DNA of 64,000 nt. Origin: Flavobacterium urocaniciphilum (GTDB lineage Bacteria; Bacteroidota; Bacteroidia; Flavobacteriales; Flavobacteriaceae). The notes beneath the pieces were generated by a model, which was not told the origin of the DNA, searched no databases, and worked only from the letters and a program-made list of their open reading frames with translations. A program made the translations under genes and the position numbers. The stretch spans positions 310,001 to 374,000 of the forward strand of contig NZ_FOEI01000002.1 of NCBI RefSeq assembly GCF_900110615.1. Reading direction: 5' to 3'. How positions within the stretch are numbered: the stretch's first letter is position 1; each line of letters starts with the position of its first letter. Below are positions 1 through 64,000 of this stretch, piece after piece.

Positions 1-13
1 CACTTTTACCGAT

Positions 14-1159
14 TTAGTAGAAACTTTTTTTGTGCGCTTTCCACCATCTTTCAGGGATTTCCGCGTCACATGCAGCTAAATAATCGTCATGAGTGCATGG
101 TAATAACGTTTTTTTTGTTGTTTTATTGTATATGCTATTATAATTTATTTCAATCCACCATCTTTCCGAGCGATTACTTTTGTAGAAAACTAATTCTTCA
201 TCATCCGCTAAAACGATGTATTTGTTATAATTTGTTTTTTCTTCAAATGGATATTCATAGGTTCTAAAATGATAACCTTCTATGAAATACCATAATAATT
301 GCGCAATTAAATGATTTTCGTTCTTAGAATAGAATTGATTAAATATTCCAAAAACACTTACTTTATCACTAATTCCAGCATATCTTGCTAATGAACATAT
401 TTCTCTACCGTCAAATCCGTTAGGATAAAACTCTGTTTCGTTGCCTAAATCAGCTGAACGAATAGCTTTTAAATCCAAACTGATTATATCAGCATCTCTA
501 AAAATGGGCTCTACAATTGCAGGATTTTTTATTATTTCACCTAAACGATAAGCATCGAAAAATAATTTGTCAATCAAATCAATTTCTTCTTGCGAAGTGT
601 AATAGGTTTGATAACCAACACTGCTAAAATTGTAAAGATTGTTAGGTTCTTCAATTATGATTCTTGATAAATAGGAATCAGATTGTAATTTTTCTTCTTT
701 AGCAAAGTCGAATTTATTATCAATAGCAACTAAATTTACCATTTGATCAAGATTGTCAAATGCTCTGTATAGAGCATAGGTTAAATCCTGTGAACCACCA
801 ACGACCAAAGGTATAATTTTTAGTTTGATTAATTCCGCGCAAATTGTTTTTAACACAAAATAAGTGTCGCTTGTTTGATTCCCAACTAAAACATCACCTA
901 AATCAGCAATTCCTTTATTCCAGTTTCCTGGAAATAAACTGTAAAAATTTCTTCTAAAATTATCGAAATCGTAATCTTCATTTTCTAAATCGGCACCTCT
1001 ATTTTCATTTGCACAAATAATGGCTAAAGAGATGTTTTCTAGATTTGGATAATCCGTATCGGTATGCATTACAACCTTTTTACCTAAACTTTGATTAGAT
1101 AAACTTTCTACATATTTCTGTATGTTTTCTGAAACAGGTTGTAAATATTCGAATATCAT
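14..1159 (-). CDS. Arginase/formimidoylglutamase-fold protein lacking the metal ligands
   Basis: 381 residues, ATG start, 3 bp after the topA stop, so it is probably the second gene of a topA operon. It has the overall layout of the ureohydrolase (arginase, agmatinase, formimidoylglutamase) family, and Flavobacteria proteins of this type are often labelled formimidoylglutamase. The three metal-binding signatures are visibly degraded: the GGDHS-type motif reads GGSQD (121-125), the DAHxD-type motif reads DNKFD (147-151), and the SxDxDxxDP-type motif reads SLDLKAIRSAD (227-237). The histidines that hold the Mn pair are therefore missing, and I infer a non-catalytic or altered protein rather than a HutG enzyme. 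The fold assignment is fairly sure; the function is unknown. Confidence 0.75.
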   Translation of the reverse strand: MIFEYLQPVSENIQKYVESLSNQSLGKKVVMHTDTDYPNLENISLAIICANENRGADLENEDYDFDNFRRNFYSLFPGNWNKGIADLGDVLVGNQTSDTYFVLKTICAELIKLKIIPLVVGGSQDLTYALYRAFDNLDQMVNLVAIDNKFDFAKEEKLQSDSYLSRIIIEEPNNLYNFSSVGYQTYYTSQEEIDLIDKLFFDAYRLGEIIKNPAIVEPIFRDADIISLDLKAIRSADLGNETEFYPNGFDGREICSLARYAGISDKVSVFGIFNQFYSKNENHLIAQLLWYFIEGYHFRTYEYPFEEKTNYNKYIVLADDEELVFYKSNRSERWWIEINYNSIYNKTTKKTLLPCTHDDYLAACDAEIPERWWKAHKKSFY

Positions 1160-1162
1160 AAA

Positions 1163-3649
1163 TTATTTCTTTTTAGCGGTTGTTTTTTTTGCTGTAGTTT
1201 TTTTTGCCGGCGTTTTTTTCTCAATCATTTCCTTAACTTGTTCTAAAGTTAATTTTGATGCATCGACATCTTTACTTAGTTCAATTTTAATTTTCCCTTT
1301 CGTAATTACCGATCTTCCCCAACGTGCTTTTTCAACTTTAATTCCTTCAGCTTCCCAATGATGGATTACTTTGTCGATATCTTTTTGAATTTTCTCTTCA
1401 ATCAATTCAGCCACATCACTTTGAGTTAAATTATCAAAGTTGTATTTTTTATTTACGTTGATAAACATTCCATTCCATTTAATGAATGGGCCAAAACGAC
1501 CAACACCTTTTTGAACGGGTAAATTTTCGTAAACTGCAATTGGAGCGTCTGCTTGAACTTTTTCTTGAATTAATTCAATAGCTCTTTCTAAAGACACATC
1601 TAATGGATCTTCACCTTTAGCTAATGAAATAAACTGCGATCCAAATTTCACATACGGACCAAAACGACCATTATTTACTTCAATTTCTTCACCTTCATAA
1701 TTTCCTAATGATTTTGGAAGTAAAAATAAATTTAAAGCGTCTTCTAAAGTAATATTGCTAATGTTTTGTTCGGCACGTAAACTTGCAAATTGTTTGTTGT
1801 CATCTTCTGCATCTCCAATTTGAGCCATTGGTCCGAATTTACCTAAACGTACACTTACAGGTTTCCCTGATTTCGGATCGATTCCTAAAACACGTTCACC
1901 ACTTTCTCTATCGGCATTTTTTTCCACATCAATAACATTTGGATGAAAATGCTTGTAGAAATTATTCATCATGTTATGCCAGTCTTCGTTTCCAACGGCA
2001 ATCTCATCAAAATCTTGTTCTACTTTTGCAGTAAAGTTATAATCTAAAATCGTTTCAAAGTTTTTCACTAAGAAATCATTTACGATTCCTCCAATATCTG
2101 TTGGAACTAATTTTCCTTTGTCTGAACCTGTATTTTCTTTTAACGTTTGAGTTTGGATTTCGTTTCCAACTAAAGTTAATTGCTCGTATTTTCTTTCTGT
2201 TCCTTCAAAACTACCTTTTTCAACATAATTTCTATTGATGATTGTTGAAATGGTCGGTGCATAAGTTGAAGGTCTACCAATTCCTAATTCTTCTAATTTT
2301 TTAACTAAAGAAGCTTCAGTATATCTGCTTGCCGGACGTGTAAATCTTTCTGTTGCAGTAATTTGTTGCATGTTCAGTTTCTCATTAACTTTTAATGCAG
2401 GTAACATACCTTCTTGTTCTTCTTCATCGTCATCGTTACCTTCTAAATATACTTTTAAGAAACCTTCAAATTTGATTACTTCACCAGTTGCAGAAAAACT
2501 TTCATTATGTTTATTCGTTTCAATTTTTACGTTCGTACGTTCTAATTCTGCATCACTCATTTGCGATGCTAAAGTACGTTTCCAAATTAATTCATATAAA
2601 CGAGCTTGATCTCGATCTACATCAACCGTGTGGCGACTCATGTCTGTAGGACGAATGGCTTCGTGAGCTTCTTGAGCACCTTTCGATTTTGTGTTGTAAT
2701 TTCTTGGTTTGCTATATTCTGCACCATAATAAGAAGTAATTTCTGCTTGAGCAGCATTCATAGCTTCTTGAGATAAGTTTACACTATCCGTTCTCATGTA
2801 AGTAATCAAACCGGCTTCGTATAATCTTTGTGCAATTTGCATTGTAATTCCAACAGGTAAATATAATTTACGAGCAGCTTCCTGTTGTAACGTTGAAGTT
2901 GTAAAGGGTGCTGCTGGAGATTTTTTTGTTGGTTTTGTTTCTAAATCGCCAACTTTAAAATCAGCGCCAATATTTTTTTCTAAGAATGATTTTGCTTCTT
3001 CTTTCGTATTGAAATTTTTGTTCAATTTAGCTTTAACAACTTTTCCTGCTTCATTTGTAAATTCTGCACTAACAGAATAACTACCAACAGGTTTAAAGTT
3101 TTGAATTTCTCTTTCACGTTCTACAATTAAACGAACAGAAACCGATTGAACACGACCAGCCGAAAGTCCACCTTTTACTTTTTTCCATAAAACCGGTGAA
3201 AGTTCGTAACCTACTAAACGGTCTAAAACTCTACGTGCTTGTTGAGCATTAACTAAATTATAATTGATTCCTCTTGGGTTTTCAATTGCTTTTTGAATGG
3301 CTGTTTTAGTAATTTCATGAAAAACAATTCGTTTTGTTTTACTCGGATCTAATTTTAATTCTTCAGATAAATGCCAAGCAATAGCTTCTCCCTCACGGTC
3401 TTCATCGGAAGCTAACCAAACCATTTCTGCTGATTTTGATAGATCTTTTAATTTTTTTACGAGTGCCTTTTTATCGGAAGAAACTTCATATTTAGGTTTA
3501 AAGTTATTTTCTACATCTACACCAATCTCTCTTGAAGGTAAATCAGCTATATGTCCATAACTTGATTCTACTTGATAATCTTTACCTAAAAATTTTTCAA
3601 TTGTTTTTGCTTTCGCAGGTGACTCCACGATAACTAAATTCTTTGCCAT
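1163..3649 (-). CDS. topA: DNA topoisomerase I (type IA)
   Basis: Relaxes negatively supercoiled DNA by single-strand passage. With the ATG at 3649 the protein has 828 residues; a TTG two codons upstream is possible in frame but lies nearer the promoter and lacks support. It shows the N-terminal Toprim domain (IVESPAKAKTIEKFLG, then the acidic DEDREGE motif near residues 82-88) and the active-site tyrosine in the motif GLITYMRTDS (Tyr about 284). In place of E. coli-type zinc fingers the C-terminal third carries several short GRFGP/GKFGP-type repeats (about residues 640-790), and the protein ends in a lysine-, alanine- and threonine-rich basic tail likely to hold DNA. It is the first gene of a probable two-gene unit with the arginase-fold gene. 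Confidence 0.97.
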   Translation of the reverse strand: MAKNLVIVESPAKAKTIEKFLGKDYQVESSYGHIADLPSREIGVDVENNFKPKYEVSSDKKALVKKLKDLSKSAEMVWLASDEDREGEAIAWHLSEELKLDPSKTKRIVFHEITKTAIQKAIENPRGINYNLVNAQQARRVLDRLVGYELSPVLWKKVKGGLSAGRVQSVSVRLIVEREREIQNFKPVGSYSVSAEFTNEAGKVVKAKLNKNFNTKEEAKSFLEKNIGADFKVGDLETKPTKKSPAAPFTTSTLQQEAARKLYLPVGITMQIAQRLYEAGLITYMRTDSVNLSQEAMNAAQAEITSYYGAEYSKPRNYNTKSKGAQEAHEAIRPTDMSRHTVDVDRDQARLYELIWKRTLASQMSDAELERTNVKIETNKHNESFSATGEVIKFEGFLKVYLEGNDDDEEEQEGMLPALKVNEKLNMQQITATERFTRPASRYTEASLVKKLEELGIGRPSTYAPTISTIINRNYVEKGSFEGTERKYEQLTLVGNEIQTQTLKENTGSDKGKLVPTDIGGIVNDFLVKNFETILDYNFTAKVEQDFDEIAVGNEDWHNMMNNFYKHFHPNVIDVEKNADRESGERVLGIDPKSGKPVSVRLGKFGPMAQIGDAEDDNKQFASLRAEQNISNITLEDALNLFLLPKSLGNYEGEEIEVNNGRFGPYVKFGSQFISLAKGEDPLDVSLERAIELIQEKVQADAPIAVYENLPVQKGVGRFGPFIKWNGMFINVNKKYNFDNLTQSDVAELIEEKIQKDIDKVIHHWEAEGIKVEKARWGRSVITKGKIKIELSKDVDASKLTLEQVKEMIEKKTPAKKTTAKKTTAKKK

Positions 3650-3668
3650 TTTCAATATTTTGATGGGA

Positions 3669-3676
3669 CAAAAGTA
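3669..3676 (-). promoter_or_regulatory. Bacteroidetes -7 box for topA
   Basis: On the minus strand this reads TACTTTTG, an exact TAnnTTTG box, 19 nt from the topA ATG. It predicts a leader of about ten nucleotides. No clear TTG -33 element is seen at the right distance. Confidence 0.5.
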
Positions 3677-3795
3677 GAAGTTTTTTTTGATATATATATA
3701 TAGGAGTGTTTTTTTTGATTTTTTTAAAAAAAGGAAACAAAATCTAACATTTGAATTTTTCTATTCTAATATTTTGTTAATTGCGTGCTGACAAC

Positions 3796-3827
3796 TTGAC
3801 AGATAATAAAATTTAGCACTATCTTTG
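3796..3827 (+). promoter_or_regulatory. Promoter upstream of miaB
   Basis: TTG at 3796-3798 and TATCTTTG at 3820-3827 with a 21-nt gap match the Bacteroidetes sigma-ABfr pattern (TTG, about 19 nt, TAnnTTTG). The leader to the miaB ATG would be about 52 nt. Confidence 0.55.
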
Positions 3828-3885
3828 CTCGCAGAATGAAGTTGCATTTTGTTATGAACAACATTCAAAAAATAGCAAAAGGATT

Positions 3886-5337
3886 ATGGAAGAAAAGGTA
3901 ATTGAAGAAATTAAGCAAGGAACTAGCTTAGTTCAAGATCAAAAAGATGGAAATCAGAAAAAATTATTTATTGAGAGCTATGGTTGTCAAATGAATTTTT
4001 CTGATAGTGAAATTGTTGCATCTATTTTATCTGAACAAGGTTATAATACGACTCAGAATTTAGAAGAAGCCGATTTAGTATTAGTAAATACTTGCTCTAT
4101 TCGTGATAAAGCAGAACAAACGGTTAGAAAACGTTTGCAAGAATATAATGCCATTAAAAAAATCAATCCAACCATGAAAGTTGGGGTGTTAGGTTGTATG
4201 GCAGAGCGTTTAAAAGAGAAATTTTTAGACGAGGAAAAAATTGTAGATATGGTTGTAGGTCCGGATGCTTACAAAGATATTCCTAATTTGCTTAAAGAAG
4301 TTGAAGAAGGTAGAGATGCTATTAATGTTATTCTTTCAAAAGAAGAAACGTATGGTGATATTTCTCCAGTTCGTTTAAGTAGTAACGGAGTTTCTGCATT
4401 TGTTTCTATTACACGTGGTTGCGATAATATGTGTACGTTTTGTGTAGTTCCTTTTACACGTGGGCGTGAACGTAGTCGTGAGCCTGAAAGTATCATTGAA
4501 GAAATTCAAGATTTACATAACAGAGGTTTTAAAGAAGTTACTTTATTAGGTCAGAATGTTGATAGTTACCTTTGGTATGGTGGCGGTTTGAAAAAAGATT
4601 TTGAAAAAGCTTCTGAAATGCAAAAAGCAACAGCTGTAGATTTTGCTCAATTATTAGACAGATGTGCTACGCAATTTCCGAAAATGCGTTTCCGTTTCTC
4701 AACTTCAAATCCACAAGACATGCACTTGGAAGTAATTGAAGTGATGGCGAAACATCATAATATTTGTAAATACATTCACTTACCAGTTCAATCGGGAAGT
4801 ACAAGAATATTAAAAGAAATGAACCGTCAACATACTCGTGAAGAGTATATGACTTTAGTAGATAATATTTACAGAATTATTCCAGATATTTCTTTATCTC
4901 AAGATATGATTGCTGGTTTTCCAACAGAAACAGAAGAAGATCACCAAGATACGTTGAGTTTAATGGAACATGCAAAATACGATTTCGGATTTATGTTTGC
5001 GTATTCTGAAAGACCTGGAACTTTAGCTGCGCGTAAAATGGAAGATGATATTCCTGAAGCTGTGAAGAAAAGACGTTTAAATGAGATTATCGATTTACAA
5101 CAAAAAATGGCTTTAGAACGTACAAAACGTTTTGTAGGTCAAACCGTTGAAGTGTTAATCGAAAAGGATTCTAAGCGTTCTGATTTACATTGGTCGGGTA
5201 GAAATTCACAAAATACCGTAGTTGTTTTCCCTAAAGAAAATTATAAACCAGGTGATTTTGTAAATGTAAAAATCACAGATTGTACTACTGCTACTTTAAT
5301 TGGAGAAGCTGTAGGATATTCAGAAATTATGAACTAA
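3886..5337 (+). CDS. miaB: tRNA-2-methylthio-N6-dimethylallyladenosine synthase
   Basis: Radical-SAM methylthiotransferase that adds the 2-methylthio group to i6A37 of tRNAs reading UNN codons. The 483 residues show the N-terminal UPF0004 domain with the three auxiliary-cluster cysteines (Cys34 in SYGCQMN, Cys70 in NTCSIRDKAE, Cys104 in GCMAERLKE), the radical-SAM triad (Cys179, Cys183, Cys186 in RGCDNMCTFC) and a C-terminal TRAM domain (about 415-480). The methionine at 3886 is preceded by a good promoter box about 60 nt upstream. The first 25 residues are extra compared with short MiaB proteins. The sigma-54-type regulator starts 54 bp downstream, so the two may be cotranscribed. Confidence 0.97.
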   Translation: MEEKVIEEIKQGTSLVQDQKDGNQKKLFIESYGCQMNFSDSEIVASILSEQGYNTTQNLEEADLVLVNTCSIRDKAEQTVRKRLQEYNAIKKINPTMKVGVLGCMAERLKEKFLDEEKIVDMVVGPDAYKDIPNLLKEVEEGRDAINVILSKEETYGDISPVRLSSNGVSAFVSITRGCDNMCTFCVVPFTRGRERSREPESIIEEIQDLHNRGFKEVTLLGQNVDSYLWYGGGLKKDFEKASEMQKATAVDFAQLLDRCATQFPKMRFRFSTSNPQDMHLEVIEVMAKHHNICKYIHLPVQSGSTRILKEMNRQHTREEYMTLVDNIYRIIPDISLSQDMIAGFPTETEEDHQDTLSLMEHAKYDFGFMFAYSERPGTLAARKMEDDIPEAVKKRRLNEIIDLQQKMALERTKRFVGQTVEVLIEKDSKRSDLHWSGRNSQNTVVVFPKENYKPGDFVNVKITDCTTATLIGEAVGYSEIMN

Positions 5338-5363
5338 GGATATTTATTTCAATAAAAATAAAA

Positions 5364-5390
5364 AGAGATTGCTTCGTGCCTCGCAATAAC
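5364..5390. repeat. Short dispersed palindrome (ATTGC...GCAAT)
   Basis: The short gap between miaB and the AAA+ regulator gene holds ATTGC (5368-5372), a 10-nt loop, and GCAAT (5383-5387). From memory this type of sequence (TTGCTTCGTxCCTCGCAAT) recurs in intergenic DNA of Flavobacteriia, like a REP element. There is only one copy in this window, so the repeat status rests on recall. Confidence 0.35.
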
Positions 5391-5391
5391 T

Positions 5392-6657
5392 ATGGAATCA
5401 GTTCAAAACATAAAACAACGCTTTGAAATTATTGGTAACGATCCAAAATTGAATCGTGCCATTGAAAAAGCAATCCAAGTTGCTCCAACAGATATTTCTG
5501 TTTTGGTAACGGGGGAAAGTGGTGTTGGAAAAGAAAGTATTCCGAAAATTATTCATGCACTTTCGCACAGAAAACATGGTAAATACATTGCTGTAAACTG
5601 TGGTGCAATTCCAGAAGGAACTATTGATTCGGAGTTGTTCGGACATGAAAAAGGTTCGTTTACAGGCGCAACTTCTACTCGTGAAGGGTATTTTGAAGTA
5701 GCAAATGGTGGAACTATCTTTTTAGATGAAGTTGGAGAATTGCCTTTAACTACTCAAGTTCGATTGTTACGTGTGTTGGAAAATGGTGAGTTTATTAAAG
5801 TTGGTTCTTCCCAAGTACAAAAAACAAATGTTCGAATTGTAGCTGCCACAAATGTTAATATGTTGGATGCTATTGAAAAAGGTAAATTCCGTGAAGATTT
5901 GTATTATCGTTTGAGTACAGTTGAAATTAATCTGCCTGCTTTACGCGAACGAAAAGAAGATATTCATTTATTATTTAGAAAATTCGCAGCCGATTTCGCG
6001 CATAAATATAAAATGCCTCCAATTAAATTATCAGATGATGCGGTTCAATATTTATTGCATTATCGTTGGAGTGGAAATATTCGACAATTACGTAATGCTG
6101 CAGAACAAATTTCTGTTCTAGAAACAAATAGAGAAGTTTCGTTGCAAACACTTCGTACGTATTTGCCAAATACAGAATCAAATGCTTTACAAGTTGTTAG
6201 TGATAAAAAAAGCGCTAATGATTTTAGTAACGAAAGAGAAATTTTATATAAAGTTCTTTTCGATATGAAAAGTGATTTGAACGATTTGAAAAAACTAACT
6301 TTAGAATTGATGCAAAATGGAAATGCTAAAGTTCAGGAAAATAATAAATCGTTGATTCAGAAAATTTATGGCAATACGGAAGAAAAAAATGCTATTTTTG
6401 AAGAGGAATCTAGATTACATGTTTTACCTGTAGAAGAGGAAGTTGAGCAAGAAGAATTTATAGATGAAGACGATAATGAAAACTATTTATATGCTGAGGC
6501 TGTAGATGAAGAAGAAACATTGAGTTTAGAAGCAAAAGAAATAGAATTAATAAAAAAATCGTTAGAAAAAAATAAAGGAAAAAGGAAAGCAGCCGCTGAT
6601 GAATTAGGAATTTCCGAAAGAACTTTATATAGAAAAATAAAACAATTTGATTTGTAA
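5392..6657 (+). CDS. Sigma-54-type AAA+ transcriptional regulator
   Basis: A bacterial enhancer-binding-protein-like ATPase of 421 residues that starts directly with the AAA+ domain and has no receiver or GAF sensor domain. Visible motifs are Walker A GESGVGKE (41-48), a GAFTGA-type loop that reads GSFTGA (88-93), Walker B IFLDEVGE (109-116, Asp112, Glu113) and the arginine fingers in REDLYYRL. A long acidic linker (about 320-375) leads to a Fis-type helix-turn-helix at the end (EAKEIELIKKSLEKN to the terminus). The Ala-to-Ser change in GAFTGA could alter sigma-54 contact. It sits in a run with lptE, whose ATG is 5 bp after this stop, and this order seems fixed in the group. The targets are unknown. 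Confidence 0.88.
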   Translation: MESVQNIKQRFEIIGNDPKLNRAIEKAIQVAPTDISVLVTGESGVGKESIPKIIHALSHRKHGKYIAVNCGAIPEGTIDSELFGHEKGSFTGATSTREGYFEVANGGTIFLDEVGELPLTTQVRLLRVLENGEFIKVGSSQVQKTNVRIVAATNVNMLDAIEKGKFREDLYYRLSTVEINLPALRERKEDIHLLFRKFAADFAHKYKMPPIKLSDDAVQYLLHYRWSGNIRQLRNAAEQISVLETNREVSLQTLRTYLPNTESNALQVVSDKKSANDFSNEREILYKVLFDMKSDLNDLKKLTLELMQNGNAKVQENNKSLIQKIYGNTEEKNAIFEEESRLHVLPVEEEVEQEEFIDEDDNENYLYAEAVDEEETLSLEAKEIELIKKSLEKNKGKRKAAADELGISERTLYRKIKQFDL

Positions 6658-6662
6658 ACAAA

Positions 6663-7166
6663 ATGAGATTAACTTTTAAAATATTTACAATTTTAGCACT
6701 ATTTACAATTGTAAGTTGTAATGTAAAATATAACTTTACAGGAACAGGTAAGATTAATGCTAAAAGTTTTCAAGTCAATTATTTTCAAAATAATGCAGAA
6801 ATAGTGGAAGTAGGTATTGAACGTATTTTTACTCAAAAATTGAAAAACATAATTTTAAACCAAACCAATTTAAATTTGGTTACTTCTGGTGGCGATTTAT
6901 TATATGAAGGCGAAATTGTAGATTATCGTATATCACCTATGTCTGCAAACGCAGAACAATTATCATCTCAAAATAGAATGACAATTACAGTTAATGTTAG
7001 GTACTCAAATAAAAATGCTGAAGAAGATAATTTTGAAAAACGTTTTTCGTTTTTTTATGATTACGACGCTAATAAGTTACCTGCCGAAGTGTTAAGTGAG
7101 GCTCTTGAATTTATTTACGGACGTATTACTCAAGATATTTTCAATGAATCTTTAGCGAAATGGTAA
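6663..7166 (+). CDS. lptE: LptE-family LPS-assembly lipoprotein
   Basis: 167 residues with a lipoprotein signal peptide (MRLTFKIFTILALFTIVSC, lipobox cysteine at residue 19), followed by a small alpha/beta domain typical of LptE. In the family LptE plugs the LptD barrel and helps insert lipopolysaccharide into the outer membrane. The region about 35-65 (FQVNYFQNNAEIVEVGIERIF) matches the Bacteroidetes form of the family as I know it. It follows the AAA+ regulator by 5 bp and precedes a TPR-like gene and secG, so the run links envelope assembly with secretion. Low similarity within the family keeps confidence below certainty. Confidence 0.8.
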   Translation: MRLTFKIFTILALFTIVSCNVKYNFTGTGKINAKSFQVNYFQNNAEIVEVGIERIFTQKLKNIILNQTNLNLVTSGGDLLYEGEIVDYRISPMSANAEQLSSQNRMTITVNVRYSNKNAEEDNFEKRFSFFYDYDANKLPAEVLSEALEFIYGRITQDIFNESLAKW

Positions 7167-7208
7167 CTAATTTTTAGTTAAAACCTATTCACTATTCCTT
7201 AATAAAAA

Positions 7209-7994
7209 ATGAATACAAACGATTATATCAACTTACTCAATAATTCTAAAGCTATTAACGACAAACAAACGTTAGTATTAGAAACTATTGTGCAAGAATT
7301 TCCTTTTTTTCAAAGTGCCAGAGCTTTATATTTAAAAGGATTGTATAATCAAGAAAGTTTCAGATATAATTACGAATTAAAGAAAACGGCTGCGCATACT
7401 ACAGATAGAACCGTTTTGTTTGATTTTATTACTTCAGATGATTTTAAAATTTTCCAGCAAGATGTTTACGATAAATATCAAGCCGAAATTCAAAATATTG
7501 AAGTTACCGATTTTGAACACATTCAAGAAGTTCAAGTTTCTGATTTAGTTATTGAATCCAAACCAGAACCAGAAAGTATTGAAGAAAAATTAGAAATTGG
7601 AAAGCCATTCACTTTTGAAAAATCAGAAACACATTCCTTTACCGAATGGTTACAACTTTCAAAAATGGCCCCAATTGAACGTGAAGAAGATAAAAATACT
7701 ACTGCTATTTCATCAGAATTAGAAAAAAAATTCGATTTAATTGAAAAATTTATTGAGTTAAATCCGAAAATTGCTCCAGCAAAAGAAACGGCGTCAGCAC
7801 CCGCAAATATTGCTAAAAGCAACGAAATGCCGTCTTCAATTATGACAGAAACATTAGCTCAAATATATTTAGAACAGAAAAAATATACTAAAGCAATACA
7901 AGCTTATGAAATTTTAATTTTGAAATATCCAGAAAAAAGTAGTTTCTTTGCAGACCGAATAAAAAATATAAAAATTTTACAACAAAATAATTAA
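7209..7994 (+). CDS. Conserved hypothetical protein with a C-terminal TPR-like repeat
   Basis: 261 residues, no signal peptide and no membrane segment. The N-terminal 95 residues are helical (INLLNNSKAINDKQTL, FPFFQSARALYLKGL). A charged, poorly structured linker (about 110-205) follows. Near the end TETLAQIYLEQKKYTKAIQAYEILILKYP (217-245) is a clear tetratricopeptide-like helix pair. I do not recognise a function. The fixed place between lptE and secG (11 bp before secG) suggests a cytoplasmic scaffold role connected with envelope biogenesis, but that is inference from position only. Confidence 0.75.
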   Translation: MNTNDYINLLNNSKAINDKQTLVLETIVQEFPFFQSARALYLKGLYNQESFRYNYELKKTAAHTTDRTVLFDFITSDDFKIFQQDVYDKYQAEIQNIEVTDFEHIQEVQVSDLVIESKPEPESIEEKLEIGKPFTFEKSETHSFTEWLQLSKMAPIEREEDKNTTAISSELEKKFDLIEKFIELNPKIAPAKETASAPANIAKSNEMPSSIMTETLAQIYLEQKKYTKAIQAYEILILKYPEKSSFFADRIKNIKILQQNN

Positions 7995-8005
7995 TACATA
8001 AAGTT

Positions 8006-8344
8006 ATGTCATTTACAATTTTTTTAGCACTAATAATCATTGTTTGTTTTTTATTAATTCTAACAATTATGGTACAAAATCCTAAAAGTGGTGGATTATC
8101 TTCTTCTTTTGGTGGTGGCGCTCAAATGGGTGGTGTACAAAAAACAACAGACTTTTTAGAAAAATCTACTTGGGTTTTAGCAGGTGCGTTAATCGTTTTA
8201 ATCTTATTATCTGCTTTAAGTTTTAATGGTAGTACTGGTGGTTCTAAATTAGTAGATGAAAATGCTCCGGTTTCTGCTCCAGCAACTCCAGCAGCATCTA
8301 AACCTGCAGCTACAACTCCAGCAGCAGATTCAACAAAAAAATAA
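8006..8344 (+). CDS. secG: Preprotein translocase subunit SecG
   Basis: 112 residues. Two hydrophobic segments (about 2-23 and 54-73) flank the conserved cytoplasmic loop (MVQNPKSGGLSSSFGGG, MGGVQKTTDFLEKSTW), which is the SecG signature. SecG associates with SecYE in the inner membrane and assists SecA-driven export. The C-terminal tail is rich in alanine, proline and threonine, as usual in Bacteroidota. It ends the lptE run and is followed by a strong terminator hairpin. Confidence 0.93.
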   Translation: MSFTIFLALIIIVCFLLILTIMVQNPKSGGLSSSFGGGAQMGGVQKTTDFLEKSTWVLAGALIVLILLSALSFNGSTGGSKLVDENAPVSAPATPAASKPAATTPAADSTKK

Positions 8345-8361
8345 TTTGTAGAAAATATATA

Positions 8362-8397
8362 AAAAATGCCAGCCTGTCAGTGCTGGCATTTTTTTTT
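8362..8397 (+). terminator. Rho-independent terminator after secG
   Basis: The stem AATGCCAGC (8365-8373) pairs with GCTGGCATT (8382-8390) around an 8-nt loop and is followed by an uninterrupted T run. Confidence 0.9.
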
Positions 8398-8408
8398 AAG
8401 TAAAAATG

Positions 8409-8437
8409 TCAGAAATAGGGTTTGGCACAATTTCTGA
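8409..8437 (+). promoter_or_regulatory. Inverted repeat and sigma-54-like element upstream of groES
   Basis: An 8-bp inverted repeat, TCAGAAAT (8409-8416) and ATTTCTGA (8430-8437), encloses TTTGGCAC. TGGCAC at 8423-8428 is a good -24 element of a sigma-54 promoter, but the -12 position reads CTGA (8434-8437) instead of TTGC. No CIRCE element (TTAGCACTC-N9-GAGTGCTAA) and no TAnnTTTG box precede groES. Heat-shock control through this site is a guess. Confidence 0.35.
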
Positions 8438-8473
8438 AAAAAAGAAAATCGAAAAATTAAAATTTATATTGTT

Positions 8474-8749
8474 ATGTCTATAAAAATAAAACCAATTGCA
8501 GATAGAGTGGTGATAGAACCATCTGCTGCCGAAACTACAACTGCTTCAGGTATTATTATTCCTGATACTGCTAAAGAAAAGCCACAAAAAGGAACTGTTG
8601 TTGCTGTTGGTTCTGGTAAAAAGGACTATGAAATGACAGTACAAGTAGGAGACGTTGTTTTGTATGGTAAATATGCAGGTACAGAATTAAAATACGAAGG
8701 GAAAGATTATTTAATCATGCGTGAAGACGAAATTTACGCGATTTTATAA
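8474..8749 (+). CDS. groES: Co-chaperonin GroES
   Basis: 91 residues, normal length. The sequence begins [34 protein letters not shown], which contains the mobile loop that contacts GroEL, and continues with the roof and beta-barrel segments ([45 protein letters not shown]). It forms the heptameric lid of the GroEL folding chamber in the cytoplasm. It is followed by groEL after 141 bp, a wider gap than in many bacteria, with no evident separate -7 box. Confidence 0.98.
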
Positions 8750-8884
8750 ATTCTGAATTAAGAAGTTAGATTTCAGAAAAAAACTGACTTTTAATTTTTT
8801 TTCTTACTTTCAGAATTGTGTATTTAAATTAAAAAGAAAACATATTTCAGATTTCTACATTCAGATTTCTAAATTTAAAATTAA

Positions 8885-10516
<1,632 letters not shown>

Positions 10517-10519
10517 TCT

Positions 10520-10548
10520 AATTTTAGATTTACGATTTTAGATTTACG
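10520..10548. repeat. Two-copy 14-bp tandem repeat after groEL
   Basis: ATTTTAGATTTACG occurs twice in a row directly downstream of the groEL stop and before the terminator. It is probably a slippage product. Confidence 0.4.
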
Positions 10549-10552
10549 AATA

Positions 10553-10592
10553 AAAAAAATCCGTCTTGAAATTTTCTTGACGGATTTTTTAT
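10553..10592. terminator. Bidirectional terminator between groEL and the TonB receptor gene
   Basis: An A-rich left arm with AAATCCGTC and a right arm GACGGATTTTTT form a hairpin with runs on both sides. It lies between convergent genes and can serve both strands. Confidence 0.85.
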
Positions 10593-10606
10593 TTGGATTT
10601 ATTTTT

Positions 10607-12895
10607 TTAGAAATTCTTCTTAGCGCTAATGCAAACGTTTAAACCAGGTTCGGAAATATTAAATTGTCTGAATCTCGACATATGATTGACATATTCTTTG
10701 TCTAATACATTATTTGCCGTTAACGTAAAATCAATCTTTTTGTAAGTTGTAAATACTCCAATATTTAATATAGAATATCCCTTCGTTTTTAACTCGTTTT
10801 CTTCAATTTTATTTTGATCGAATGTAGAAGCTAAATTAATACTGAATGATGATTTAGTGAATTTCCCAAAATCATTCATATTCAAATAAAATGTATTCGA
10901 AAGTTTTGTAGGCGTCATCATTGGTAAGTATGAATTATTGTCTGTTCTTTTACCTTCTAAAGTTGCGTATTTAGTTTCAAATCGGAACCATTTCAAATGA
11001 ACTGGGTGAATATCTAATCGAACTTCTCCACCTGTTAACTCTGCATCAGACTGGTAGAATTTATATTCTGGTACCATATCTGTTGGGTTGGTATTGTTTG
11101 GGACCATATTTCCTGTTGCCGCAATATAAATGTAATTGTTTACACGATTGGTAAAGAAAGAAGTTTCAAAAGTTATCGAAGGTTTAGCATAAGTTACATT
11201 GAAATCAAATTGATTGTTATGTTCTTTTTCAAAATTAGCATTACCCGTTTCAAATCGTCTCGATTCTAATTTGTATCCGTTAGAAGTTAATTCGTTTAAA
11301 TTTGGAGAGCGGTAACCCGTTGCAAAACTTGTTCTGAAGGTTAAATCTTTTAATACAGTATATGCTAAACCAAAAGAAGAACTTATGTTGTTATATGATC
11401 TAGAAATTTCTGGAATGGTATAATTCATGCCGTTTGTCATTTCAGTGTCAAGTTTTCTGGAATCATATCGAGTTCCTATTGTGAAATTGAAATCATTAAA
11501 ATCAAATTTACTTACAGCAAACAATCCGAAATCATTAATTTTCGCATTTGGAATTAAAACTGTCGCCGCTTCGTTATTATTTTTATTGTTTTGAAGCATT
11601 CCTTGAGTTCCAATAATGGTAGAAAATCTATTCCATTTTGGAGTGTACCATTTTACATTATACGTAACGCTTTGTAACGTCATATCTACATAACGATAGC
11701 CTTTTTTAACTCCAGTTAATTCTTCATTTTCAGAACGGTGATTGTTTTGATAGCCCAGAACCACATCAAATTTAGATTTACCTGTTAAAAATGTTGATGA
11801 AGATGTAATTCTATTATCAACAACCGCATGAAAAGGTGCTTCAATTTCAAATGGGTATTTTTCTTTTTCGATATCGGTATTGATAATTTCTCCATTTGGG
11901 CCAAAAACAATGTCTTTTCCATCTAAAATTCCGAAAAAAGCTTGATTAAAGGTGTAAGATAAATTTGTTGAACCCCATTTTCTGTCTGTTCCAATATACG
12001 CTTTTGCGCCATATTCCAATAAACGTGTATTGGGTACTCTAAACGATTGATTGTCTATGAAATAATCGGAATATAATTTTCCTAATCCGCTAAATCCCCA
12101 ATTATATTTTTCTTTAGCTCCATCTACATTAGCTAATGCTCTCCAGCCTAAATTATTACTCGACATAGAGGTAAAAGCTGATGATTTAATAGTTCCTACT
12201 GCTGCTGGTTTCGATTTTATGAAATTCACAACTCCGCCCATTGCTTCCGGTCCAAATAATAAACTTTCCGGTCCTTTAATAACTTCAATTCGGTCTAAAC
12301 CATTTTCATTCACTCCAATTCCGTGTTCGTCGTCCCATTGTTGTGTTTCAAATCGAACACCATCTATAACTGTTAAAACTCTATTGCTCGATAATCCTCT
12401 AATTACAGGTCTGGAAATTAACGTTCCGGTAGTTGTAGCATCAACACCAGGGATTTTATTTAAAACATCCATCACACTAAAACCTCCATACTTTTGAATA
12501 TCATTACTGTTTGCAACATCTACTTTAAAAGTGTTTTGTTGTTGTTTGTTTTCAAAGGCATTAGTTACTACAACCTCATTAATTTCAATTGTTTGAGTTT
12601 TTAAAATTACATCAATAGTAATGGTTGGTTCATTCTTTTTGATCAAAATTTCTTTAATTACGGTTTCGTAGCCTAAATGAGAAAATTGTAATTTAATTTG
12701 TCCTTTTGCTTTAATGTTAAAGTTGTAATTGCCCATTTCGTCAGTAATAACCCCTTTGTTTAATTCGTTAATAAAAACAAATGTGTTCGGAATAGGGTTG
12801 TTGGTTGTTTCTTCTTTTACTGTTCCTGAAATGGTGTTTTGTGCAAATGAAAATGTGCAACAAAAAAAGATGACAAGTTTTAAATAAAGTTTCAT
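10607..12895 (-). CDS. TonB-dependent outer-membrane receptor
   Basis: 762 residues. A signal peptide (MKLYLKLVIFFCCTFSFAQ) is followed by a carboxypeptidase-regulatory-like domain (about 22-110, GTVKEETTNNPIPNTFVFI), then a plug domain (about 115-235, SRPVIRGLSSNRVLTVIDGVR, FGPEAMGGVVNFI) and a 22-strand barrel to the C-terminus, which ends in phenylalanine (AKKNF) as expected for BAM substrates. The plug has QQWDDEHG, a motif I associate with a subset of metal-related receptors, but the substrate cannot be read from the sequence. There is no SusD partner. It follows the DUF2490 gene with a 1-bp gap, so the two are one operon. Confidence 0.92.
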   Translation of the reverse strand: MKLYLKLVIFFCCTFSFAQNTISGTVKEETTNNPIPNTFVFINELNKGVITDEMGNYNFNIKAKGQIKLQFSHLGYETVIKEILIKKNEPTITIDVILKTQTIEINEVVVTNAFENKQQQNTFKVDVANSNDIQKYGGFSVMDVLNKIPGVDATTTGTLISRPVIRGLSSNRVLTVIDGVRFETQQWDDEHGIGVNENGLDRIEVIKGPESLLFGPEAMGGVVNFIKSKPAAVGTIKSSAFTSMSSNNLGWRALANVDGAKEKYNWGFSGLGKLYSDYFIDNQSFRVPNTRLLEYGAKAYIGTDRKWGSTNLSYTFNQAFFGILDGKDIVFGPNGEIINTDIEKEKYPFEIEAPFHAVVDNRITSSSTFLTGKSKFDVVLGYQNNHRSENEELTGVKKGYRYVDMTLQSVTYNVKWYTPKWNRFSTIIGTQGMLQNNKNNNEAATVLIPNAKINDFGLFAVSKFDFNDFNFTIGTRYDSRKLDTEMTNGMNYTIPEISRSYNNISSSFGLAYTVLKDLTFRTSFATGYRSPNLNELTSNGYKLESRRFETGNANFEKEHNNQFDFNVTYAKPSITFETSFFTNRVNNYIYIAATGNMVPNNTNPTDMVPEYKFYQSDAELTGGEVRLDIHPVHLKWFRFETKYATLEGKRTDNNSYLPMMTPTKLSNTFYLNMNDFGKFTKSSFSINLASTFDQNKIEENELKTKGYSILNIGVFTTYKKIDFTLTANNVLDKEYVNHMSRFRQFNISEPGLNVCISAKKNF

Positions 12896-12896
12896 T

Positions 12897-13661
12897 TTAG
12901 TTTTGAGGTTTTGGTTTGTTTGAGGTATAATTTAAGTTATGGGTTATGCTTAATGAGATAATATGATTCATAGTGTCGTTGCCTGAACTAGAGGTAATAA
13001 AATGGTTTAGATAACCAATTTCTAATCTTATTGTGTCTTCGTAATTAATTCCAAATCCAACTAAAAATCTGTTTTGATCAAAGAAATTAGAATTAATTTT
13101 ATTATCAGCTAAGTTGAAAAATAATTCATCTTGTAAAATAGCATAGGTTTTATTTCTGTCGTTATTGAATTTGAAAAGATGAAAAGTGTTTCTGTTTAGA
13201 TATCTCAATCTATTTTGATAATTTGTAGCTTCTACAACTACTTCATCGTCTACATTTAAAATTATATTGTCAACAAATCGTTGTTCCAATCTAAATCTAT
13301 GTAACATAACATTTAAATCATTAGCCCAATTATGATTGAATTGAATTTGTTCCCAAGCTCTATTTTCTGTAAAAAATTCGTTTACTGATGGTTTAAAAGT
13401 TTTAATTAATCCGTATCCGGTTGTAAAAGTTGTGTTTTTATTTAAATAATAAATTCCGCCAATTCGAAATAAATTTTGGTTGTTTTGTTCAAATTTAGAA
13501 TCGCCTCTAAATTGGAATTCTAAATAAATGCCAAATTGATTGCTTAATTTATATTGCCCCGTATAAGCTCCCCAAAGCGCCTGTCTATGGATTGTTTTTT
13601 GTGAAAATAATTGCGCAACTAAAAAAAGTGAACCTAAAATCAATCTGTATTTTAAAGACAT
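12897..13661 (-). CDS. DUF2490 outer-membrane beta-barrel protein
   Basis: 254 residues with a signal peptide (about 1-20, ending LFSQ). The mature part alternates aromatic and polar residues, as in a small outer-membrane barrel (LWGAYTGQYKLSNQFGIYLEFQFRGD, LFRIGGIYYLNKNTTFTTGYG, FRLEQRFVDN). This is the DUF2490 pattern. The function of the family is not known. It is the upstream partner of the TonB receptor, so a supporting role in the same uptake step is a fair inference. Confidence 0.8.
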   Translation of the reverse strand: MSLKYRLILGSLFLVAQLFSQKTIHRQALWGAYTGQYKLSNQFGIYLEFQFRGDSKFEQNNQNLFRIGGIYYLNKNTTFTTGYGLIKTFKPSVNEFFTENRAWEQIQFNHNWANDLNVMLHRFRLEQRFVDNIILNVDDEVVVEATNYQNRLRYLNRNTFHLFKFNNDRNKTYAILQDELFFNLADNKINSNFFDQNRFLVGFGINYEDTIRLEIGYLNHFITSSSGNDTMNHIISLSITHNLNYTSNKPKPQN

Positions 13662-13751
13662 TTTTTTGAGAATTTATTTAATTTAATAAGGTCTAAAATT
13701 ACTACTTTCAGATTTAATAAGCGTAATAAAATATTTTTTTTCATTATTTAC

Positions 13752-13781
13752 TTGTGGAAATCAAAAAAGGTTGTATATTTG
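13752..13781 (+). promoter_or_regulatory. Promoter of the initiator tRNA gene
   Basis: TTG at 13752-13754, a 19-nt gap, and TATATTTG at 13774-13781: an exact match to the Bacteroidetes consensus. Transcription would start about 57 nt before the tRNA. Confidence 0.75.
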
Positions 13782-13844
13782 CACTCGCATTAAGGAAGAA
13801 GATTTAGCCTTAATTAAAATTGAAATTCTGATTTAAAAATATAT

Positions 13845-13917
13845 CGCGGGATAGAGCAGTAGGCAGCTCGTCGGGCTCATAACCCGAAGGTCACAGGTTC
13901 GAGTCCTGTTCCCGCTA
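13845..13917 (+). tRNA. tRNA-fMet (initiator), anticodon CAT
   Basis: 73 nt with a complete cloverleaf. Acceptor arm CGCGGGA pairs with TCCCGCT except for a C1-T72 mismatch, which is the hallmark of bacterial initiator tRNAs. The anticodon stem has the three G-C pairs (CGGG/CCCG) around loop CTCATAA, and the D stem has A11-T24. The T arm reads CACAGGTTCGAGTCCTGT. The 3' CCA is not encoded: after the discriminator A the genome reads CTA, so CCA must be added by nucleotidyltransferase. Confidence 0.97.
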
Positions 13918-13920
13918 CTA

Positions 13921-13952
13921 AGAAGCCATTCAGAAATGAATGGCTTTTTTTA
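13921..13952 (+). terminator. Terminator after tRNA-fMet
   Basis: AAGCCATTCA (13923-13932) pairs with TGAATGGCTT (13937-13946) around a 4-nt loop, followed by a T run. Confidence 0.9.
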
Positions 13953-14026
13953 TGCAATTAACTCAGGTTCAATTATTTAACTTTAAATTAATAGTTATTT
14001 CTTAGGTTTAAGAAAATAAAAAACAC

Positions 14027-14034
14027 TACTTTTG
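14027..14034 (+). promoter_or_regulatory. -7 box for the KTSC gene
   Basis: TACTTTTG, an exact TAnnTTTG box, 20 nt before the ATG at 14055. The -33 region reads TTAGG rather than TTG. Confidence 0.5.
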
Positions 14035-14054
14035 CACCTTTATTTTTTGAAATT

Positions 14055-14507
14055 ATGAACATGAAAAAAATTGTTGAGTACAGAAAACTACTTAACGTTA
14101 CTAAAACTGCCACTTTAAAAGAGTTAAAAACAATCTACAGAAACAGTATGAAGGAAGATCATCCTGATACTATTGCTGATCCAGTTGAACGTTTAGCGGC
14201 TGAAGAAAGAAGTAAAAACATCATTGAGGCATACCACTTTTTAGTAAGTATTGCTCCTGAAACTCAAGAAAAAGTAAAAGAAGCATACGAAATCACTACT
14301 AAAACATCTAATATTTTAGATTTTTGGATGGATAACGGAGTCTTATATATCAACTTTTTAGATGGTAGTGAGTTTGAATATTTCGGTGTTCCAAAAAATA
14401 CATACATTAAAATGGTAAATGCAGAATCGCCAAGTCGTTTTGCACGTCGTCATATTTACAATGAATTTTTATATAGAAGTGCAAGCAAATTAGTAGCTGC
14501 AGAATAA
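14055..14507 (+). CDS. DnaJ-like/KTSC-domain protein
   Basis: 150 residues. The N-terminal half looks like a J-domain (YRKLLNVTKTATLKELKTIYRNSMKEDHPD) with a preserved HPD motif at residues 36-38. The C-terminal half (about 90-145) is a KTSC domain (VLYINFLDGSEFEYFGVPKNTY, then SPSRFARRHIYNEF). A J-domain with HPD would stimulate an Hsp70 (DnaK) ATPase; the KTSC domain has no firm role. Its own promoter and its own terminator flank it, so it is monocistronic. The combination suggests a small DnaK adaptor, which is inference. Confidence 0.8.
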   Translation: MNMKKIVEYRKLLNVTKTATLKELKTIYRNSMKEDHPDTIADPVERLAAEERSKNIIEAYHFLVSIAPETQEKVKEAYEITTKTSNILDFWMDNGVLYINFLDGSEFEYFGVPKNTYIKMVNAESPSRFARRHIYNEFLYRSASKLVAAE

Positions 14508-14527
14508 TCTTTTAAATAATATAGTAT

Positions 14528-14557
14528 AAAAGCCATTCTGAAAGGAGTGGCTTTTTT
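14528..14557 (+). terminator. Terminator after the KTSC gene
   Basis: AAAAGCCATTC pairs with GAGTGGCTTTT (one G-T wobble), followed by T residues. Its right edge is only a few bases from the era -7 box. Confidence 0.8.
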
Positions 14558-14560
14558 ATG

Positions 14561-14568
14561 TACCTTTG
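14561..14568 (+). promoter_or_regulatory. -7 box for era (decides its start)
   Basis: TACCTTTG, an exact TAnnTTTG box. A TTG codon in frame with era lies inside this box (14566-14568), so it cannot be the start. Transcription would begin about 14574, only some 10 nt before the ATG at 14584. Confidence 0.6.
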
Positions 14569-14583
14569 CAAAAAAATAAATTT

Positions 14584-15468
14584 ATGTCGCATAAAGCAGG
14601 TTTTGTAAACATAATAGGTAACCCAAACGTAGGTAAGTCAACTTTAATGAATGCTATGGTTGGTGAGAAGTTGTCTATTATCACAAGTAAAGCACAAACA
14701 ACTCGTCACAGAATTTTCGGAATTGTAAATGATGAAAATTACCAAATAGTATTTTCAGATACTCCTGGAATTATAAAGCCAGCCTATGATTTACAAACCA
14801 GCATGATGGATTTTGTAAAAAGTGCGTTTTCTGATGCCGACATATTAATTTACATGGTAGAAATTGGTGAAAAGGAATTAAAAGATGAAGAATTTTTCAA
14901 TAAAATTATTCATGCTAAAATTCCGGTTTTATTGTTATTGAATAAAATCGATAAATCGAACCAAGAATTATTAGAAGAACAAGTGCAAGCTTGGCAAGCA
15001 AAAGTTCCGAATGCAGAAATTTTTCCAATTTCAGCATTAGAGAATTTTAATGTTCAAGAAGTATTAAATAGAATAGTGGAGTTATTACCAGTTTCTCCAC
15101 CGTATTATCCAAAAGATGCTTTAACTGATAAACCAGAACGTTTTTTCGTAAATGAAACGATTCGTGAAAAAATCTTATTAAACTACGATAAGGAAATTCC
15201 ATATGCTGTTGAAGTTGAAACGGAAGAGTTTAAGGAAGAAGAAAACATCATCCGAATTAAATCGGTGATTATGGTAGAACGTGATACTCAAAAAGGAATA
15301 ATCATTGGACACAAAGGTGCAGCGCTGAAAAAAGTAGGAATGCAAGCACGTGCCGATTTAGAATTGTTTTTTGATAAGCAAATTCACATCGAAATTTTCG
15401 TAAAAGTGAATAAAGATTGGAGAAACAACGCGTTTCAATTGAGAAGATTCGGATACAATCAAAAGTAG
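14584..15468 (+). CDS. era: GTPase Era
   Basis: 294 residues from the ATG at 14584. Era binds the 3' end of 16S rRNA and acts in assembly of the 30S subunit. The G domain shows G1 GNPNVGKS (12-19), the switch region with TTRHRIFGI, G3 DTPG, and G4 NKID. A C-terminal KH domain (about 200-290) has the loop GIIIGHKGAALKKVG. The length equals the family norm (about 300). The upstream in-frame TTG lies in the promoter box and is rejected. The message would be almost leaderless. It is followed by a structured dispersed repeat and then by der. Confidence 0.97.
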   Translation: MSHKAGFVNIIGNPNVGKSTLMNAMVGEKLSIITSKAQTTRHRIFGIVNDENYQIVFSDTPGIIKPAYDLQTSMMDFVKSAFSDADILIYMVEIGEKELKDEEFFNKIIHAKIPVLLLLNKIDKSNQELLEEQVQAWQAKVPNAEIFPISALENFNVQEVLNRIVELLPVSPPYYPKDALTDKPERFFVNETIREKILLNYDKEIPYAVEVETEEFKEEENIIRIKSVIMVERDTQKGIIIGHKGAALKKVGMQARADLELFFDKQIHIEIFVKVNKDWRNNAFQLRRFGYNQK

Positions 15469-15526
15469 TTACTAGTAATTAGTGAAAAGTAAATAGTAAA
15501 AGTGATTTGAAAAAAGCAGCTGTAAT

Positions 15527-15573
15527 CTAGCCCCGATTGGAAGAAGCTACCTTGTAGCCTGGAAAGCGGGAAA
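15527..15573. repeat. Structured dispersed repeat between era and der (short copy)
   Basis: CCCCGATTGG, a hairpin GCTAC-CTT-GTAGC (15546-15558) and GGAAAGCGGGAA. It aligns with the repeat at 43152-43249 (GAT, GG, AG, CTACC, TGTAG, G, A, AGC in the same order). CCCG at 15532-15535 can pair with CGGG at 15567-15570. From memory, intergenic elements of this type are common in Flavobacterium genomes. Confidence 0.6.
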
Positions 15574-15620
15574 GTCAGTGTTTTGAAATACAAAATATCG
15601 GCTTCTAAAAATAAAAAACG

Positions 15621-15628
15621 TACTTTTG
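15621..15628 (+). promoter_or_regulatory. -7 box for der (decides its start)
   Basis: TACTTTTG, an exact box 17 nt before the ATG at 15646. An earlier in-frame start (15583) would lie upstream of the transcription start and is rejected. Confidence 0.55.
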
Positions 15629-15645
15629 CACAAAATATAAGAATA

Positions 15646-16956
15646 ATGAACAATATCGTAGCCATAGTAGGAAGACCAAATGTAGGAAAATCTACTTTTT
15701 TTAATCGTTTAATTCAACGTCGTGATGCCATAGTTGACTCTGTGAGCGGAGTAACTCGTGATAGAAACTACGGAAAAAGTGAGTGGAATGGAAAAGAATT
15801 TTCTGTTATTGATACGGGTGGATATATTAAAGGTTCCGACGATATTTTTGAAGGAGAAATTCGTAAACAAGTAGAATTAGCTATTGATGAAGCTGATGCT
15901 ATTATGTTTATGGTTGATGTAGAAGAAGGAATTACTCCAATGGACGAAGAAGTTGCAAAACTTTTACGTAAAGTTACCAAGCCAGTTATTTTGGTGGTAA
16001 ATAAAGTAGATAATTCGAAACGCCATACTGATGCATTAGAATTCTATAACTTAGGTTTAGGAGAATATTTTGCTATTGGTGGTATGAATGGAACAGGAAC
16101 AGGTGATTTATTAGATCATTTAGTAAAAGTGTTACCAGAATTACCAGAAGCTATTGAAGAAGAAAATCCGTTACCACGTTTTGCTGTAGTTGGTAGACCA
16201 AATGCAGGAAAATCATCTATTATCAACGCTTTAATTGGTGAAGATCGTTTCGTAGTTACAGATATTGCAGGAACTACTCGTGATGCTATTGATACCAAAT
16301 ACAATCGTTTCGGATTTGAATTCAATTTAATTGATACTGCTGGAATTAGAAGAAAAGCTAAAGTTAAAGAAGATTTAGAATTTTACTCGGTAATGCGATC
16401 GGTTCGCGCTATTGAACATTCTGATGTTTGTATTTTAGTTATTGATGCTACAAGAGGATTTGAAAGTCAGGATCAGAATATTTTCTGGTTAGCGGAAAAG
16501 AATAGAAAAGGAATCGTAATTTTAGTAAATAAATGGGATTTAATTGAAAAAGATACCATGACGTCTAAAGAATACGAAAACAGAATTCGTGAGCAAATTA
16601 AGCCGTTTACTGATGTTCCAATTATTTTCGTTTCGGCATTAGAAAAGCAACGTTTATTAAAAGGATTAGAAGCAGCAGTTGAAGTTTTTGAAAACAGAAA
16701 GCAACGTGTTGCGACCTCAAAATTCAACGAATTGATGTTGCCAATTATAGAGGCTTATCCGCCACCAGCATTAAAAGGTAAGTATGTGAAAATTAAATAT
16801 TGTATGCAATTACCAACGGCAATTCCTCAGTTTGTGTTTTTTGCTAATTTACCACAGTATATTAAAGATCCGTATAAACGTTTTATTGAAAATAAACTAA
16901 GAGAAAATTATAATTTTACTGGAGTTCCAATTGATATTTACTTCAGACAGAAATAG
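15646..16956 (+). CDS. der: Ribosome-assembly GTPase Der (EngA)
   Basis: 436 residues from the ATG at 15646, the usual length. Two tandem GTPase domains are visible: the first with GRPNVGKS (9-16), DTGG and NKVD, the second with GRPNAGKSS (about 182-190), [10 protein letters not shown] and NKWD. A C-terminal KH-like domain (about 350-436) follows. Der is needed for maturation of the 50S subunit. It has its own promoter box and a strong terminator, so it is separate from era despite the tandem order. Confidence 0.98.
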
Positions 16957-16966
16957 TTATAAAAAT

Positions 16967-16999
16967 AAAAAACCCGATAAGCAATTATCGGGTTTTTTG
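16967..16999. terminator. Terminator between der and the TPM gene
   Basis: AACCCGATAA pairs with TTATCGGGTT around GCAA, with A and T runs on both sides. It sits between convergent genes. Confidence 0.9.
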
Positions 17000-17048
17000 T
17001 TTATGTTTTTATAGACTGAATACTAAATACTGCGACTGATTACTGAAT

Positions 17049-17864
17049 TTACCAACTTCCTCCAGCTCCACCACCAGAGAATCCTCCGCCGCCAAAGCCA
17101 CCTCCGAATCCTCCGCCAGAAGAACCACCTCCGAATCCACCACCAAAACTACCGCCGCCAAAACCGCCTCCGCGACCCATTCGGCTTAAAATAATGATGT
17201 CTCCTAAATCCGGTCCTCCAAAGCCACCTGAATTACTACCGTTTCCTTTGTTTTTAGATGCAATGGTAAGGAAAATGATAATGAATACTATGATTAATAT
17301 TATAGGTAAAATTCCGGGTCCGTCACTTTTTCTTTCACCTTTGTATTTTCCTTTTAAAACTTGAAAAATAGCATCAGTTCCTTTGTCTAATCCTTGATAA
17401 TAACTTCCTGCTTTAAATTCTGGTATGATGATGTTTCTAATGATTTCACCATTAATACCGGCTGTTAATCTTTCTTCTACACCATAACCAGGTGCAATCC
17501 ATATTTTTCGGTCGTTTTTAGAAAGTAAAATCAGAATACCATTATCTTCTTTTTCTTGTCCAATTCCCCATTCATGAGCCCATTTTGGTGTTAAAATTCC
17601 GATGTCTTCATTGTTTAAATCTTCAATAGAAATGAAAACAATTTGAGTTGAGGTACTATCCGAATATTGAATAAGTTTCGATTCTAATTGCTTTGCTTCA
17701 CTATCGCTTAATGCTTTAGCATAATCGTATACAGAAGTCTGAAAACTTGGTTTTTTAGGAATTGTAAATTGACCTAAAGCAATAGAAGTAAAAAGTAAGG
17801 CTGTAATGAAATAGAATACTTTAAAAGCATCTATTTTCATGTTTTTAACGACTAATGTTTTCAT
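17049..17864 (-). CDS. TPM-domain (YgcG-like) membrane protein
   Basis: 271 residues from the ATG at 17864, 1 bp after the upstream TPM gene; an ATG eight codons later gives a more compact signal peptide (MKIDAFKVFYFITALLFTSIALGQ) and is an alternative. The mature N-terminal domain is a TPM fold (SVYDYAKALSDSEAKQLESKL, TQIVFISIEDLNNEDI, GILILLSKNDRKIWIAPGYGVEERLTAG). A membrane helix (about 186-207, GILPIILIIVFIIIFLTIA) and a glycine/serine/phenylalanine-rich tail (GGFGGGSFGGGFGGG pattern) end the protein. Function is not settled in this family. It is the last gene of a lemA-TPM-TPM operon that is common in Bacteroidota. Confidence 0.88.
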   Translation of the reverse strand: MKTLVVKNMKIDAFKVFYFITALLFTSIALGQFTIPKKPSFQTSVYDYAKALSDSEAKQLESKLIQYSDSTSTQIVFISIEDLNNEDIGILTPKWAHEWGIGQEKEDNGILILLSKNDRKIWIAPGYGVEERLTAGINGEIIRNIIIPEFKAGSYYQGLDKGTDAIFQVLKGKYKGERKSDGPGILPIILIIVFIIIFLTIASKNKGNGSNSGGFGGPDLGDIIILSRMGRGGGFGGGSFGGGFGGGSSGGGFGGGFGGGGFSGGGAGGSW

Positions 17865-17865
17865 C

Positions 17866-18306
17866 TTAATTTCTTGAAATTTCGTTAGACAATTCATTAG
17901 TGTCGTTTTCGTGATCGTAAGGGAAGTATTTTTTTAAACGTTCACCAGCTCTTAAAATTCCATTTATGAGTCCGAGTTTAAATTCTCCTTTTTTAAAATG
18001 TGAAATCACAAGGTCTTTTGTGCAATCCCAGAAATCATCTTCAACTAATTTGTCAATTCCCTGATCGCCAATAATTGCAAAACTTTTGGTTTGCATACAA
18101 ATGTAGAAAAGTACTCCGTTTTTTAATTCAGTTGCATCCATTTTAAGGATATGAAAAACCTCCTGTGCTCTTTCAACAGGAGGTTTAGTATTGTTTTCTT
18201 CAATGTGCACACGGATTTCTCCAGAAGTATTTTTTTCTGCTTCTACAATAGCTTGAACAATTTCTTGTTCTTCTGCTTTAGTTAAAAAATCCTCAGTTTT
18301 CGACAT
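17866..18306 (-). CDS. TPM-domain protein, soluble form
   Basis: 146 residues, a single TPM domain without signal peptide (LTKAEEQEIVQAIVEAEKNTSGEIRVHIEENN, GVLFYICMQTKSFAIIGDQGIDKLV). It lacks the membrane helix and glycine-rich tail of its downstream neighbour. Its start overlaps the lemA stop by 1 bp (TAATG), so translation is probably coupled. Function unknown; position between lemA and the membrane TPM protein suggests that the three act together at the inner membrane. Confidence 0.85.
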   Translation of the reverse strand: MSKTEDFLTKAEEQEIVQAIVEAEKNTSGEIRVHIEENNTKPPVERAQEVFHILKMDATELKNGVLFYICMQTKSFAIIGDQGIDKLVEDDFWDCTKDLVISHFKKGEFKLGLINGILRAGERLKKYFPYDHENDTNELSNEISRN

Positions 18307-18914
18307 TATTTTTTATCTTCTTTATTGTCAAAATTAAAATTTACATCAACTGGTTTTTCAGCACCAGCTACAGCATCGAAGTATGGTTTCTCTTTGTAAT
18401 TTCCTAAGAATAAAGAGTTAGGGAATACTAAAATGTAATTGTTATATTTTTGTACAGATTCGTTAAATCTAGTACGAGCAGTTAAAATTTGATTTTCCGT
18501 ACTTGCCAATTCGTCTTGTAATTTTAAGAAGTTTTGGTTTGATTTTAAATCAGGATATTGCTCTACTGTAACTAATAATCTAGATAATGAACTGTTTAAG
18601 TTACCTTGTGCTTGATTAAATTGTGCTAACTGTTCTGGCGTAATATTTGTTGGGTCAATTTTTACAGAAGTTGCTTCAGAACGAGCTTTTATTACTGCTT
18701 CTAAAGTTGATTTTTCAAAATCTGCAGAACCTTGAACCGTTTTTACTAAGTTACCAATTAAGTCATTTCTTCTTTGATAAGTTGTTTCAACGTTACCCCA
18801 TTCTTTACTTACATCTTGATTTACACGTACAGCACCATTTTTAATGCTTATGAACCAAAAAAATAAAATTGCTAATACACCTAAAATAATAACAATCGGT
18901 AAATACTTTCTCAT
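18306..18914 (-). CDS. lemA: LemA family protein
   Basis: 202 residues with one N-terminal membrane helix (about 5-23, LPIVIILGVLAILFFWFIS) and a long helical periplasmic-type domain (NGAVRVNQDVSKEWGNVETTYQRRNDLIGNLVKTV, FNESVQKYNNYILVFPNSLF), the LemA signature. The molecular role of the family is unclear. It is first in the operon with two TPM genes. The region upstream (18915-19001) has no clear -7 box, so cotranscription with the MerR gene upstream is possible. Confidence 0.92.
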   Translation of the reverse strand: MRKYLPIVIILGVLAILFFWFISIKNGAVRVNQDVSKEWGNVETTYQRRNDLIGNLVKTVQGSADFEKSTLEAVIKARSEATSVKIDPTNITPEQLAQFNQAQGNLNSSLSRLLVTVEQYPDLKSNQNFLKLQDELASTENQILTARTRFNESVQKYNNYILVFPNSLFLGNYKEKPYFDAVAGAEKPVDVNFNFDNKEDKK

Positions 18915-19001
18915 AATTTTATAGTTTAAGTTAATTTATTTAGTTTTTAATTTTTTACTGTTAACTGTGACTCTGACATATCCAGAAACTTCGGGACTTA
19001 A

Positions 19002-19331
19002 TCAAAGTCCTTTTTTCATTTCTAATAATTGATTTTTAATCCCTTCTAATTTAGTGATGATTTCAAAATTATTTAAGGTTTTCTTTTTTCCTTCTTTTAA
19101 GTGTGTTTTTGCACCTTCTAAAGTGAAACCACGCTCTTTAACCAAATGGTAAATCATTTGTAACACTTTTACATCATCCGGACGAAACATTCTATCGCCT
19201 TTAGCATTCTTTTTAGGATTAATTTCGTCAAATTCTTTATCCCAAAAGCGTATCAAGGAAGCATTCACGTCAAAAGCTTTTGCTAATTCGCCAATACTAT
19301 AATATCTTTTTTCTGGTAAGTTTAATTGCAT
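19002..19331 (-). CDS. MerR-type HTH transcriptional regulator
   Basis: 109 residues. The N-terminal part is a MerR winged helix (RYYSIGELAKAFDVNASLIRFWDKEF, then GDRMFRPDDVKVLQMIYHLVKERGFTLEGAKTHL) and the rest is a short coiled coil. There is no effector domain and no cysteine cluster, so the signal it senses cannot be read. It lies 20 bp after the M23 peptidase gene, in one unit. Confidence 0.88.
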   Translation of the reverse strand: MQLNLPEKRYYSIGELAKAFDVNASLIRFWDKEFDEINPKKNAKGDRMFRPDDVKVLQMIYHLVKERGFTLEGAKTHLKEGKKKTLNNFEIITKLEGIKNQLLEMKKGL

Positions 19332-19351
19332 TATTCTATTATATTTTCAAA

Positions 19352-20329
19352 TTAATCAAGAGATTGATTTTCTTGATTGGCTAATTTACTAATTAAAACA
19401 TATTCTTGAGCAGAAATACTGCCGTAATAAAAATTTAATGGATTTACAACTTCACCATTTTTATGAACTTCATAATGTAAATGTGGTGCTTCACTTCGAC
19501 CTGTACTTCCAACATATCCAATAATATCCCCGCGTTTCACCTTTTGACCGGCTTTTACTTTATATTTACTTAAATGAGCATATAAAGTCAAATATCCATA
19601 ACCATGGTTGATTTCTATATGATTTCCATAACCTGATAAACTCGCATCTGCTTTTCGAACAATTCCGTCACCAGTTGCATAAATTGGTGTTCCTGTTTTA
19701 GCCGAAAAATCCATTCCTTTATGAAATTTTCTAATTTTTGTAAATGGATCACTTCGATACCCAAAACCTGAAGCCATTTGTCTTAATTCTTCATTTTTTA
19801 CCGGTTGAATCGCCGGAATCGCTTTTAATAAATTTGCTTTTTGTTTCGCTAGTTTTGTAATTTCATCTAAAGAAACCGATTGAATAGCCATTGCTTTCAT
19901 GATTTCATCTACTTTTTTTGAAGAACCAATAATCAAATCACTATTATTAAAATCTTCTAGATCTTTATATCGATTAACGCCGCCTAAACCTGCACGTCTT
20001 TCTTCGTTTGAAATAGCAGTGCTGTTAAAATAAACACGATACAAATTATTGTCGCGCTGTTCTATTGCAGATAAGCCCTCATCCATTAAAGCAATTTTTC
20101 GATTCAATAAATTGTAATTTTGTTTCATAATTTCCAACTCACGAGCTTGTAATTTCGATTTTGGTGTTTCAAAAAAACTGGTGTTACTCAAAATGAAAAA
20201 GCATAAAAATCCAAATAATGCACTTGCAAATAAAAACAAAAACGCATAGCCAATTTTGGTACTGTTTTTAGTTACAATTTGCTTAAATGCCAATTTCTCA
20301 GCATCATAATAATATTTGACTCTTTTCAT
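19352..20329 (-). CDS. M23 (LytM-type) peptidoglycan endopeptidase, membrane-anchored
   Basis: 325 residues. One membrane helix (about 27-48) is followed by a coiled coil (about 60-110) and a helical part, then the M23 domain (about 185-305). The zinc-site motifs are present: FHKGMDFS (His and Asp ligands), the HGYGYLTLYAHLS segment with a catalytic His, and HLHYEVHKNG with the second metal His. The product should cut peptide cross-links in peptidoglycan or activate other hydrolases, as in the family. Divergent from alaS, and leads a unit with the MerR gene. Confidence 0.93.
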   Translation of the reverse strand: MKRVKYYYDAEKLAFKQIVTKNSTKIGYAFLFLFASALFGFLCFFILSNTSFFETPKSKLQARELEIMKQNYNLLNRKIALMDEGLSAIEQRDNNLYRVYFNSTAISNEERRAGLGGVNRYKDLEDFNNSDLIIGSSKKVDEIMKAMAIQSVSLDEITKLAKQKANLLKAIPAIQPVKNEELRQMASGFGYRSDPFTKIRKFHKGMDFSAKTGTPIYATGDGIVRKADASLSGYGNHIEINHGYGYLTLYAHLSKYKVKAGQKVKRGDIIGYVGSTGRSEAPHLHYEVHKNGEVVNPLNFYYGSISAQEYVLISKLANQENQSLD

Positions 20330-20348
20330 TAAATTGTTTAAAAATTAC

Positions 20349-20356
20349 TATTTTTG
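20349..20356 (+). promoter_or_regulatory. -7 box upstream of alaS
   Basis: TATTTTTG, an exact TAnnTTTG box, about 98 nt before the alaS ATG. The long leader contains a partial palindrome around TTTCACTTTGAAA (20405-20417). Confidence 0.45.
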
Positions 20357-20453
20357 TGCTCTTTATTACAAAGTAACAATTATTATACGAAAAATCTTTA
20401 GAAATGTTTCACTTTGAAACAGAAATTTTAGTTTTTCAATAAATACATATCAA

Positions 20454-23090
20454 ATGAAATCGCAAGACATAAGAAAAGCTTATTTACAATTTTTTGAAAG
20501 TAAAGGACATACCATCGTTCCTTCTGCACCAATTGTTTTAAAAGATGATCCAACCTTAATGTTTAATAATTCGGGAATGGCTCAGTTTAAAGAGTTTTTC
20601 TTAGGAAATGGTACACCTAAAAGTCCAAGAATTGCAGATACTCAAAAATGTTTACGTGTTTCAGGGAAACATAACGACTTAGAAGATGTTGGTTTTGATA
20701 CGTATCACCACACTATGTTTGAAATGTTAGGAAACTGGTCTTTTGGAGATTATTTTAAAAAAGAAGCGTTAGCTTGGGCTTGGGAATTTCTAACGGAAGT
20801 GTTAAAGTTAGATAAAGATCGTTTGTATGTTTCAGTTTTTGAAGGGAATCCTTCTGAAAATGTACCTTTCGATCAAGAAGCATTTGATATTTGGAAACAA
20901 TATGTTTCGGAAGACCGAATCATTTTAGGAAATAAAAAAGATAATTTCTGGGAAATGGGAGATCAAGGTCCTTGTGGTCCATGTTCAGAAATTCATATCG
21001 ATTTACGTACAGAAGCAGAAAGAGCAGCTGTTTCGGGTAGAAGTTTAGTAAATGCCGATCATCCACAAGTTGTTGAAATTTGGAACAACGTTTTCATGGA
21101 ATTCAACCGTAAAGCGGATGGTTCTTTAGAAAAATTACCTGCACAACACGTTGATACCGGAATGGGATTTGAGCGTTTATGTATGGCAATGCAAAACGTG
21201 ACATCTAACTATGATACAGATGTTTTTACGCCGCTTATCGCGAAAGTTGAAGAGATTACTGGATTGAAATATACTTCAAATGAAGTAAAAAATATCACTG
21301 AAGAGCAAAACAAAACAAATATTGCTATTCGTGTAATTGTAGATCACGTTCGTGCGGTGGCCTTCGCTATTGCAGACGGACAATTGCCTTCAAATACAGG
21401 TGCGGGTTACGTAATTCGTAGAATTTTACGTCGTGCCATTCGTTACGGATTTACGTTCTTAGGAACAAAAGAACCTTTTATCAATAAATTAGTAGCTGTT
21501 TTAGCTACGCAAATGGGTGAGTTTTTCCCTGAAATTAAAGCGCAACAACAATTAGTAACAAATGTAATTCGTGAAGAAGAAGCGTCTTTCTTAAGAACGT
21601 TAGAGCAAGGAATTCAATTGTTAGAAAACGTAATGCAAAATACTTCAGGAAAAGAAGTTTCTGGAGAAAAAGCATTCGAATTATATGATACTTTCGGTTT
21701 CCCTAAAGATTTAACTGCGTTAATATTAAAAGAAAAAGGATATACGTTTAATGAAACTGATTTTGAAGCAGAATTACAAAAACAAAAAGCACGTTCTCGT
21801 GCAGCTTCAGAAGTTTCAACGGAAGATTGGAAGGTCTTAATCGATGGAAATGTAGAAACTTTTGTAGGATATGATCAAACAGAAAACGAAGTTAAAATTA
21901 CTCGTATTCGTAAAGTAGATTCTAAAAAAGATGGTGTTTTATATCAGATTGTTTTAGATAACACACCTTTTTATCCAGAAGGTGGTGGACAAGTAGGAGA
22001 TAAAGGGGTTTTAGTTTCTGCGAATGAAACGATTGAAATTATTGATACGAAAAAAGAAAACAACTTAATTTTACATTTTGCAAAACAATTACCTGAAAAT
22101 GTAAATGCTAGTTTTACAGCTAAAGTGAATACTGATTTACTAAATGCGACATCTAAAAATCACTCGGCTACGCATTTAATGCATTTGGCTTTGAGAACAA
22201 TTTTAGGAACGCACGTAGAACAAAAAGGTTCATTGGTAAATCCGAATTATTTACGTTTCGATTTCTCTCATTTTTCTAAAGTGACGGATGAGGAATTACT
22301 TCAAGTTGAAGCTTTTGTAAATGAAAGAATTGCACAGCAAATTCCTTTAATTGAAAGAAGAAGTATTCCAATTCAACAAGCGTTAGACGAAGGTGCGATG
22401 GCATTATTTGGCGAAAAATATGGTGATACTGTTCGTGCGATTAAATTCGGTGATAGTATGGAATTGTGTGGAGGAATTCACGTGAAAAACACTGCGGATA
22501 TTTGGCAATTTAAAATTGTTTCGGAAGGTGCAGTAGCAGCGGGAATTCGAAGAATTGAAGCGATTACTGGTGATGCAGTGAAAGATTTCTATACGAAACA
22601 AGAACAAACATTAGCGGATATTAAAGAGACGTTGAAAAACCCTCAAGATATTTTAAAATCGGTGGTTTCTTTACAAGATGATAATGCAAAATTGAAAAAA
22701 CAAGTTGAGCAATTATTAAAAGAAAAAATCGACGGATTATCAGCTAGTTTAGTTTCTGAAATGAAAGAAGTAAACGGAATTAATTTCTTAGCAAAACAAG
22801 TTGATTTGTCAATGAGTGCAACGAAAGATTTAGCACAAGCGATTGGAACTTCAAAACCAAATTCCTTTGTGTTCTTAGCTTCAATTGAAGAAGGTTTACC
22901 AAATATTCACTGTTATATTTCTAAAGAATTAGTAGCCGATAAAGGCTTAAACGCTGGAAATGTAATTCGTGAGTTAGGAAAACTTATTGATGGGAATGGT
23001 GGTGGACAACCGTTTTTCGCATCAGGAAAAGGTAAAAATGCTAACGGAATTGGTGCAGTTTTAGAAAATGTAGTAAGTTTCGTGAAGTAA
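20454..23090 (+). CDS. alaS: Alanyl-tRNA synthetase
   Basis: 878 residues, normal length. Charges tRNA-Ala and edits mischarged serine and glycine. Class II catalytic motifs are at the N-terminus ([53 protein letters not shown]), the tRNA-recognition region follows, and the editing domain has the zinc ligands in [13 protein letters not shown] and CGGIHVKNT. The C-terminal coiled coil and C-Ala domain include the glycine-rich [16 protein letters not shown]. It is followed by a clear terminator. Confidence 0.99.
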
Positions 23091-23106
23091 AATATAATTA
23101 ATTATT

Positions 23107-23147
23107 AAAAACCCTCCATTAGTTTAGAACTCTTGGAGGGTTTTTAT
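23107..23147. terminator. Terminator after alaS
   Basis: AAACCCTCCA pairs with TGGAGGGTTT around a 17-nt loop, with a T run after it. It lies between alaS and the converging RidA-like gene. Confidence 0.85.
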
Positions 23148-23148
23148 T

Positions 23149-23532
23149 TTAATTCGCTTTTTTATCAATTACAGCTGTAGCTTCAATTTCAATTAACCAA
23201 TTTCTATTTCCTAAAACGGTTACACCAACTAAAGTACTTGCGGGATAATTTTCAGTGCCTAAAAAATCTTTTCTTACTTTTCTGAAAATTGGTAAATCTG
23301 TTTCTGGATTGAAATTTACTATATACGTATTCATTTTTACTACATCTTTAAAACTAGAATTACACTCTTTTAAAAGTTTTTCTAATTTTTTAAAAGTAGC
23401 AATGGTTTGAGTTTCTAAATCGTTGCCTTCCCCAATTTGTCCAGAAATATGTAAGGTTTTCGTTTCACCAGTTTCTGTGATTACTACTTGCGAAAAACCT
23501 TCGTTAGGATGTAAATATTCTTTTTTGAACAT
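23149..23532 (-). CDS. RidA/YjgF-family protein
   Basis: 127 residues from the ATG at 23532, 8 bp after the ABC exporter stop. An upstream in-frame start would overlap that gene. The sequence has the YjgF/RidA layout: GFSQVVITETGETKTLHISGQIG, then TFKKLEKLLKECNSSFKDVVKMNTYI, and NYPASTLVGVTVLGNRNWLIEIEATAVID at the end. The usual RidA catalytic arginine region reads PASTLVGV rather than PARxxVxV, so imine/enamine deaminase activity is uncertain. It is a small trimeric cytoplasmic protein in the family. Confidence 0.85.
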   Translation of the reverse strand: MFKKEYLHPNEGFSQVVITETGETKTLHISGQIGEGNDLETQTIATFKKLEKLLKECNSSFKDVVKMNTYIVNFNPETDLPIFRKVRKDFLGTENYPASTLVGVTVLGNRNWLIEIEATAVIDKKAN

Positions 23533-23540
23533 AAAATAAA

Positions 23541-25286
23541 TTATTTTCTCTCTCCAATTTGTTGACGCCACATCGCATAGTATAATCCTTTACTGTCAAC
23601 CAAATCTTGGTGTTTACCTTGTTCTATAATTTTACCTTGTTCTAAAACAAAGATTTTATCAGCATGCATGATAGTAGATAATCTGTGAGCGATAAGTACA
23701 GTAATTCTGTTTTCATCGGATATATTTCGAATCGTACTATTAATTTCTTCTTCAGTAATAGAATCTAATGCTGAAGTAGCTTCATCAAAAATCAATAAAT
23801 TAGGATTTCGCAAAATGGCTCTGGCAATAGATAATCGTTGTTTTTCACCACCTGAAACTTTTATTCCACCTTCACCAATTGTGGTATTGATTCCGTTTTC
23901 AGCTCTGTTTAAAAGATTATGGCAACTGGCTTTATGTAAAGCATTTAAAAGTTCTTCATCTGTTGCGTTTGGCTTTACAAATAATAGGTTTTCTTTAATT
24001 GTACCGGAGAATAATTGGGCATCTTGGGTAACGAACCCTAATTGTTTTCTAACTTCTAATACATCCACTTTTTTCTCATCAATATTGTTGTAAGTAATAC
24101 TTCCAGTTTTAGGTTTGTACAATCCAACTAATAATTTTACTAATGTTGTTTTTCCAGCTCCAGAAGGCCCAACAAAGGCAACAGTTTCTCCTTTTTTAAT
24201 TTCAAAAGTGATGTTTTCAACCGCTTTAAAACTAGCAGATTGATGTTGAAAACTAACTTCATTAAACGCTAATTTTTCAATGACGCCAATTTTTGATGGA
24301 TTTTCAGGTTTGTATTCCGATTCTTTTTCTAATAATTGTTTGAAATTGTCTAACGATACTCTTGTTTCATTTTTTACAATGATAAATTGACTCATTTCTT
24401 GCAATGGATTAAAAATGAAGAAGGTAAAAAACGTCATCGTTAATAAATCTCCCACTACAATTTTACCTTGAAAAACGAAGTAATAAAGAGTAAAAACCAC
24501 TAAGGTACGCATGAAATGAACCGTTGTTCCTTGAATAAAACTCAAACTTCTGATGTAACGAATTTTTTGTAATTCTAATTTTAAGATTTTAAGCGTGTTA
24601 AGGTTTAAACGACTTTCTTCTTGATGCGTTAAACCCAAACTTTTAACCAATTCAATGTTACGTAAACTTTCTGTTGTAGCACCAGCAAGCGCATTGGTTT
24701 GAACCACAATTGATTTAGAAACTTCTTTGATTTTTTTACCTAAATACGAACTTACAAATCCGATAATAGGTGCAGTTACGATAAAGATTAAGGCTATTTT
24801 TACATCAATTCTTGCGATATATACAAACACAAAAATAAATCCAACAATAGTTTGAAATACTAAGGAAATGGAAAGATTGATTAATTTTTCAGAATCAATT
24901 CGTACTTTTTGAAGTTTGCTTAACGTTTCGCCACTTCTTTGATCTTCAAATTGTGCAAAAGGTAAGTCTAATGATTTTTTAATACCATCTGTATACATTT
25001 CAGCACCGGTTCGTTGAATAACAATGTTCGTAAAATAATCTTGAAAATTTTTAGTTATTCTAGAAATCATTGCAATGAAAATCGATAGTCCAAGCCAAAA
25101 TCCGACTGACTTTAAAAAGCCTATTTCATTTCCCTTATATTTAGCAATTCCAACACCGCAATCTTGCATTAATTTACCGGTAATAACCGAATCACTTAAG
25201 CTAAAACAAATATTCAAAGCGGCCATGAATAAAGCAATAAGTAATAAATATTTATGTTTTTGTAAGTATGAATAAAGTAACTTCAT
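23541..25286 (-). CDS. ABC exporter (MsbA/MdlB type, half-transporter)
   Basis: 581 residues. Six membrane helices lie in the first 310 residues (for example 13-33, 61-80, 140-158, 165-182, 261-279), followed by one ATP-binding domain with Walker A GPSGAGKT (373-380), Q-loop FVTQDAQLF, signature VSGGEKQR (477-484), Walker B LLIFDEATSALD (497-508) and the H-loop IAHRLST. The product would work as a homodimer in the inner membrane. The substrate is not evident; lipids, peptides and drugs are all carried by this class. The RidA-like gene follows in the same unit. Confidence 0.93.
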   Translation of the reverse strand: MKLLYSYLQKHKYLLLIALFMAALNICFSLSDSVITGKLMQDCGVGIAKYKGNEIGFLKSVGFWLGLSIFIAMISRITKNFQDYFTNIVIQRTGAEMYTDGIKKSLDLPFAQFEDQRSGETLSKLQKVRIDSEKLINLSISLVFQTIVGFIFVFVYIARIDVKIALIFIVTAPIIGFVSSYLGKKIKEVSKSIVVQTNALAGATTESLRNIELVKSLGLTHQEESRLNLNTLKILKLELQKIRYIRSLSFIQGTTVHFMRTLVVFTLYYFVFQGKIVVGDLLTMTFFTFFIFNPLQEMSQFIIVKNETRVSLDNFKQLLEKESEYKPENPSKIGVIEKLAFNEVSFQHQSASFKAVENITFEIKKGETVAFVGPSGAGKTTLVKLLVGLYKPKTGSITYNNIDEKKVDVLEVRKQLGFVTQDAQLFSGTIKENLLFVKPNATDEELLNALHKASCHNLLNRAENGINTTIGEGGIKVSGGEKQRLSIARAILRNPNLLIFDEATSALDSITEEEINSTIRNISDENRITVLIAHRLSTIMHADKIFVLEQGKIIEQGKHQDLVDSKGLYYAMWRQQIGERK

Positions 25287-25363
25287 TTCTAAAAATTTAT
25301 CCTACAAAAATAAGGAATAAAAAGTCTTACTGTATTTTTTAGGAAGTATTTAACTTGTTTTTG

Positions 25364-25371
25364 TACTTTTG
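25364..25371 (+). promoter_or_regulatory. -7 box for the GSCFA gene
   Basis: TACTTTTG, an exact TAnnTTTG box, 19 nt before the ATG at 25391. No clear TTG at -33. Confidence 0.5.
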
Positions 25372-25390
25372 ATTAAAGATAATAAGAACT

Positions 25391-26341
25391 ATGAATTTTC
25401 AAACGCAAATACCTATTTCTAAATCAGATTTTCCAATAGATTATTCTTCAAAAATAATTTCCTTTGGTTCTTGTTTTGCTGAAAATATGGGTGAGAAATT
25501 TGAATATTTCAAGTTTGAAAATGTGGTAAATCCATTCGGAATAATTTTCAATTCGGTTTCTATTGAAAAGTTAATTATAAGATGTATTCGCAAGCAATAT
25601 TTTACGGAAAACGATATCTTTCAACATAACGATTTATGGCATTGTTATGAAGTGCATTCGGAACTTTCAAATTCTAATAAAGAAGAATTTTTAACAACTT
25701 TGAACGAATTAATCGATTCCACTCATCAACAACTATTAGAATCAACACATATAATTATTACACTTGGAACTTCATGGGTGTATCGAAACATTGAATCTAA
25801 TGAAATTGTTGCCAATTGTCATAAAGTGCCGCAAAAACAATTTACTAAAGAATTACTTTCTGTAGCTCAAATTGAATCGAATCTTCAAAAGATACTTTCG
25901 GAAATTCAAACTATAAATTCGCATTGTAAATTTATTTTTACCGTTTCACCGGTTCGTCATATTAAAGACGGATTTATGGAAAATAACGTGAGTAAAGCGC
26001 ATTTGATTGCAGCTTTGAATTCTGTTGTCACATTGAGCTTGTCGAAGTGCAACTATTTTCCGAGTTATGAAATTATGATGGATGAATTACGCGATTATCG
26101 TTTTTATGCAGAAGATATGTTGCATCCAAATCAAACGGCAATTGATTATATCTGGATAAAGTTTTTCGAAAACTATGTTGCTGAAAAGGAATTCGGAACC
26201 ATGCAACAAGTTTGTGATATTCAAAAAGCGTTGCATCATAAACCATTTAATCCGAACTCGGAAAGTCACTTAAAGTTTTTAGAAAATCTGAATTCTAAAA
26301 TAACTTCAATTAAGAGTAAACTACCTCATATTCAATTTTAA
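25391..26341 (+). CDS. GSCFA-domain protein (SGNH-like hydrolase fold)
   Basis: 316 residues with the name-giving motif GSCFAENMG (26-34) and the conserved ITLGTSWVY and FTVSPVRHIKDGF blocks. The family is distantly related to SGNH/GDSL hydrolases; its substrate is unknown. No signal peptide. The segment VVTLSLSKC (about residues 213-221) is encoded by an imperfect palindrome (26029-26049) that looks like a dispersed repeat inserted in frame. The stop codon abuts the first AATACG-N8-CGTATT operator. Confidence 0.88.
   Translation: MNFQTQIPISKSDFPIDYSSKIISFGSCFAENMGEKFEYFKFENVVNPFGIIFNSVSIEKLIIRCIRKQYFTENDIFQHNDLWHCYEVHSELSNSNKEEFLTTLNELIDSTHQQLLESTHIIITLGTSWVYRNIESNEIVANCHKVPQKQFTKELLSVAQIESNLQKILSEIQTINSHCKFIFTVSPVRHIKDGFMENNVSKAHLIAALNSVVTLSLSKCNYFPSYEIMMDELRDYRFYAEDMLHPNQTAIDYIWIKFFENYVAEKEFGTMQQVCDIQKALHHKPFNPNSESHLKFLENLNSKITSIKSKLPHIQF
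26029..26049. repeat. In-frame palindromic repeat inside the GSCFA gene
   Basis: CACATTGA and TCGAAGTG form an imperfect 8-bp stem (one mismatch and one wobble) with a 5-nt loop. I recall the sequence CATTGAGCTTGTCGAAGTG as a dispersed element in Flavobacteriia, usually intergenic. Here it is translated as VTLSLSKC. Confidence 0.45.
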
Positions 26342-26391
26342 AAATACGCATTTTATCGTATTTCCTTCTGTATAGTTAAGTTGTAAGTTTG
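26342..26391 (+). promoter_or_regulatory. Operator 1 and promoter (AATACG-N8-CGTATT, TAAGTTTG)
   Basis: Perfect 7-bp arms AAATACG (26342-26348) and CGTATTT (26357-26363) with an 8-nt spacer, then TAAGTTTG (26384-26391). The palindrome centre is 38.5 nt upstream of the last base of the -7 box. There is no TTG at -33, where the palindrome overlaps, which fits an activator-dependent promoter. It serves the 26416 gene and possibly the PQQ-like gene. Confidence 0.75.
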
Positions 26392-26415
26392 TCTTGTAAC
26401 TATAACTAAAATCTT

Positions 26416-26787
26416 ATGCAATTTTTCAAAAATACTATTTGCATGATCTTATTTTTTCTTTCGTGTAATGAAGCTTTTTCTCAACGACCAGTTTTAACAG
26501 ATGAGGAAATTGTTTCAGAAACAGTAACTAAAGAAATTGATCAGGTTTTTCAATCTGATGATTTTTTAAAAAAGAAAAATAAAAAATTTGCAGATGTAAC
26601 TGGTAAAATGGTAATCGATATTTCGGTTATTCAAAGTGGTAAAGTAGCAACTTTTTTTAAAGTTGAGAGCGACATTAAAAACATTGATTTTATCGATTTT
26701 ATGTCTGAATACATTTTAGAACATAAATTCAAATTTAAACTTCAAAAAAAACAACGATATAAAATTCGTTATTCCGTAACATTCTAA
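26416..26787 (+). CDS. Small secreted protein of unknown function
   Basis: 123 residues with a signal peptide (about 1-22; a cysteine in ILFFLSCNEAF could be a lipobox, but the spacing to a second candidate cut at AFSQ is equally good). The mature part is a small alpha/beta domain (VTKEIDQVFQSDDFLKKKNKKFADVTGKMVIDISVI, DFIDFMSEYILEHKFKFKLQKKQRYKIRYSVTF). The end of it resembles the small TonB-C-like domains that appear in Bacteroidota, but I cannot confirm this. It is preceded by operator 1 and followed after 28 bp by the PQQ-like gene, with which it is probably cotranscribed. Confidence 0.7.
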   Translation: MQFFKNTICMILFFLSCNEAFSQRPVLTDEEIVSETVTKEIDQVFQSDDFLKKKNKKFADVTGKMVIDISVIQSGKVATFFKVESDIKNIDFIDFMSEYILEHKFKFKLQKKQRYKIRYSVTF

Positions 26788-26815
26788 AAAAAAAACTAAC
26801 TAAAAACGCAAGATT

Positions 26816-28639
26816 ATGAAAAAATTAAGTTCACAAGTAATGTTGTTTGTTTGTTTACTGACAACCGTTACTTCTTCAGCCCAATTTGGAAAATTAATAG
26901 ACAAAGTAAAAGGTGGTGGAGGTTCAAAAAAATCTGGAAGCTTTGCAGTAGCATGGGAATCAGAATTTGATAATAAAGCAAGTCGTTTAGCTGTTGCAGT
27001 TAATGATGGAGAATATATTTTAGGTACTGATGATAATTCAGCAACCGTATTAGATGCTACTGGTAATAAAGTTTGGAGTGGCGATTATAAAGACATCACA
27101 ACTAATAAAACGAATAAATGTGAATACCAATATATTATTCATAAAGGAAAAGGAAAAGGTGGTTATTTGTTTCTTTTTGATGCTCGAAAAATGGGAACTG
27201 ATAGAGTTGCAGTTATTGATATCGTTTCTGGAAAGGAAATGTGGAATTCTGAACAATATCAAAATTTAATACCTAAAGATGGAGATAATTCTGGTTCAGA
27301 TGATGGTGAATTAGAAACTGTTAAATACATTTTCGAATTGGATGCTTTTTTAATTTCTCAAAAAGAATCTGTCATTTTAGTAAAAGCAAATACAGGAGAA
27401 AAAATTTGGGAAACAAATAGATTTAAAGGTTCTGTTGGGAAATATATTTACGATGCACAACGCAATGAAATTATCATGATTAATTTCAAACCAACTGCTT
27501 TAGGAGCCTTATTTGCAGGTTTCAAAAACCAATTGGTTAAAATGAATGCTAAAAATGGTGAAATAGTATGGGAAGCAACTTTTACTGGATTCATTGAAAA
27601 AGAATTAGTTACACGTCGCGCTATTGTAGATTTATGGATTAAAGGTGATAAACTTTTCTTATACTTAAATGGTTTACAAGTTTATAACTTAAATAACGGT
27701 CAGAAACTTTGGGAAGCTATTTATGAAAATGATATGGAGAAAAGTAGTGGAAGTTCATTTTTAGGAAATAGATCTAGAAAAGGATTTTATAGAGTAATGG
27801 CAGATCCTTTATTTACTGATAATGCAGTTTATATAGTAATGTTAGGTAATCGTGACAGAACGAAATATATTGAAAAACACGACTTACAATCTGGAAAAGT
27901 TTTATGGACTTCAGAAAAAATTACAGGTGCTTTTTGTATGCCAAATATTTATTTAACGGGTGATAAAATAATGTGTCAAGTTGGTGGAAAAGTTGAAGTT
28001 CAAGAATGGAGATTAGAGAAAAAAGTAAATCCGTATGGTGGTGGTGAAACTCAAGAATGGGTGCCTTATATCTATTGGGATTATAAAACACAAAAAAATG
28101 GTGTTTTAGCGATTGATGATAAATCGGGAACGACTTCATGGCGTTCAGAAAAATTTGACAAACGTATAACTGATTTTGTTTTAGATGGCGATAAAACATT
28201 ATTTGTTGGAGATGGTGATCAATTTTATGGATACGATATTAAATCTGGAAATCAATTGTTTGATGTAAAACACAATGATGCAGGTGTAGGAAAAGCAACT
28301 GATGTAATCGATTTTAATGATAAAGTTGTTGTGCTTTCAGAAAAAGGATTAGCTTCTTACAATAAAAAAGATGGTTCTAGAGCTTATGCAACTGAGAAAA
28401 TAAAAGGAGTAGATTTCTTTTATAAAATTGGCGAAAATTACTTTTTAAGAGATCAACGCAATAGTAAAAATATTCTTCATGGAATTGATATGACAAATGG
28501 CGATTTAAAAGGTTCTGTAGAATCGAAAGGAAAAGGTGGAAGTCCTGAATATGGAAACGGTTTAGATGTGTCTGAAGATGGAGAGTTTATCTATGCTTTT
28601 AAAGGTAAAAAAGTTGAAAAAATTAAAATAAACAACTAA
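26816..28639 (+). CDS. Secreted PQQ-like beta-propeller protein
   Basis: 607 residues with a signal peptide (MKKLSSQVMLFVCLLTTVTSSAQ). The rest is a beta-propeller of PQQ-repeat type: blades end in short G-x-x-x-W motifs such as GNKVWSG, GKEMWNS, GEKIWET, GEIVWEA, GQKLWEA, GKVLWTS and GTTSWRS. Such propellers bind partners or ligands; there are no dehydrogenase catalytic residues that I can identify and no C-terminal sorting domain. Likely periplasmic. It belongs to the operator-controlled cluster by position behind the 26416 gene. Confidence 0.82.
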   Translation: MKKLSSQVMLFVCLLTTVTSSAQFGKLIDKVKGGGGSKKSGSFAVAWESEFDNKASRLAVAVNDGEYILGTDDNSATVLDATGNKVWSGDYKDITTNKTNKCEYQYIIHKGKGKGGYLFLFDARKMGTDRVAVIDIVSGKEMWNSEQYQNLIPKDGDNSGSDDGELETVKYIFELDAFLISQKESVILVKANTGEKIWETNRFKGSVGKYIYDAQRNEIIMINFKPTALGALFAGFKNQLVKMNAKNGEIVWEATFTGFIEKELVTRRAIVDLWIKGDKLFLYLNGLQVYNLNNGQKLWEAIYENDMEKSSGSSFLGNRSRKGFYRVMADPLFTDNAVYIVMLGNRDRTKYIEKHDLQSGKVLWTSEKITGAFCMPNIYLTGDKIMCQVGGKVEVQEWRLEKKVNPYGGGETQEWVPYIYWDYKTQKNGVLAIDDKSGTTSWRSEKFDKRITDFVLDGDKTLFVGDGDQFYGYDIKSGNQLFDVKHNDAGVGKATDVIDFNDKVVVLSEKGLASYNKKDGSRAYATEKIKGVDFFYKIGENYFLRDQRNSKNILHGIDMTNGDLKGSVESKGKGGSPEYGNGLDVSEDGEFIYAFKGKKVEKIKINN

Positions 28640-28753
28640 GCGTTTTTAGTTTGTTGGTTGAAGTGGGCTCTGAATTTATTCATGGCCCATTTCTGTTTGA
28701 AATGTATTGTTAACTAAATAAGTTTTTATACATTCGTTATAAATTTTAAGAAC

Positions 28754-29416
28754 ATGAACAATTCATTACAACATTCAAATTCAATTTTTAGTAAAATTTC
28801 GGAAGTTAGAAAATGGCTTTGGGCTATCGGATTTATTGTAGTGTTGTATTTGTTTTTTCAATTTTCAAATAAAAAAGAAGATACCAATGTAATTGAATAC
28901 GATACAGCTTTAATTCAACAACAGATAAAAAATGTTGGAAAATTGGTAGTTACTGAAGGTCATTTTTCTGAAGTACTAACGTATAAAGATCAAAAAAAAT
29001 ATTTGGGAGATTGGTTGTCTTTTGAAAAGAAAGCCATTGTGGTCATAAATGCTGATGTTACTGTAGGTTTCGATTTAAGTCAGGTTAAATTTGAAGTGGA
29101 TTCTATTCATAAAGTATTGAAAATTTCTAACCTTCCAAAAGAAGAAATAAAGATCAGTCCGGATTATAAATATTATAATATTGATCAAAGTACTTTTAAT
29201 GAATTTGAAGGTCAAGATTATAATAAAATCAATAAAATAGCTCGAGAAAATCTGAATAAGAAAATTAATGCTTCAACATTAAAAACTGATGCTAAGAAAC
29301 GATTGAAAGAAGAGCTTTTTAAATTATATTCCTTTGTAGAAATTATGAAATGGAAAGTAGAAATTGAAGGAGAAACCGTTTCCAATCAACAAGAAATTCA
29401 AAAATTTTTACATTAA
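28754..29416 (+). CDS. DUF4230 membrane-anchored protein
   Basis: 220 residues with one membrane helix (about 19-40, WLWAIGFIVVLYLFFQF) and a DUF4230-type domain (VGKLVVTEGHFSEVLTYKD, KKAIVVINADVTVGFDLSQVKFEVD, KISNLPKEEIKISPDYKYYNIDQS). The role of the family is not known. It has no AATACG operator of its own; the 114-bp gap upstream has a weak hairpin (GTGGGC/GCCCAT, 28664-28690) and a TTTATA/TATAAA palindrome (about 28725-28743). Operator 2 begins inside the last codons of this gene or just after them. Confidence 0.8.
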   Translation: MNNSLQHSNSIFSKISEVRKWLWAIGFIVVLYLFFQFSNKKEDTNVIEYDTALIQQQIKNVGKLVVTEGHFSEVLTYKDQKKYLGDWLSFEKKAIVVINADVTVGFDLSQVKFEVDSIHKVLKISNLPKEEIKISPDYKYYNIDQSTFNEFEGQDYNKINKIARENLNKKINASTLKTDAKKRLKEELFKLYSFVEIMKWKVEIEGETVSNQQEIQKFLH

Positions 29417-29464
29417 ATACGACAAATTTCGTATTGTACTAAAAGCATAATTGGTTCAATTTTG
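29415..29464 (+). promoter_or_regulatory. Operator 2 and promoter
   Basis: AATACG (29416-29421), 8-nt spacer, CGTATT (29430-29435), then CAATTTTG (29457-29464), a -7 box with one mismatch. Centre to last base of the box is again 38.5 nt. It drives the 29482 gene and probably the sensor kinase. Confidence 0.72.
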
Positions 29465-29481
29465 TAGAAAACTTATGCTTT

Positions 29482-29757
29482 ATGATTTTCACTTTTGCCA
29501 TATTGATATTTTTATTGTTTTTGTGGATTTATTGTTTGTTGAAAAACAACAATCAAATCAGATCAGAACATTATAAGAAGATAAGTGAACTTAAAGCAAC
29601 AATTTATTCGTTGCATTTAAAAGAAAAACAATTGAACGAAAAGGTTTTAATTAGTAAAAATTTTGATGTTACTTTCAAAAATGATTTCAAATTAATTGGT
29701 GCTGAAATTGTTTCATTGCAAGAATTTTTTTTAAAGTTAATTTCTGAAAAAAAATAA
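29482..29757 (+). CDS. Small membrane protein with coiled-coil tail
   Basis: 91 residues. One N-terminal membrane helix (2-20, IFTFAILIFLLFLWIYCLL) is followed by a cytoplasmic-type coiled coil (about 25-91, EHYKKISELKATIYSLHLKEKQLNEKVL). No family recognised. It starts 18 nt after the -7 box of operator 2 and ends 26 bp before the sensor histidine kinase, so it is probably the first gene of the kinase unit. A role in tuning the kinase at the membrane is a guess from position. Confidence 0.65.
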   Translation: MIFTFAILIFLLFLWIYCLLKNNNQIRSEHYKKISELKATIYSLHLKEKQLNEKVLISKNFDVTFKNDFKLIGAEIVSLQEFFLKLISEKK

Positions 29758-29783
29758 GTAACTTTATAAAAAATGCAGATACA

Positions 29784-31664
29784 ATGATTAAAAAAATTAC
29801 TTGTTTTATTTTCGTTTTATTTTCTTTGCAATCCTTTTGTCAAAATTTGCAAAAAATTTTAGTCAAAGCATATACTTCCCAGGATTCTTCAGATTATTAT
29901 TTTAAAAAAGCCAAAAAAGCTATCGTTTCTGTAGCAGATGAAGGCGAGTTTTATTTTTGTAAAAGCGCTCGTCAAGCTGATTTTGGTTCTGCAGATAGTG
30001 CAATTTATTACGCTAATATTGCTATCCCTAAACTTAAAGAAGGAAAAAGTCATAATTCGTTATTAACAGTTTATAATAATTTAGGTCATATTTATAACGG
30101 TAAAGGTCAATATGACAAAGCTATTAACTATAGAATTGAAGCGTTAAAAATAGCTGAAAGTCAGAAAAAAACTAATTATATTGGACATTTATATACTTAT
30201 ATTTCTTATGATTATCATGATTTTGAAAATTATGAAAAAGGAATTTTTTATGGTAAAAAAGCGCTTCAAACATTTACCAATGATAAAGCTTCAAAAGGTA
30301 CAGATTATCATTCAGCATTAAATGCTATTGCGATTAATTATGATGATTGGAATAAACCTGAATTGGCTTTGTATTATCATAAATTAAATTTCAAATATGT
30401 AAAAGGAAAAGATACGTTAATACTAGATAACACGTATAATAACATTGGAAATACACTTTTAAAACAGAAGAAATTCGCGGAAGCAAAAAAGTGGATAGTA
30501 CGTTCCAAAAAAATTATCGATTATAAAGTCAAAATGAAAATGCAAACGGTTGCAGATTATGAATATGCAACTTATTATACCAATTTAGCAACCATTGCAT
30601 CTGAATTAAATGAGTTTGAAGATGCCGACAAGTATTTCGATTTAGCTTTTAAATATTCAAAAAAATGTAATGTAGCAGAGAAACTTCGCGATTATTATTT
30701 TCAGAAAGCGAAATACAATAAGAAAAGAAACAATCTTTCTGAAACGATAAAAGAACAGGAAAATTACATTAAACTTAGAGATTCAATATACAATGTTGAG
30801 CGAGATGAAGCATTGGCAAAAATGGAAGTCAAATACCAAACAGAGAAAAAACAGAAACAACTTTTAATTGCCAAAAATCAAATTTTAGAAAAAGAAGAAG
30901 AAAATGAAAAGAAAACGTATTGGTTAATTTTTGCATCATTTTTAATCCTTTCTAGTGTAATTATTGGATATTTGTTTTTCCGTCAGCAAAAGCTTAAAAA
31001 CAAACAACAAGAGCATGAATTTGAATTGAAAAATGCCATTGCAGCAATTGAAACTCAAAATAAATTGCAAGAACAACGGTTAACAATTTCGAGAGATTTG
31101 CATGATAATATTGGTGCTCAATTAACTTTTATCATTTCTTCCGTAGAAAATTTAAAATTTGGATTTCCGAATATAGATGATAAAATTTCAAATCATCTTA
31201 GTAAAATAAGCAACTTTACAAAAGATACAATTGTAGAGCTTCGTGATACCATTTGGGCCATGAATAGCCATGATATTAATATCGTTGATTTGCGTAGTCG
31301 CTTATTGAATTTTATTGAAAAAGCTCAAATTTCATCCTTACAAACTAATTTTAAATTTACTATTGACGATTCGTTAAGTCAAATGAAAATTTCTTCTTTA
31401 CAAGGTATTAATATTTATAGAGTGATACAAGAAGCAGTAAATAATGCTATTAAACATGCAAATGCTCAAAATATTGAAATTTCTGCTAAAGAAATTAATA
31501 ATGCATTAGTGTTTGATATTTTTGATGATGGAGTTGGATTTAAATTTGATGATATTGTTCAAGGAAATGGACTTCATAACATGAAAAAGCGAATAGAAGA
31601 AATTGGCGGACAATTTCAATTGAATTCAACCGAAAAAGGAACTCATATAACTATTACAATTTAA
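29784..31664 (+). CDS. Sensor histidine kinase with periplasmic TPR domain (HisKA_3 type)
   Basis: 626 residues. A signal peptide (1-20) is followed by a TPR-rich sensor region (about 35-330; for example YNNLGHIYNGKGQYDKAINYRIEALKIA), a membrane helix (379-399), a coiled coil and a HisKA_3 dimerisation domain with the phospho-accepting His440 in RDLHDNIGAQL. The ATP-binding domain has the N-box EAVNNAIKHA (550-559), G1 DDGVGF (581-586) and G2 GNGLHNM (594-600). In this class the partner is a NarL/LuxR-type response regulator, which is the gene at 31824. The input to the TPR region is unknown. Confidence 0.93.
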   Translation: MIKKITCFIFVLFSLQSFCQNLQKILVKAYTSQDSSDYYFKKAKKAIVSVADEGEFYFCKSARQADFGSADSAIYYANIAIPKLKEGKSHNSLLTVYNNLGHIYNGKGQYDKAINYRIEALKIAESQKKTNYIGHLYTYISYDYHDFENYEKGIFYGKKALQTFTNDKASKGTDYHSALNAIAINYDDWNKPELALYYHKLNFKYVKGKDTLILDNTYNNIGNTLLKQKKFAEAKKWIVRSKKIIDYKVKMKMQTVADYEYATYYTNLATIASELNEFEDADKYFDLAFKYSKKCNVAEKLRDYYFQKAKYNKKRNNLSETIKEQENYIKLRDSIYNVERDEALAKMEVKYQTEKKQKQLLIAKNQILEKEEENEKKTYWLIFASFLILSSVIIGYLFFRQQKLKNKQQEHEFELKNAIAAIETQNKLQEQRLTISRDLHDNIGAQLTFIISSVENLKFGFPNIDDKISNHLSKISNFTKDTIVELRDTIWAMNSHDINIVDLRSRLLNFIEKAQISSLQTNFKFTIDDSLSQMKISSLQGINIYRVIQEAVNNAIKHANAQNIEISAKEINNALVFDIFDDGVGFKFDDIVQGNGLHNMKKRIEEIGGQFQLNSTEKGTHITITI

Positions 31665-31667
31665 GTT

Positions 31668-31717
31668 AAATACGATAAATTACGTATTTACTCACATAAT
31701 CTATTCTGCTACATTTG
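31668..31717 (+). promoter_or_regulatory. Operator 3 and promoter
   Basis: Perfect 7-bp arms AAATACG (31668-31674) and CGTATTT (31683-31689) with an 8-nt spacer, then TACATTTG (31710-31717). Spacing is 38.5 nt. It precedes the 31-residue peptide and the response regulator, which implies autoregulation if that regulator binds here. Confidence 0.78.
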
Positions 31718-31731
31718 GATTTTAATCCAGT

Positions 31732-31827
31732 ATGAAAAAAGCTAGAATAGAAATAGTTGTCCTAATTGTTGTAGTAATAATTATATTGCTAAACTTATAT
31801 ATTTATATAAATACATTTTCAAAATGA
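31732..31827 (+). CDS. 31-residue membrane peptide overlapping the response regulator start
   Basis: ATG to TGA, 31 codons. The peptide starts MKKARIE, is then almost entirely hydrophobic (about 20 residues, rich in valine, isoleucine and leucine) and ends NTFSK: a single membrane helix with a positive cytoplasmic end. Its stop overlaps the start of the response regulator as ATGA, so translation would be coupled. It starts 15 nt after the operator-3 -7 box, exactly where a first gene should be. No family recognised. Confidence 0.6.
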   Translation: MKKARIEIVVLIVVVIIILLNLYIYINTFSK

Positions 31828-32465
31828 TAAAAATTGCAATTGTTGACGATAATACTTTTCTACAAAAAGCGATCCAAGAAAAATTATCTTTTTTTAATGA
31901 AATTGAAATCAAATTTACCGCAGTTGAAGGTGTAGATTTGATGCAAAAACTGGATAAAAATCATAATATCGATTTAATTCTAATGGATATTGAAATGCCA
32001 AAAATGAATGGTATTGAAGCCACAGAATTAGTGAAAAATAAATTTCCACATATTAAAATAATCATGCTGACTGTTTTTGATAATGATGAGAATATTTTTA
32101 AAGCAATTAAAGCCGGAGCGGATGGATATTTTTTAAAAGAAGTGAATCCACAAGAATTATTTAACGGCATACAAGATACTTTAGCGGGTGGTGCCGCCAT
32201 GACACCTTCAATTGCTTTAAAAACCTTAAAATTGTTAAGAGAACCTATTGTTTTCGAATCTGAAAATGAAGATATAGTTTTAACAACAAGAGAAATTGAA
32301 GTTCTAGAACAACTGAGTAAAGGTTTGAAATATCAAGTTATAGCAGAAAACCTTTTTTTGTCTGTAGGGACAATACGAAAACATGTAGAAAATATTTATA
32401 ATAAACTACAGGTGCATAATAAATTGGAAGCAGTTCAAAAAGCAAAAAACAACAAACTGATTTAA
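31824..32465 (+). CDS. NarL/LuxR-type response regulator
   Basis: 213 residues. Receiver domain 1-120 with the acidic pair Asp8-Asp9, phospho-accepting Asp55 (LILMDIEMP), Thr83 and Lys105, all in the expected places. A GerE/LuxR helix-turn-helix spans about 151-207 (LTTREIEVLEQLSKGLKYQVIAENLFLSVGTIRKHVENIYNKL). It is the natural partner of the HisKA_3 kinase upstream. The five AATACG-N8-CGTATT palindromes of this cluster are the best candidate binding sites; binding is inferred, not seen. One of them lies 135 nt upstream of this gene. Confidence 0.94.
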   Translation: MIKIAIVDDNTFLQKAIQEKLSFFNEIEIKFTAVEGVDLMQKLDKNHNIDLILMDIEMPKMNGIEATELVKNKFPHIKIIMLTVFDNDENIFKAIKAGADGYFLKEVNPQELFNGIQDTLAGGAAMTPSIALKTLKLLREPIVFESENEDIVLTTREIEVLEQLSKGLKYQVIAENLFLSVGTIRKHVENIYNKLQVHNKLEAVQKAKNNKLI

Positions 32466-32469
32466 TTAA

Positions 32470-32518
32470 TATACGTATTTATACGTATTTTTTTGTATTT
32501 AGGCATGCTATAAATTTG
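32470..32518 (+). promoter_or_regulatory. Operator 4 and promoter
   Basis: TATACG (32470-32475; one mismatch to the consensus arm), spacer TATTTATA, CGTATT (32484-32489), then TAAATTTG (32511-32518). Spacing is 38.5 nt. An in-frame TTG of the next gene (32516) lies inside the -7 box, which rules it out as a start. Confidence 0.75.
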
Positions 32519-32533
32519 TTAAAACTTTATATT

Positions 32534-34918
32534 ATGAAAAAACATTATCTTTTTTTTTTATTAACTGCATTATTGGGTTTCAGCCAGCAGCCTACTTTGG
32601 TTAAAGATGTAACTTCTACATTAAACCCAAATGCATTGTCTACTTCTCAAATTCCATGGAATAATTGTGTGTGGAATGGTAAAGCTTTTTATTCTGGTTC
32701 AGGTTCAAACAGATTAGTTGTAACTGATGGAACGAATGCAGGAACAGTAGGGATTTCTAATCTTGGAGGTGAAACAATTTCTAAAATAATTCCAGCACAA
32801 GATTTTGTATATGTAATTACTTCCGTTACAACTTTTACTCCATCTATTTCTGCAACTGATAAGATTTGGAAAACGGATGGAACTCCTGCAGGAACTGTTT
32901 TAGTGAAGACTTTAGGTACTACAAGTTTATCTGAAATTAATATTTATTATAGCGTTGAAGGTCATAAAAAAAATTATTCTTTAGATGGAAATGTTCTTTA
33001 TTTTTCAGCCAAAGATGCTACAAATGGAGTTGAAATTTGGAGGACTGATGGAACAACTATAGGTACATATATTGTTAAAGATATTATGACCGGAATTTCT
33101 GGTAGCGCTCCAGCTGGATTTTGTAAAATTGGATCTGATGTGATTTTCAAAGCTTCTTCTGTTGGAAATCCTGGTAAATTATGGAAAACTGATGGGACTG
33201 ATATTGGAACTTCTCAGATTCCAGTAACGGAGCCTTTCTATATAGTGAATTCAGATATGGTTAAGTTGGGTAATAAAGTAGTTTTCTTTGCTCATAATAC
33301 TGTTGACGGATATGAACCATATGTTAGTGATGGAACCGCATCTGGTACATTTATGTTGAAAAATATTAATCCTGGTGGAAATTCATTACCAACACAAGCT
33401 CAAGGATTACATTTAAAAGTAGTTGGGAATTATTGTTTTTTTATTGCAAATGATGGTGTAGATTTTGGACTTTGGAGAACTGATGGTACAACTGCAGGAA
33501 CGATAAAACTTAACTCAGAAAATAATAACATTAGTGATTCTGCATATTCTGCAGTAGATAATGAAAAATTATGGTACATAAATTATAATTTTTCTGGATC
33601 AGGAGCCAATTCTAAATTGATTGTTACTGATGGTACAATTGAAGGTACTAGTGTGGTGCATTCTACTTTAAGTTATCCTCAAAATTTAAAAGTTTATAAA
33701 GGTTCTGTATGGATGCAATCGCGCGACTTAGGTTCGCCAGCAAATGCAGAAGTATGGAGAAGTGACGGTTTACAAGTGAATACAAATTTAGCTTTCGATG
33801 TTGGAAATGGTGCTTTTAGTTCAAATCCAAACGGATTCTTTGAATTAAATGGGAAATTATATTTCTTTGGTGAATATAATTCTAATAATAATTTTGGATT
33901 ATTTCAATTTAATGGTGATTTCACTTTTAATGGAAGTGTTAATTCAGATTGGAATAATAAAAATAATTGGAATAGTACTTTAGTGCCAAATTCTTCTGAT
34001 AATGTAACAATACCTTCAGGATATTCAATTTCTACATCGGCAAGTGCATATGCTCGAAATATTAGTGTTGCTTCCCCCATAAACCTTAATGTTGGAAATT
34101 TGAATATTTATGGAACAGCTTCTTTAAATAATTCAGCAAAAATTACCTTAAATAATAATAGTTTAATTTTAAAAGGAAAAACAGCATCTGCAACCGGAGA
34201 TTTAACTTCATATATCGTTACAAACGGAACAGGAAAAGTTTCGGTTGAAAATGTTGATGTAGCTAGAGGAATAGTAAATTTACCTATTGGAACATCTACT
34301 ACTTTTAATCCAGTTTTATTGACCAATTCGGGTGTAAATGATACTTTTTCTGCACGAGTTGAGACGGGTATATCATCTACTTATTCAGGAGAAATACCAG
34401 GAAGTTTATTAACTAATAATGCAGTTAATGCTACTTGGTTTATAAATGAAGCTACAGCAGGTGGTAGTAATGTTAGTTTAGGTTTGCAATGGAACACTTC
34501 TCAGGAACTTTCTGGATTTGATAGGAATAATGCAAAAATGGGTCATTTTAATGGTGTTTTATGGGATGGATTTTCGGGTGCTTTATCTGGTACAGACCCA
34601 TATACTTATTTGGTTAATGGAATTTCAACATTTTCACCGTTTAGTATACAAAACAATAGTGTGCTTTCTGAGGAAGAGTTTAATGTTACTACTAGTTTTA
34701 TTAAATTATTTCCAAATCCTTCAAATGGAGAGTTTTCAATAAATATATCTGAAGATTTAAGAGGAAGTAATGTTTCAATTTACAATTTGATAGGGCAAAA
34801 AGTTATGAGTTTTGAAATGAATGATTTAATTACGAATACTAATTTAAATTCGGGAATTTATATTATTTCAATTATTAAAGAAGGTAAAAAGTTTACTGAA
34901 AAAATTATTATTAAATAA
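32534..34918 (+). CDS. ELWxxDGT-repeat protein, T9SS cargo (type A sorting domain)
   Basis: 794 residues from the ATG at 32534. A signal peptide (MKKHYLFFLLTALLGFSQQ) is followed by about seven ELWxxDGT-like repeats (KIWKTDGTPAGT, EIWRTDGTTIGT, KLWKTDGTDIGT, LWRTDGTTAGT, EVWRSDG), a propeller-like surface domain, then a beta-rich middle region starting WNNKNNWNSTLVPNSSDNVTIP. The last 75 residues are a type A T9SS sorting domain (IKLFPNPSNGEFSINI, NLIGQKVMSFE, LNSGIYIISIIKEGKKFTEKIIIK). The protein should cross the outer membrane and stay at the surface or be released. Directly under operator 4. Confidence 0.9.
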   Translation: MKKHYLFFLLTALLGFSQQPTLVKDVTSTLNPNALSTSQIPWNNCVWNGKAFYSGSGSNRLVVTDGTNAGTVGISNLGGETISKIIPAQDFVYVITSVTTFTPSISATDKIWKTDGTPAGTVLVKTLGTTSLSEINIYYSVEGHKKNYSLDGNVLYFSAKDATNGVEIWRTDGTTIGTYIVKDIMTGISGSAPAGFCKIGSDVIFKASSVGNPGKLWKTDGTDIGTSQIPVTEPFYIVNSDMVKLGNKVVFFAHNTVDGYEPYVSDGTASGTFMLKNINPGGNSLPTQAQGLHLKVVGNYCFFIANDGVDFGLWRTDGTTAGTIKLNSENNNISDSAYSAVDNEKLWYINYNFSGSGANSKLIVTDGTIEGTSVVHSTLSYPQNLKVYKGSVWMQSRDLGSPANAEVWRSDGLQVNTNLAFDVGNGAFSSNPNGFFELNGKLYFFGEYNSNNNFGLFQFNGDFTFNGSVNSDWNNKNNWNSTLVPNSSDNVTIPSGYSISTSASAYARNISVASPINLNVGNLNIYGTASLNNSAKITLNNNSLILKGKTASATGDLTSYIVTNGTGKVSVENVDVARGIVNLPIGTSTTFNPVLLTNSGVNDTFSARVETGISSTYSGEIPGSLLTNNAVNATWFINEATAGGSNVSLGLQWNTSQELSGFDRNNAKMGHFNGVLWDGFSGALSGTDPYTYLVNGISTFSPFSIQNNSVLSEEEFNVTTSFIKLFPNPSNGEFSINISEDLRGSNVSIYNLIGQKVMSFEMNDLITNTNLNSGIYIISIIKEGKKFTEKIIIK

Positions 34919-34940
34919 TTTGTGTTTGTGATAAGTATAG

Positions 34941-34990
34941 AAAATACGTATTTATACGTATTTTCTTTTGTTTTATGAAGATAATATTTG
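34941..34990 (+). promoter_or_regulatory. Operator 5 and promoter
   Basis: Perfect 8-bp arms AAAATACG (34941-34948) and CGTATTTT (34957-34964), spacer TATTTATA identical to operator 4, then AATATTTG (34983-34990). The spacing is 37.5 nt, one less than the others, and the -7 box is weaker. Confidence 0.7.
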
Positions 34991-35066
34991 TCAATATTTA
35001 ATTTTTCATTAGGTTTAATTTAAATATTAAAATAATACACAAAATTTAACCAAGCTATTTATATAT

Positions 35067-37142
35067 ATGATTAAAAAAATTTATTATTTATTATTGTCAT
35101 TAATGACAACAATAGTTTACAGTCAAAAAGTATTATTTGAAGACAATTTTGATACCAATGCCAATGGTTGGGCACTTTCAAATGACGGTTATAATGTAAC
35201 AGTTGATAAAGGTAAGATGTTTATTGAAAATACGCATCTTCAAAATTCAAAATGGAGTTTATATGACGTTTCATTTGATGCAGGAACGACAGATTTTGAT
35301 GTAGAAGCAACTATTCAATTAGAGTCTTCAGTTGCCGATAATGCTTATTACGGAATTGTACTTTGTGGTTATTCAGATAATTCAGATTATAGGGTTTTTC
35401 AACTATCTGCGAATAGATATTTTCAAATTTATCATTACTATAACAAAGAGTTTCATTATTTAAAAGAATGGGAAAAAAATGATATAGTTAAAGGGAAAGG
35501 AAATAAAAATCTTTTACGAATAGAAAAACGTGCTCATTTAACAAAGTTTTTTATTAATGGAACTATGGTTTTTCAAACGTCTGAAAATTTATATTATGGT
35601 TCAAAATTTGGGTTTATTCTTGACAAACAAACATCAATTTCAGTAGATAATTTAAAAATTACTCAAGTTCCTTTTAGTATTGATGTTGTGGAATCTTTCA
35701 ATCCAAATATTAAAATGACAAAAATGCCAGAATCAATTTCTTCTAAAGAGTTTGAGGAAGCAAATCCGGTTATTTCTCCAGATGGTAAAACATTGTTTTG
35801 TGCTAGAAAAGATTGTAGTTTAAATTTAGATTCTACAAAAGATGATGTTTGGTTTAGCAGTAAAGATGCAAACGGAAATTGGTCTGAAATGAAAAATTTA
35901 GGTAGACCTATCAATAACAATGATTATAACTTTGTAATATCATGTTCACCAGATAATAATACGCTTTTAATTGGAAATACTTATAATAGCGATGGTTCTG
36001 TTAAAGGTCCAGGTTTGTCAATAGCGAGTAGAAGTATTAGTGGTTGGAATGTTCCACAAGAAGTTGTAATGGAAGATTATCAGAATAAAAATAAATTTGT
36101 GGCTTATTTTTTAACTAACGACAATAAACACTTACTTATTTCTGTAGAACGAGATGGAGGTTATGGTTTTAAAGATCTATACATTTGCGAATTAAAACCT
36201 GATAATACTTGGTCTAAGCCTAAAAATTTAGGAAATGTTATCAATACTTTTGAAGAAGAAACGAATCCATTTTTAGCATCCGATGGTAAAACACTTTATT
36301 TCTCTAGTAAAGGTCATCCTGGATATGGAGCATTCGATTTATTTGTATCGAAACGATTAGATGATTCTTGGACGAATTGGTCGAAACCTCAAAATTTAGG
36401 AAATGTGATTAATTCTGTAGATTATGAATTAAGTATTTTCTTATCGGCAAAAGGAGATAAAGCTTATATTGGTAAATCGAGTGATATTTATGAAGTAGAT
36501 AATTCGGTAAAAATTGATCCTGTTGTTTTAATTAAAGGAAAAGTATACGATAATAAAACAAAGAAAACACTAAGTGTGCCAATTGTATATAATAATTTAA
36601 AAAACAATACAAATTCTGGAAAGGCTATTTCAAATCCTGTAGACGGAAGTTATTCAATTGTATTGCCATTTGGTCAGAAATATAGTTTTATGGCTGAAAA
36701 AGAAGGGTATTATGCCGTAACTGAAAACATTGATATAACAAACCTAAATGAATATAAAGAAATTGAAGTGGATTTATATTTGAGTCCGATTGAAAAAGGA
36801 GAAGTTATTCGATTGAATAATATATTCTTCGATTCTGGGAAGTATGACTTATTATCGGAATCATATGCAGAATTAGATAAATTACATGCAATTTTATTGA
36901 ATAACCCAAGTATGAAAATTGAAATATCAGGTCATACTGATGCTGTAGGTTCAGATACAGATAATATGAGTTTGTCTAATAATAGAGCAAATGCAGTAAT
37001 GCAATATTTATTAAAGAAAGGAGTGAATGGAAATCGTTTATCTTCGAAAGGTTATGGAGAAACTAAGTTTATAGCCACAAACGATACAGAAAAAGGTAAA
37101 CAAAAAAACAGACGTGTAGAATTTCTGATTTTAGATTTATAA
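35067..37142 (+). CDS. PD40/OmpA-family outer-membrane protein
   Basis: 691 residues. Signal peptide (MIKKIYYLLLSLMTTIVYSQ), then a lectin/LamG-like sandwich (about 25-205, FEDNFDTNANGWALSNDGYNV, SVDNLKI), PD40-type propeller blades (NPVISPDGKTLFCAR, NPFLASDGKTLYFSSKGHPGYGAFDLF), a carboxypeptidase-like domain (about 490-570) and a C-terminal OmpA domain (about 580-690) with the peptidoglycan-binding motif GHTDAVGSDTDNMSLSNNRA and NRRVEF. It would be held to peptidoglycan at the outer membrane. Operator 5 lies 77 nt upstream and a perfect hairpin terminator follows. Confidence 0.9.
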   Translation: MIKKIYYLLLSLMTTIVYSQKVLFEDNFDTNANGWALSNDGYNVTVDKGKMFIENTHLQNSKWSLYDVSFDAGTTDFDVEATIQLESSVADNAYYGIVLCGYSDNSDYRVFQLSANRYFQIYHYYNKEFHYLKEWEKNDIVKGKGNKNLLRIEKRAHLTKFFINGTMVFQTSENLYYGSKFGFILDKQTSISVDNLKITQVPFSIDVVESFNPNIKMTKMPESISSKEFEEANPVISPDGKTLFCARKDCSLNLDSTKDDVWFSSKDANGNWSEMKNLGRPINNNDYNFVISCSPDNNTLLIGNTYNSDGSVKGPGLSIASRSISGWNVPQEVVMEDYQNKNKFVAYFLTNDNKHLLISVERDGGYGFKDLYICELKPDNTWSKPKNLGNVINTFEEETNPFLASDGKTLYFSSKGHPGYGAFDLFVSKRLDDSWTNWSKPQNLGNVINSVDYELSIFLSAKGDKAYIGKSSDIYEVDNSVKIDPVVLIKGKVYDNKTKKTLSVPIVYNNLKNNTNSGKAISNPVDGSYSIVLPFGQKYSFMAEKEGYYAVTENIDITNLNEYKEIEVDLYLSPIEKGEVIRLNNIFFDSGKYDLLSESYAELDKLHAILLNNPSMKIEISGHTDAVGSDTDNMSLSNNRANAVMQYLLKKGVNGNRLSSKGYGETKFIATNDTEKGKQKNRRVEFLILDL

Positions 37143-37143
37143 G

Positions 37144-37178
37144 AAAAAGGGTTAACTTAATTAAGTTAACCCTTTTTT
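37144..37178. terminator. Terminator after the PD40/OmpA gene
   Basis: A perfect long palindrome around AATT (AAAAAGGGTTAACTT and its complement) with a T run. It closes the regulated cluster and faces the rhodanese gene on the other strand. Confidence 0.9.
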
Positions 37179-37227
37179 AAATATAAAAATATGTGTTGAG
37201 GATGTATTATCCCGGTTTGGTTGTTGT

Positions 37228-37536
37228 TTATAATTTAGATTCTAAAGATTGCCATCCGCCACCATTCATAGATTCAATTCCATTGCGGTTTAAAATTGCA
37301 TTGGCTTGAGCGCTTCTCATGCCACTTTTGCAACATACGATTACAGGTTTATTCAATTTTTTAATATCGGAAATTTTAGTTTCGATAATTTGTAAAGGAA
37401 TGTTTTTTGAATTTTTAATATGACCCGATGCGAACTCTTCGTAGGTTCTTACATCAATAATAATTGCATCTTTTTGAGTAAATTCTGCTATGCTTTTTGA
37501 TTTGTCTCCAAATCCTAATAAATCTAAAATGCCCAT
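37228..37536 (-). CDS. Rhodanese-like domain protein
   Basis: 102 residues from the ATG at 37536; an upstream in-frame start would precede the promoter box. A single rhodanese domain with active-site loop CCKSGMRS (catalytic cysteine is the second of the pair CC) and the typical DVRTYEEFASGHIKNSKNIP. Such proteins carry persulfide sulfur. The N-terminal GILDLLGFGDKSK is a short lead-in common in Bacteroidota. Monocistronic, cytoplasmic. Confidence 0.9.
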   Translation of the reverse strand: MGILDLLGFGDKSKSIAEFTQKDAIIIDVRTYEEFASGHIKNSKNIPLQIIETKISDIKKLNKPVIVCCKSGMRSAQANAILNRNGIESMNGGGWQSLESKL

Positions 37537-37547
37537 AACTTTTTTTT

Positions 37548-37555
37548 CAAAGATA
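37548..37555 (-). promoter_or_regulatory. -7 box for the rhodanese gene
   Basis: TATCTTTG on the minus strand, 11 nt before the ATG at 37536, again an almost leaderless message. Confidence 0.55.
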
Positions 37556-37592
37556 TGGGCATTAGATATAAAACTAAGTAACAAAAGTTACG

Positions 37593-39350
37593 TTATACGT
37601 TTTCCTTTTCGAAAATTAATTGCAAACCGTCTGTGATTAAATGCGCTACTTCAGGTCGTTCCATTTTTACTTTTTCTAAATGATTTAAAACTTTTTCAAC
37701 TAATTCTGAATTGTGTTCTTTTTCGGCTAATTCAGCAATTTCAACACTTAATAACCAATCTTTAGGATGGTTTGAAGAAACAGCAGCAAATGCTTCTTTT
37801 AAAGTAATTTCAGAACTATTGTTTTCTCTGTAGTTTCTTATGTTTTTATATAAGTTTTCTAATTCTAATCTTTCAGCTGAAAATTTAGGTTTAATAGTTG
37901 TTGTTGAAGGTACATGAGTAATCATATCGAAACTATTCACGTCTGCAGGACCGGAAAAAGCGGAAGTAACTTTTTTACCAACAGCCATATCGTAAATTCC
38001 CCATTCAGGTGCAAACAATACAGTGTCACCATGAGTAACTGTACAATTTTTGAATTTGATTAATAAAATTTCACCTTGTAAATTTCTTGTCCCAGTAACA
38101 ATTTCTCCAGAAACTTTAATGTTTCCTTCAAATTCTAAAGTGATTTGCTCGCCTTCATAAATGTCGTAAGCGCGTAAATCTCTTGGCCCCATATCTTCAA
38201 TGGCTAAATTGATTCCTTTTAGCATTCCGATAGGTGATCCGAAACCTTCAGCATGAGCTTCTGTTCCATGACTCACTAATTCTTTTTCTCTATAAGCTAA
38301 AGCAGTTTTTCCAGTAGTTTGAATGTAAACTGGTTTTCCTTCGTTTTCAATTACATTCGTAAATACACCTGAAATTTGTAAACCTGTACTTAATTCAATT
38401 GTTCCTAAAGCTTTAGATTTAATAAGTTTTTGAATCCCAGATAAACCACCAGTTCTTAAGGCCATTTTGTTGGCAAATTCTTCTAATACAGAACTTAATT
38501 GTGCGAAATCTGGCGTTACAAAAAGTTGAGGTTGAGGTTTTGTGATGTCGAAACTCTGATCGGCAGCAGAAATATCATAAGGTAATTTCTTTACATTATC
38601 GGTCATACACCAAGCGCTTTCCCCAATTGAAGAAAGTAAACCGGCACCATAAATTTTAGGATTATCTACAGTTCCAATTAAACCATATTCAACAGTCCAC
38701 CAATGTAAATTTCTGATTTTAGACATTTCAGATAATTCACCCATGTTATTTTGTAGAAAATCTACTTGTTCTTCAGCAGCTTTAATTTCCTCTTCTGGTG
38801 TTCCTTCAGCTTCTTTTAGAATAGAAAGTAAACGAACAGCTTCGTATAATTCATAATCTCTCGCAGATGAAATGGCTTTACATCCAATTTCTCCAAATCT
38901 ACGTAAATATTCTGCATATTCCGGATTGGCAATAATAGGAGCGTGGCCAGCACCTTCATGAATAATATCTGGAGCAGGAGTGTATTCTATATTTTCTAAT
39001 TGGCGAATATCGCAAGCAATTACTAAAACATTATACGCTTGAAATTCCATAAAAGCACTTGGTGGAATAAATCCGTCAACGGCAACAGCCGCCCAACCAA
39101 TTTCTTTTAAAATTCGGTTCATTCCGTACATATTCGGAATGTTTTCAATCTCTAATCCTGTTTTTTCTAATCCTTCTAAGTATGATTTGTGAGCAACTTT
39201 TGATAGATAATCAACGTTTTTACGCATTACATAACGCCAAACTGCTTGATTAATTGGAGTGTAATCAGCGTAATCTTGAGGTTTAATAAATTGTTTTAAA
39301 TGCGCTGGAAGTCTGTCTATCAGTGCGTTGCTTTCAAAATGCGTTTCCAT
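37593..39350 (-). CDS. Aromatic amino acid hydroxylase (phenylalanine 4-monooxygenase type), long form
   Basis: 585 residues. The first about 290 residues are the pterin-dependent hydroxylase domain, with the iron ligands His131 and His136 (IIHEGAGHAP) and Glu221 (WWTVEYGLIG). The second half (about 300-585) is an extra region absent from the about 280-residue bacterial PhhA; it has beta-rich segments (QISGVFTNVIENEGKPVYIQTTG, ISGEIVTGTRNLQGEILLIKFKN) and a helical end. Expected reaction is phenylalanine to tyrosine with tetrahydrobiopterin and oxygen. No pterin dehydratase gene is adjacent. Confidence 0.92.
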   Translation of the reverse strand: METHFESNALIDRLPAHLKQFIKPQDYADYTPINQAVWRYVMRKNVDYLSKVAHKSYLEGLEKTGLEIENIPNMYGMNRILKEIGWAAVAVDGFIPPSAFMEFQAYNVLVIACDIRQLENIEYTPAPDIIHEGAGHAPIIANPEYAEYLRRFGEIGCKAISSARDYELYEAVRLLSILKEAEGTPEEEIKAAEEQVDFLQNNMGELSEMSKIRNLHWWTVEYGLIGTVDNPKIYGAGLLSSIGESAWCMTDNVKKLPYDISAADQSFDITKPQPQLFVTPDFAQLSSVLEEFANKMALRTGGLSGIQKLIKSKALGTIELSTGLQISGVFTNVIENEGKPVYIQTTGKTALAYREKELVSHGTEAHAEGFGSPIGMLKGINLAIEDMGPRDLRAYDIYEGEQITLEFEGNIKVSGEIVTGTRNLQGEILLIKFKNCTVTHGDTVLFAPEWGIYDMAVGKKVTSAFSGPADVNSFDMITHVPSTTTIKPKFSAERLELENLYKNIRNYRENNSSEITLKEAFAAVSSNHPKDWLLSVEIAELAEKEHNSELVEKVLNHLEKVKMERPEVAHLITDGLQLIFEKENV

Positions 39351-39438
39351 AAATATATGTGTGATGTTTGACGTAAAATTACAATAAATTTTATATCAAA
39401 TTATGATTTTTATCATACAAAATAATTTTCCGAAAAGC

Positions 39439-40485
39439 CTAATTGGTTTCTTGTTCTAATTGATTGGTTTTTGCTTTTCTGTTTTTTAAGACATTTAAAT
39501 AACGTAAAGCAATTTTATCGTTATAATCTGTGTACGATTTAGTTGCCCATTCGATGGCTTTATCTAAATCACCATTAATTTCATTGATGATGGCCATATT
39601 GTAACACGCTCTTCCGGCAATTTTTGGATCATGATTGTTCGTTTCTAATAACCAAAGTTCTGCTGCATTATCCCATTTTCCTGCTTGTGCTCTTCGTTGT
39701 CCAATTGCAAAATTATTTGTTCCTTTTACATAATAATCTCTAGAAACTCTATGGTTATATGGTAAGATTCTTAAAGCGTATTCGTATCCCATGTTTTTAG
39801 ATACATTTATAACTGCATCTTTTCTTCCTAAAATGGTTTCAAATGCTTTTAAAGGGTTGATTCCTCTTCCGCTTAAAGTTACTGTTTTTGCTGTCGTATA
39901 ATAATCACTTATCACCTTGTCTTTGTTGTCGTAAATTCTCCAACCTGATTTAATTAGAGTGTTTACAGTTGCTTCATGTTCAATAATTGGGATTTTAATT
40001 CCAAAATTATTGTTTACCTGACTTGTAATTGTTTTGTAATTTATGTTAGAATCAGTATCGTAAAAAGAAAGTTCATAAAGTGCTTCAATGTTGTGTTTAT
40101 TACAAATTTCATCAATTTTTGCCCATGTTAATTCAGCTGAAAATTGATCGATTCCGTATTTTTTAAAATCAACACTATCAATTACCACTACGCTTTGTAT
40201 TCTATTGTTTTTTAAAAGTTCATCTTTAAGATTTTCGATAGCTGCAATACCACCTTTTTTATCTAATTCTTTACCTTCTAAAGTTAATATTTTATCTATA
40301 GCATCAAATGCTTCATATTTTTTATCGGGAATACTTCTGTTGATGATACCAATTTTAGTAATATTTTTATTGATATAAACAGGAGCTGGTTCTGTTACGG
40401 TAAGCGTTAATTGATTTGTTGAACTACAAGATTGTAGTAAAATAATTATGGTTATTAAAAGTAGATTGGAGTAATATTTTTTCAT
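39439..40485 (-). CDS. DUF6340-like lipoprotein
   Basis: 348 residues with a lipoprotein signal (MKKYYSNLLLITIIILLQSCSS, lipobox cysteine at residue 20). Middle part has KIGIINRSIPDKKYEAFDAIDKILT and a domain that reads like the DUF6340 family (about 25-260). The last 90 residues hold TPR-like helix pairs (NNFAIGQRRAQAGKWDNAAELWLLETNN, RACYNMAIINEINGDLDKAIEWATKSY). Function unknown. It stands alone, preceded by the terminator of the DUF4136 gene. Confidence 0.75.
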   Translation of the reverse strand: MKKYYSNLLLITIIILLQSCSSTNQLTLTVTEPAPVYINKNITKIGIINRSIPDKKYEAFDAIDKILTLEGKELDKKGGIAAIENLKDELLKNNRIQSVVVIDSVDFKKYGIDQFSAELTWAKIDEICNKHNIEALYELSFYDTDSNINYKTITSQVNNNFGIKIPIIEHEATVNTLIKSGWRIYDNKDKVISDYYTTAKTVTLSGRGINPLKAFETILGRKDAVINVSKNMGYEYALRILPYNHRVSRDYYVKGTNNFAIGQRRAQAGKWDNAAELWLLETNNHDPKIAGRACYNMAIINEINGDLDKAIEWATKSYTDYNDKIALRYLNVLKNRKAKTNQLEQETN

Positions 40486-40526
40486 AATTTTTTTTTGCTA
40501 ATGTATGTGAAAATAAATGTTTTGCA

Positions 40527-40558
40527 AAAAAAAGTCACGAAATTTCGTGACTTTTTTA
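40527..40558 (-). terminator. Terminator after the hutU/DUF4136 unit
   Basis: AAGTCACGAAATTTCGTGACTT is a perfect palindrome with A and T runs on both sides, between two minus-strand genes. Confidence 0.88.
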
Positions 40559-40577
40559 ATTTGATATTATTTTAAAA

Positions 40578-41111
40578 CTATTGTTTTACAACTGGTGGAT
40601 ATTTTTCTAAGATTTTAGTTACGAATTCAGCAATTCTTTCGTCTTTTCTATCTGAATTTGTTGTTAAATATCCTGAACCACTTCCTTGCCAAACCAATTC
40701 TTTAGTTTTATTGTCGATGATGTCGATAAATAAAGTTCCTTGAGGTGTAGTTGTAGTAGTAGAATAATTCATTCCCCAATATGGACCCCAGCCCCAGCCA
40801 TAACCGTAGCCCCAACCCATATTGTTATAAATATTTACACGTTCACTTTCTTTCGTGAAAATACTAATTAACACATCCGGATTTTCAGATTTTGTAAATC
40901 CTTTTGATGGCATAACATCATCAATGGCATACAAAATTCTTTTTTTGTCCAAGTCAGAAATTTCAGCTTTATCGATGCTCGTTTTGTTGTAAGCATACGT
41001 TTTATAATCAGCAAAATTTGCCTTTTTGTCATAATCTGTATTTACATATACAGTAGAACATGAAGTTAGGATAAAAAGTCCTAAAATCGGAAGTAGTTTA
41101 ATTAGTTTCAT
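40578..41111 (-). CDS. DUF4136 lipoprotein
   Basis: 177 residues, lipoprotein signal MKLIKLLPILGLFILTSCS (cysteine at residue 18). DUF4136 pattern: NTDYDKKANFADYKTYAYN, ILYAIDDVMPSKGFTKSENPDVLISIFTK, and TLFIDIIDNKTKELVWQGSGSGYL. A tyrosine/tryptophan/glycine patch (MGWGYGYGWGWGPYWG) is in the middle, as often in this family. Function unknown; outer-membrane attached by inference. Starts 10 bp after the hutU stop, so it may be read from the same message, although the roles do not match. Confidence 0.85.
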   Translation of the reverse strand: MKLIKLLPILGLFILTSCSTVYVNTDYDKKANFADYKTYAYNKTSIDKAEISDLDKKRILYAIDDVMPSKGFTKSENPDVLISIFTKESERVNIYNNMGWGYGYGWGWGPYWGMNYSTTTTTPQGTLFIDIIDNKTKELVWQGSGSGYLTTNSDRKDERIAEFVTKILEKYPPVVKQ

Positions 41112-41121
41112 AGCATTGTAT

Positions 41122-43110
41122 TTAAATTAATAAATTATCATCCACTAAATTAGGAAGCGTTACTTTCAATAAAGGTTGTACTTCCATAGCTCTTTTTATA
41201 GCGAAAACTGCGCCTTCATTTCTTGCCCAGCTTCTTCTTGAAATTCCGTTGTTAACATCCCAGAACAGCATCATTTCCAAACGTTTAGACGCTTCTTTAG
41301 TACCATCAAGAACCATACCAAAACCTCCGTTAATTACTTCTCCCCAGCCTACGCCACCACCATTGTGAATAGAAACCCAAGTTGCCCCGCGGAAACTATC
41401 TCCAATTACGTTATGAATGGCCATATCTGAAGTAAAACGAGAACCATCATAAATGTTTGAAGTTTCTCTATATGGTGAATCTGTACCAGAAACATCATGA
41501 TGATCTCTTCCTAGAACCACGTATCCAATTTCTCCGTTAGCAATAGCTTTGTTGAAGGCTTCAGCAATTTTAATTCTTCCTTCAGCGTCAGCGTAAAGTA
41601 TACGCGCTTGAGAACCAACTACTAATTTATTTTCTTGAGCACCTTTAATCCATTGAATATTATCTGCCATTTGTTGTTGAATTTCAACTGGCGAATTTTT
41701 CATCATTTCTTCTAAAACATCACAAGCAATTTTGTCTGTTTTAGCTAAATCATCCGGGTTTCCTGACGCACATACCCAACGGAAAGGTCCGAAACCATAG
41801 TCGAAACACATTGGTCCCATGATATCTTGAACATACGATGGATATTTGAATTCTCTTCCTAAAGTTGGATTTGGATTCATAACATCTGCACCAGCTCTAG
41901 AAGCTTCTAATAAGAAGGCATTTCCATAATCGAAGAAATACGTTCCTTTATCTGTATGTTTATTGATAGCTGCTGCATGACGGCGTAATGTTTTTTGAAC
42001 TTCTACTTTGAATTGTTCAGGATTATTTGCCATCATTTCATTAGATTCTTCAAAAGTAAAACCAGTAGGGTAGTAACCACCCGCCCAAGGATTGTGTAAT
42101 GAAGTTTGATCTGAACCTAAATCGATATGTAAATTTTCTTGGTCAAATTTTTCCCAAACGTCAACAACATTTCCTAAATACGCAATAGAAACCACTTCTT
42201 TGTTTTCTAAAGCTGTTTTAACTCTAGTTACTAAAGCATTTAAATCTTCAATAATTTCATGAATCCAACCTTGTTCGTGTCTGATTTTTGTAATTTTTGG
42301 ATTTACTTCGGCACAAACCGTAACACAGCCTGCGATTGTTCCTGCTTTTGGTTGAGCTCCCGACATTCCTCCTAAACCAGAAGTTACGAATAAACCTCCA
42401 GAAGGCGATTTTTTAATTTTTCTGAAACCATTTAAAACGGTAATTGTAGTACCGTGAACAATTCCTTGTGGACCAATATACATATAACTTCCAGCAGTCA
42501 TTTGTCCGTATTGAGAAACCCCTAAAGCGTTCATTCTTTCCCAATCATCCGGTTTAGAATAGTTAGGAATTACCATACCATTTGTAACAACTACTCTTGG
42601 AGCTTCTTTATGTGATGGGAATAAACCCATAGGATGACCAGAATACATAACTAACGTTTGTTCTTCAGTCATTTCTGATAAATACTTCATGGTTAACAGA
42701 TACTGAGCCCAATTTGAGAAAACAGCACCGTTACCGCCATAAGTAATTAATTCGTGTGGATGTTGCGCTACAGCATAATCCAAGTTATTTTGAATCATTA
42801 ACATGATTGCTTTTGCTTGTTCCGATTTTCCAGGATATTCTGAAATTGGACGCGCTTTCATTTCATAATCTGGACGAAAACGATACATGTAAATTCTACC
42901 ATACGTTTCTAATTCGTTTTTAAATTCTGGTACTAATTCGGCATGATGTTTTGGTTCAAAATAGCGTAATGCATTTTGTAAAGCCAATTTTTTTTCTTCG
43001 TCAGTTAATATTTCTTTACGCTTTGGTGCGTGATTAATTGAAGTTTCGTATTGTTTTGGTTGCGGTAAAACCGATGGAATACCTTGTTGTATTTGTTCTT
43101 TAAAAGTCAT
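41122..43110 (-). CDS. hutU: Urocanate hydratase
   Basis: 662 residues. Converts urocanate to imidazolone propionate with NAD+ as bound cofactor, the second step of histidine breakdown. Conserved blocks include SGHPMGLFPSHKEAPRVVVTNGMVIPNYS, the NAD-binding GGLFVTSGLGGMSGAQPKAG region (glycine-rich), and GRDHHDVSGTDSPYRET. It is about 100 residues longer than the classical about 550-residue HutU, as is usual for the Bacteroidota group. hutH, hutI and hutG are not adjacent, so the pathway genes are scattered. Its leader holds a large structured repeat (43152-43249). Confidence 0.95.
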   Translation of the reverse strand: MTFKEQIQQGIPSVLPQPKQYETSINHAPKRKEILTDEEKKLALQNALRYFEPKHHAELVPEFKNELETYGRIYMYRFRPDYEMKARPISEYPGKSEQAKAIMLMIQNNLDYAVAQHPHELITYGGNGAVFSNWAQYLLTMKYLSEMTEEQTLVMYSGHPMGLFPSHKEAPRVVVTNGMVIPNYSKPDDWERMNALGVSQYGQMTAGSYMYIGPQGIVHGTTITVLNGFRKIKKSPSGGLFVTSGLGGMSGAQPKAGTIAGCVTVCAEVNPKITKIRHEQGWIHEIIEDLNALVTRVKTALENKEVVSIAYLGNVVDVWEKFDQENLHIDLGSDQTSLHNPWAGGYYPTGFTFEESNEMMANNPEQFKVEVQKTLRRHAAAINKHTDKGTYFFDYGNAFLLEASRAGADVMNPNPTLGREFKYPSYVQDIMGPMCFDYGFGPFRWVCASGNPDDLAKTDKIACDVLEEMMKNSPVEIQQQMADNIQWIKGAQENKLVVGSQARILYADAEGRIKIAEAFNKAIANGEIGYVVLGRDHHDVSGTDSPYRETSNIYDGSRFTSDMAIHNVIGDSFRGATWVSIHNGGGVGWGEVINGGFGMVLDGTKEASKRLEMMLFWDVNNGISRRSWARNEGAVFAIKRAMEVQPLLKVTLPNLVDDNLLI

Positions 43111-43151
43111 GTTTTGTTTATTAAGTTATTGTTGTTTTGAAAACGATGCAT

Positions 43152-43249
43152 GAGGGATGGCAGCAAACTACCGTGTAGTGCGAACAGCCCGACCTTGTTG
43201 CGAATGATATTTGATTGCTTTACATTAGTTATGCAACAAGGGCATGCCC
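43152..43249. repeat. Structured dispersed repeat upstream of hutU (long copy)
   Basis: Contains GAGGGATGG, the hairpin ACTAC-CGT-GTAGT (43167-43179), CGAACAGCCCGA, and a stem CCTTGTTGC (43193-43201) with GCAACAAGG (43233-43241) merging into the palindrome GGGCATGCCC (43240-43249). The first half aligns with the copy between era and der at 15527. It lies in the 5' region of hutU, so it could also be transcribed as part of its leader. Confidence 0.65.
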
Positions 43250-43277
43250 AAATTAATAACTAGGGATAACGTATATC

Positions 43278-43295
43278 AGACCTGTGGTAGGTTTT
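43278..43295. repeat. Short palindrome ACCT...AGGT
   Basis: GACCTGTGGTAGGTTTT, with AGACCT and AGGTTT arms. It resembles a short dispersed palindrome (AAACCT...AGGTTT) that I recall from Flavobacterium intergenic regions. Single copy here. Confidence 0.25.
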
Positions 43296-43336
43296 GTAAA
43301 TTTTGATTCTATATTTAAATAATTGAATATCCATTT

Positions 43337-43513
43337 TTATTTTTTGATAGTACCTGTTTTTTTGTCGAAACCATAAGGGCAATGACGGCATCCGCTTTTA
43401 CAACAATACCCTCTTTTTAAGTGGTATTTTTCAGTGAAACATTTATAACCTTCAGGCGTGTAATAAAAATCTTCACCTTCTTTTAAGTTGTTCGGATTTA
43501 ATTGATCATTCAT
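43337..43513 (-). CDS. DUF5522 small cysteine-rich protein
   Basis: 58 residues, ATG start. The sequence begins MNDQLNPNNLKEGEDFYYTP and has EGYKCFTEKYHLKRGYCC followed by KSGCRHCPYGF. Cysteines 25, 37, 38, 42 and 45 with His44 form a compact metal- or cluster-binding knot (CC-x3-C-x2-C). This is the DUF5522 pattern; the function is unknown. It is on the minus strand upstream of hutU, with the structured repeat between them. Confidence 0.8.
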   Translation of the reverse strand: MNDQLNPNNLKEGEDFYYTPEGYKCFTEKYHLKRGYCCKSGCRHCPYGFDKKTGTIKK

Positions 43514-43597
43514 ATCGACAAATTTAACAACTTTGCCTGAATTGAAGCTAATGTTTTTAAATAATTAACAATACAGTTTGAAAGTATATAATATAGA

Positions 43598-43626
43598 AAG
43601 ACCTCAACTATAAAGAAGAGGTCTCC
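43598..43626 (-). terminator. Terminator after the S74 operon
   Basis: AGACCTC and GAGGTCT form a 7-bp stem around a 12-nt loop; on the minus strand a short T run follows. Confidence 0.5.
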
Positions 43627-43694
43627 TAGATATGCGATTGAAATTCAATTTCAATCTATCTAACCTAAACAAAAAAACTATACTTGATTTACAA

Positions 43695-44930
43695 TCATTT
43701 CTTTTTATTGTCTTCTAAAAACTTTTCTAAAACTTTAATTTTTTCTTGCATTTGAACGATGAAATCGTTTTGTTCTTGAATGGATTTAATCACTACAGGG
43801 ATGATTTCACTATAACTAACACCTAGGATAGGCATTTCTACTTCCACTAATTTACCAGGTTGTTCTTCCAGTTCTTTCCATTGATGTGTTTCAACAACTT
43901 CTGGAAGTACTTTTTGTAATTCTTGTGCCATAAATCCTAATTTTTGTTCTTTTTTGTTTTCTGGAACAGTATGTGAACCAACTTTTTCTACTTTCCATTT
44001 AAATTGCATAGGGTTTAATTGCATAACTTCATTTAAACCGTATTTTAAGTTTTGAATGTCTGTTTTTTCCTTTTCGTCTGAAGTGTTTATAGTTCCGTTT
44101 ACTGCATAAATGGCTGACCATCTATTGGTTGCTGAACCTACATTTGGAGACAATCCAGATATTGGAGAAAAACGATGACTTATTTGAAATTCATTCACTC
44201 CGTCAATCATGTATTCTACAGAACCCATAAACACTTTAGTGCCACTAGCAGCTCCATTGGTTACATGTAGATTTAGAGTTGATGGTGAAGTTCCTCCAAT
44301 TTTTACAGGGCCTCTATGGTATATAGGATGAAGATTGTTGTATCCGCCAGGAGTAAAAATCCAATCGAAATCATCCATTAGAGCTAAAGGCTTATTTTTC
44401 CATGTTGCCACTCCAAATTCATTTGAAACTAAAACTTTATTATTGCCTTCAGAACCATCTTGAAGAGTAAAAAGAAGGACAGAACCGTTTAAATGTAGTT
44501 TTGTAGTTGGATTTGAAGTGCCAATACCAATGTTACCCGTTTCTGAAATTCGAATTGCTTCAGTATTGTTTGTTACGATACTTAAACCTTGATTGTCAGT
44601 TGTTCCAAGTGAATTTGTACTTGGGTTCGTTCCAGAATTTCCATTTAATCCCCAGCCACTACCACTACCTGCAAAGCTTGTCCAGATTGTTCCATTATAA
44701 TAATAAAATCCGGGTGTATTATCTGATTGATAAATTAATAAACCTGTTGCAGGCGTTGGTATTGCATTTCTTTGTACTAGTGTCATTCTTGGAATTAAAA
44801 TTCCTCTTGTAGTGTCAGGTATGTCTAAGGCTGCACTTGGGTCTGGAGTAGACGTGTTGATTCCTACTTGTGCCCAAGAAAATGTTGAGCAAAGTAGTAT
44901 AAACTGAAATATGTATATCGTTTTTTTCAT
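43695..44930 (-). CDS. Secreted tail-fibre-like protein with S74 chaperone domain (1)
   Basis: 411 residues. Signal peptide ([21 protein letters not shown]), then an N-terminal module shared by six proteins in this region ([46 protein letters not shown]). The C-terminal 128 residues are an S74 intramolecular-chaperone domain beginning at Ser284 (SDEKEK, Lys289 at +5) and ending in a coiled coil. In phage fibres this Ser-Lys pair cuts off the chaperone after trimer folding. Third gene of a three-gene operon (2-bp gaps). Confidence 0.85.
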
Positions 44931-44932
44931 TT

Positions 44933-46639
44933 TTACTTTTTGTTTTCTTGAGATACTTTTTTAATTAAGTTGTCAATTTGAGAATTTAGCTCAATTAATG
45001 TAACTTGGTTTTCTTGAATCGATTTTACAACTACTGGTAAAATTTCACTATAACTTACACCTAAATGCTCTGCTTTTATTTGAGTTAACGTTCCTTTTTT
45101 AACAGTCCATTCTTTGTCTTGAACCGTTTCAGGTAACACTTTTTGTAAATCTTGTGCTATAAAACCAATTTTTCTGGACGGATTTGGGTCCACATCTTTT
45201 TTCCAGAAGTAAGAAACAGGTTGTAATTGCATAATTTCACTTAAACCATATTTTATGGGTTCGATTTTTTCTTTTTCTCTTGCGTCAGAAGTATTTATGA
45301 CTCCATTTGTAGCATATATTGTACTCCATCTTAAACCACTTCGTCCTATTGAAATACTATTATCAACACTTGGTATAATGGAATTAGATACAAGAAATTC
45401 ATTTAAACCATCTACAATGTATTCATTTGAACCAACACCAACTTGTGTTCCTTCTCCTAGATTATTATAGATATCTAAAGGTGTTCTTGCTGTTCCAGAA
45501 TAACCAACTTTTGTTAATCCAGTTCTGTAAATTGGATCTGTATCTAAACTTCCTGAATTAAAACGCCAATCATCATCTGGAGTAGCAGAACCCGGATTTG
45601 TCCAAGTTCCATTTCCGTTAGCATCTGAAATAAGAGCAAATCCCATAGCTTGATTTCCGTCTTCAATTCGTAAAGCAGGATTTTGGGGAATTACAGTAAT
45701 ATTATCTACTTGAACACCATACAAATTAGAAGTTGTCCCTTTAAAAATAAATCGAAAACGTAAACTATAATTGTTTCCAGGTGTAATAGGTAATGTTTCT
45801 GAATACGTTTGGTCAAAAGCATCAAAAGATTTTAAAACTAGTGTGCTTTCAATAGTGTTTAAAGTTTCATTATATAAATCAACTTTAAAAGTGTCGGGTA
45901 GTAAAGAATAATTATATCCATAATTAAAATTGACATTAATAAATGGTTCAGCAAATGCACCAATTTTTACCACTAAGGTAGCGTCTTGATCCGTACAAGT
46001 TCCTAATTTAATTACAGCACTATTTCCACTACAACCAGCGCAAGGATAATTCGTTGTTATTGTTGTATTGAATCTCCATAAATTTGTTGCCGTAGTACAA
46101 GTAGCGAATGTGTAAATTGGATCTGCGCTATTTGTGCTAATAGTGTAGGGAACAGGTGTGAAACTTTCAAAGTTTTGTGTAAAAATTGGAGTTGTAGTAG
46201 TTTTAATGTTTAACTTGGAAGTAGGTGTTGTGTTGTTTATTCCAATGTTTCCATTACTAAGAATTCGAGCAGCTTCAGTGTTGTTTGCTTTTAAAATTAA
46301 AGGGTTGTTGTCTAATGTTCCAAGTTTATTTGTTGTAGGTGTTGTGCCTGAATTTGCTGTTAAATCCCAATTGTTACTTGAACCTCCAAAAGGTGTCCAA
46401 ACTGTTCCGTTAAAATACCAAAATCCAGCTGTGGCGTCTGTTTGGTACACTAATAATCCTTTAACTGGTGATGGAATAGCTGTTTTTTGAGCTTGTGTAA
46501 CTCTTGGAATTAAAAGACCTTTAGTTGTACTTGTAATATCTAAAGCTGCACTATTGTTAGGTGTAACCGTTCCGATTCCAACTTGTCCAAATGAAAGTAA
46601 GCAGTAAAGGGTTAAAAGCAATATATATATCTTTTTCAT
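44933..46639 (-). CDS. Secreted tail-fibre-like protein with S74 chaperone domain (2)
   Basis: 568 residues, signal peptide (about 1-18, ending LLSFGQ), same N-terminal module ([47 protein letters not shown]). An inserted domain (about 160-320) has a jelly-roll look with a cysteine pair in NYPCAGCSG. The C-terminal domain starts at Ser451 (SDAREK, Lys456 at +5) with [17 protein letters not shown] and [15 protein letters not shown]. Middle gene of the operon, 2 bp after gene 3 and 2 bp before gene 1. Confidence 0.85.
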
Positions 46640-46641
46640 AA

Positions 46642-47889
46642 TTATTTATTGATAATAGAATTTACATTTTTAGTTAATTCATTTATTTTGTCTTGTAAAG
46701 CTTTAATAGTATTATTTTGTTCTTGTTTAGCTTTAACTAATACAGGTATTAATTCTTCATAATTTATCCCTAGCAAATCGTTTTCAACTTTAGTTAGTTG
46801 TGTTTCGTTTTCAGGATTTAAGGCATTATAAGAAGAAGTATAAACCACTTCTGGAATAATTTTTTGAACTTCTTGTGCAATCAAACCTAATTTTAATTGT
46901 TTTTTGTCATTAGGAATTTCAATAGCATTGTGTTTTTCAGATTTCCAATAATAACTAACTGGTCTAAGTTGAAGAAGTTCTGTAAGTCCGTAAGTAATGG
47001 TTTGAATGTTTTTTTTCTGATTTCTGTCTGAAGTTTGAATAGTACCATTTGCAGCGTAAATTGTATTCCAACGATTCGTACTCGTTCCTACTGTTAATGC
47101 TGCAGTATTATCGGTAATAGGAACAAAATTTTGATTAAAAATGATTTCATTATTTCCATCAGAAATGATTTCTACGTCTCCAATTCCAAAAGTAGAACCA
47201 CTAATTGTGCCATTATCTACATCTAAATGATGCAGAGTTGATCCTGTTCTTCCAATGACTGTTGGTCCCCAATGAGAAATGGGATCCGCAAAAGTTGAAC
47301 CGGAAACAAAATTCCAATCGTAACTTGGACCTGCAAAAACTAACCCTGTTGGGTCGCCCCAATATGCATTACCACTAGCATCTGAAGTAATTACATATCC
47401 AGAGGCTTGTAATCCGTCAACTACTCTAATGGCTGGACTTGTTCCAGTAATGTGTAATTTGTTTGTTGGGTTGTTGTTGTTTATTCCAATATTGCCTGTT
47501 GTTTTTTGAATTCTTAGTCGTTCTGTATTATTGGTTTTTAATACAAAATCTTGAGCGTCAGATGTACCTACGAAGTTAGTAGCGTTAGTACCTGTGTTTC
47601 CAATAATACTCCAGCCTGTAGTTGGGGCTGAAAAATTGGTCCATACTGTACCGTTATAATACCAAAATCCTTGCGTGTTGTCAATTTGAAAAATTAGCAA
47701 ACCTGTTGCAGGACTTGTAATTGCATTTCTTTCTGCCATTGTCATTCTTGGAATTAAGATTCCTCCTGTAGTGGAATTGATGTCTAAAATTGAAGACGGG
47801 TCGGGATTTATAGTTCCGATTCCAACTTGTGAAAAGGAGAAATTATTTAATAAAATGAACAAGAAAGTTGATAGTAGTTTTTCTTTCAT
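46642..47889 (-). CDS. Secreted tail-fibre-like protein with S74 chaperone domain (3)
   Basis: 415 residues, signal peptide (MKEKLLSTFLFILLNNFSFSQ), shared N-module ([46 protein letters not shown]), and a C-terminal S74 domain starting at Ser287 (SDRNQK, Lys292 at +5). First gene of the operon. Its 182-bp upstream region is shared with a divergent membrane regulator. The three proteins are probably trimeric surface fibres; whether they are cut is untested. Confidence 0.85.
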   Translation of the reverse strand: MKEKLLSTFLFILLNNFSFSQVGIGTINPDPSSILDINSTTGGILIPRMTMAERNAITSPATGLLIFQIDNTQGFWYYNGTVWTNFSAPTTGWSIIGNTGTNATNFVGTSDAQDFVLKTNNTERLRIQKTTGNIGINNNNPTNKLHITGTSPAIRVVDGLQASGYVITSDASGNAYWGDPTGLVFAGPSYDWNFVSGSTFADPISHWGPTVIGRTGSTLHHLDVDNGTISGSTFGIGDVEIISDGNNEIIFNQNFVPITDNTAALTVGTSTNRWNTIYAANGTIQTSDRNQKKNIQTITYGLTELLQLRPVSYYWKSEKHNAIEIPNDKKQLKLGLIAQEVQKIIPEVVYTSSYNALNPENETQLTKVENDLLGINYEELIPVLVKAKQEQNNTIKALQDKINELTKNVNSIINK

Positions 47890-48028
47890 AGTCTTTAATG
47901 TTGGTTGTTTTTAAATAAAATCTTTTGGTTTAATTAAAAAATAATAGTTAGTTTTGATGCAACAAACAACTATAGTTTTTGATGGATGTAAAAGTATTTG
48001 TTATATTTATTGTTATAAGATTTTACAG

Positions 48029-48069
48029 TACTACAAAGCATCAATAAGACTACTACAAAACTACTACAA
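48029..48069 (+). promoter_or_regulatory. Three phased TACTACAA direct repeats
   Basis: TACTACAA occurs at 48029-48036, 48051-48058 and 48062-48069. Offsets of 22 and 11 bp keep all copies on one face of the helix. They lie between the S74 operon and the divergent membrane HTH gene, ending 3 bp before its ATG. Confidence 0.45.
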
Positions 48070-48071
48070 CT

Positions 48072-49121
48072 ATGTTTATCAGTCATTTAACCTTTATTTT
48101 TAGCGCCATCGGTTTTCTGTTGTTTATAATTAAAAGTTATCGTCAAACTGATTTTGAACGTTTTTTAACTTTGTTTTCATATTTATATTTTTCTTTATCA
48201 GGAATGTGGCTCTATTTGAATTTTTATTCGAATACAACCAATTATTTATTTGATTTATACGGTGCAGTTAGTGAAAATATAGCACTTTTGGTACCAGTAC
48301 TGATAGTTTATTTGTTCAATAAGAAAACAGTTAATTATTCTATTTATAAGTATCTAGGGTTTGTTTTACTTGTAGGATTTGTTTTTTTTGGAATTCAATA
48401 TTTTATAGCGAGTGGTTCTGAAAACAAACTCATTTTTGATCGTTCTAATTCGAATCTTATCTATAATGTATACATACAGTTAGGGTATGATTTTATTCTT
48501 TTTGGTGTTTTTTTGATTGGATTGAGAAAAATAAAATCTGATTTGAGTACAGAATTGTTTGATGGTATCTATAAAAAAGTTTTTTTAATTTTATTTATTG
48601 CCTATTATTGTCAAGATATTTTATATTTTTTGATGGTTCTTTTTTTAATGAAGAATACAAATTTTGAGTATGGAGAGTATATTACCTTATTTTTAAATTT
48701 ATTAATCTCTGTACTTATTATTACTCTTGCACTTTATACAAATTGGTTATTTGTTTTAAATAAAATTAAAAGAGGTTGGGAAAAAGTAAATATTGAACAA
48801 CAAAAAAATGAATTACAAGTTTTTTCATTCGATTTAAAAAGTAATCCTAAAGATGTAAAAAGTTGGAACGATTTTAAACAAGTTTATGCCGAAGAGTTTA
48901 AAGATATTATTGTTGAGGTAGAAAAAATTGAGTTTTTAAGTAAAACGGAAAAGCTCTATGCTGCTTTTCAACCTTTTGAGTTGTCTCATAAAGATATTGC
49001 ATCATTGCTTAGTGTTTCTTTACGTACGGTTGGGACTAACTTTTACCGTTTACGACTAAAATTAAAAGAAAATAATTTTGATGAAGATTTTCCTTATCAT
49101 GAAAAAAAGACCACTATTTAG
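48072..49121 (+). CDS. Seven-helix membrane protein with C-terminal HTH
   Basis: 349 residues. About seven membrane helices fill residues 1-225 (for example FISHLTFIFSAIGFLLFII, IALLVPVLIVYLF, FVLLVGFVFFGIQYFIA, ILFIAYYCQDILYFLMVLFLM). The soluble tail (about 230-349) ends in a helix-turn-helix (LSHKDIASLLSVSLRTVGTNFYRLRLKLKENN), similar to the LuxR/sigma-4-like tails of Bacteroidota one-component regulators. I infer a membrane-held transcription factor. It is divergent from the S74 operon and lies beside the phased repeats, so that operon or itself is the likely target. Its stop codon lies inside its terminator hairpin. Confidence 0.7.
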   Translation: MFISHLTFIFSAIGFLLFIIKSYRQTDFERFLTLFSYLYFSLSGMWLYLNFYSNTTNYLFDLYGAVSENIALLVPVLIVYLFNKKTVNYSIYKYLGFVLLVGFVFFGIQYFIASGSENKLIFDRSNSNLIYNVYIQLGYDFILFGVFLIGLRKIKSDLSTELFDGIYKKVFLILFIAYYCQDILYFLMVLFLMKNTNFEYGEYITLFLNLLISVLIITLALYTNWLFVLNKIKRGWEKVNIEQQKNELQVFSFDLKSNPKDVKSWNDFKQVYAEEFKDIIVEVEKIEFLSKTEKLYAAFQPFELSHKDIASLLSVSLRTVGTNFYRLRLKLKENNFDEDFPYHEKKTTI

Positions 49122-49133
49122 TGGTCTTTTTTT
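49103..49133 (+). terminator. Terminator overlapping the end of the membrane HTH gene
   Basis: AAAAAAGACCACT pairs with AGTGGTCTTTTTT around ATTT; the gene's TAG stop begins in the loop. Confidence 0.85.
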
Positions 49134-49209
49134 ATATAGTAATCTACCCAATTACATTAAGTTTATAACAAGTATGTTTTATATAAGTATTTTTAGCAAC
49201 TTTGTATAG

Positions 49210-49536
49210 ATGATAGTTATTGTATTTAAATATTTAACACCAAAATGGGTGAGGGGAATAACTTTATTTCCATTTATTGTTTTATCTGAAAAAATAGATA
49301 AACAAGATGTCGTATTGTTAAATCATGAACGTATTCATTTAAGACAACAATTAGAAATGATGGTTGTTCCTTTTTTTATAGTATATATAATTGAGTTTTT
49401 ATTTGGTTATATTAAGTTTCGTAATTGGCAAAAAGCATATAAAAATATTTCATTTGAACGCGAGGCTTATACAAATGAAAAAGACCTTTACTATTTAAAG
49501 CAAAGGTCTTTTTGGAGATTCTTAAAATACTATTAG
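49210..49536 (+). CDS. Small membrane protein with HExxH motif
   Basis: 108 residues. HERIH at 39-43 is an HExxH zinc-binding motif (NHERIHLRQQLEMM), and the downstream FEREAY (Glu83 or Glu85) is placed to supply a third ligand, as in gluzincin-like peptidases. A membrane helix (about 50-68, MVVPFFIVYIIEFLFGYI) follows the motif directly. The layout recalls a stripped-down M56/M48 membrane peptidase core. It is very short for an active enzyme. A weak box CAACTTTG lies just upstream (49197-49204). The stop overlaps the convergent sorting-domain fragment by 4 bp. Confidence 0.65.
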   Translation: MIVIVFKYLTPKWVRGITLFPFIVLSEKIDKQDVVLLNHERIHLRQQLEMMVVPFFIVYIIEFLFGYIKFRNWQKAYKNISFEREAYTNEKDLYYLKQRSFWRFLKYY

Positions 49537-49874
49537 TACATTACTTTTCTTACTTCTTCTGAGTTGTCTTCTAAAGTAACTTTTACAATTAACATACTAT
49601 ATGTTCTATTTAAGCTGTTTACTTGATAATTTGTATCTTGTATATTGTTTTTATTTACTAACAATTTACCTAATGTATCGTAAATTAAAATGTCTTTAAT
49701 TTTTAAATTATCTGATTCAATAGTTAATACATTATTGTCGAAAACTTGTAATTGATTTGTGATTTCTGTAATGTTTTCATTTTTAGAAAAACGAATTATA
49801 AATCGATCTTTAATAACTCCTTTATTTGCAATAAACGAATAAGGTGCGTTTTTCAAATTGAAAATTGAATTCAT
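49533..49874 (-). pseudogene. Detached T9SS sorting domain (3' part of a frameshifted gene)
   Basis: 113 codons encoding a type C T9SS sorting domain (KDRFIIRFSKN, KIKDILIYDTLGKLLVNKNNI, YSMLIVKVTLEDNSEEVRKVMY). It has no signal peptide and no start context. In the +1 frame just upstream the sequence reads through EQIKNIYIEDKL into this ORF, and the paralogue at 55252 has the same segments in one chain (FTNQNQEIYLEDKL). So this is the end of the gene at 49900-54948, separated by one extra base near 49907-49908. Confidence 0.8.
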
Positions 49875-49899
49875 TAATTTATCTTCAATATAAATGTTT

Positions 49900-52800
49900 T
49901 TAATTTGGCTCTAAGAATAAACCATCAATATTGCTTAAAGCAATTTTATATAATCCATCTTGAGGAACGGCAACTCCAATATTAACTTTATCATTTTTGT
50001 CAAATGGTAGTTTTCTACCTTGGATAACCATTTCATCATCTCCAATTAAAGAGAAAATATTTAAAGATAATTTTTCATTTGCAAATGCATCAAATAAACG
50101 ATCCTCTTGATTAGTAGCATTTTCAACATAACCTAAAAGAGATCTAACATTTGAGCCATTTGGATGAATAATATCAAACCAAATTCTATGTTTTTCTAAA
50201 TCATCTGAATTAATTTCTTCGCTTGAATTTCTATAAAATACAGAGTTGTTATACGTACTGCTTCTTAATGAATTGTTGAAAATTAAATTTTCAGTAGCTG
50301 CAGCACTTGTATGTAACATCGATACAAAGAAACCTTGACCACCAGCAATATAACCATTAAAAGCACCTGCTCCACTTGAAGCTCCAACAGAGTTATATGT
50401 TATGTAATCTGTAGGTGTATAATTATAAACGTAGTTGTTATAAAATGGATCTGAAATTGATGAAGATGGTAATGTTCCATGCGTCCAAATATTAACGAAT
50501 CCAGCAATATTAGTGTTTAAAGTTAAGAAATTAATTGCATGAATCGCTGAAGGATATGGGTTTCCTACTAAATTCCAGTTATCATCATCTTTAGTTCCTA
50601 ATGTAGTTGAAACTACAGTATTATAATTTACACCATTATAAGTTCCTCTACTAATTGGAATTGCAATATTACCATTGTTTGGAACACCAGTAAATGTAGC
50701 TGTATAATTTGTTAATGCAGTTAATGAATAAGAATCTGGTCCTCTTAAACAATAACCTTTACCTAATACCATAGTTTCATTAGCGTAAGTCCAATTACCA
50801 AAATTATTTACAGCTGCCGTTGTTGGTAACCATTTATATTGGTAACCTAAACTTGTTCCAGGTGATACGGCGCTATTTGCAAATCCAGCTACTGGCGTTG
50901 ACCAATAAACATAATCTTGTCTTCTTATGTTTGCCGTTCTTTTGTATTGAATATTACCAGAATTTGTAACATTGTTAATTTGTACTAAGCTTCCAGTGTT
51001 TTCAATAATCATGTTTCCACCAGCTGCAACATTTACAGCATTTGTAACAGTAATTGAATTTCCAGGGTTTACAGTTAATATACCTCCAGATTGAATGTTT
51101 ATACTACATGCATATGCAGCTGAACCACTTGAAATAATCGGTTTGTTTGTTGTATTTGGAATTAATACACTTTCTGTTGATGTAGGTACACCTGAAGGTG
51201 TCCAGTTTGCAGCAGTGTTCCAATTAGTACCTGCTGAACCATTCCATGATTTTGAAGCATTTACTGTAACTGTTGTTTGGTCTGATTGCTTTAAGGTTGT
51301 ACCGTTACAAAGTGTATAAGTAATTTCTGCTGTGTATGTTGTTGTAGCAGTAGGGCATACATTAATTACTGGTGTTGTTCCAACTACAGGACCTGTTGTT
51401 CCTGCGCCTTGATACCATTTAATTGATGCAATTGAACTTCCAGATGGAACAAAACGCCAAGCTTCATTTGTTGAAGTCCAGTTAGGGTCTAAAACATTTC
51501 TTCCTGGAGGAACAGAAGCTAAAGTACCTGTAGCATTTTGAATACCAATTACTGCATTTCCATCATTCCACATTCCTTCAACACCAGAACCTGAATAAGT
51601 AGTTATTCTTTTTTTATTTACATAAACTTCAATAATATTTGAATTTTCATATAAAACTATCATTCCAGTATAATCGTTTGTAGTGTCATTTGAATACATT
51701 GGTACATTATACCAAGATACTACTAATGCTCTACAACCTGTAGGTAATGTAATTAATTGCCAACCAACATTTCCACCATTAGTTGGATTGATATCATGAA
51801 ATACTCCAAAAATTGAATTTTCAATTAAAGCTGAATGTCCACTTACCGGTAAATTTGCTCCAGTTGAACCGTACATACTCCAACTACATGTTCCTCCAGC
51901 TGTATTGTTAACTAAATCAAAAGTGATTACACCATTTGAACCAATTAAACATTTGTTATAAGTATTACCATAGAAACAAAAGTCAAAAGGTAAATTAACT
52001 TGTGGAGACCAAACGTCGTCTACATTCACACTTACAGGGTTAGTTAACCCATTAAATGGAATAGGAGGATTATATTGAATTGGTTCAACCATGTAATTAG
52101 TTGTGTTTCCTAAATCTAAATAAGTAGCTTCTAAATCTGTACAGCTACCAGTAGAACAATCAAGAGGAGCAGGGTCAGCACCATTTAAGTTTAATCCACC
52201 TGATACAACATTTGGACAACCTGTTAAAACATCACTAACTACCATTGTAGTAAACGTTCCATTTGAAGAATTACTGCTAATACTACTGTTAGTACACGTA
52301 ACTACTAATCTCCATAATACAACTCCACTTGCAGGTGCTGTTGCGTTATAATTTGCATAAGAACTTGTTGCAGCACCAGCATTTGTCCATGATCCACCTG
52401 AGTTTGTACTATATTGCCATTGATAAGTCATGTTTAAAGCTTGAGTATATCCTGTAGCTGAAACAGTATAAGGACTTCCTGGCCAAGTTGTATTTGGCGA
52501 AGTTGTTACAGTTCCTCCAGTTGGAGTACCTGCACAAGCAGGAAAACAAACGCCACTATAAGAAACTGATAAAGCAAAACCAGAATAAACAACTGAACTA
52601 TCAGAAGTAAATTGAACTGTTAGAGTTTGTCCTGCAGTTCCTGTGTAATTTATTGATCCTGTACCTGAGTATGTACCTAATAAAGTACCTCCAGTTCCTA
52701 CACCAGAATAAATTTTAATATAATCAACACTTTCTGTTGTATAATTTCCAGATATTGTAATTGTAGCAGAAAGACCAGCTTCTAGAACTGTATAACCATT

Positions 52801-54948
52801 TGAACTATTTGCATAATCTCCTGATACACCACCATTGTCATATAAAACAATATTAGTTCCACAAGAAACAGTATTGTTTCCAGTAGCTGGTATGTTTTGA
52901 GTAGAAACAGAATTAAATGTACCGTTTGTAGAAGTTGCACTTTGTCCGCTAGCAGTACAAGTAACAATTAAATGCCATAAAACAGTTGTTCCTAATGCAG
53001 GAGCAGTTGCAGTAGTATTTGAATAAGAACCTGTGGCTGCACCTTGATTAGTCCAAGATCCACCGCCGTTTGTACTATATTGCCATTGGAATGTAAGTCC
53101 AGTAGCACCAGTGTATCCTGTTGCAGAAACTGTATATGTTGAACCAGGTGATGCTGAAGCAGGTGTTGCAATTGCAGTACCTCCAGTAGGAGTTCCAGCA
53201 CAAGCAGGATTACAAACGCCACTATAAGTAACGGTTAAAGCAAAACCTGAATAAACAACAGAACTATCAGAAGTAAATTGAACCGTTAATGCTTGTCCAG
53301 CTGTTCCTGTATAATTTATTGATCCTGTACCAGAATATGTACCTAATAAAGTACCTCCTGTTCCAACTCCACTGTAAATTCTAATATAATCAACACTTTC
53401 TGTTGTGTAGTTACCCGAAATAGTTATGGTTGAAGCCAATCCGGCATCTAAAACAGTATAACCACTTGAACTATTAGCATAGTCACTTGTACCTCCATTG
53501 TCATATAAAATAATATTTGTACCACAAGTTGCAGTATTATTTCCAGAAGATGGGATATTTAATGTAGAAACTGATGTAAATGTACCATTTGTAGAAGTTG
53601 CACTTTGGCCACTTGCTGTACATGTTACTATTAAATGCCATAAAACCGTAGTACCTAATGCTGGTGCAGTTGCTGTGTAATTTGAATAGGTTGCAGTAGC
53701 AGTACCTTGATTAGTCCATGATCCACCACCATTAGTACTATATTGCCATTGATACGTTAAACCAGAAGCATTTGTAAAACCAGATGCAGAAACTGTGTAG
53801 TTAGATCCAGGATTTCCTGATGTTGGAGAAGTAATAGTTGTTCCTGCAGTAGGAGTACCTGTACAAGCAGGAGGTGCAGTTACTTGAACAGTATAATCTT
53901 CTGCTTCTGTATAAGTATCCGTTCCACAAGCTGCAGGGTCTGTAGAAAAATAGTTTGCTACTACCCTTAATCTATAACTTCCAGGAGCTGTACCAACAGG
54001 GATAGTTATTGTACCAGTTGCTCCTGAAACATAAGAACCAGAAGCATATACTTTTTCACCTGCATCAGCAAAATCTAAATCGTTATTCCAATCAACCCAA
54101 ATATTAATTCCATGTGTTCCAGAACTAACTGTTGTATTAAAATTAAAACTACTTCCAGAAATTTGACTTACAATTTGAGCAACATAATTTCCATATCCTC
54201 CTGCTGAATATGTCGTGTTATTATTTATATTTAAAATACCGCCAGTAGTTGAAAATTTATTTATCCAATACGTACTTGAAGTTGTACTGTAAGAACAATA
54301 TACTCCAGCAGTATAAGTAAAACGAATTTCACCTCTAGCTCCAGCTCCACCAGCACCTTCTTCGCCTCCGCCGCCTCCGCCGCCTGGTGTGTTTCCATTA
54401 CCTCCAGCTCCATTAGTAGCACCAGCTCCACCAGTTCCTCCACTTGGAGCATCTCCACCTTTTCCACCAGAATTTCCTCCAAGAACACCTGAGTTACCCG
54501 TAGAGTTAGTAGATCCTCCTGATGCTGCTCCACCAGTTCCTATAGCTCCTTCATTTCCACCACCACCAGTACCACCATTTGCTGTTAAAGTGAATCCGCC
54601 AATAGTTATTGTTGAATTACCACCTGTTACACCTGTTCCTGCCGCTGCACCACCGCCAGCACCGCCAGTTCCTATAGTAAAAGGAATTACGGCTCCAGGT
54701 GTTACAGTTACAGTTCTAGTAACATAAGCTCCAGATCCTCCACCAGATCCACCGTCTTTATTTACATTTGACCCGCCGCCGCCGCCGCCGCCGCCCCAAA
54801 TGTCAACTTTAACAGATGTTACGCCTGTTGGTACAGTCCAAGAACCTGATGTTGTGTAGGGTTCAGTTGTTTGAGAAAACCCTATAAAAGGGAATAATAC
54901 AAGTAGTAGTTGTATTACTTGTTTTAAGTTAATAATTTTTGGTTTCAT
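49900..54948 (-). CDS. Giant secreted protein: glycine-rich, GEVED, tandem Ig/CUB-like repeats; sorting domain frameshifted
   Basis: 1682 residues as read. Signal peptide (about 1-25, ending IGFSQ), glycine-rich domain (about 30-212), GEVED domain (about 215-355, IWVDWNNDLDFADAGEKVYASG), then two near-identical 221-222-residue units (363-583 and 584-805), each an Ig-like plus a CUB-like part, and a third Ig-like part (806-915). A nidogen-like section (about 930-1180), a WNGSAGTNWNTAANW module and a domain shared with the 55252 protein (VYWSTPVAGFANS, ETMVLGKGYCLRGPDSY) follow. It stops at NIDGLFLEPN, where the paralogue continues into a sorting domain. A single-base insertion explains this. 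Unless corrected, the product lacks its T9SS signal. Confidence 0.85.
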   Translation of the reverse strand: MKPKIINLKQVIQLLLVLFPFIGFSQTTEPYTTSGSWTVPTGVTSVKVDIWGGGGGGGGSNVNKDGGSGGGSGAYVTRTVTVTPGAVIPFTIGTGGAGGGAAAGTGVTGGNSTITIGGFTLTANGGTGGGGNEGAIGTGGAASGGSTNSTGNSGVLGGNSGGKGGDAPSGGTGGAGATNGAGGNGNTPGGGGGGGEEGAGGAGARGEIRFTYTAGVYCSYSTTSSTYWINKFSTTGGILNINNNTTYSAGGYGNYVAQIVSQISGSSFNFNTTVSSGTHGINIWVDWNNDLDFADAGEKVYASGSYVSGATGTITIPVGTAPGSYRLRVVANYFSTDPAACGTDTYTEAEDYTVQVTAPPACTGTPTAGTTITSPTSGNPGSNYTVSASGFTNASGLTYQWQYSTNGGGSWTNQGTATATYSNYTATAPALGTTVLWHLIVTCTASGQSATSTNGTFTSVSTLNIPSSGNNTATCGTNIILYDNGGTSDYANSSSGYTVLDAGLASTITISGNYTTESVDYIRIYSGVGTGGTLLGTYSGTGSINYTGTAGQALTVQFTSDSSVVYSGFALTVTYSGVCNPACAGTPTGGTAIATPASASPGSTYTVSATGYTGATGLTFQWQYSTNGGGSWTNQGAATGSYSNTTATAPALGTTVLWHLIVTCTASGQSATSTNGTFNSVSTQNIPATGNNTVSCGTNIVLYDNGGVSGDYANSSNGYTVLEAGLSATITISGNYTTESVDYIKIYSGVGTGGTLLGTYSGTGSINYTGTAGQTLTVQFTSDSSVVYSGFALSVSYSGVCFPACAGTPTGGTVTTSPNTTWPGSPYTVSATGYTQALNMTYQWQYSTNSGGSWTNAGAATSSYANYNATAPASGVVLWRLVVTCTNSSISSNSSNGTFTTMVVSDVLTGCPNVVSGGLNLNGADPAPLDCSTGSCTDLEATYLDLGNTTNYMVEPIQYNPPIPFNGLTNPVSVNVDDVWSPQVNLPFDFCFYGNTYNKCLIGSNGVITFDLVNNTAGGTCSWSMYGSTGANLPVSGHSALIENSIFGVFHDINPTNGGNVGWQLITLPTGCRALVVSWYNVPMYSNDTTNDYTGMIVLYENSNIIEVYVNKKRITTYSGSGVEGMWNDGNAVIGIQNATGTLASVPPGRNVLDPNWTSTNEAWRFVPSGSSIASIKWYQGAGTTGPVVGTTPVINVCPTATTTYTAEITYTLCNGTTLKQSDQTTVTVNASKSWNGSAGTNWNTAANWTPSGVPTSTESVLIPNTTNKPIISSGSAAYACSINIQSGGILTVNPGNSITVTNAVNVAAGGNMIIENTGSLVQINNVTNSGNIQYKRTANIRRQDYVYWSTPVAGFANSAVSPGTSLGYQYKWLPTTAAVNNFGNWTYANETMVLGKGYCLRGPDSYSLTALTNYTATFTGVPNNGNIAIPISRGTYNGVNYNTVVSTTLGTKDDDNWNLVGNPYPSAIHAINFLTLNTNIAGFVNIWTHGTLPSSSISDPFYNNYVYNYTPTDYITYNSVGASSGAGAFNGYIAGGQGFFVSMLHTSAAATENLIFNNSLRSSTYNNSVFYRNSSEEINSDDLEKHRIWFDIIHPNGSNVRSLLGYVENATNQEDRLFDAFANEKLSLNIFSLIGDDEMVIQGRKLPFDKNDKVNIGVAVPQDGLYKIALSNIDGLFLEPN
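52534..53862. repeat. Tandem 663/666-bp repeat within the giant gene
   Basis: Two consecutive units (53200-53862 and 52534-53199) encode 221-222-residue segments with long identical stretches (YQWQYSTNGGGSWTNQG-type, GTTVLWHLIVTCTASGQSA, ESVDYIRIYSGVGTGGTLLG). A third, partial unit follows at about 52200-52533. Confidence 0.85.
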
Positions 54949-55251
54949 TTTTTTTGTTTAGTCTTTTGTGTGTGTTTATTGATTTACATAATTAATTGTT
55001 TATTATAACTTTTATTAATTTAACATTACCAAATGATTATGTTATAATGTTGAGCAATATAAATATTTTAAACATATTCTGTATGAAATGTTTAAAAAAT
55101 TCGACACAAAACAATAAATATCGACGAAATGCACTATAACTCGATAAAATACAAAAATGATTAAAAAAATTAAGTTTAATTGTGTTAAAAGTTAAATGTT
55201 TAACAAAAAAAAGACCTCTAAAAGAGGTCTCTTCCCGCGTTAATGTTAAAT
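54949..55251. other. Noncoding gap between the two giant genes
   Basis: 303 bp with no convincing ORF. It holds a terminator (55205-55231) for the 55252 gene and an AT-rich stretch with three TCGA-containing motifs (about 55100-55145: TCGACAC, TCGACGAAA, TCGATAAAA) of unknown meaning. No exact TAnnTTTG box for the 54948 gene is visible. Confidence 0.6.
55205..55231 (-). terminator. Terminator after the 965-residue T9SS gene
   Basis: AGACCTCT pairs with AGAGGTCT around AAA; on the minus strand an eight-T run follows. Confidence 0.88.
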
Positions 55252-58149
55252 TTAATAAATGATTTTTTTGGTAATCATTTTATTGTTTTCAAGTAAAACT
55301 TTTACAATTAAAACACTTGAGGTTGGTTTTAATTCGGTTAAAATTTGTTCTAATTGATTGATATTTTTTTTATCAATTACTTTTTTGCCAAGTACATCAT
55401 AAATAGATAAATCTTTGATTGCAATTGTTGATGATTTTACATTAAGTTGATTGTCAACAAAAATGGTAACCTGATTAGTATTTATGTTATTTTCATCAAA
55501 TGATAAAGTCTGATTAGTGAATTTTATATTAAATCTATCGATATTTTCTCCTTGATTAGAGTTAAACGCATAAGGAGAATTTCTCAAATTGTGAACTACA
55601 TTTAATAATTTATCTTCTAAATAAATTTCTTGGTTTTGATTTGTAAAGAAACCGTCTACATCTTTTATAGCAATGTTGTAATTTCCAGTCGTTGGAATTT
55701 TCATTGCCAAAGGTATAAAATCATTATTGTTGAAAGGAAGACTTCTACCTTGAATAATATTTCTATCATATCCTTCTAATAAAGAATAAATGCTGAATGT
55801 TGCTTTTAAATCGGCTTGAGCATCATACATTAAATCTTTTTGGTTACTTGCCCCATTAATATAAGCGATTAATGTTGATGTGCTAGCTGATTGTGAAACT
55901 AAATCAATCCATATTCTACCTTCAGGATAAACGTCTTGAGTTGCATTTGAATTTCTATAAAATTGATCATTTCGATACGATACATTTCTCATAGAATTTG
56001 AGAAAATTGCATTAGCAGAAGTAGAAGCACTTGTAGGTTTCATCATTACAAAAAATCCTTGTCCAGCTCCAATATAACCATCAAAACCTACCGGATCTGA
56101 AGGTCCAGATAAATTATAAGTCAAATAATCTGTAGGATCATAATTATAGGCGAAATTGCTATAAAAAGGATCTGCAGCTGTTGTGCTTGGTGCTATACCA
56201 TGACGCCAAATATTGATAAATCCTGAAAGGTTTGCAGAATTGGTTGTTAAAAAAGCATCTGCCGATATAGAGGATGGATATGGATTTCCTAATAAATTCC
56301 AATTATCATCATCTTGATTGGCGTTTGTAGGCGAAAAAGGAGATGGGTAAGTTCCAACTGTATTGTAAGTTCCTCTTGAAATTGGTGTGTTTATTGTTCC
56401 ATTATTTGGTACGCCAGTAAATACTGAAGTGTAATTTGTTGGAGAATTAGTCGGTGCATTATTCAATCCTCTTTCAATATATCCTTTACCAAGTATCATG
56501 GTTTCATTTCCATACGCCCAAGTACCAAATTCACCTATGCCATTTCCAGGAACTGTTGGCACCCATTTATAAATATTAGCATTATTAGAATATGTTGAAA
56601 TATTTGCAGCACTAAAATTAGCAACAGGACTCGACCAATATACGTAATCTAAATTATCAACAAATGATATTCTTTCCATGTTTATATTTCCAGAATTAAC
56701 CACATTGTTAACTTGAACTAAACTTCCGTTATTTCTAATTGTAAAAGTTCCAGAAGCGTTAACATTAACAACATCTGTAACTTGTAATATGCTATTGGAT
56801 CCAATTTCTAAATTACCACCACTTGGAACAGTAATGGAATAAGCATAGGCTGGGGTAGGACCAGTAATTACTGGACTAAAACCTGAATTTGAGATTATAG
56901 CACAATCTGTTGATGAAGGAACATTGTTAGGTGTCCAATTTGCTGGTAAAAACCAATTTGAACTAACAGATCCATTCCATACTTTACTTGAACTAATAAG
57001 GCTAACATTACTACTAGGATTTGAAATACAGCCATTATTGTTTGTAACAGTAAAAGTGTAATTACCAGCAGCCAATCCATTAATGGTATAACTACTTCCG
57101 GAACCTGAAATTGATCCAGGATTTATGGTCCAAGTTCCTGAAGGAAGATTGTTTAATTGTACGCTTCCTGTTGGAACAGAACAAGTTGGTTGAGTAATTG
57201 TTCCAATGGTTACTGTGCTTGGTTTTGAATTAACAGATATAGAAATGGCTTCAAAATTATTATAAGTATTTCCACTATATGTTGTGGTACAAGTTAAAGT
57301 AGCTGTATAAGTACCCACTACAGCATTTGTGATAACCGGATTTTGTGAGGAAGAAGAACTGCTTCCGCCTCCTGGTGCAATTATTGTCCAACTATAAGTA
57401 ACAGCAGTTCCAAAGGTTCCAGAATAACTTCCTAATAGATTAATTGAGTCTCCTTCACAAACTGGTGAATTTGAATTAGGAATGGCATTTAATGTACCAT
57501 CTCCAGCCATAACTTCATCAAAAGTTAAAGCTGTAGTTCCACCACCATTACAATATGCATAAACAGAAGTACCAATGTGAATGTCTTGGTTGTGATTACA
57601 ATCTCCAATTAATCCAAAATAATCAGGGTTTGGAGTGATGTCTGATGTAACATATAAAACAGCATTTGAAGGTAACATTAAATCTACTTTATTAATAAAA
57701 GTTATTGTTCCTAAATATGGAGTAACTGAAATTAATTGTGTATTAAAAATGTAATCAGTTCCATTTCCACCGGTATTTGTTCCGGTTAATGTTAAATTAC
57801 CATTTATTACAATTGATCCAATGGTTCCAGTATTGATTCCAGCTGATCCAATTGTAATTGAATGCCCTGATTGAATCGTAACAACACCAGTACCTGATGG
57901 GTTCTGACCAGGATAAGTAGGGGCGGAAACCCAGCTACTACCGTCATAATATTCCCAACTACCTAAAGTAGTCCAAGGACCGCCTGGATTAACAGATCTA
58001 TAATCTCCCAAAGATTGACTAAATATTTGAGAAGAAGCGAATAACATCATCAATAAAAATATCCTATATATATAAATATTTAAGTTGTTAAAGCTAAGTA
58101 GGATTGTGTTGGGATAGGGCTTTTGGAGTTTGAAGTAAATATTATTCAT
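55252..58149 (-). CDS. Secreted T9SS cargo protein with type C sorting domain
   Basis: 965 residues. The signal peptide sits after a longer start (about 25-45, IFLLMMLFASSQIFSQ), so one of the later in-frame codons may be the true start. The mature part has an N-terminal beta-helix-like domain (WEYYDGSSWVSAPTYPGQN), PKD/Ig-like domains (about 225-385), a WNGSVSSNWFLPANW module, the domain shared with the giant protein (VYWSSPVANFSAANI, NETMILGKGYIERG) and a complete type C T9SS sorting domain (about 870-965, IYDVLGKKVIDKKNINQ, VLIVKVLLENNKMITKKIIY). It is the intact reference for the frameshifted neighbour. Confidence 0.9.
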   Translation of the reverse strand: MNNIYFKLQKPYPNTILLSFNNLNIYIYRIFLLMMLFASSQIFSQSLGDYRSVNPGGPWTTLGSWEYYDGSSWVSAPTYPGQNPSGTGVVTIQSGHSITIGSAGINTGTIGSIVINGNLTLTGTNTGGNGTDYIFNTQLISVTPYLGTITFINKVDLMLPSNAVLYVTSDITPNPDYFGLIGDCNHNQDIHIGTSVYAYCNGGGTTALTFDEVMAGDGTLNAIPNSNSPVCEGDSINLLGSYSGTFGTAVTYSWTIIAPGGGSSSSSSQNPVITNAVVGTYTATLTCTTTYSGNTYNNFEAISISVNSKPSTVTIGTITQPTCSVPTGSVQLNNLPSGTWTINPGSISGSGSSYTINGLAAGNYTFTVTNNNGCISNPSSNVSLISSSKVWNGSVSSNWFLPANWTPNNVPSSTDCAIISNSGFSPVITGPTPAYAYSITVPSGGNLEIGSNSILQVTDVVNVNASGTFTIRNNGSLVQVNNVVNSGNINMERISFVDNLDYVYWSSPVANFSAANISTYSNNANIYKWVPTVPGNGIGEFGTWAYGNETMILGKGYIERGLNNAPTNSPTNYTSVFTGVPNNGTINTPISRGTYNTVGTYPSPFSPTNANQDDDNWNLLGNPYPSSISADAFLTTNSANLSGFINIWRHGIAPSTTAADPFYSNFAYNYDPTDYLTYNLSGPSDPVGFDGYIGAGQGFFVMMKPTSASTSANAIFSNSMRNVSYRNDQFYRNSNATQDVYPEGRIWIDLVSQSASTSTLIAYINGASNQKDLMYDAQADLKATFSIYSLLEGYDRNIIQGRSLPFNNNDFIPLAMKIPTTGNYNIAIKDVDGFFTNQNQEIYLEDKLLNVVHNLRNSPYAFNSNQGENIDRFNIKFTNQTLSFDENNINTNQVTIFVDNQLNVKSSTIAIKDLSIYDVLGKKVIDKKNINQLEQILTELKPTSSVLIVKVLLENNKMITKKIIY

Positions 58150-58170
58150 AAATTTCTCTTTTAGCTATTA

Positions 58171-58178
58171 CAAAGATA
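58171..58178 (-). promoter_or_regulatory. -7 box for the 965-residue T9SS gene
   Basis: TATCTTTG on the minus strand, 21 nt before the ATG at 58149. Confidence 0.5.
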
Positions 58179-58278
58179 CCATTATAAGTAATGTGAATTT
58201 AATTTCAAGCCTTCTTTTAACCTTGAAAATCAAGCACTTAATCGAAAAGTTTTTTTAATTCGAATTGATATTAATCTT

Positions 58279-58303
58279 AAAAAGACCTTTTAAAGGTCTT
58301 TTT
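58279..58303 (-). terminator. Terminator after the 481-residue surface protein gene
   Basis: AAAAAGACCTTTTAAAGGTCTTTTT is close to perfectly palindromic with runs on both sides. Confidence 0.85.
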
Positions 58304-58321
58304 CATTTTTTAAAATGCAAT

Positions 58322-59767
58322 TTAATTTCTTGTTTCCTTTTTTAATGTTACTTCAGTATGTTTTAAATTTGAAGGTCCAATAGGTAGTCTTAAACTTTCA
58401 AATTCAGATGTCGTTTTACCACTGATGTCTTTTGAATTGGCTCTGTTTGCAACAATATGCCAAGAAAATGAGATGTTGCTTTTTCCATTATTAAGCTCTA
58501 TAACTCTAAATCCTTCAATTGTTTTTTCCGATACAAAAACACCATTACAATCTCCTTCAAGTTGTATAAATACTTTCAAAGGATGTTTTTCATCTACTAT
58601 TATTGATTTGGCTAAAATTTCATCTATTTTTATATAAGCTTCACCATTCTCTAATTTTCCAATGCCATAATCTTCAAATAATACTTCTGGAGCTTCCGGA
58701 CAAAACATGACTCTTGGAACATTATTTTGATCAGGGATTAAAGTTGAAGCAGTACCATTTCCTATAACTTTATAATCAGTTGTTGAACCATTATTTCCAC
58801 CTGAATTAGTATGTCTGTATTTGATTCCTGTATAAGAATATGATGGGGTTGATGCTGAACTTACACCTCCTTCAAAATAGCCTCCATATAAAATATCTTG
58901 AGCACTTAAAACACCATTTGGTGAGGCATTATCTTTTCCTGCTAATTTTGCAAATGCGCTATTATTAGATGTTGTAGAATTGTTATCAGAATCTAATGAA
59001 AAAGCAGCTGCAGCATGTCCATTATGAGCGTTATTACTCGGATCGCCATTTCCGCAAAAGCCATATATACCATAACCATTTACATGAGATCCAGATACTC
59101 CAGCACCAAGAGTTGGAATAACACTTGCGCCACCTCCGCCACCTAAAATTGCAATTCCTGTAGCATTTGAATTTGTACCCCAAAAAGCATTGCCTTTACC
59201 GGTTGAATCGTCATTTGCTGTTGCTCCAACAGCATCATTTGTAGCTCCAGTTTGAGTAATTCTTAGTTTTGTATTTGCATTTCCAGCATTATTTATGGCA
59301 ATATTTCCATCACTTCTGAAACGCATTCTTTCTAAATTGTTCGTATGAACTCTCATATCAACATTGTCTGTTGTTCCTAAAAAGTTAGTTGCAGCTGAAC
59401 CAAATGCATTAGGGACAGTTGAACTATTTCCAACTAAAGACCAATCTAAACCACCAGGAGAACCTGCAAAAGCTACCCATCTTGTACCGTTCCAATAATA
59501 TAATCCTGGACCTACATTGTTAGGTGCAGCTCCTGCCGTTGCAGTATTGTAAACTATAGTTCCGGTTGGAATGGCTCCACCTTGTGGATTTACTACAGGT
59601 GCTTCTACAATAATTGAAGTTAATGCAACTCTTGGTGCTACAAAACCATAATTTGTTGCTACAGTTGGATTTAAATCAAGTGCACCTGCTGGAGTTGTAG
59701 TTCCTATACCAACTTGTGCATTTAATTGAAAAGTAATAAAGATTAAAAAGCATACAATATTTTTCAT
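58322..59767 (-). CDS. Secreted surface protein with shared N-module, non-S74 C-terminal domain (1)
   Basis: 481 residues, signal peptide (about 1-17, ending QLNAQ). Shared N-module (VGIGTTTPAGALDLNP, FVAPRVALTS, GLYYWNGTRWVAF), glycine- and asparagine-rich repeat middle (GVSGSHVNGYGIYGFCGNGD), and a C-terminal domain (about 355-475) with EAPEVLFEDYGIGKLENGEAYIKIDEI, KVFIQLEGDCNGVFV and WHIVANRAN. That domain is shared with the 62103 protein and in part with 59951, and carries no S74 Ser-Lys motif. Role unknown; a trimeric or fibrous surface protein by analogy. Confidence 0.8.
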   Translation of the reverse strand: MKNIVCFLIFITFQLNAQVGIGTTTPAGALDLNPTVATNYGFVAPRVALTSIIVEAPVVNPQGGAIPTGTIVYNTATAGAAPNNVGPGLYYWNGTRWVAFAGSPGGLDWSLVGNSSTVPNAFGSAATNFLGTTDNVDMRVHTNNLERMRFRSDGNIAINNAGNANTKLRITQTGATNDAVGATANDDSTGKGNAFWGTNSNATGIAILGGGGGASVIPTLGAGVSGSHVNGYGIYGFCGNGDPSNNAHNGHAAAAFSLDSDNNSTTSNNSAFAKLAGKDNASPNGVLSAQDILYGGYFEGGVSSASTPSYSYTGIKYRHTNSGGNNGSTTDYKVIGNGTASTLIPDQNNVPRVMFCPEAPEVLFEDYGIGKLENGEAYIKIDEILAKSIIVDEKHPLKVFIQLEGDCNGVFVSEKTIEGFRVIELNNGKSNISFSWHIVANRANSKDISGKTTSEFESLRLPIGPSNLKHTEVTLKKETRN

Positions 59768-59874
59768 AACAAGCTGAATTTGTGTGAATTATACTGCAAT
59801 TTACTTACATTTTTTTTAAAGAATAAGTAGTTTGAATTTTTCTCGTTATAGTGTTTTTAATATTCGTTGAATAA

Positions 59875-59908
59875 CAAAAAAGGGCAACCAAATTTGGTTA
59901 CCCTTTTT
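59875..59908 (-). terminator. Terminator after the 656-residue surface protein gene
   Basis: AGGGCAACC and GGTTACCCT arms (one mismatch) around AAATTT, with A and T runs. Confidence 0.82.
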
Positions 59909-59950
59909 CTAATTAATTAAGGTGAATTAACTAAACAAAAAAATTATATT

Positions 59951-61921
59951 TTAATTTCTCTTAGAAGTTTCTTTTTTATTGTATTTGATGATTCCTTCAG
60001 GAATTCTTTCAAATTTAACTTTGTTTCCATCAAAATAGATAGGAGTTCCTTCTTCTTTACCACCATCATTATTCATAACTCCATTAATGTTTTTATCAAA
60101 ATCTTTTGCTAATATTGTTTCTGAAATTTCCACCCCGTTTTCAAACCCTGCTCTAGTTCCAATTGCTGTCCAATTAAAAGCTACATTGCTTGTTCCGTTC
60201 ATGTTTTCTTTAACATAAAATCCTTCTTTAGTTACATTGCTTACATATACTCCTTTTGATTCTCCAGTTGGTGTAATAGTAATGTTAATCCCTTCTTTTT
60301 CTGAAACTAAATTTTTAAAAGATTCTTTAAATGAAATGAAACTTTCACCATTTGTTAATTTTCCAACACCTCTTGTAGTAACATCCACTTCTGTTGAAGT
60401 AGCAGTATACGAAACAGCCTTTTCGTTATTTGAAGTTTCAGTTAATTGAATAATTGGTTGATTTGTGATAGTATTCCCTTGAACATACATTCCGAATTCA
60501 TCTCCTTTAGAAACTAAACCATATTGATTTCCTTTTACATATCCACCCATAAAACCACCATTTACTCCTAAACCAATAATATTGTTAGCTTTGTTAGAAA
60601 CTGAATTTCTACCATTTCCACTTCCATAATCGGTATTGTTATTTCCAGCATAAATACTATAATTAGTTCCGTTTTTAGAAACATATCCTAATAAACCAAA
60701 ATCACCTGCTGCATTTGTTCCTAAAACTCCACCTGTCGCATCTGGTTGACTTGCCACACCTAATAATAAAATGTCTCCAACAACTCCAAATTGATAAGCA
60801 TCTGTACCTGCAGGTGTTGAACGTGTAGCGAAGTTTCCATATACTCCAGCAATAGATTTTGAAGATGAATTGTAAGCTCCTCCTGATAATCCTGTACCTC
60901 TAGTAATGTTGTTGTTTTCTCCTAATACTGATGTTGCAGTAGCTAAACCAGAAGCAGTTTCATCTATAATACCATGTACTCCAATTGGAATAGTTGTTAC
61001 TCCTGAAGCACCATCTGCTTGTCCTAATACTCCTTCTCCTGTTTGTACATAACTTGAAATTGTACCTGGTTGCGTTAAACCTACAACTCCATAACCAGTT
61101 CTATTTGAAAATCCAAAAATACCTATACCACTATCGTCAGCGTATCCAGATATAGCTCTTTTTTTTGTGCTATTTGGATATCCTGTAATGTTTTGAAAAG
61201 CAGTAGCTGAAGTATTTGATGATAAAATATCTCTTGAATCTTCCCCTGAAGCTTTACCAATTACAGTATTTCCTTCAACTCTTAAACCGTTTGTTGGAGC
61301 TGCATTAGTAGAAGCATAAGTAGCTCCTATACTTACATTGCTATTTTCTCTTAATCTTAAACCTTCTGTGCCGTTTGTTGTTAAACTTATATTATCGGCA
61401 GCAGATCTAAAAACTCCTGTATTTGGATCTGCATTCCAAGAAAAAGCGGGTGTTCCTGCAGCACCAGCGTAATAAGATTGTAATTGTCCGTTTGTGTTAG
61501 AAATATTCAAACGATCTGTTCCTTGAGTTTTAAATCTTAAATCTTGAGCATCAGTTGTACCAATGAAATTTGTGCCTGCTGTAGTTCCAGAGTTTCCAGT
61601 TAATGACCAATCATTATTTGCAGAAGAAATCATTAATCGAACCCATCTGTCTGACGCTACTGTAGGAGTAGTTTCCCAGTAATAATAACCTGGAGTTACA
61701 TCTCCAGCAGTTGCAGTATTGTATACTAACTCTGATTTTGTGGGAGTTATAATTGTAGCAGTTGTTGTATTTGTTAATGCTACACGAGGAATAATTAATC
61801 CATCAGTAGTTGATGTTATTTCTAATGCTCCTTGTGGTGTTGTATTTCCAATCCCTACTTGAGCGAAGCTACCAATTGAGCAAAAAATTAGTAGTAATTT
61901 GATTCTTAAGTTGTTAGTCAT
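59951..61921 (-). CDS. Secreted surface protein with shared N-module, non-S74 C-terminal domain (2)
   Basis: 656 residues from the ATG at 61921; an earlier in-frame TTG lies inside the -7 box and is rejected. Signal peptide (about 1-20, ending IGSFAQ), N-module (VGIGNTTPQGALEITSTTDGLIIPRVAL), a long repeat region with GxGxxG-type turns (ISGYADDSGIGIFGFSNRTGYGVVGL), and a C-terminal domain (about 540-640) with VTTRGVGKLTNGESFISF, ITITPTGESKGVYVSNVTKEGFYVKENMNGTSNVAFNW. The last part corresponds to the C-terminal domain of the two flanking paralogues. Role unknown. Confidence 0.8.
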   Translation of the reverse strand: MTNNLRIKLLLIFCSIGSFAQVGIGNTTPQGALEITSTTDGLIIPRVALTNTTTATIITPTKSELVYNTATAGDVTPGYYYWETTPTVASDRWVRLMISSANNDWSLTGNSGTTAGTNFIGTTDAQDLRFKTQGTDRLNISNTNGQLQSYYAGAAGTPAFSWNADPNTGVFRSAADNISLTTNGTEGLRLRENSNVSIGATYASTNAAPTNGLRVEGNTVIGKASGEDSRDILSSNTSATAFQNITGYPNSTKKRAISGYADDSGIGIFGFSNRTGYGVVGLTQPGTISSYVQTGEGVLGQADGASGVTTIPIGVHGIIDETASGLATATSVLGENNNITRGTGLSGGAYNSSSKSIAGVYGNFATRSTPAGTDAYQFGVVGDILLLGVASQPDATGGVLGTNAAGDFGLLGYVSKNGTNYSIYAGNNNTDYGSGNGRNSVSNKANNIIGLGVNGGFMGGYVKGNQYGLVSKGDEFGMYVQGNTITNQPIIQLTETSNNEKAVSYTATSTEVDVTTRGVGKLTNGESFISFKESFKNLVSEKEGINITITPTGESKGVYVSNVTKEGFYVKENMNGTSNVAFNWTAIGTRAGFENGVEISETILAKDFDKNINGVMNNDGGKEEGTPIYFDGNKVKFERIPEGIIKYNKKETSKRN

Positions 61922-61939
61922 TTTTGTTTGATTTTTTTG

Positions 61940-61968
61940 CAAATATACACTTATTTGTTAAATTTCAA
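61940..61968 (-). promoter_or_regulatory. Promoter of the 656-residue surface protein gene
   Basis: TATATTTG (61940-61947) and TTG (61966-61968) on the minus strand, 18-nt gap. A good consensus match; it fixes the start at 61921. Confidence 0.65.
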
Positions 61969-62051
61969 TGCAAAATGCCTTTTTTTTGAAAAATTATAAC
62001 TTTGTTCCCGTAATTAAAGAGGTTTTTTATTTTTTTTGTATGTATTAGAAT

Positions 62052-62087
62052 AAAAAAAAGCCTCACATTATGTAAGGCTTTTTTTAT
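62052..62087 (-). terminator. Terminator after the 478-residue surface protein gene
   Basis: AAGCCTCACAT and ATGTAAGGCTT arms with long A and T runs. Confidence 0.85.
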
Positions 62088-62102
62088 AGTAAAAAGAAAA
62101 TT

Positions 62103-63539
62103 TTATCTTTTTTCAACTTTAGAAGTACCAGGTTTTGGAAAATTAATTTTTTCTGGTCCGATTGGGAATCTTACGTCATCAAATTCTGAAGTAACTTTTC
62201 CTTTATTGTCAGTTGCATCAGCTCTATTTCCAATAATTTGCCAAGAAAATTTAGTATTCGATTTACCATTATTTAATTCAGTTACAGTAAATCCTTTGTT
62301 TGATTTGTTTGAAATAAACACTCCATTACAGTCACCTTCTAATTGTATAAAAACTTTTACCGGTTTTTTATCAGAAATGTTTTTACTTAAAACTTCATCT
62401 AAAGAAATTACTGCTTTTCCATTTATTAATTCTGCTTCTCCGAAATCTTGGAATAAAACTTCTGGTGCTTCAGTACAATACATTACTCTGTTTTTTCCAT
62501 CATTATCTTTTACCATTGTAGATTTTGTACCAGCAGATAAAATTCCGTAATCAGTTCCACCACTTCTCATACCTACATAGGCATAATCGTTAGTTGATTG
62601 ACCTCCATCAAAAAAGCCACCATAAAATTTTCCACTTCCACCACTTTCACGACCTGCAATACTAGCAGTTGCTTGAATAGTTGTACCAGTATCAGCAACG
62701 CTAAAATAACCACCTTGTCTTTGATCATTATTACTTGCTGCATTTGTTGCTGTTCCTACTAAACCAGCTTCTCTACCTGTTCCAACCGCTCCAACGTTCC
62801 ATCCAGCTTGTGTAGAGAATCCGTTTCCAGCTCCATCAAAAGCACCACCAGCATTCATAGTAGTAGCGCTAGCATCAACACTGTGTCTTCCATAAATTCC
62901 AGCATTTCCTTGTCCAACTGCATATCCATTAATTGGGTAATCATTGCCTGAAGCAACAGATGTAAACATGTCAATTGTTGGGAAAGGGGAAGCAGCTCTA
63001 ATATGCACGTGATTATTAGCTGCATCTACAAAGAACATTTGAGATTCTCCTGTTCCTTCAACTCTAAAATTATAATTTTGTGCGTCTTCATTTACAACTG
63101 TTTCAGTTGTACCCATTCTAATTCTTTCAATGCTATTTGCTCTTAAAATTAATGGTACGTTATCTGTTGTTCCAACATAATTTGTTGCAGGATTAGTTCC
63201 TGTGTTTCCAGATAAAGACCAGTCTAAACCTCCTGGAGAACCAGCTAAAGAAATCCATTTTGTACCATCCCAGTAGTACATTCCAGGAACTACATTGTTA
63301 GGAATTGAACCTGCAGTAGCAGTATTCCATACTAAAGTACCAATTACTAATGATCCACCTTGTGGATTTACAACTGGAGTAGCAACATTAAGTGCTGTTA
63401 AAGCAACTCTAGGAAGTACTAATCCGTTTGTGCTTGAATTGATGTCTAATGCACCAGCAGGAGTTGTTGTACCAACACCAACTTGTGCTTTCATACTAAT
63501 TGTTGCAATAATTAGTAGTAAACTAAGTTTTATTTTCAT
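62103..63539 (-). CDS. Secreted surface protein with shared N-module, non-S74 C-terminal domain (3)
   Basis: 478 residues, signal peptide (MKIKLSLLLIIATISMKAQ). N-module (VGVGTTTPAGALDINSSTNGLVLPRVAL, GMYYWDGTKWISLAGSPGGLDWSL) almost the same as in the 58322 protein. The middle has glycine-rich turns (GIYGRHSVDASATTMNAGGAFDGAGN, GGYFSVAD, GGFFDGGQS). The C-terminal domain (about 350-470) matches that of 58322 (EAPEVLFQDFGEAELINGKAVISLDEV, VKVFIQLEGDCNGVFI, IGNRADATD). So 58322 and 62103 are recent paralogues. Confidence 0.82.
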   Translation of the reverse strand: MKIKLSLLLIIATISMKAQVGVGTTTPAGALDINSSTNGLVLPRVALTALNVATPVVNPQGGSLVIGTLVWNTATAGSIPNNVVPGMYYWDGTKWISLAGSPGGLDWSLSGNTGTNPATNYVGTTDNVPLILRANSIERIRMGTTETVVNEDAQNYNFRVEGTGESQMFFVDAANNHVHIRAASPFPTIDMFTSVASGNDYPINGYAVGQGNAGIYGRHSVDASATTMNAGGAFDGAGNGFSTQAGWNVGAVGTGREAGLVGTATNAASNNDQRQGGYFSVADTGTTIQATASIAGRESGGSGKFYGGFFDGGQSTNDYAYVGMRSGGTDYGILSAGTKSTMVKDNDGKNRVMYCTEAPEVLFQDFGEAELINGKAVISLDEVLSKNISDKKPVKVFIQLEGDCNGVFISNKSNKGFTVTELNNGKSNTKFSWQIIGNRADATDNKGKVTSEFDDVRFPIGPEKINFPKPGTSKVEKR

Positions 63540-63567
63540 GATCTTGGGGGTATGTTAAAAATAGGCG

Positions 63568-63599
63568 CAAAGATAAGTTCAAATGTTATAAAAATGCAA
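63568..63599 (-). promoter_or_regulatory. Promoter of the 478-residue surface protein gene
   Basis: TATCTTTG (63568-63575) and TTG (63597-63599) on the minus strand, 21-nt gap. Confidence 0.6.
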
Positions 63600-63701
63600 A
63601 TAATAGCCTAATATAAATTTTTTTAACAAAATGAAGTATTGATAGTAAATAGGTTAGGAGTTTTTTTGTTTTTAAAAAATGAGTTTTGATAGATATTAAT
63701 A

Positions 63702-63736
63702 AAAAAAAGCCCTTACAAAATGTAAGGGCTTTTTTA
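63702..63736 (-). terminator. Terminator after the right-edge T9SS gene
   Basis: AAGCCCTTACA and TGTAAGGGCTT around AAA, with A and T runs. Confidence 0.9.
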
Positions 63737-63751
63737 TAGAAGTTTTATTTT

Positions 63752-64000
63752 TTAGAAAATAATTTTTCTAACCTCTTCAGTATTATCATCTAAAGTTACT
63801 TTTACAATAACTAAGTTATTTGTTCTAGCAAAATTATTTGGAACAAAAGTAGTTTGATGAATACCATTTTTACTAATTAATAATTTTCCTTGAACATCAA
63901 AAATTTGTACATTTTTAATTTTCTGTTTTCCAGATTCAATTGTTAATACATTATTGTCATAAACAACTAAATCATTTAATGTTACAGTTGTATTTTCAAT
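63752..64000 (-). CDS. 3' end of a T9SS cargo gene (type C sorting domain), runs off the right edge
   Basis: 82 codons and a stop; the gene continues beyond the window. The visible part is a sorting domain like those at 49533 and 55252: DLVVYDNNVLTIESGKQKIKNVQIFDVQGKLLISKNG, then NNLVIVKVTLDDNTEEVRKIIF. The ending is closest to the detached domain at 49533. Confidence 0.85.
   Translation of the reverse strand: MENTTVTLNDLVVYDNNVLTIESGKQKIKNVQIFDVQGKLLISKNGIHQTTFVPNNFARTNNLVIVKVTLDDNTEEVRKIIF

Follow-up and report, generated by a model that had tools for sequence, protein, structure and literature searches.

Defined operators are, to our knowledge, available for few of the two-component regulons of Flavobacteriia. 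Among the systems most similar to the one described here, LuxR binds the lux box, a 20-bp palindrome near -42.5, for class II activation, a likeness to our locus in placement; the operator letters differ. The response regulator of our locus (hereafter RR) is unlike LuxR in carrying a receiver domain and no homoserine-lactone domain. The best-scoring solved structures by sequence are those of VraR from Staphylococcus, in which receiver and GerE domains align with RR nearly full length, and from which RR differs in phylum, targets and promoter type. RR also shares its protein architecture with NarL of Escherichia coli, the alignment to structure 1a04 covering RR residues 4-204. For NarL, an inverted 7-2-7 site layout has been described, with the sites at the activated promoters napF and yeaR lying at -40/-49 and -38/-47, respectively (PMC4549865, excerpt).

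The sites of our locus resemble those of NarL in being built from two inverted heptamers with 2 bp between them, starting with TAC and ending with GTA (PMC4549865, excerpt), and the layout TACGNNN-NN-NNNCGTA, with TAC outermost, is present at 5/5 sites. They are unlike them in that the RR heptamer TACGNNN has G at position 4, whereas the engineered narG site reads TACCCCT (PMC4549865, excerpt). The RR system furthermore operates on a Bacteroidota promoter, and its regulon is small and confined to its own cluster in this genome. An earlier note on this DNA had called the operator new-looking. Its form is not foreign, given the inverted 7-2-7 layout of NarL, but among the matches listed in the open-licence literature none was found that describes the operator, RR or the small RNA treated below.

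The window, i.e., the whole stretch of DNA analysed, comprises 64,000 nt of Flavobacterium urocaniciphilum (GCF_900110615.1, NZ_FOEI01000002.1, positions 310,001 to 374,000 of the forward strand), and all features named here lie on its + strand. Operator copy 1 (26343..26362, AATACG-CATTTTAT-CGTATT) precedes genes for a 123-aa protein with a signal-peptide-like start and no Pfam match (26416..26787) and a PQQ_2/BamB-like beta-propeller protein (26816..28639). The stop codon of a DUF4230 gene (28754..29416) is overlapped by copy 2 (29416..29435, AATACG-ACAAATTT-CGTATT), which stands before the kinase unit. This unit begins with a 91-aa protein containing one hydrophobic segment (29482..29757) and continues with a histidine kinase (29784..31664) that displays a signal-peptide-like start, TPR repeats, a hydrophobic segment at residues 377-400, HisKA_3 with an LHDN box, and HATPase. 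Copy 3 (31669..31688, AATACG-ATAAATTA-CGTATT) is found upstream of the RR gene (31824..32465), for which we propose autoregulation. Copy 4 (32470..32489, TATACG-TATTTATA-CGTATT) precedes a secreted protein that combines seven DGTxxGT-type repeats with a type IX secretion C-terminal domain (32534..34918; the ORF tool placed its start at TTG 32516), and copy 5 (34943..34962, AATACG-TATTTATA-CGTATT) precedes a PD40 + OmpA outer-membrane protein (35067..37142).

All five palindromes with 8-nt spacers were thus located where the earlier note had put them, and its account of the arms, exact in four copies and with a single left-arm mismatch in copy 4, is accurate. It had also described the spacers as differing except in copies 4 and 5. 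The sharing of TATTTATA by these two copies is borne out, but the spacers are not free, as the inner three bases of each operator half are biased across relatives.

RR is of the NarL/FixJ type, with a receiver (Response_reg, 1.9e-24) and a GerE/LuxR helix-turn-helix (GerE, 4.7e-16; both Pfam). The phosphorylation residues D8, D9, D55, T83 and K105 are all present, and D9, D55, T83 and K105 are invariant among 16 aligned orthologues. A kinase match occurred upstream of RR in 40/40 neighbourhoods, directly upstream in most, and by this neighbourhood the kinase at 29784 is the predicted cognate of RR.

The exact palindrome AATACG-N8-CGTATT occurs four times in the 2.85-Mb genome, every time in this cluster (reversed control pattern: 1), which for the exact form confirms the earlier observation that the window holds no copy elsewhere. 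At one mismatch, 16 matches were found in the genome versus 10 for the control, and single one-mismatch copies elsewhere are therefore at noise level. The 10-bp core ATACG-N8-CGTAT, at up to one mismatch, gave 8 matches in the window against 0.75 expected, a number reached in 0/100 shuffles; the three additional matches lie at 30420 and 38830 in coding sequence and at 32481, overlapping copy 4.

Each operator is followed at a nearly constant distance by a Bacteroidota -7 element, which starts exactly 22 bp past four of the five copies and 21 bp past copy 5. These elements are TAAGTTTG (26384..26391), CAATTTTG (29457..29464; weak, with one mismatch to TAnnTTTG), TACATTTG (31710..31717) and TAAATTTG (32511..32518) for copies 1 to 4, and the -7-like AATATTTG (34983..34990; one mismatch) for copy 5. 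The chance of finding at least four of five with at most one mismatch at +22 is 2e-7 at the base rate of the window, with the offset picked after viewing the data. A composite of operator and -7 element at +22 has four exact matches in the whole genome, namely copies 1-4, and none for the control; when up to two mismatches are allowed, the counts are 11 and 9, respectively. A scan for sigma-70-type promoters found no excess (62, shuffle mean 67.6). Measured from its centre, the operator precedes the -7 element by 31.5 bp, which matches the fixed place next to or over -33/-35 that a class II activator promoter requires.

In order to follow the sites in relatives, 79 named RR-orthologue loci were picked on RR similarity alone. 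Exact core sites numbered 169 in 74 of these loci and were absent from the other five, while 20 first-order Markov resamples of all 79 loci gave a mean of 0.45 and a maximum of 2, and the reversed pattern gave 0. Site centres fell outside ORFs of at least 120 aa in 162/169 cases, although such ORFs span 87% of the sequence. With both strands counted, the element YANNTTTR stood at offset 22 in 133 cases, against at most 7 for each of the other offsets between 1 and 60; on the RR strand it was found at +22 for 132/169 sites and at +21 for 7/169, and was absent from both positions at 30/169. A set of 20 loci, taken down the RR-similarity list and not by motif, contained an exact core site in 15 cases and one with at most one mismatch in 19. 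Loci L317, L321 and L324 had no site, even with one or two arm mismatches, in the stretch examined, which for two of them covered only 1.7 kb upstream of RR. Proteins resembling the 26416 product by eye come after a site in 13/79 loci, and small proteins similar to the 29482 product, in make-up only, in 29/79. Chance origin of the sites was rejected on the genome, window-shuffle, composite and Markov controls.

We posit, at a probability of roughly 0.85, that the palindrome is the operator of RR and that the kinase/RR pair turns on the cluster, itself included, as a class II activator. Since one fixed promoter distance is usually kept in relatives, activation of the cluster by its own sensor pair is very probable. 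The kinase would sense an envelope or periplasmic signal and phosphorylate RR; its TPR part probably lies on the membrane's far side. An RR dimer would then occupy TACGNNN-NN-NNNCGTA at about -43 from the predicted start, where the -33 contact would be, and recruit RNA polymerase. Five transcription units would be its targets, namely the 26416 gene plus the propeller gene, the 91-aa protein together with the kinase, RR, the cargo protein of type IX secretion, and PD40-OmpA, and the action of RR on its own promoter would constitute positive feedback. A local regulon bound by the cluster's NarL/LuxR-type regulator had been predicted in the earlier note, and the comparative data support it, the sites being mostly intergenic, beside most RR orthologues and mostly at one promoter distance. 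The RR system thereby supplies an operator, a promoter layout and a target set that recur across genera.

Across 397 genomes of the family, the composite gave 408 matches versus 8 for the reversed control (a sum made partly by eye). It was present in 89/97 genomes with RR and in 59/300 without it (odds ratio 45), so that the site does co-occur with orthologues of the regulator, as the earlier note had proposed to check. Eight RR genomes lack the exact composite; in five of them, allowing one or two mismatches in the arms revealed sites with a -7 element at 22 (two-mismatch sites carrying no chance estimate), and in the other three it revealed none. The earlier note had also named sites in regulator-less genomes as evidence against the regulon. 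On its face such evidence exists in the 59 genomes, yet 46 of them encode a second response regulator (RRb) at the cut-offs used, and the remaining 13 have neither regulator at these cut-offs. In the loci read, variant operators cluster near the RRb gene. Because RRb has related sites beside it, the composite was rejected as a marker for RR alone; the bare palindrome was likewise rejected as a marker, being present at least once in 220/397 genomes. Operator and -7 element together are specific enough for regulon prediction genome by genome.

These genomes also bear on whether a different regulator, encoded elsewhere, binds the sites and RR is merely its target, which we consider unlikely. The RR-less genomes with composites, including the 13 that lack RRb as well, would fit such a regulator, and RRb shares the outer half-site ATACG, which makes cross-binding possible. 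Against it, RR and the composite occur together across genomes, the inner operator bases go with RR subtype, and RR is the sole protein with a DNA-binding domain among nine scanned, two of which had no Pfam match. The GSCFA neighbour gene points the same way: after it, an exact site lies within 200 bp in 27/33 RR loci and a site with at most one mismatch in 31/33, whereas none of seven RR-less genomes that keep the gene has a site with fewer than three mismatches there. This control is small and biased, as six of the seven already lacked any composite and part of the RR-bearing side was picked partly by motif.

Binding by RR could also mean repression, with the dimer near -43 blocking polymerase. 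Site position alone is no proof of activation, and NarL does both (PMC4549865, excerpt). We regard repression as improbable, however, because the usual 22-bp spacing is fixed and leaves the -7 element free, as expected for polymerase contact, and the NarL sites of napF and yeaR occupy comparable positions, whereas the repressing 7-2-7 site of frdA lies at -4/+6 (PMC4549865, excerpt). A main role of the palindromes as RNA hairpins (terminators or attenuators after stop codons) is very improbable and was rejected: although sites lie close behind upstream ORFs (median 16 bp, at most 60 bp in 131/165), 5/5 copies fold (-4 to -12.2 kcal/mol) and at least five T occur in the next 8 nt at 58/169 sites of relatives, this T tract is absent at 111/169, arm sequence recurs and not just pairing (exact arms being the search criterion), and a constant +22 to a promoter element would be pointless for a terminator. 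By the intrinsic-terminator criterion of a G+C-rich stem and T tract, copy 5, with a 12-bp stem and T-rich tail as RNA, is the only one of the five to pass the scan, and it could additionally act as a terminator.

In favour of RR as the binder of these sites, one residue at the start of its recognition helix appears to track an inner operator base, through few independent changes. Where residue 182 is S or A, the second inner base is C in 21/21 loci, and where it is G, C is found in 20/86. The residue changed about five times on the tree, with two supported independent pairs and significance out of reach. With so few independent changes, the covariation was rejected as independent proof.

Downstream of the RRb operators, a conserved small RNA is present in tandem copies. 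This RNA had no Rfam match, four loci with such arrays yielding only a tRNA above the gathering threshold, and Rfam on positions 25000-38000 of the window returned nothing above gathering and two matches below it. Two small-RNA stretches and one class-b operator form had no match in the open-licence literature, and no description of a Bacteroidota regulator branch that fires small RNAs was found among the matches listed.

A joint reading, which we offer tentatively and at somewhat less than even odds, is that of a Flavobacteriaceae NarL-type family with an ATACG half-site 22 bp from the -7 element, an inner-base code and an RRb small-RNA branch. The inner bases would distinguish its members, and the residue that opens the recognition helix would be key: a G there would match A/T, S or A would match C, and R, placed in RRb by an alignment made by eye, would match TAG/CAC. 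The RRb branch would fire the tandem small-RNA copies through the same promoter layout. If true, the family would hold a small protein-DNA code that can be read, along with a two-component cascade centred on small RNAs. GacA with RsmY/Z and the Qrr RNAs are known systems of which RRb and its small RNA would be the Bacteroidota counterpart in logic. It was the composite search that brought the regulator-linked tandem small RNAs to light.

The palindrome AATACG-N8-CGTATT was re-read in the window sequence at 26343, 29416, 31669, 32470 and 34943, with the arms and spacers claimed in the earlier note, the fourth copy carrying one mismatch in its left arm. The confinement of this operator to one gene cluster, likewise claimed there, was borne out by a whole-genome pattern scan (2,848,114 bases, 23 contigs), in which the exact form occurred four times, always within the cluster, and a reversed control pattern once. 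With up to one mismatch allowed, the palindrome was found at 16 places versus 10 for the control, which leaves the copies in the cluster as the only conspicuous ones. The cluster is directly preceded by a GSCFA gene (25391-26341) and encodes, in this order, a 123-aa protein whose start resembles a signal peptide, a PQQ_2/BamB-like propeller, a DUF4230 protein, a 91-aa protein bearing a single hydrophobic segment, a histidine kinase that combines TPR repeats with HisKA_3, a NarL/LuxR-type response regulator (RR, 31824-32465), a DGT-repeat protein ending in a type IX secretion tail, and a PD40-OmpA protein. Among nine cluster proteins scanned with Pfam, two had no match and only RR carried a DNA-binding domain. 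Within its own genome, the RR gene matched only itself at E <=1e-40 (7 of 33 first-look candidates scored). A 31-codon hydrophobic ORF (31732-31827), noted by eye, lies between the third operator and the RR gene, and its stop overlaps the RR start (ATGA) as in translational coupling.

The -7 element of Bacteroidota is given as TAnnTTTG in an extract of PMC7366714. Such elements start 22 bp past the first four operators (TAAGTTTG, CAATTTTG, TACATTTG and TAAATTTG, in that order) and 21 bp past the fifth (AATATTTG). The operator centre is 31.5 bp upstream of the -7 element and would fall near -43, provided that the element has its usual place. In the form TACGNNN-NN-NNNCGTA, the operator shares its inverted 7-2-7 layout with NarL sites; in Escherichia coli those sites are placed at -40/-49 at napF and -38/-47 at yeaR (extract of PMC4549865).

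This geometry recurs in relatives. The named relatives that match RR best are mostly Flavobacterium records. Across 79 named loci picked by RR similarity (1,437,873 bases in total), 169 exact core sites (ATACG-N8-CGTAT) were spread over 74 loci, while 20 Markov resamples of the set gave a mean of 0.45 and a maximum of 2, and the reversed pattern was absent. YANNTTTR followed 133 times at offset 22, and no other offset up to 60 had it more than 7 times. Although ORFs of at least 120 aa make up 87% of the bases, 162 of the 169 site centres lie outside them. According to these sequence comparisons, the case for a functional operator with its promoter geometry is very strong.

RR was matched at E <=1e-40 in 105 of 397 family genomes, 97 of which were counted as having orthologues (identity >=57%, nearly full length, E <1e-70). 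The order alaS-GSCFA-(insert)-kinase-RR was seen repeatedly in many of 40 neighbourhoods read, often followed by DUF4230 and rhodanese. The composite of core site and -7 element (ATACGN8CGTATN22YANNTTTR) had 408 matches in 148 of the 397 genomes, versus 8 for the reversed control (summed by eye). Co-occurrence of operator and regulator in related genomes, a check proposed in the earlier note, was scored with this composite, which is present in 89 of 97 genomes with RR versus 59 of 300 without (Fisher odds ratio 45, p 1e-38, nominal because the genomes are related). A second regulator, RRb, is encoded by 46 of these 59 at E <=1e-60 and not by the other 13. Five of the eight RR genomes lacking an exact composite have candidate operators with 1-2 arm mismatches and a -7 element at 22; none was seen in the other three. 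In two further genomes of the same genus as the window (5.3 and 5.4 Mb) neither RR nor the composite was found, and one has a single bare palindrome. One family genome (G375) has nine composite matches over several contigs (C76, C122, C168, C199) and no site in an 11.6-kb stretch around RR (L317) that includes 1.7 kb upstream of it; its regulon may be dispersed.

A fixed place was also compared. In seven RR-less genomes of six genera, six of them without a composite match already when chosen, the 200 bp that follow GSCFA contain no site with fewer than three mismatches (out of 10 core letters), and in 33 RR loci with GSCFA, some from a set picked partly by motif, sites are exact in 27 and have at most one mismatch in 31. 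These biases leave our confidence unmoved, since it is based mainly on the sites in the 79 loci and on the co-occurrence of RR and composite. RR is strongly supported as the binder of the operators, and we class the system among NarL-type two-component regulons, with an operator of its own; activation, phosphorylation and a signal are what we infer for it. By eye, three of the seven RR-less genomes (L336, L337, L338) have a DUF4230-like gene directly after GSCFA, and the signalling module may therefore be a cassette that some genomes have between GSCFA and DUF4230 and others lack.

Recognition was further followed at RR residue 182 (LSV-G-TIRKH). C stands at the second inner base in 77/80 half-sites with serine, 14/18 with alanine and 80/368 with glycine, a few loci being entered twice (under genome handle and name). 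By locus, with identical proteins taken once and 107 of 117 RRs scored (those having an exact site), the counts are 21/21 for serine or alanine and 20/86 for glycine; several S-type loci left out have GCA-type inner bases and mismatched arms. Residue 182 changed five times on the tree, with two supported independent pairs, and this apparent link in the sequences is therefore supportive rather than proof.

Proteins encoded after the sites in relatives were grouped by BLAST, each family being named from one member. These groups comprise a small membrane-protein-like family (29 sites, 29 loci), RR itself (19) and, named through Pfam, DUF6252-type lipoproteins (28 sites, 26 loci) and FGE-sulfatase-domain proteins (20 sites, 19 loci). 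Named by eye were a family resembling the 123-aa protein at 26416 (13), outer-membrane-barrel-like proteins (11), proteins whose tail is type IX-like (10 sites in 8 loci), the kinase (10) and PD40-OmpA (3). Four of the 169 sites had no qualifying downstream ORF. Judged by these families, the regulon seems to be made up of secreted and envelope proteins together with the signalling genes themselves.

RRb is another receiver-GerE regulator (helix SSP-R-TVEKHRSN), found at E <=1e-60 in 126 of 397 genomes and not in that of the window. Its 30 best loci together have 78 core sites within 1.5 kb of RRb; among the 156 halves, the inner half reads TAG 102 times and CAC 20 times. Outside the window, in family genomes, a tandem array of nine sites occupies L255:6922-8050, and further arrays occur in L256, L257, L260 and L261; they have operators such as ATACGTAG-NN-CTACGTATT with the -7 element at +22, and they adjoin RRb, an aspartyl-protease-like gene and, by eye, odhA/odhB-like genes. 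In the arrays read, units are spaced 138 to 542 bp, mostly <320, and most begin with an operator, followed after 22 bp by a -7 element and then by ~70 nt in which a conserved 5' hairpin (loop region TTAGGGAG) is accompanied by a second one that is terminator-like; some last units resemble leaders of the next gene. When 25 selected units were aligned, 12 of the 19 predicted pairs had double-sided changes, and the structure covaries. A model derived from this alignment matched in 109 of 397 genomes, the window's own not among them. It is present in 82 of the 126 RRb genomes and in 65 of the 67 whose RRb is closest; 27 matched genomes have no RRb at the cut-off. Rfam had no match over threshold for the unit in four loci scanned. 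We posit transcription of this small-RNA-like unit, under the control of RRb.

A third operator type (ATACGTGTTAGTACGTAT or similar, -7 element at +22) was observed at L262:40, L263:6964 and L264:6009, adjoining a sugar-metabolism operon (phosphoglucomutase-like, PFK, GAPDH; by eye). In relatives, CTATTA often begins ~5 bp past the -7 element (by eye), at the promoter behind GSCFA (L076-L115) as well as in the RRb-type, or class-b, units (L255-L305), which suggests a common initiation sequence in both operator classes.
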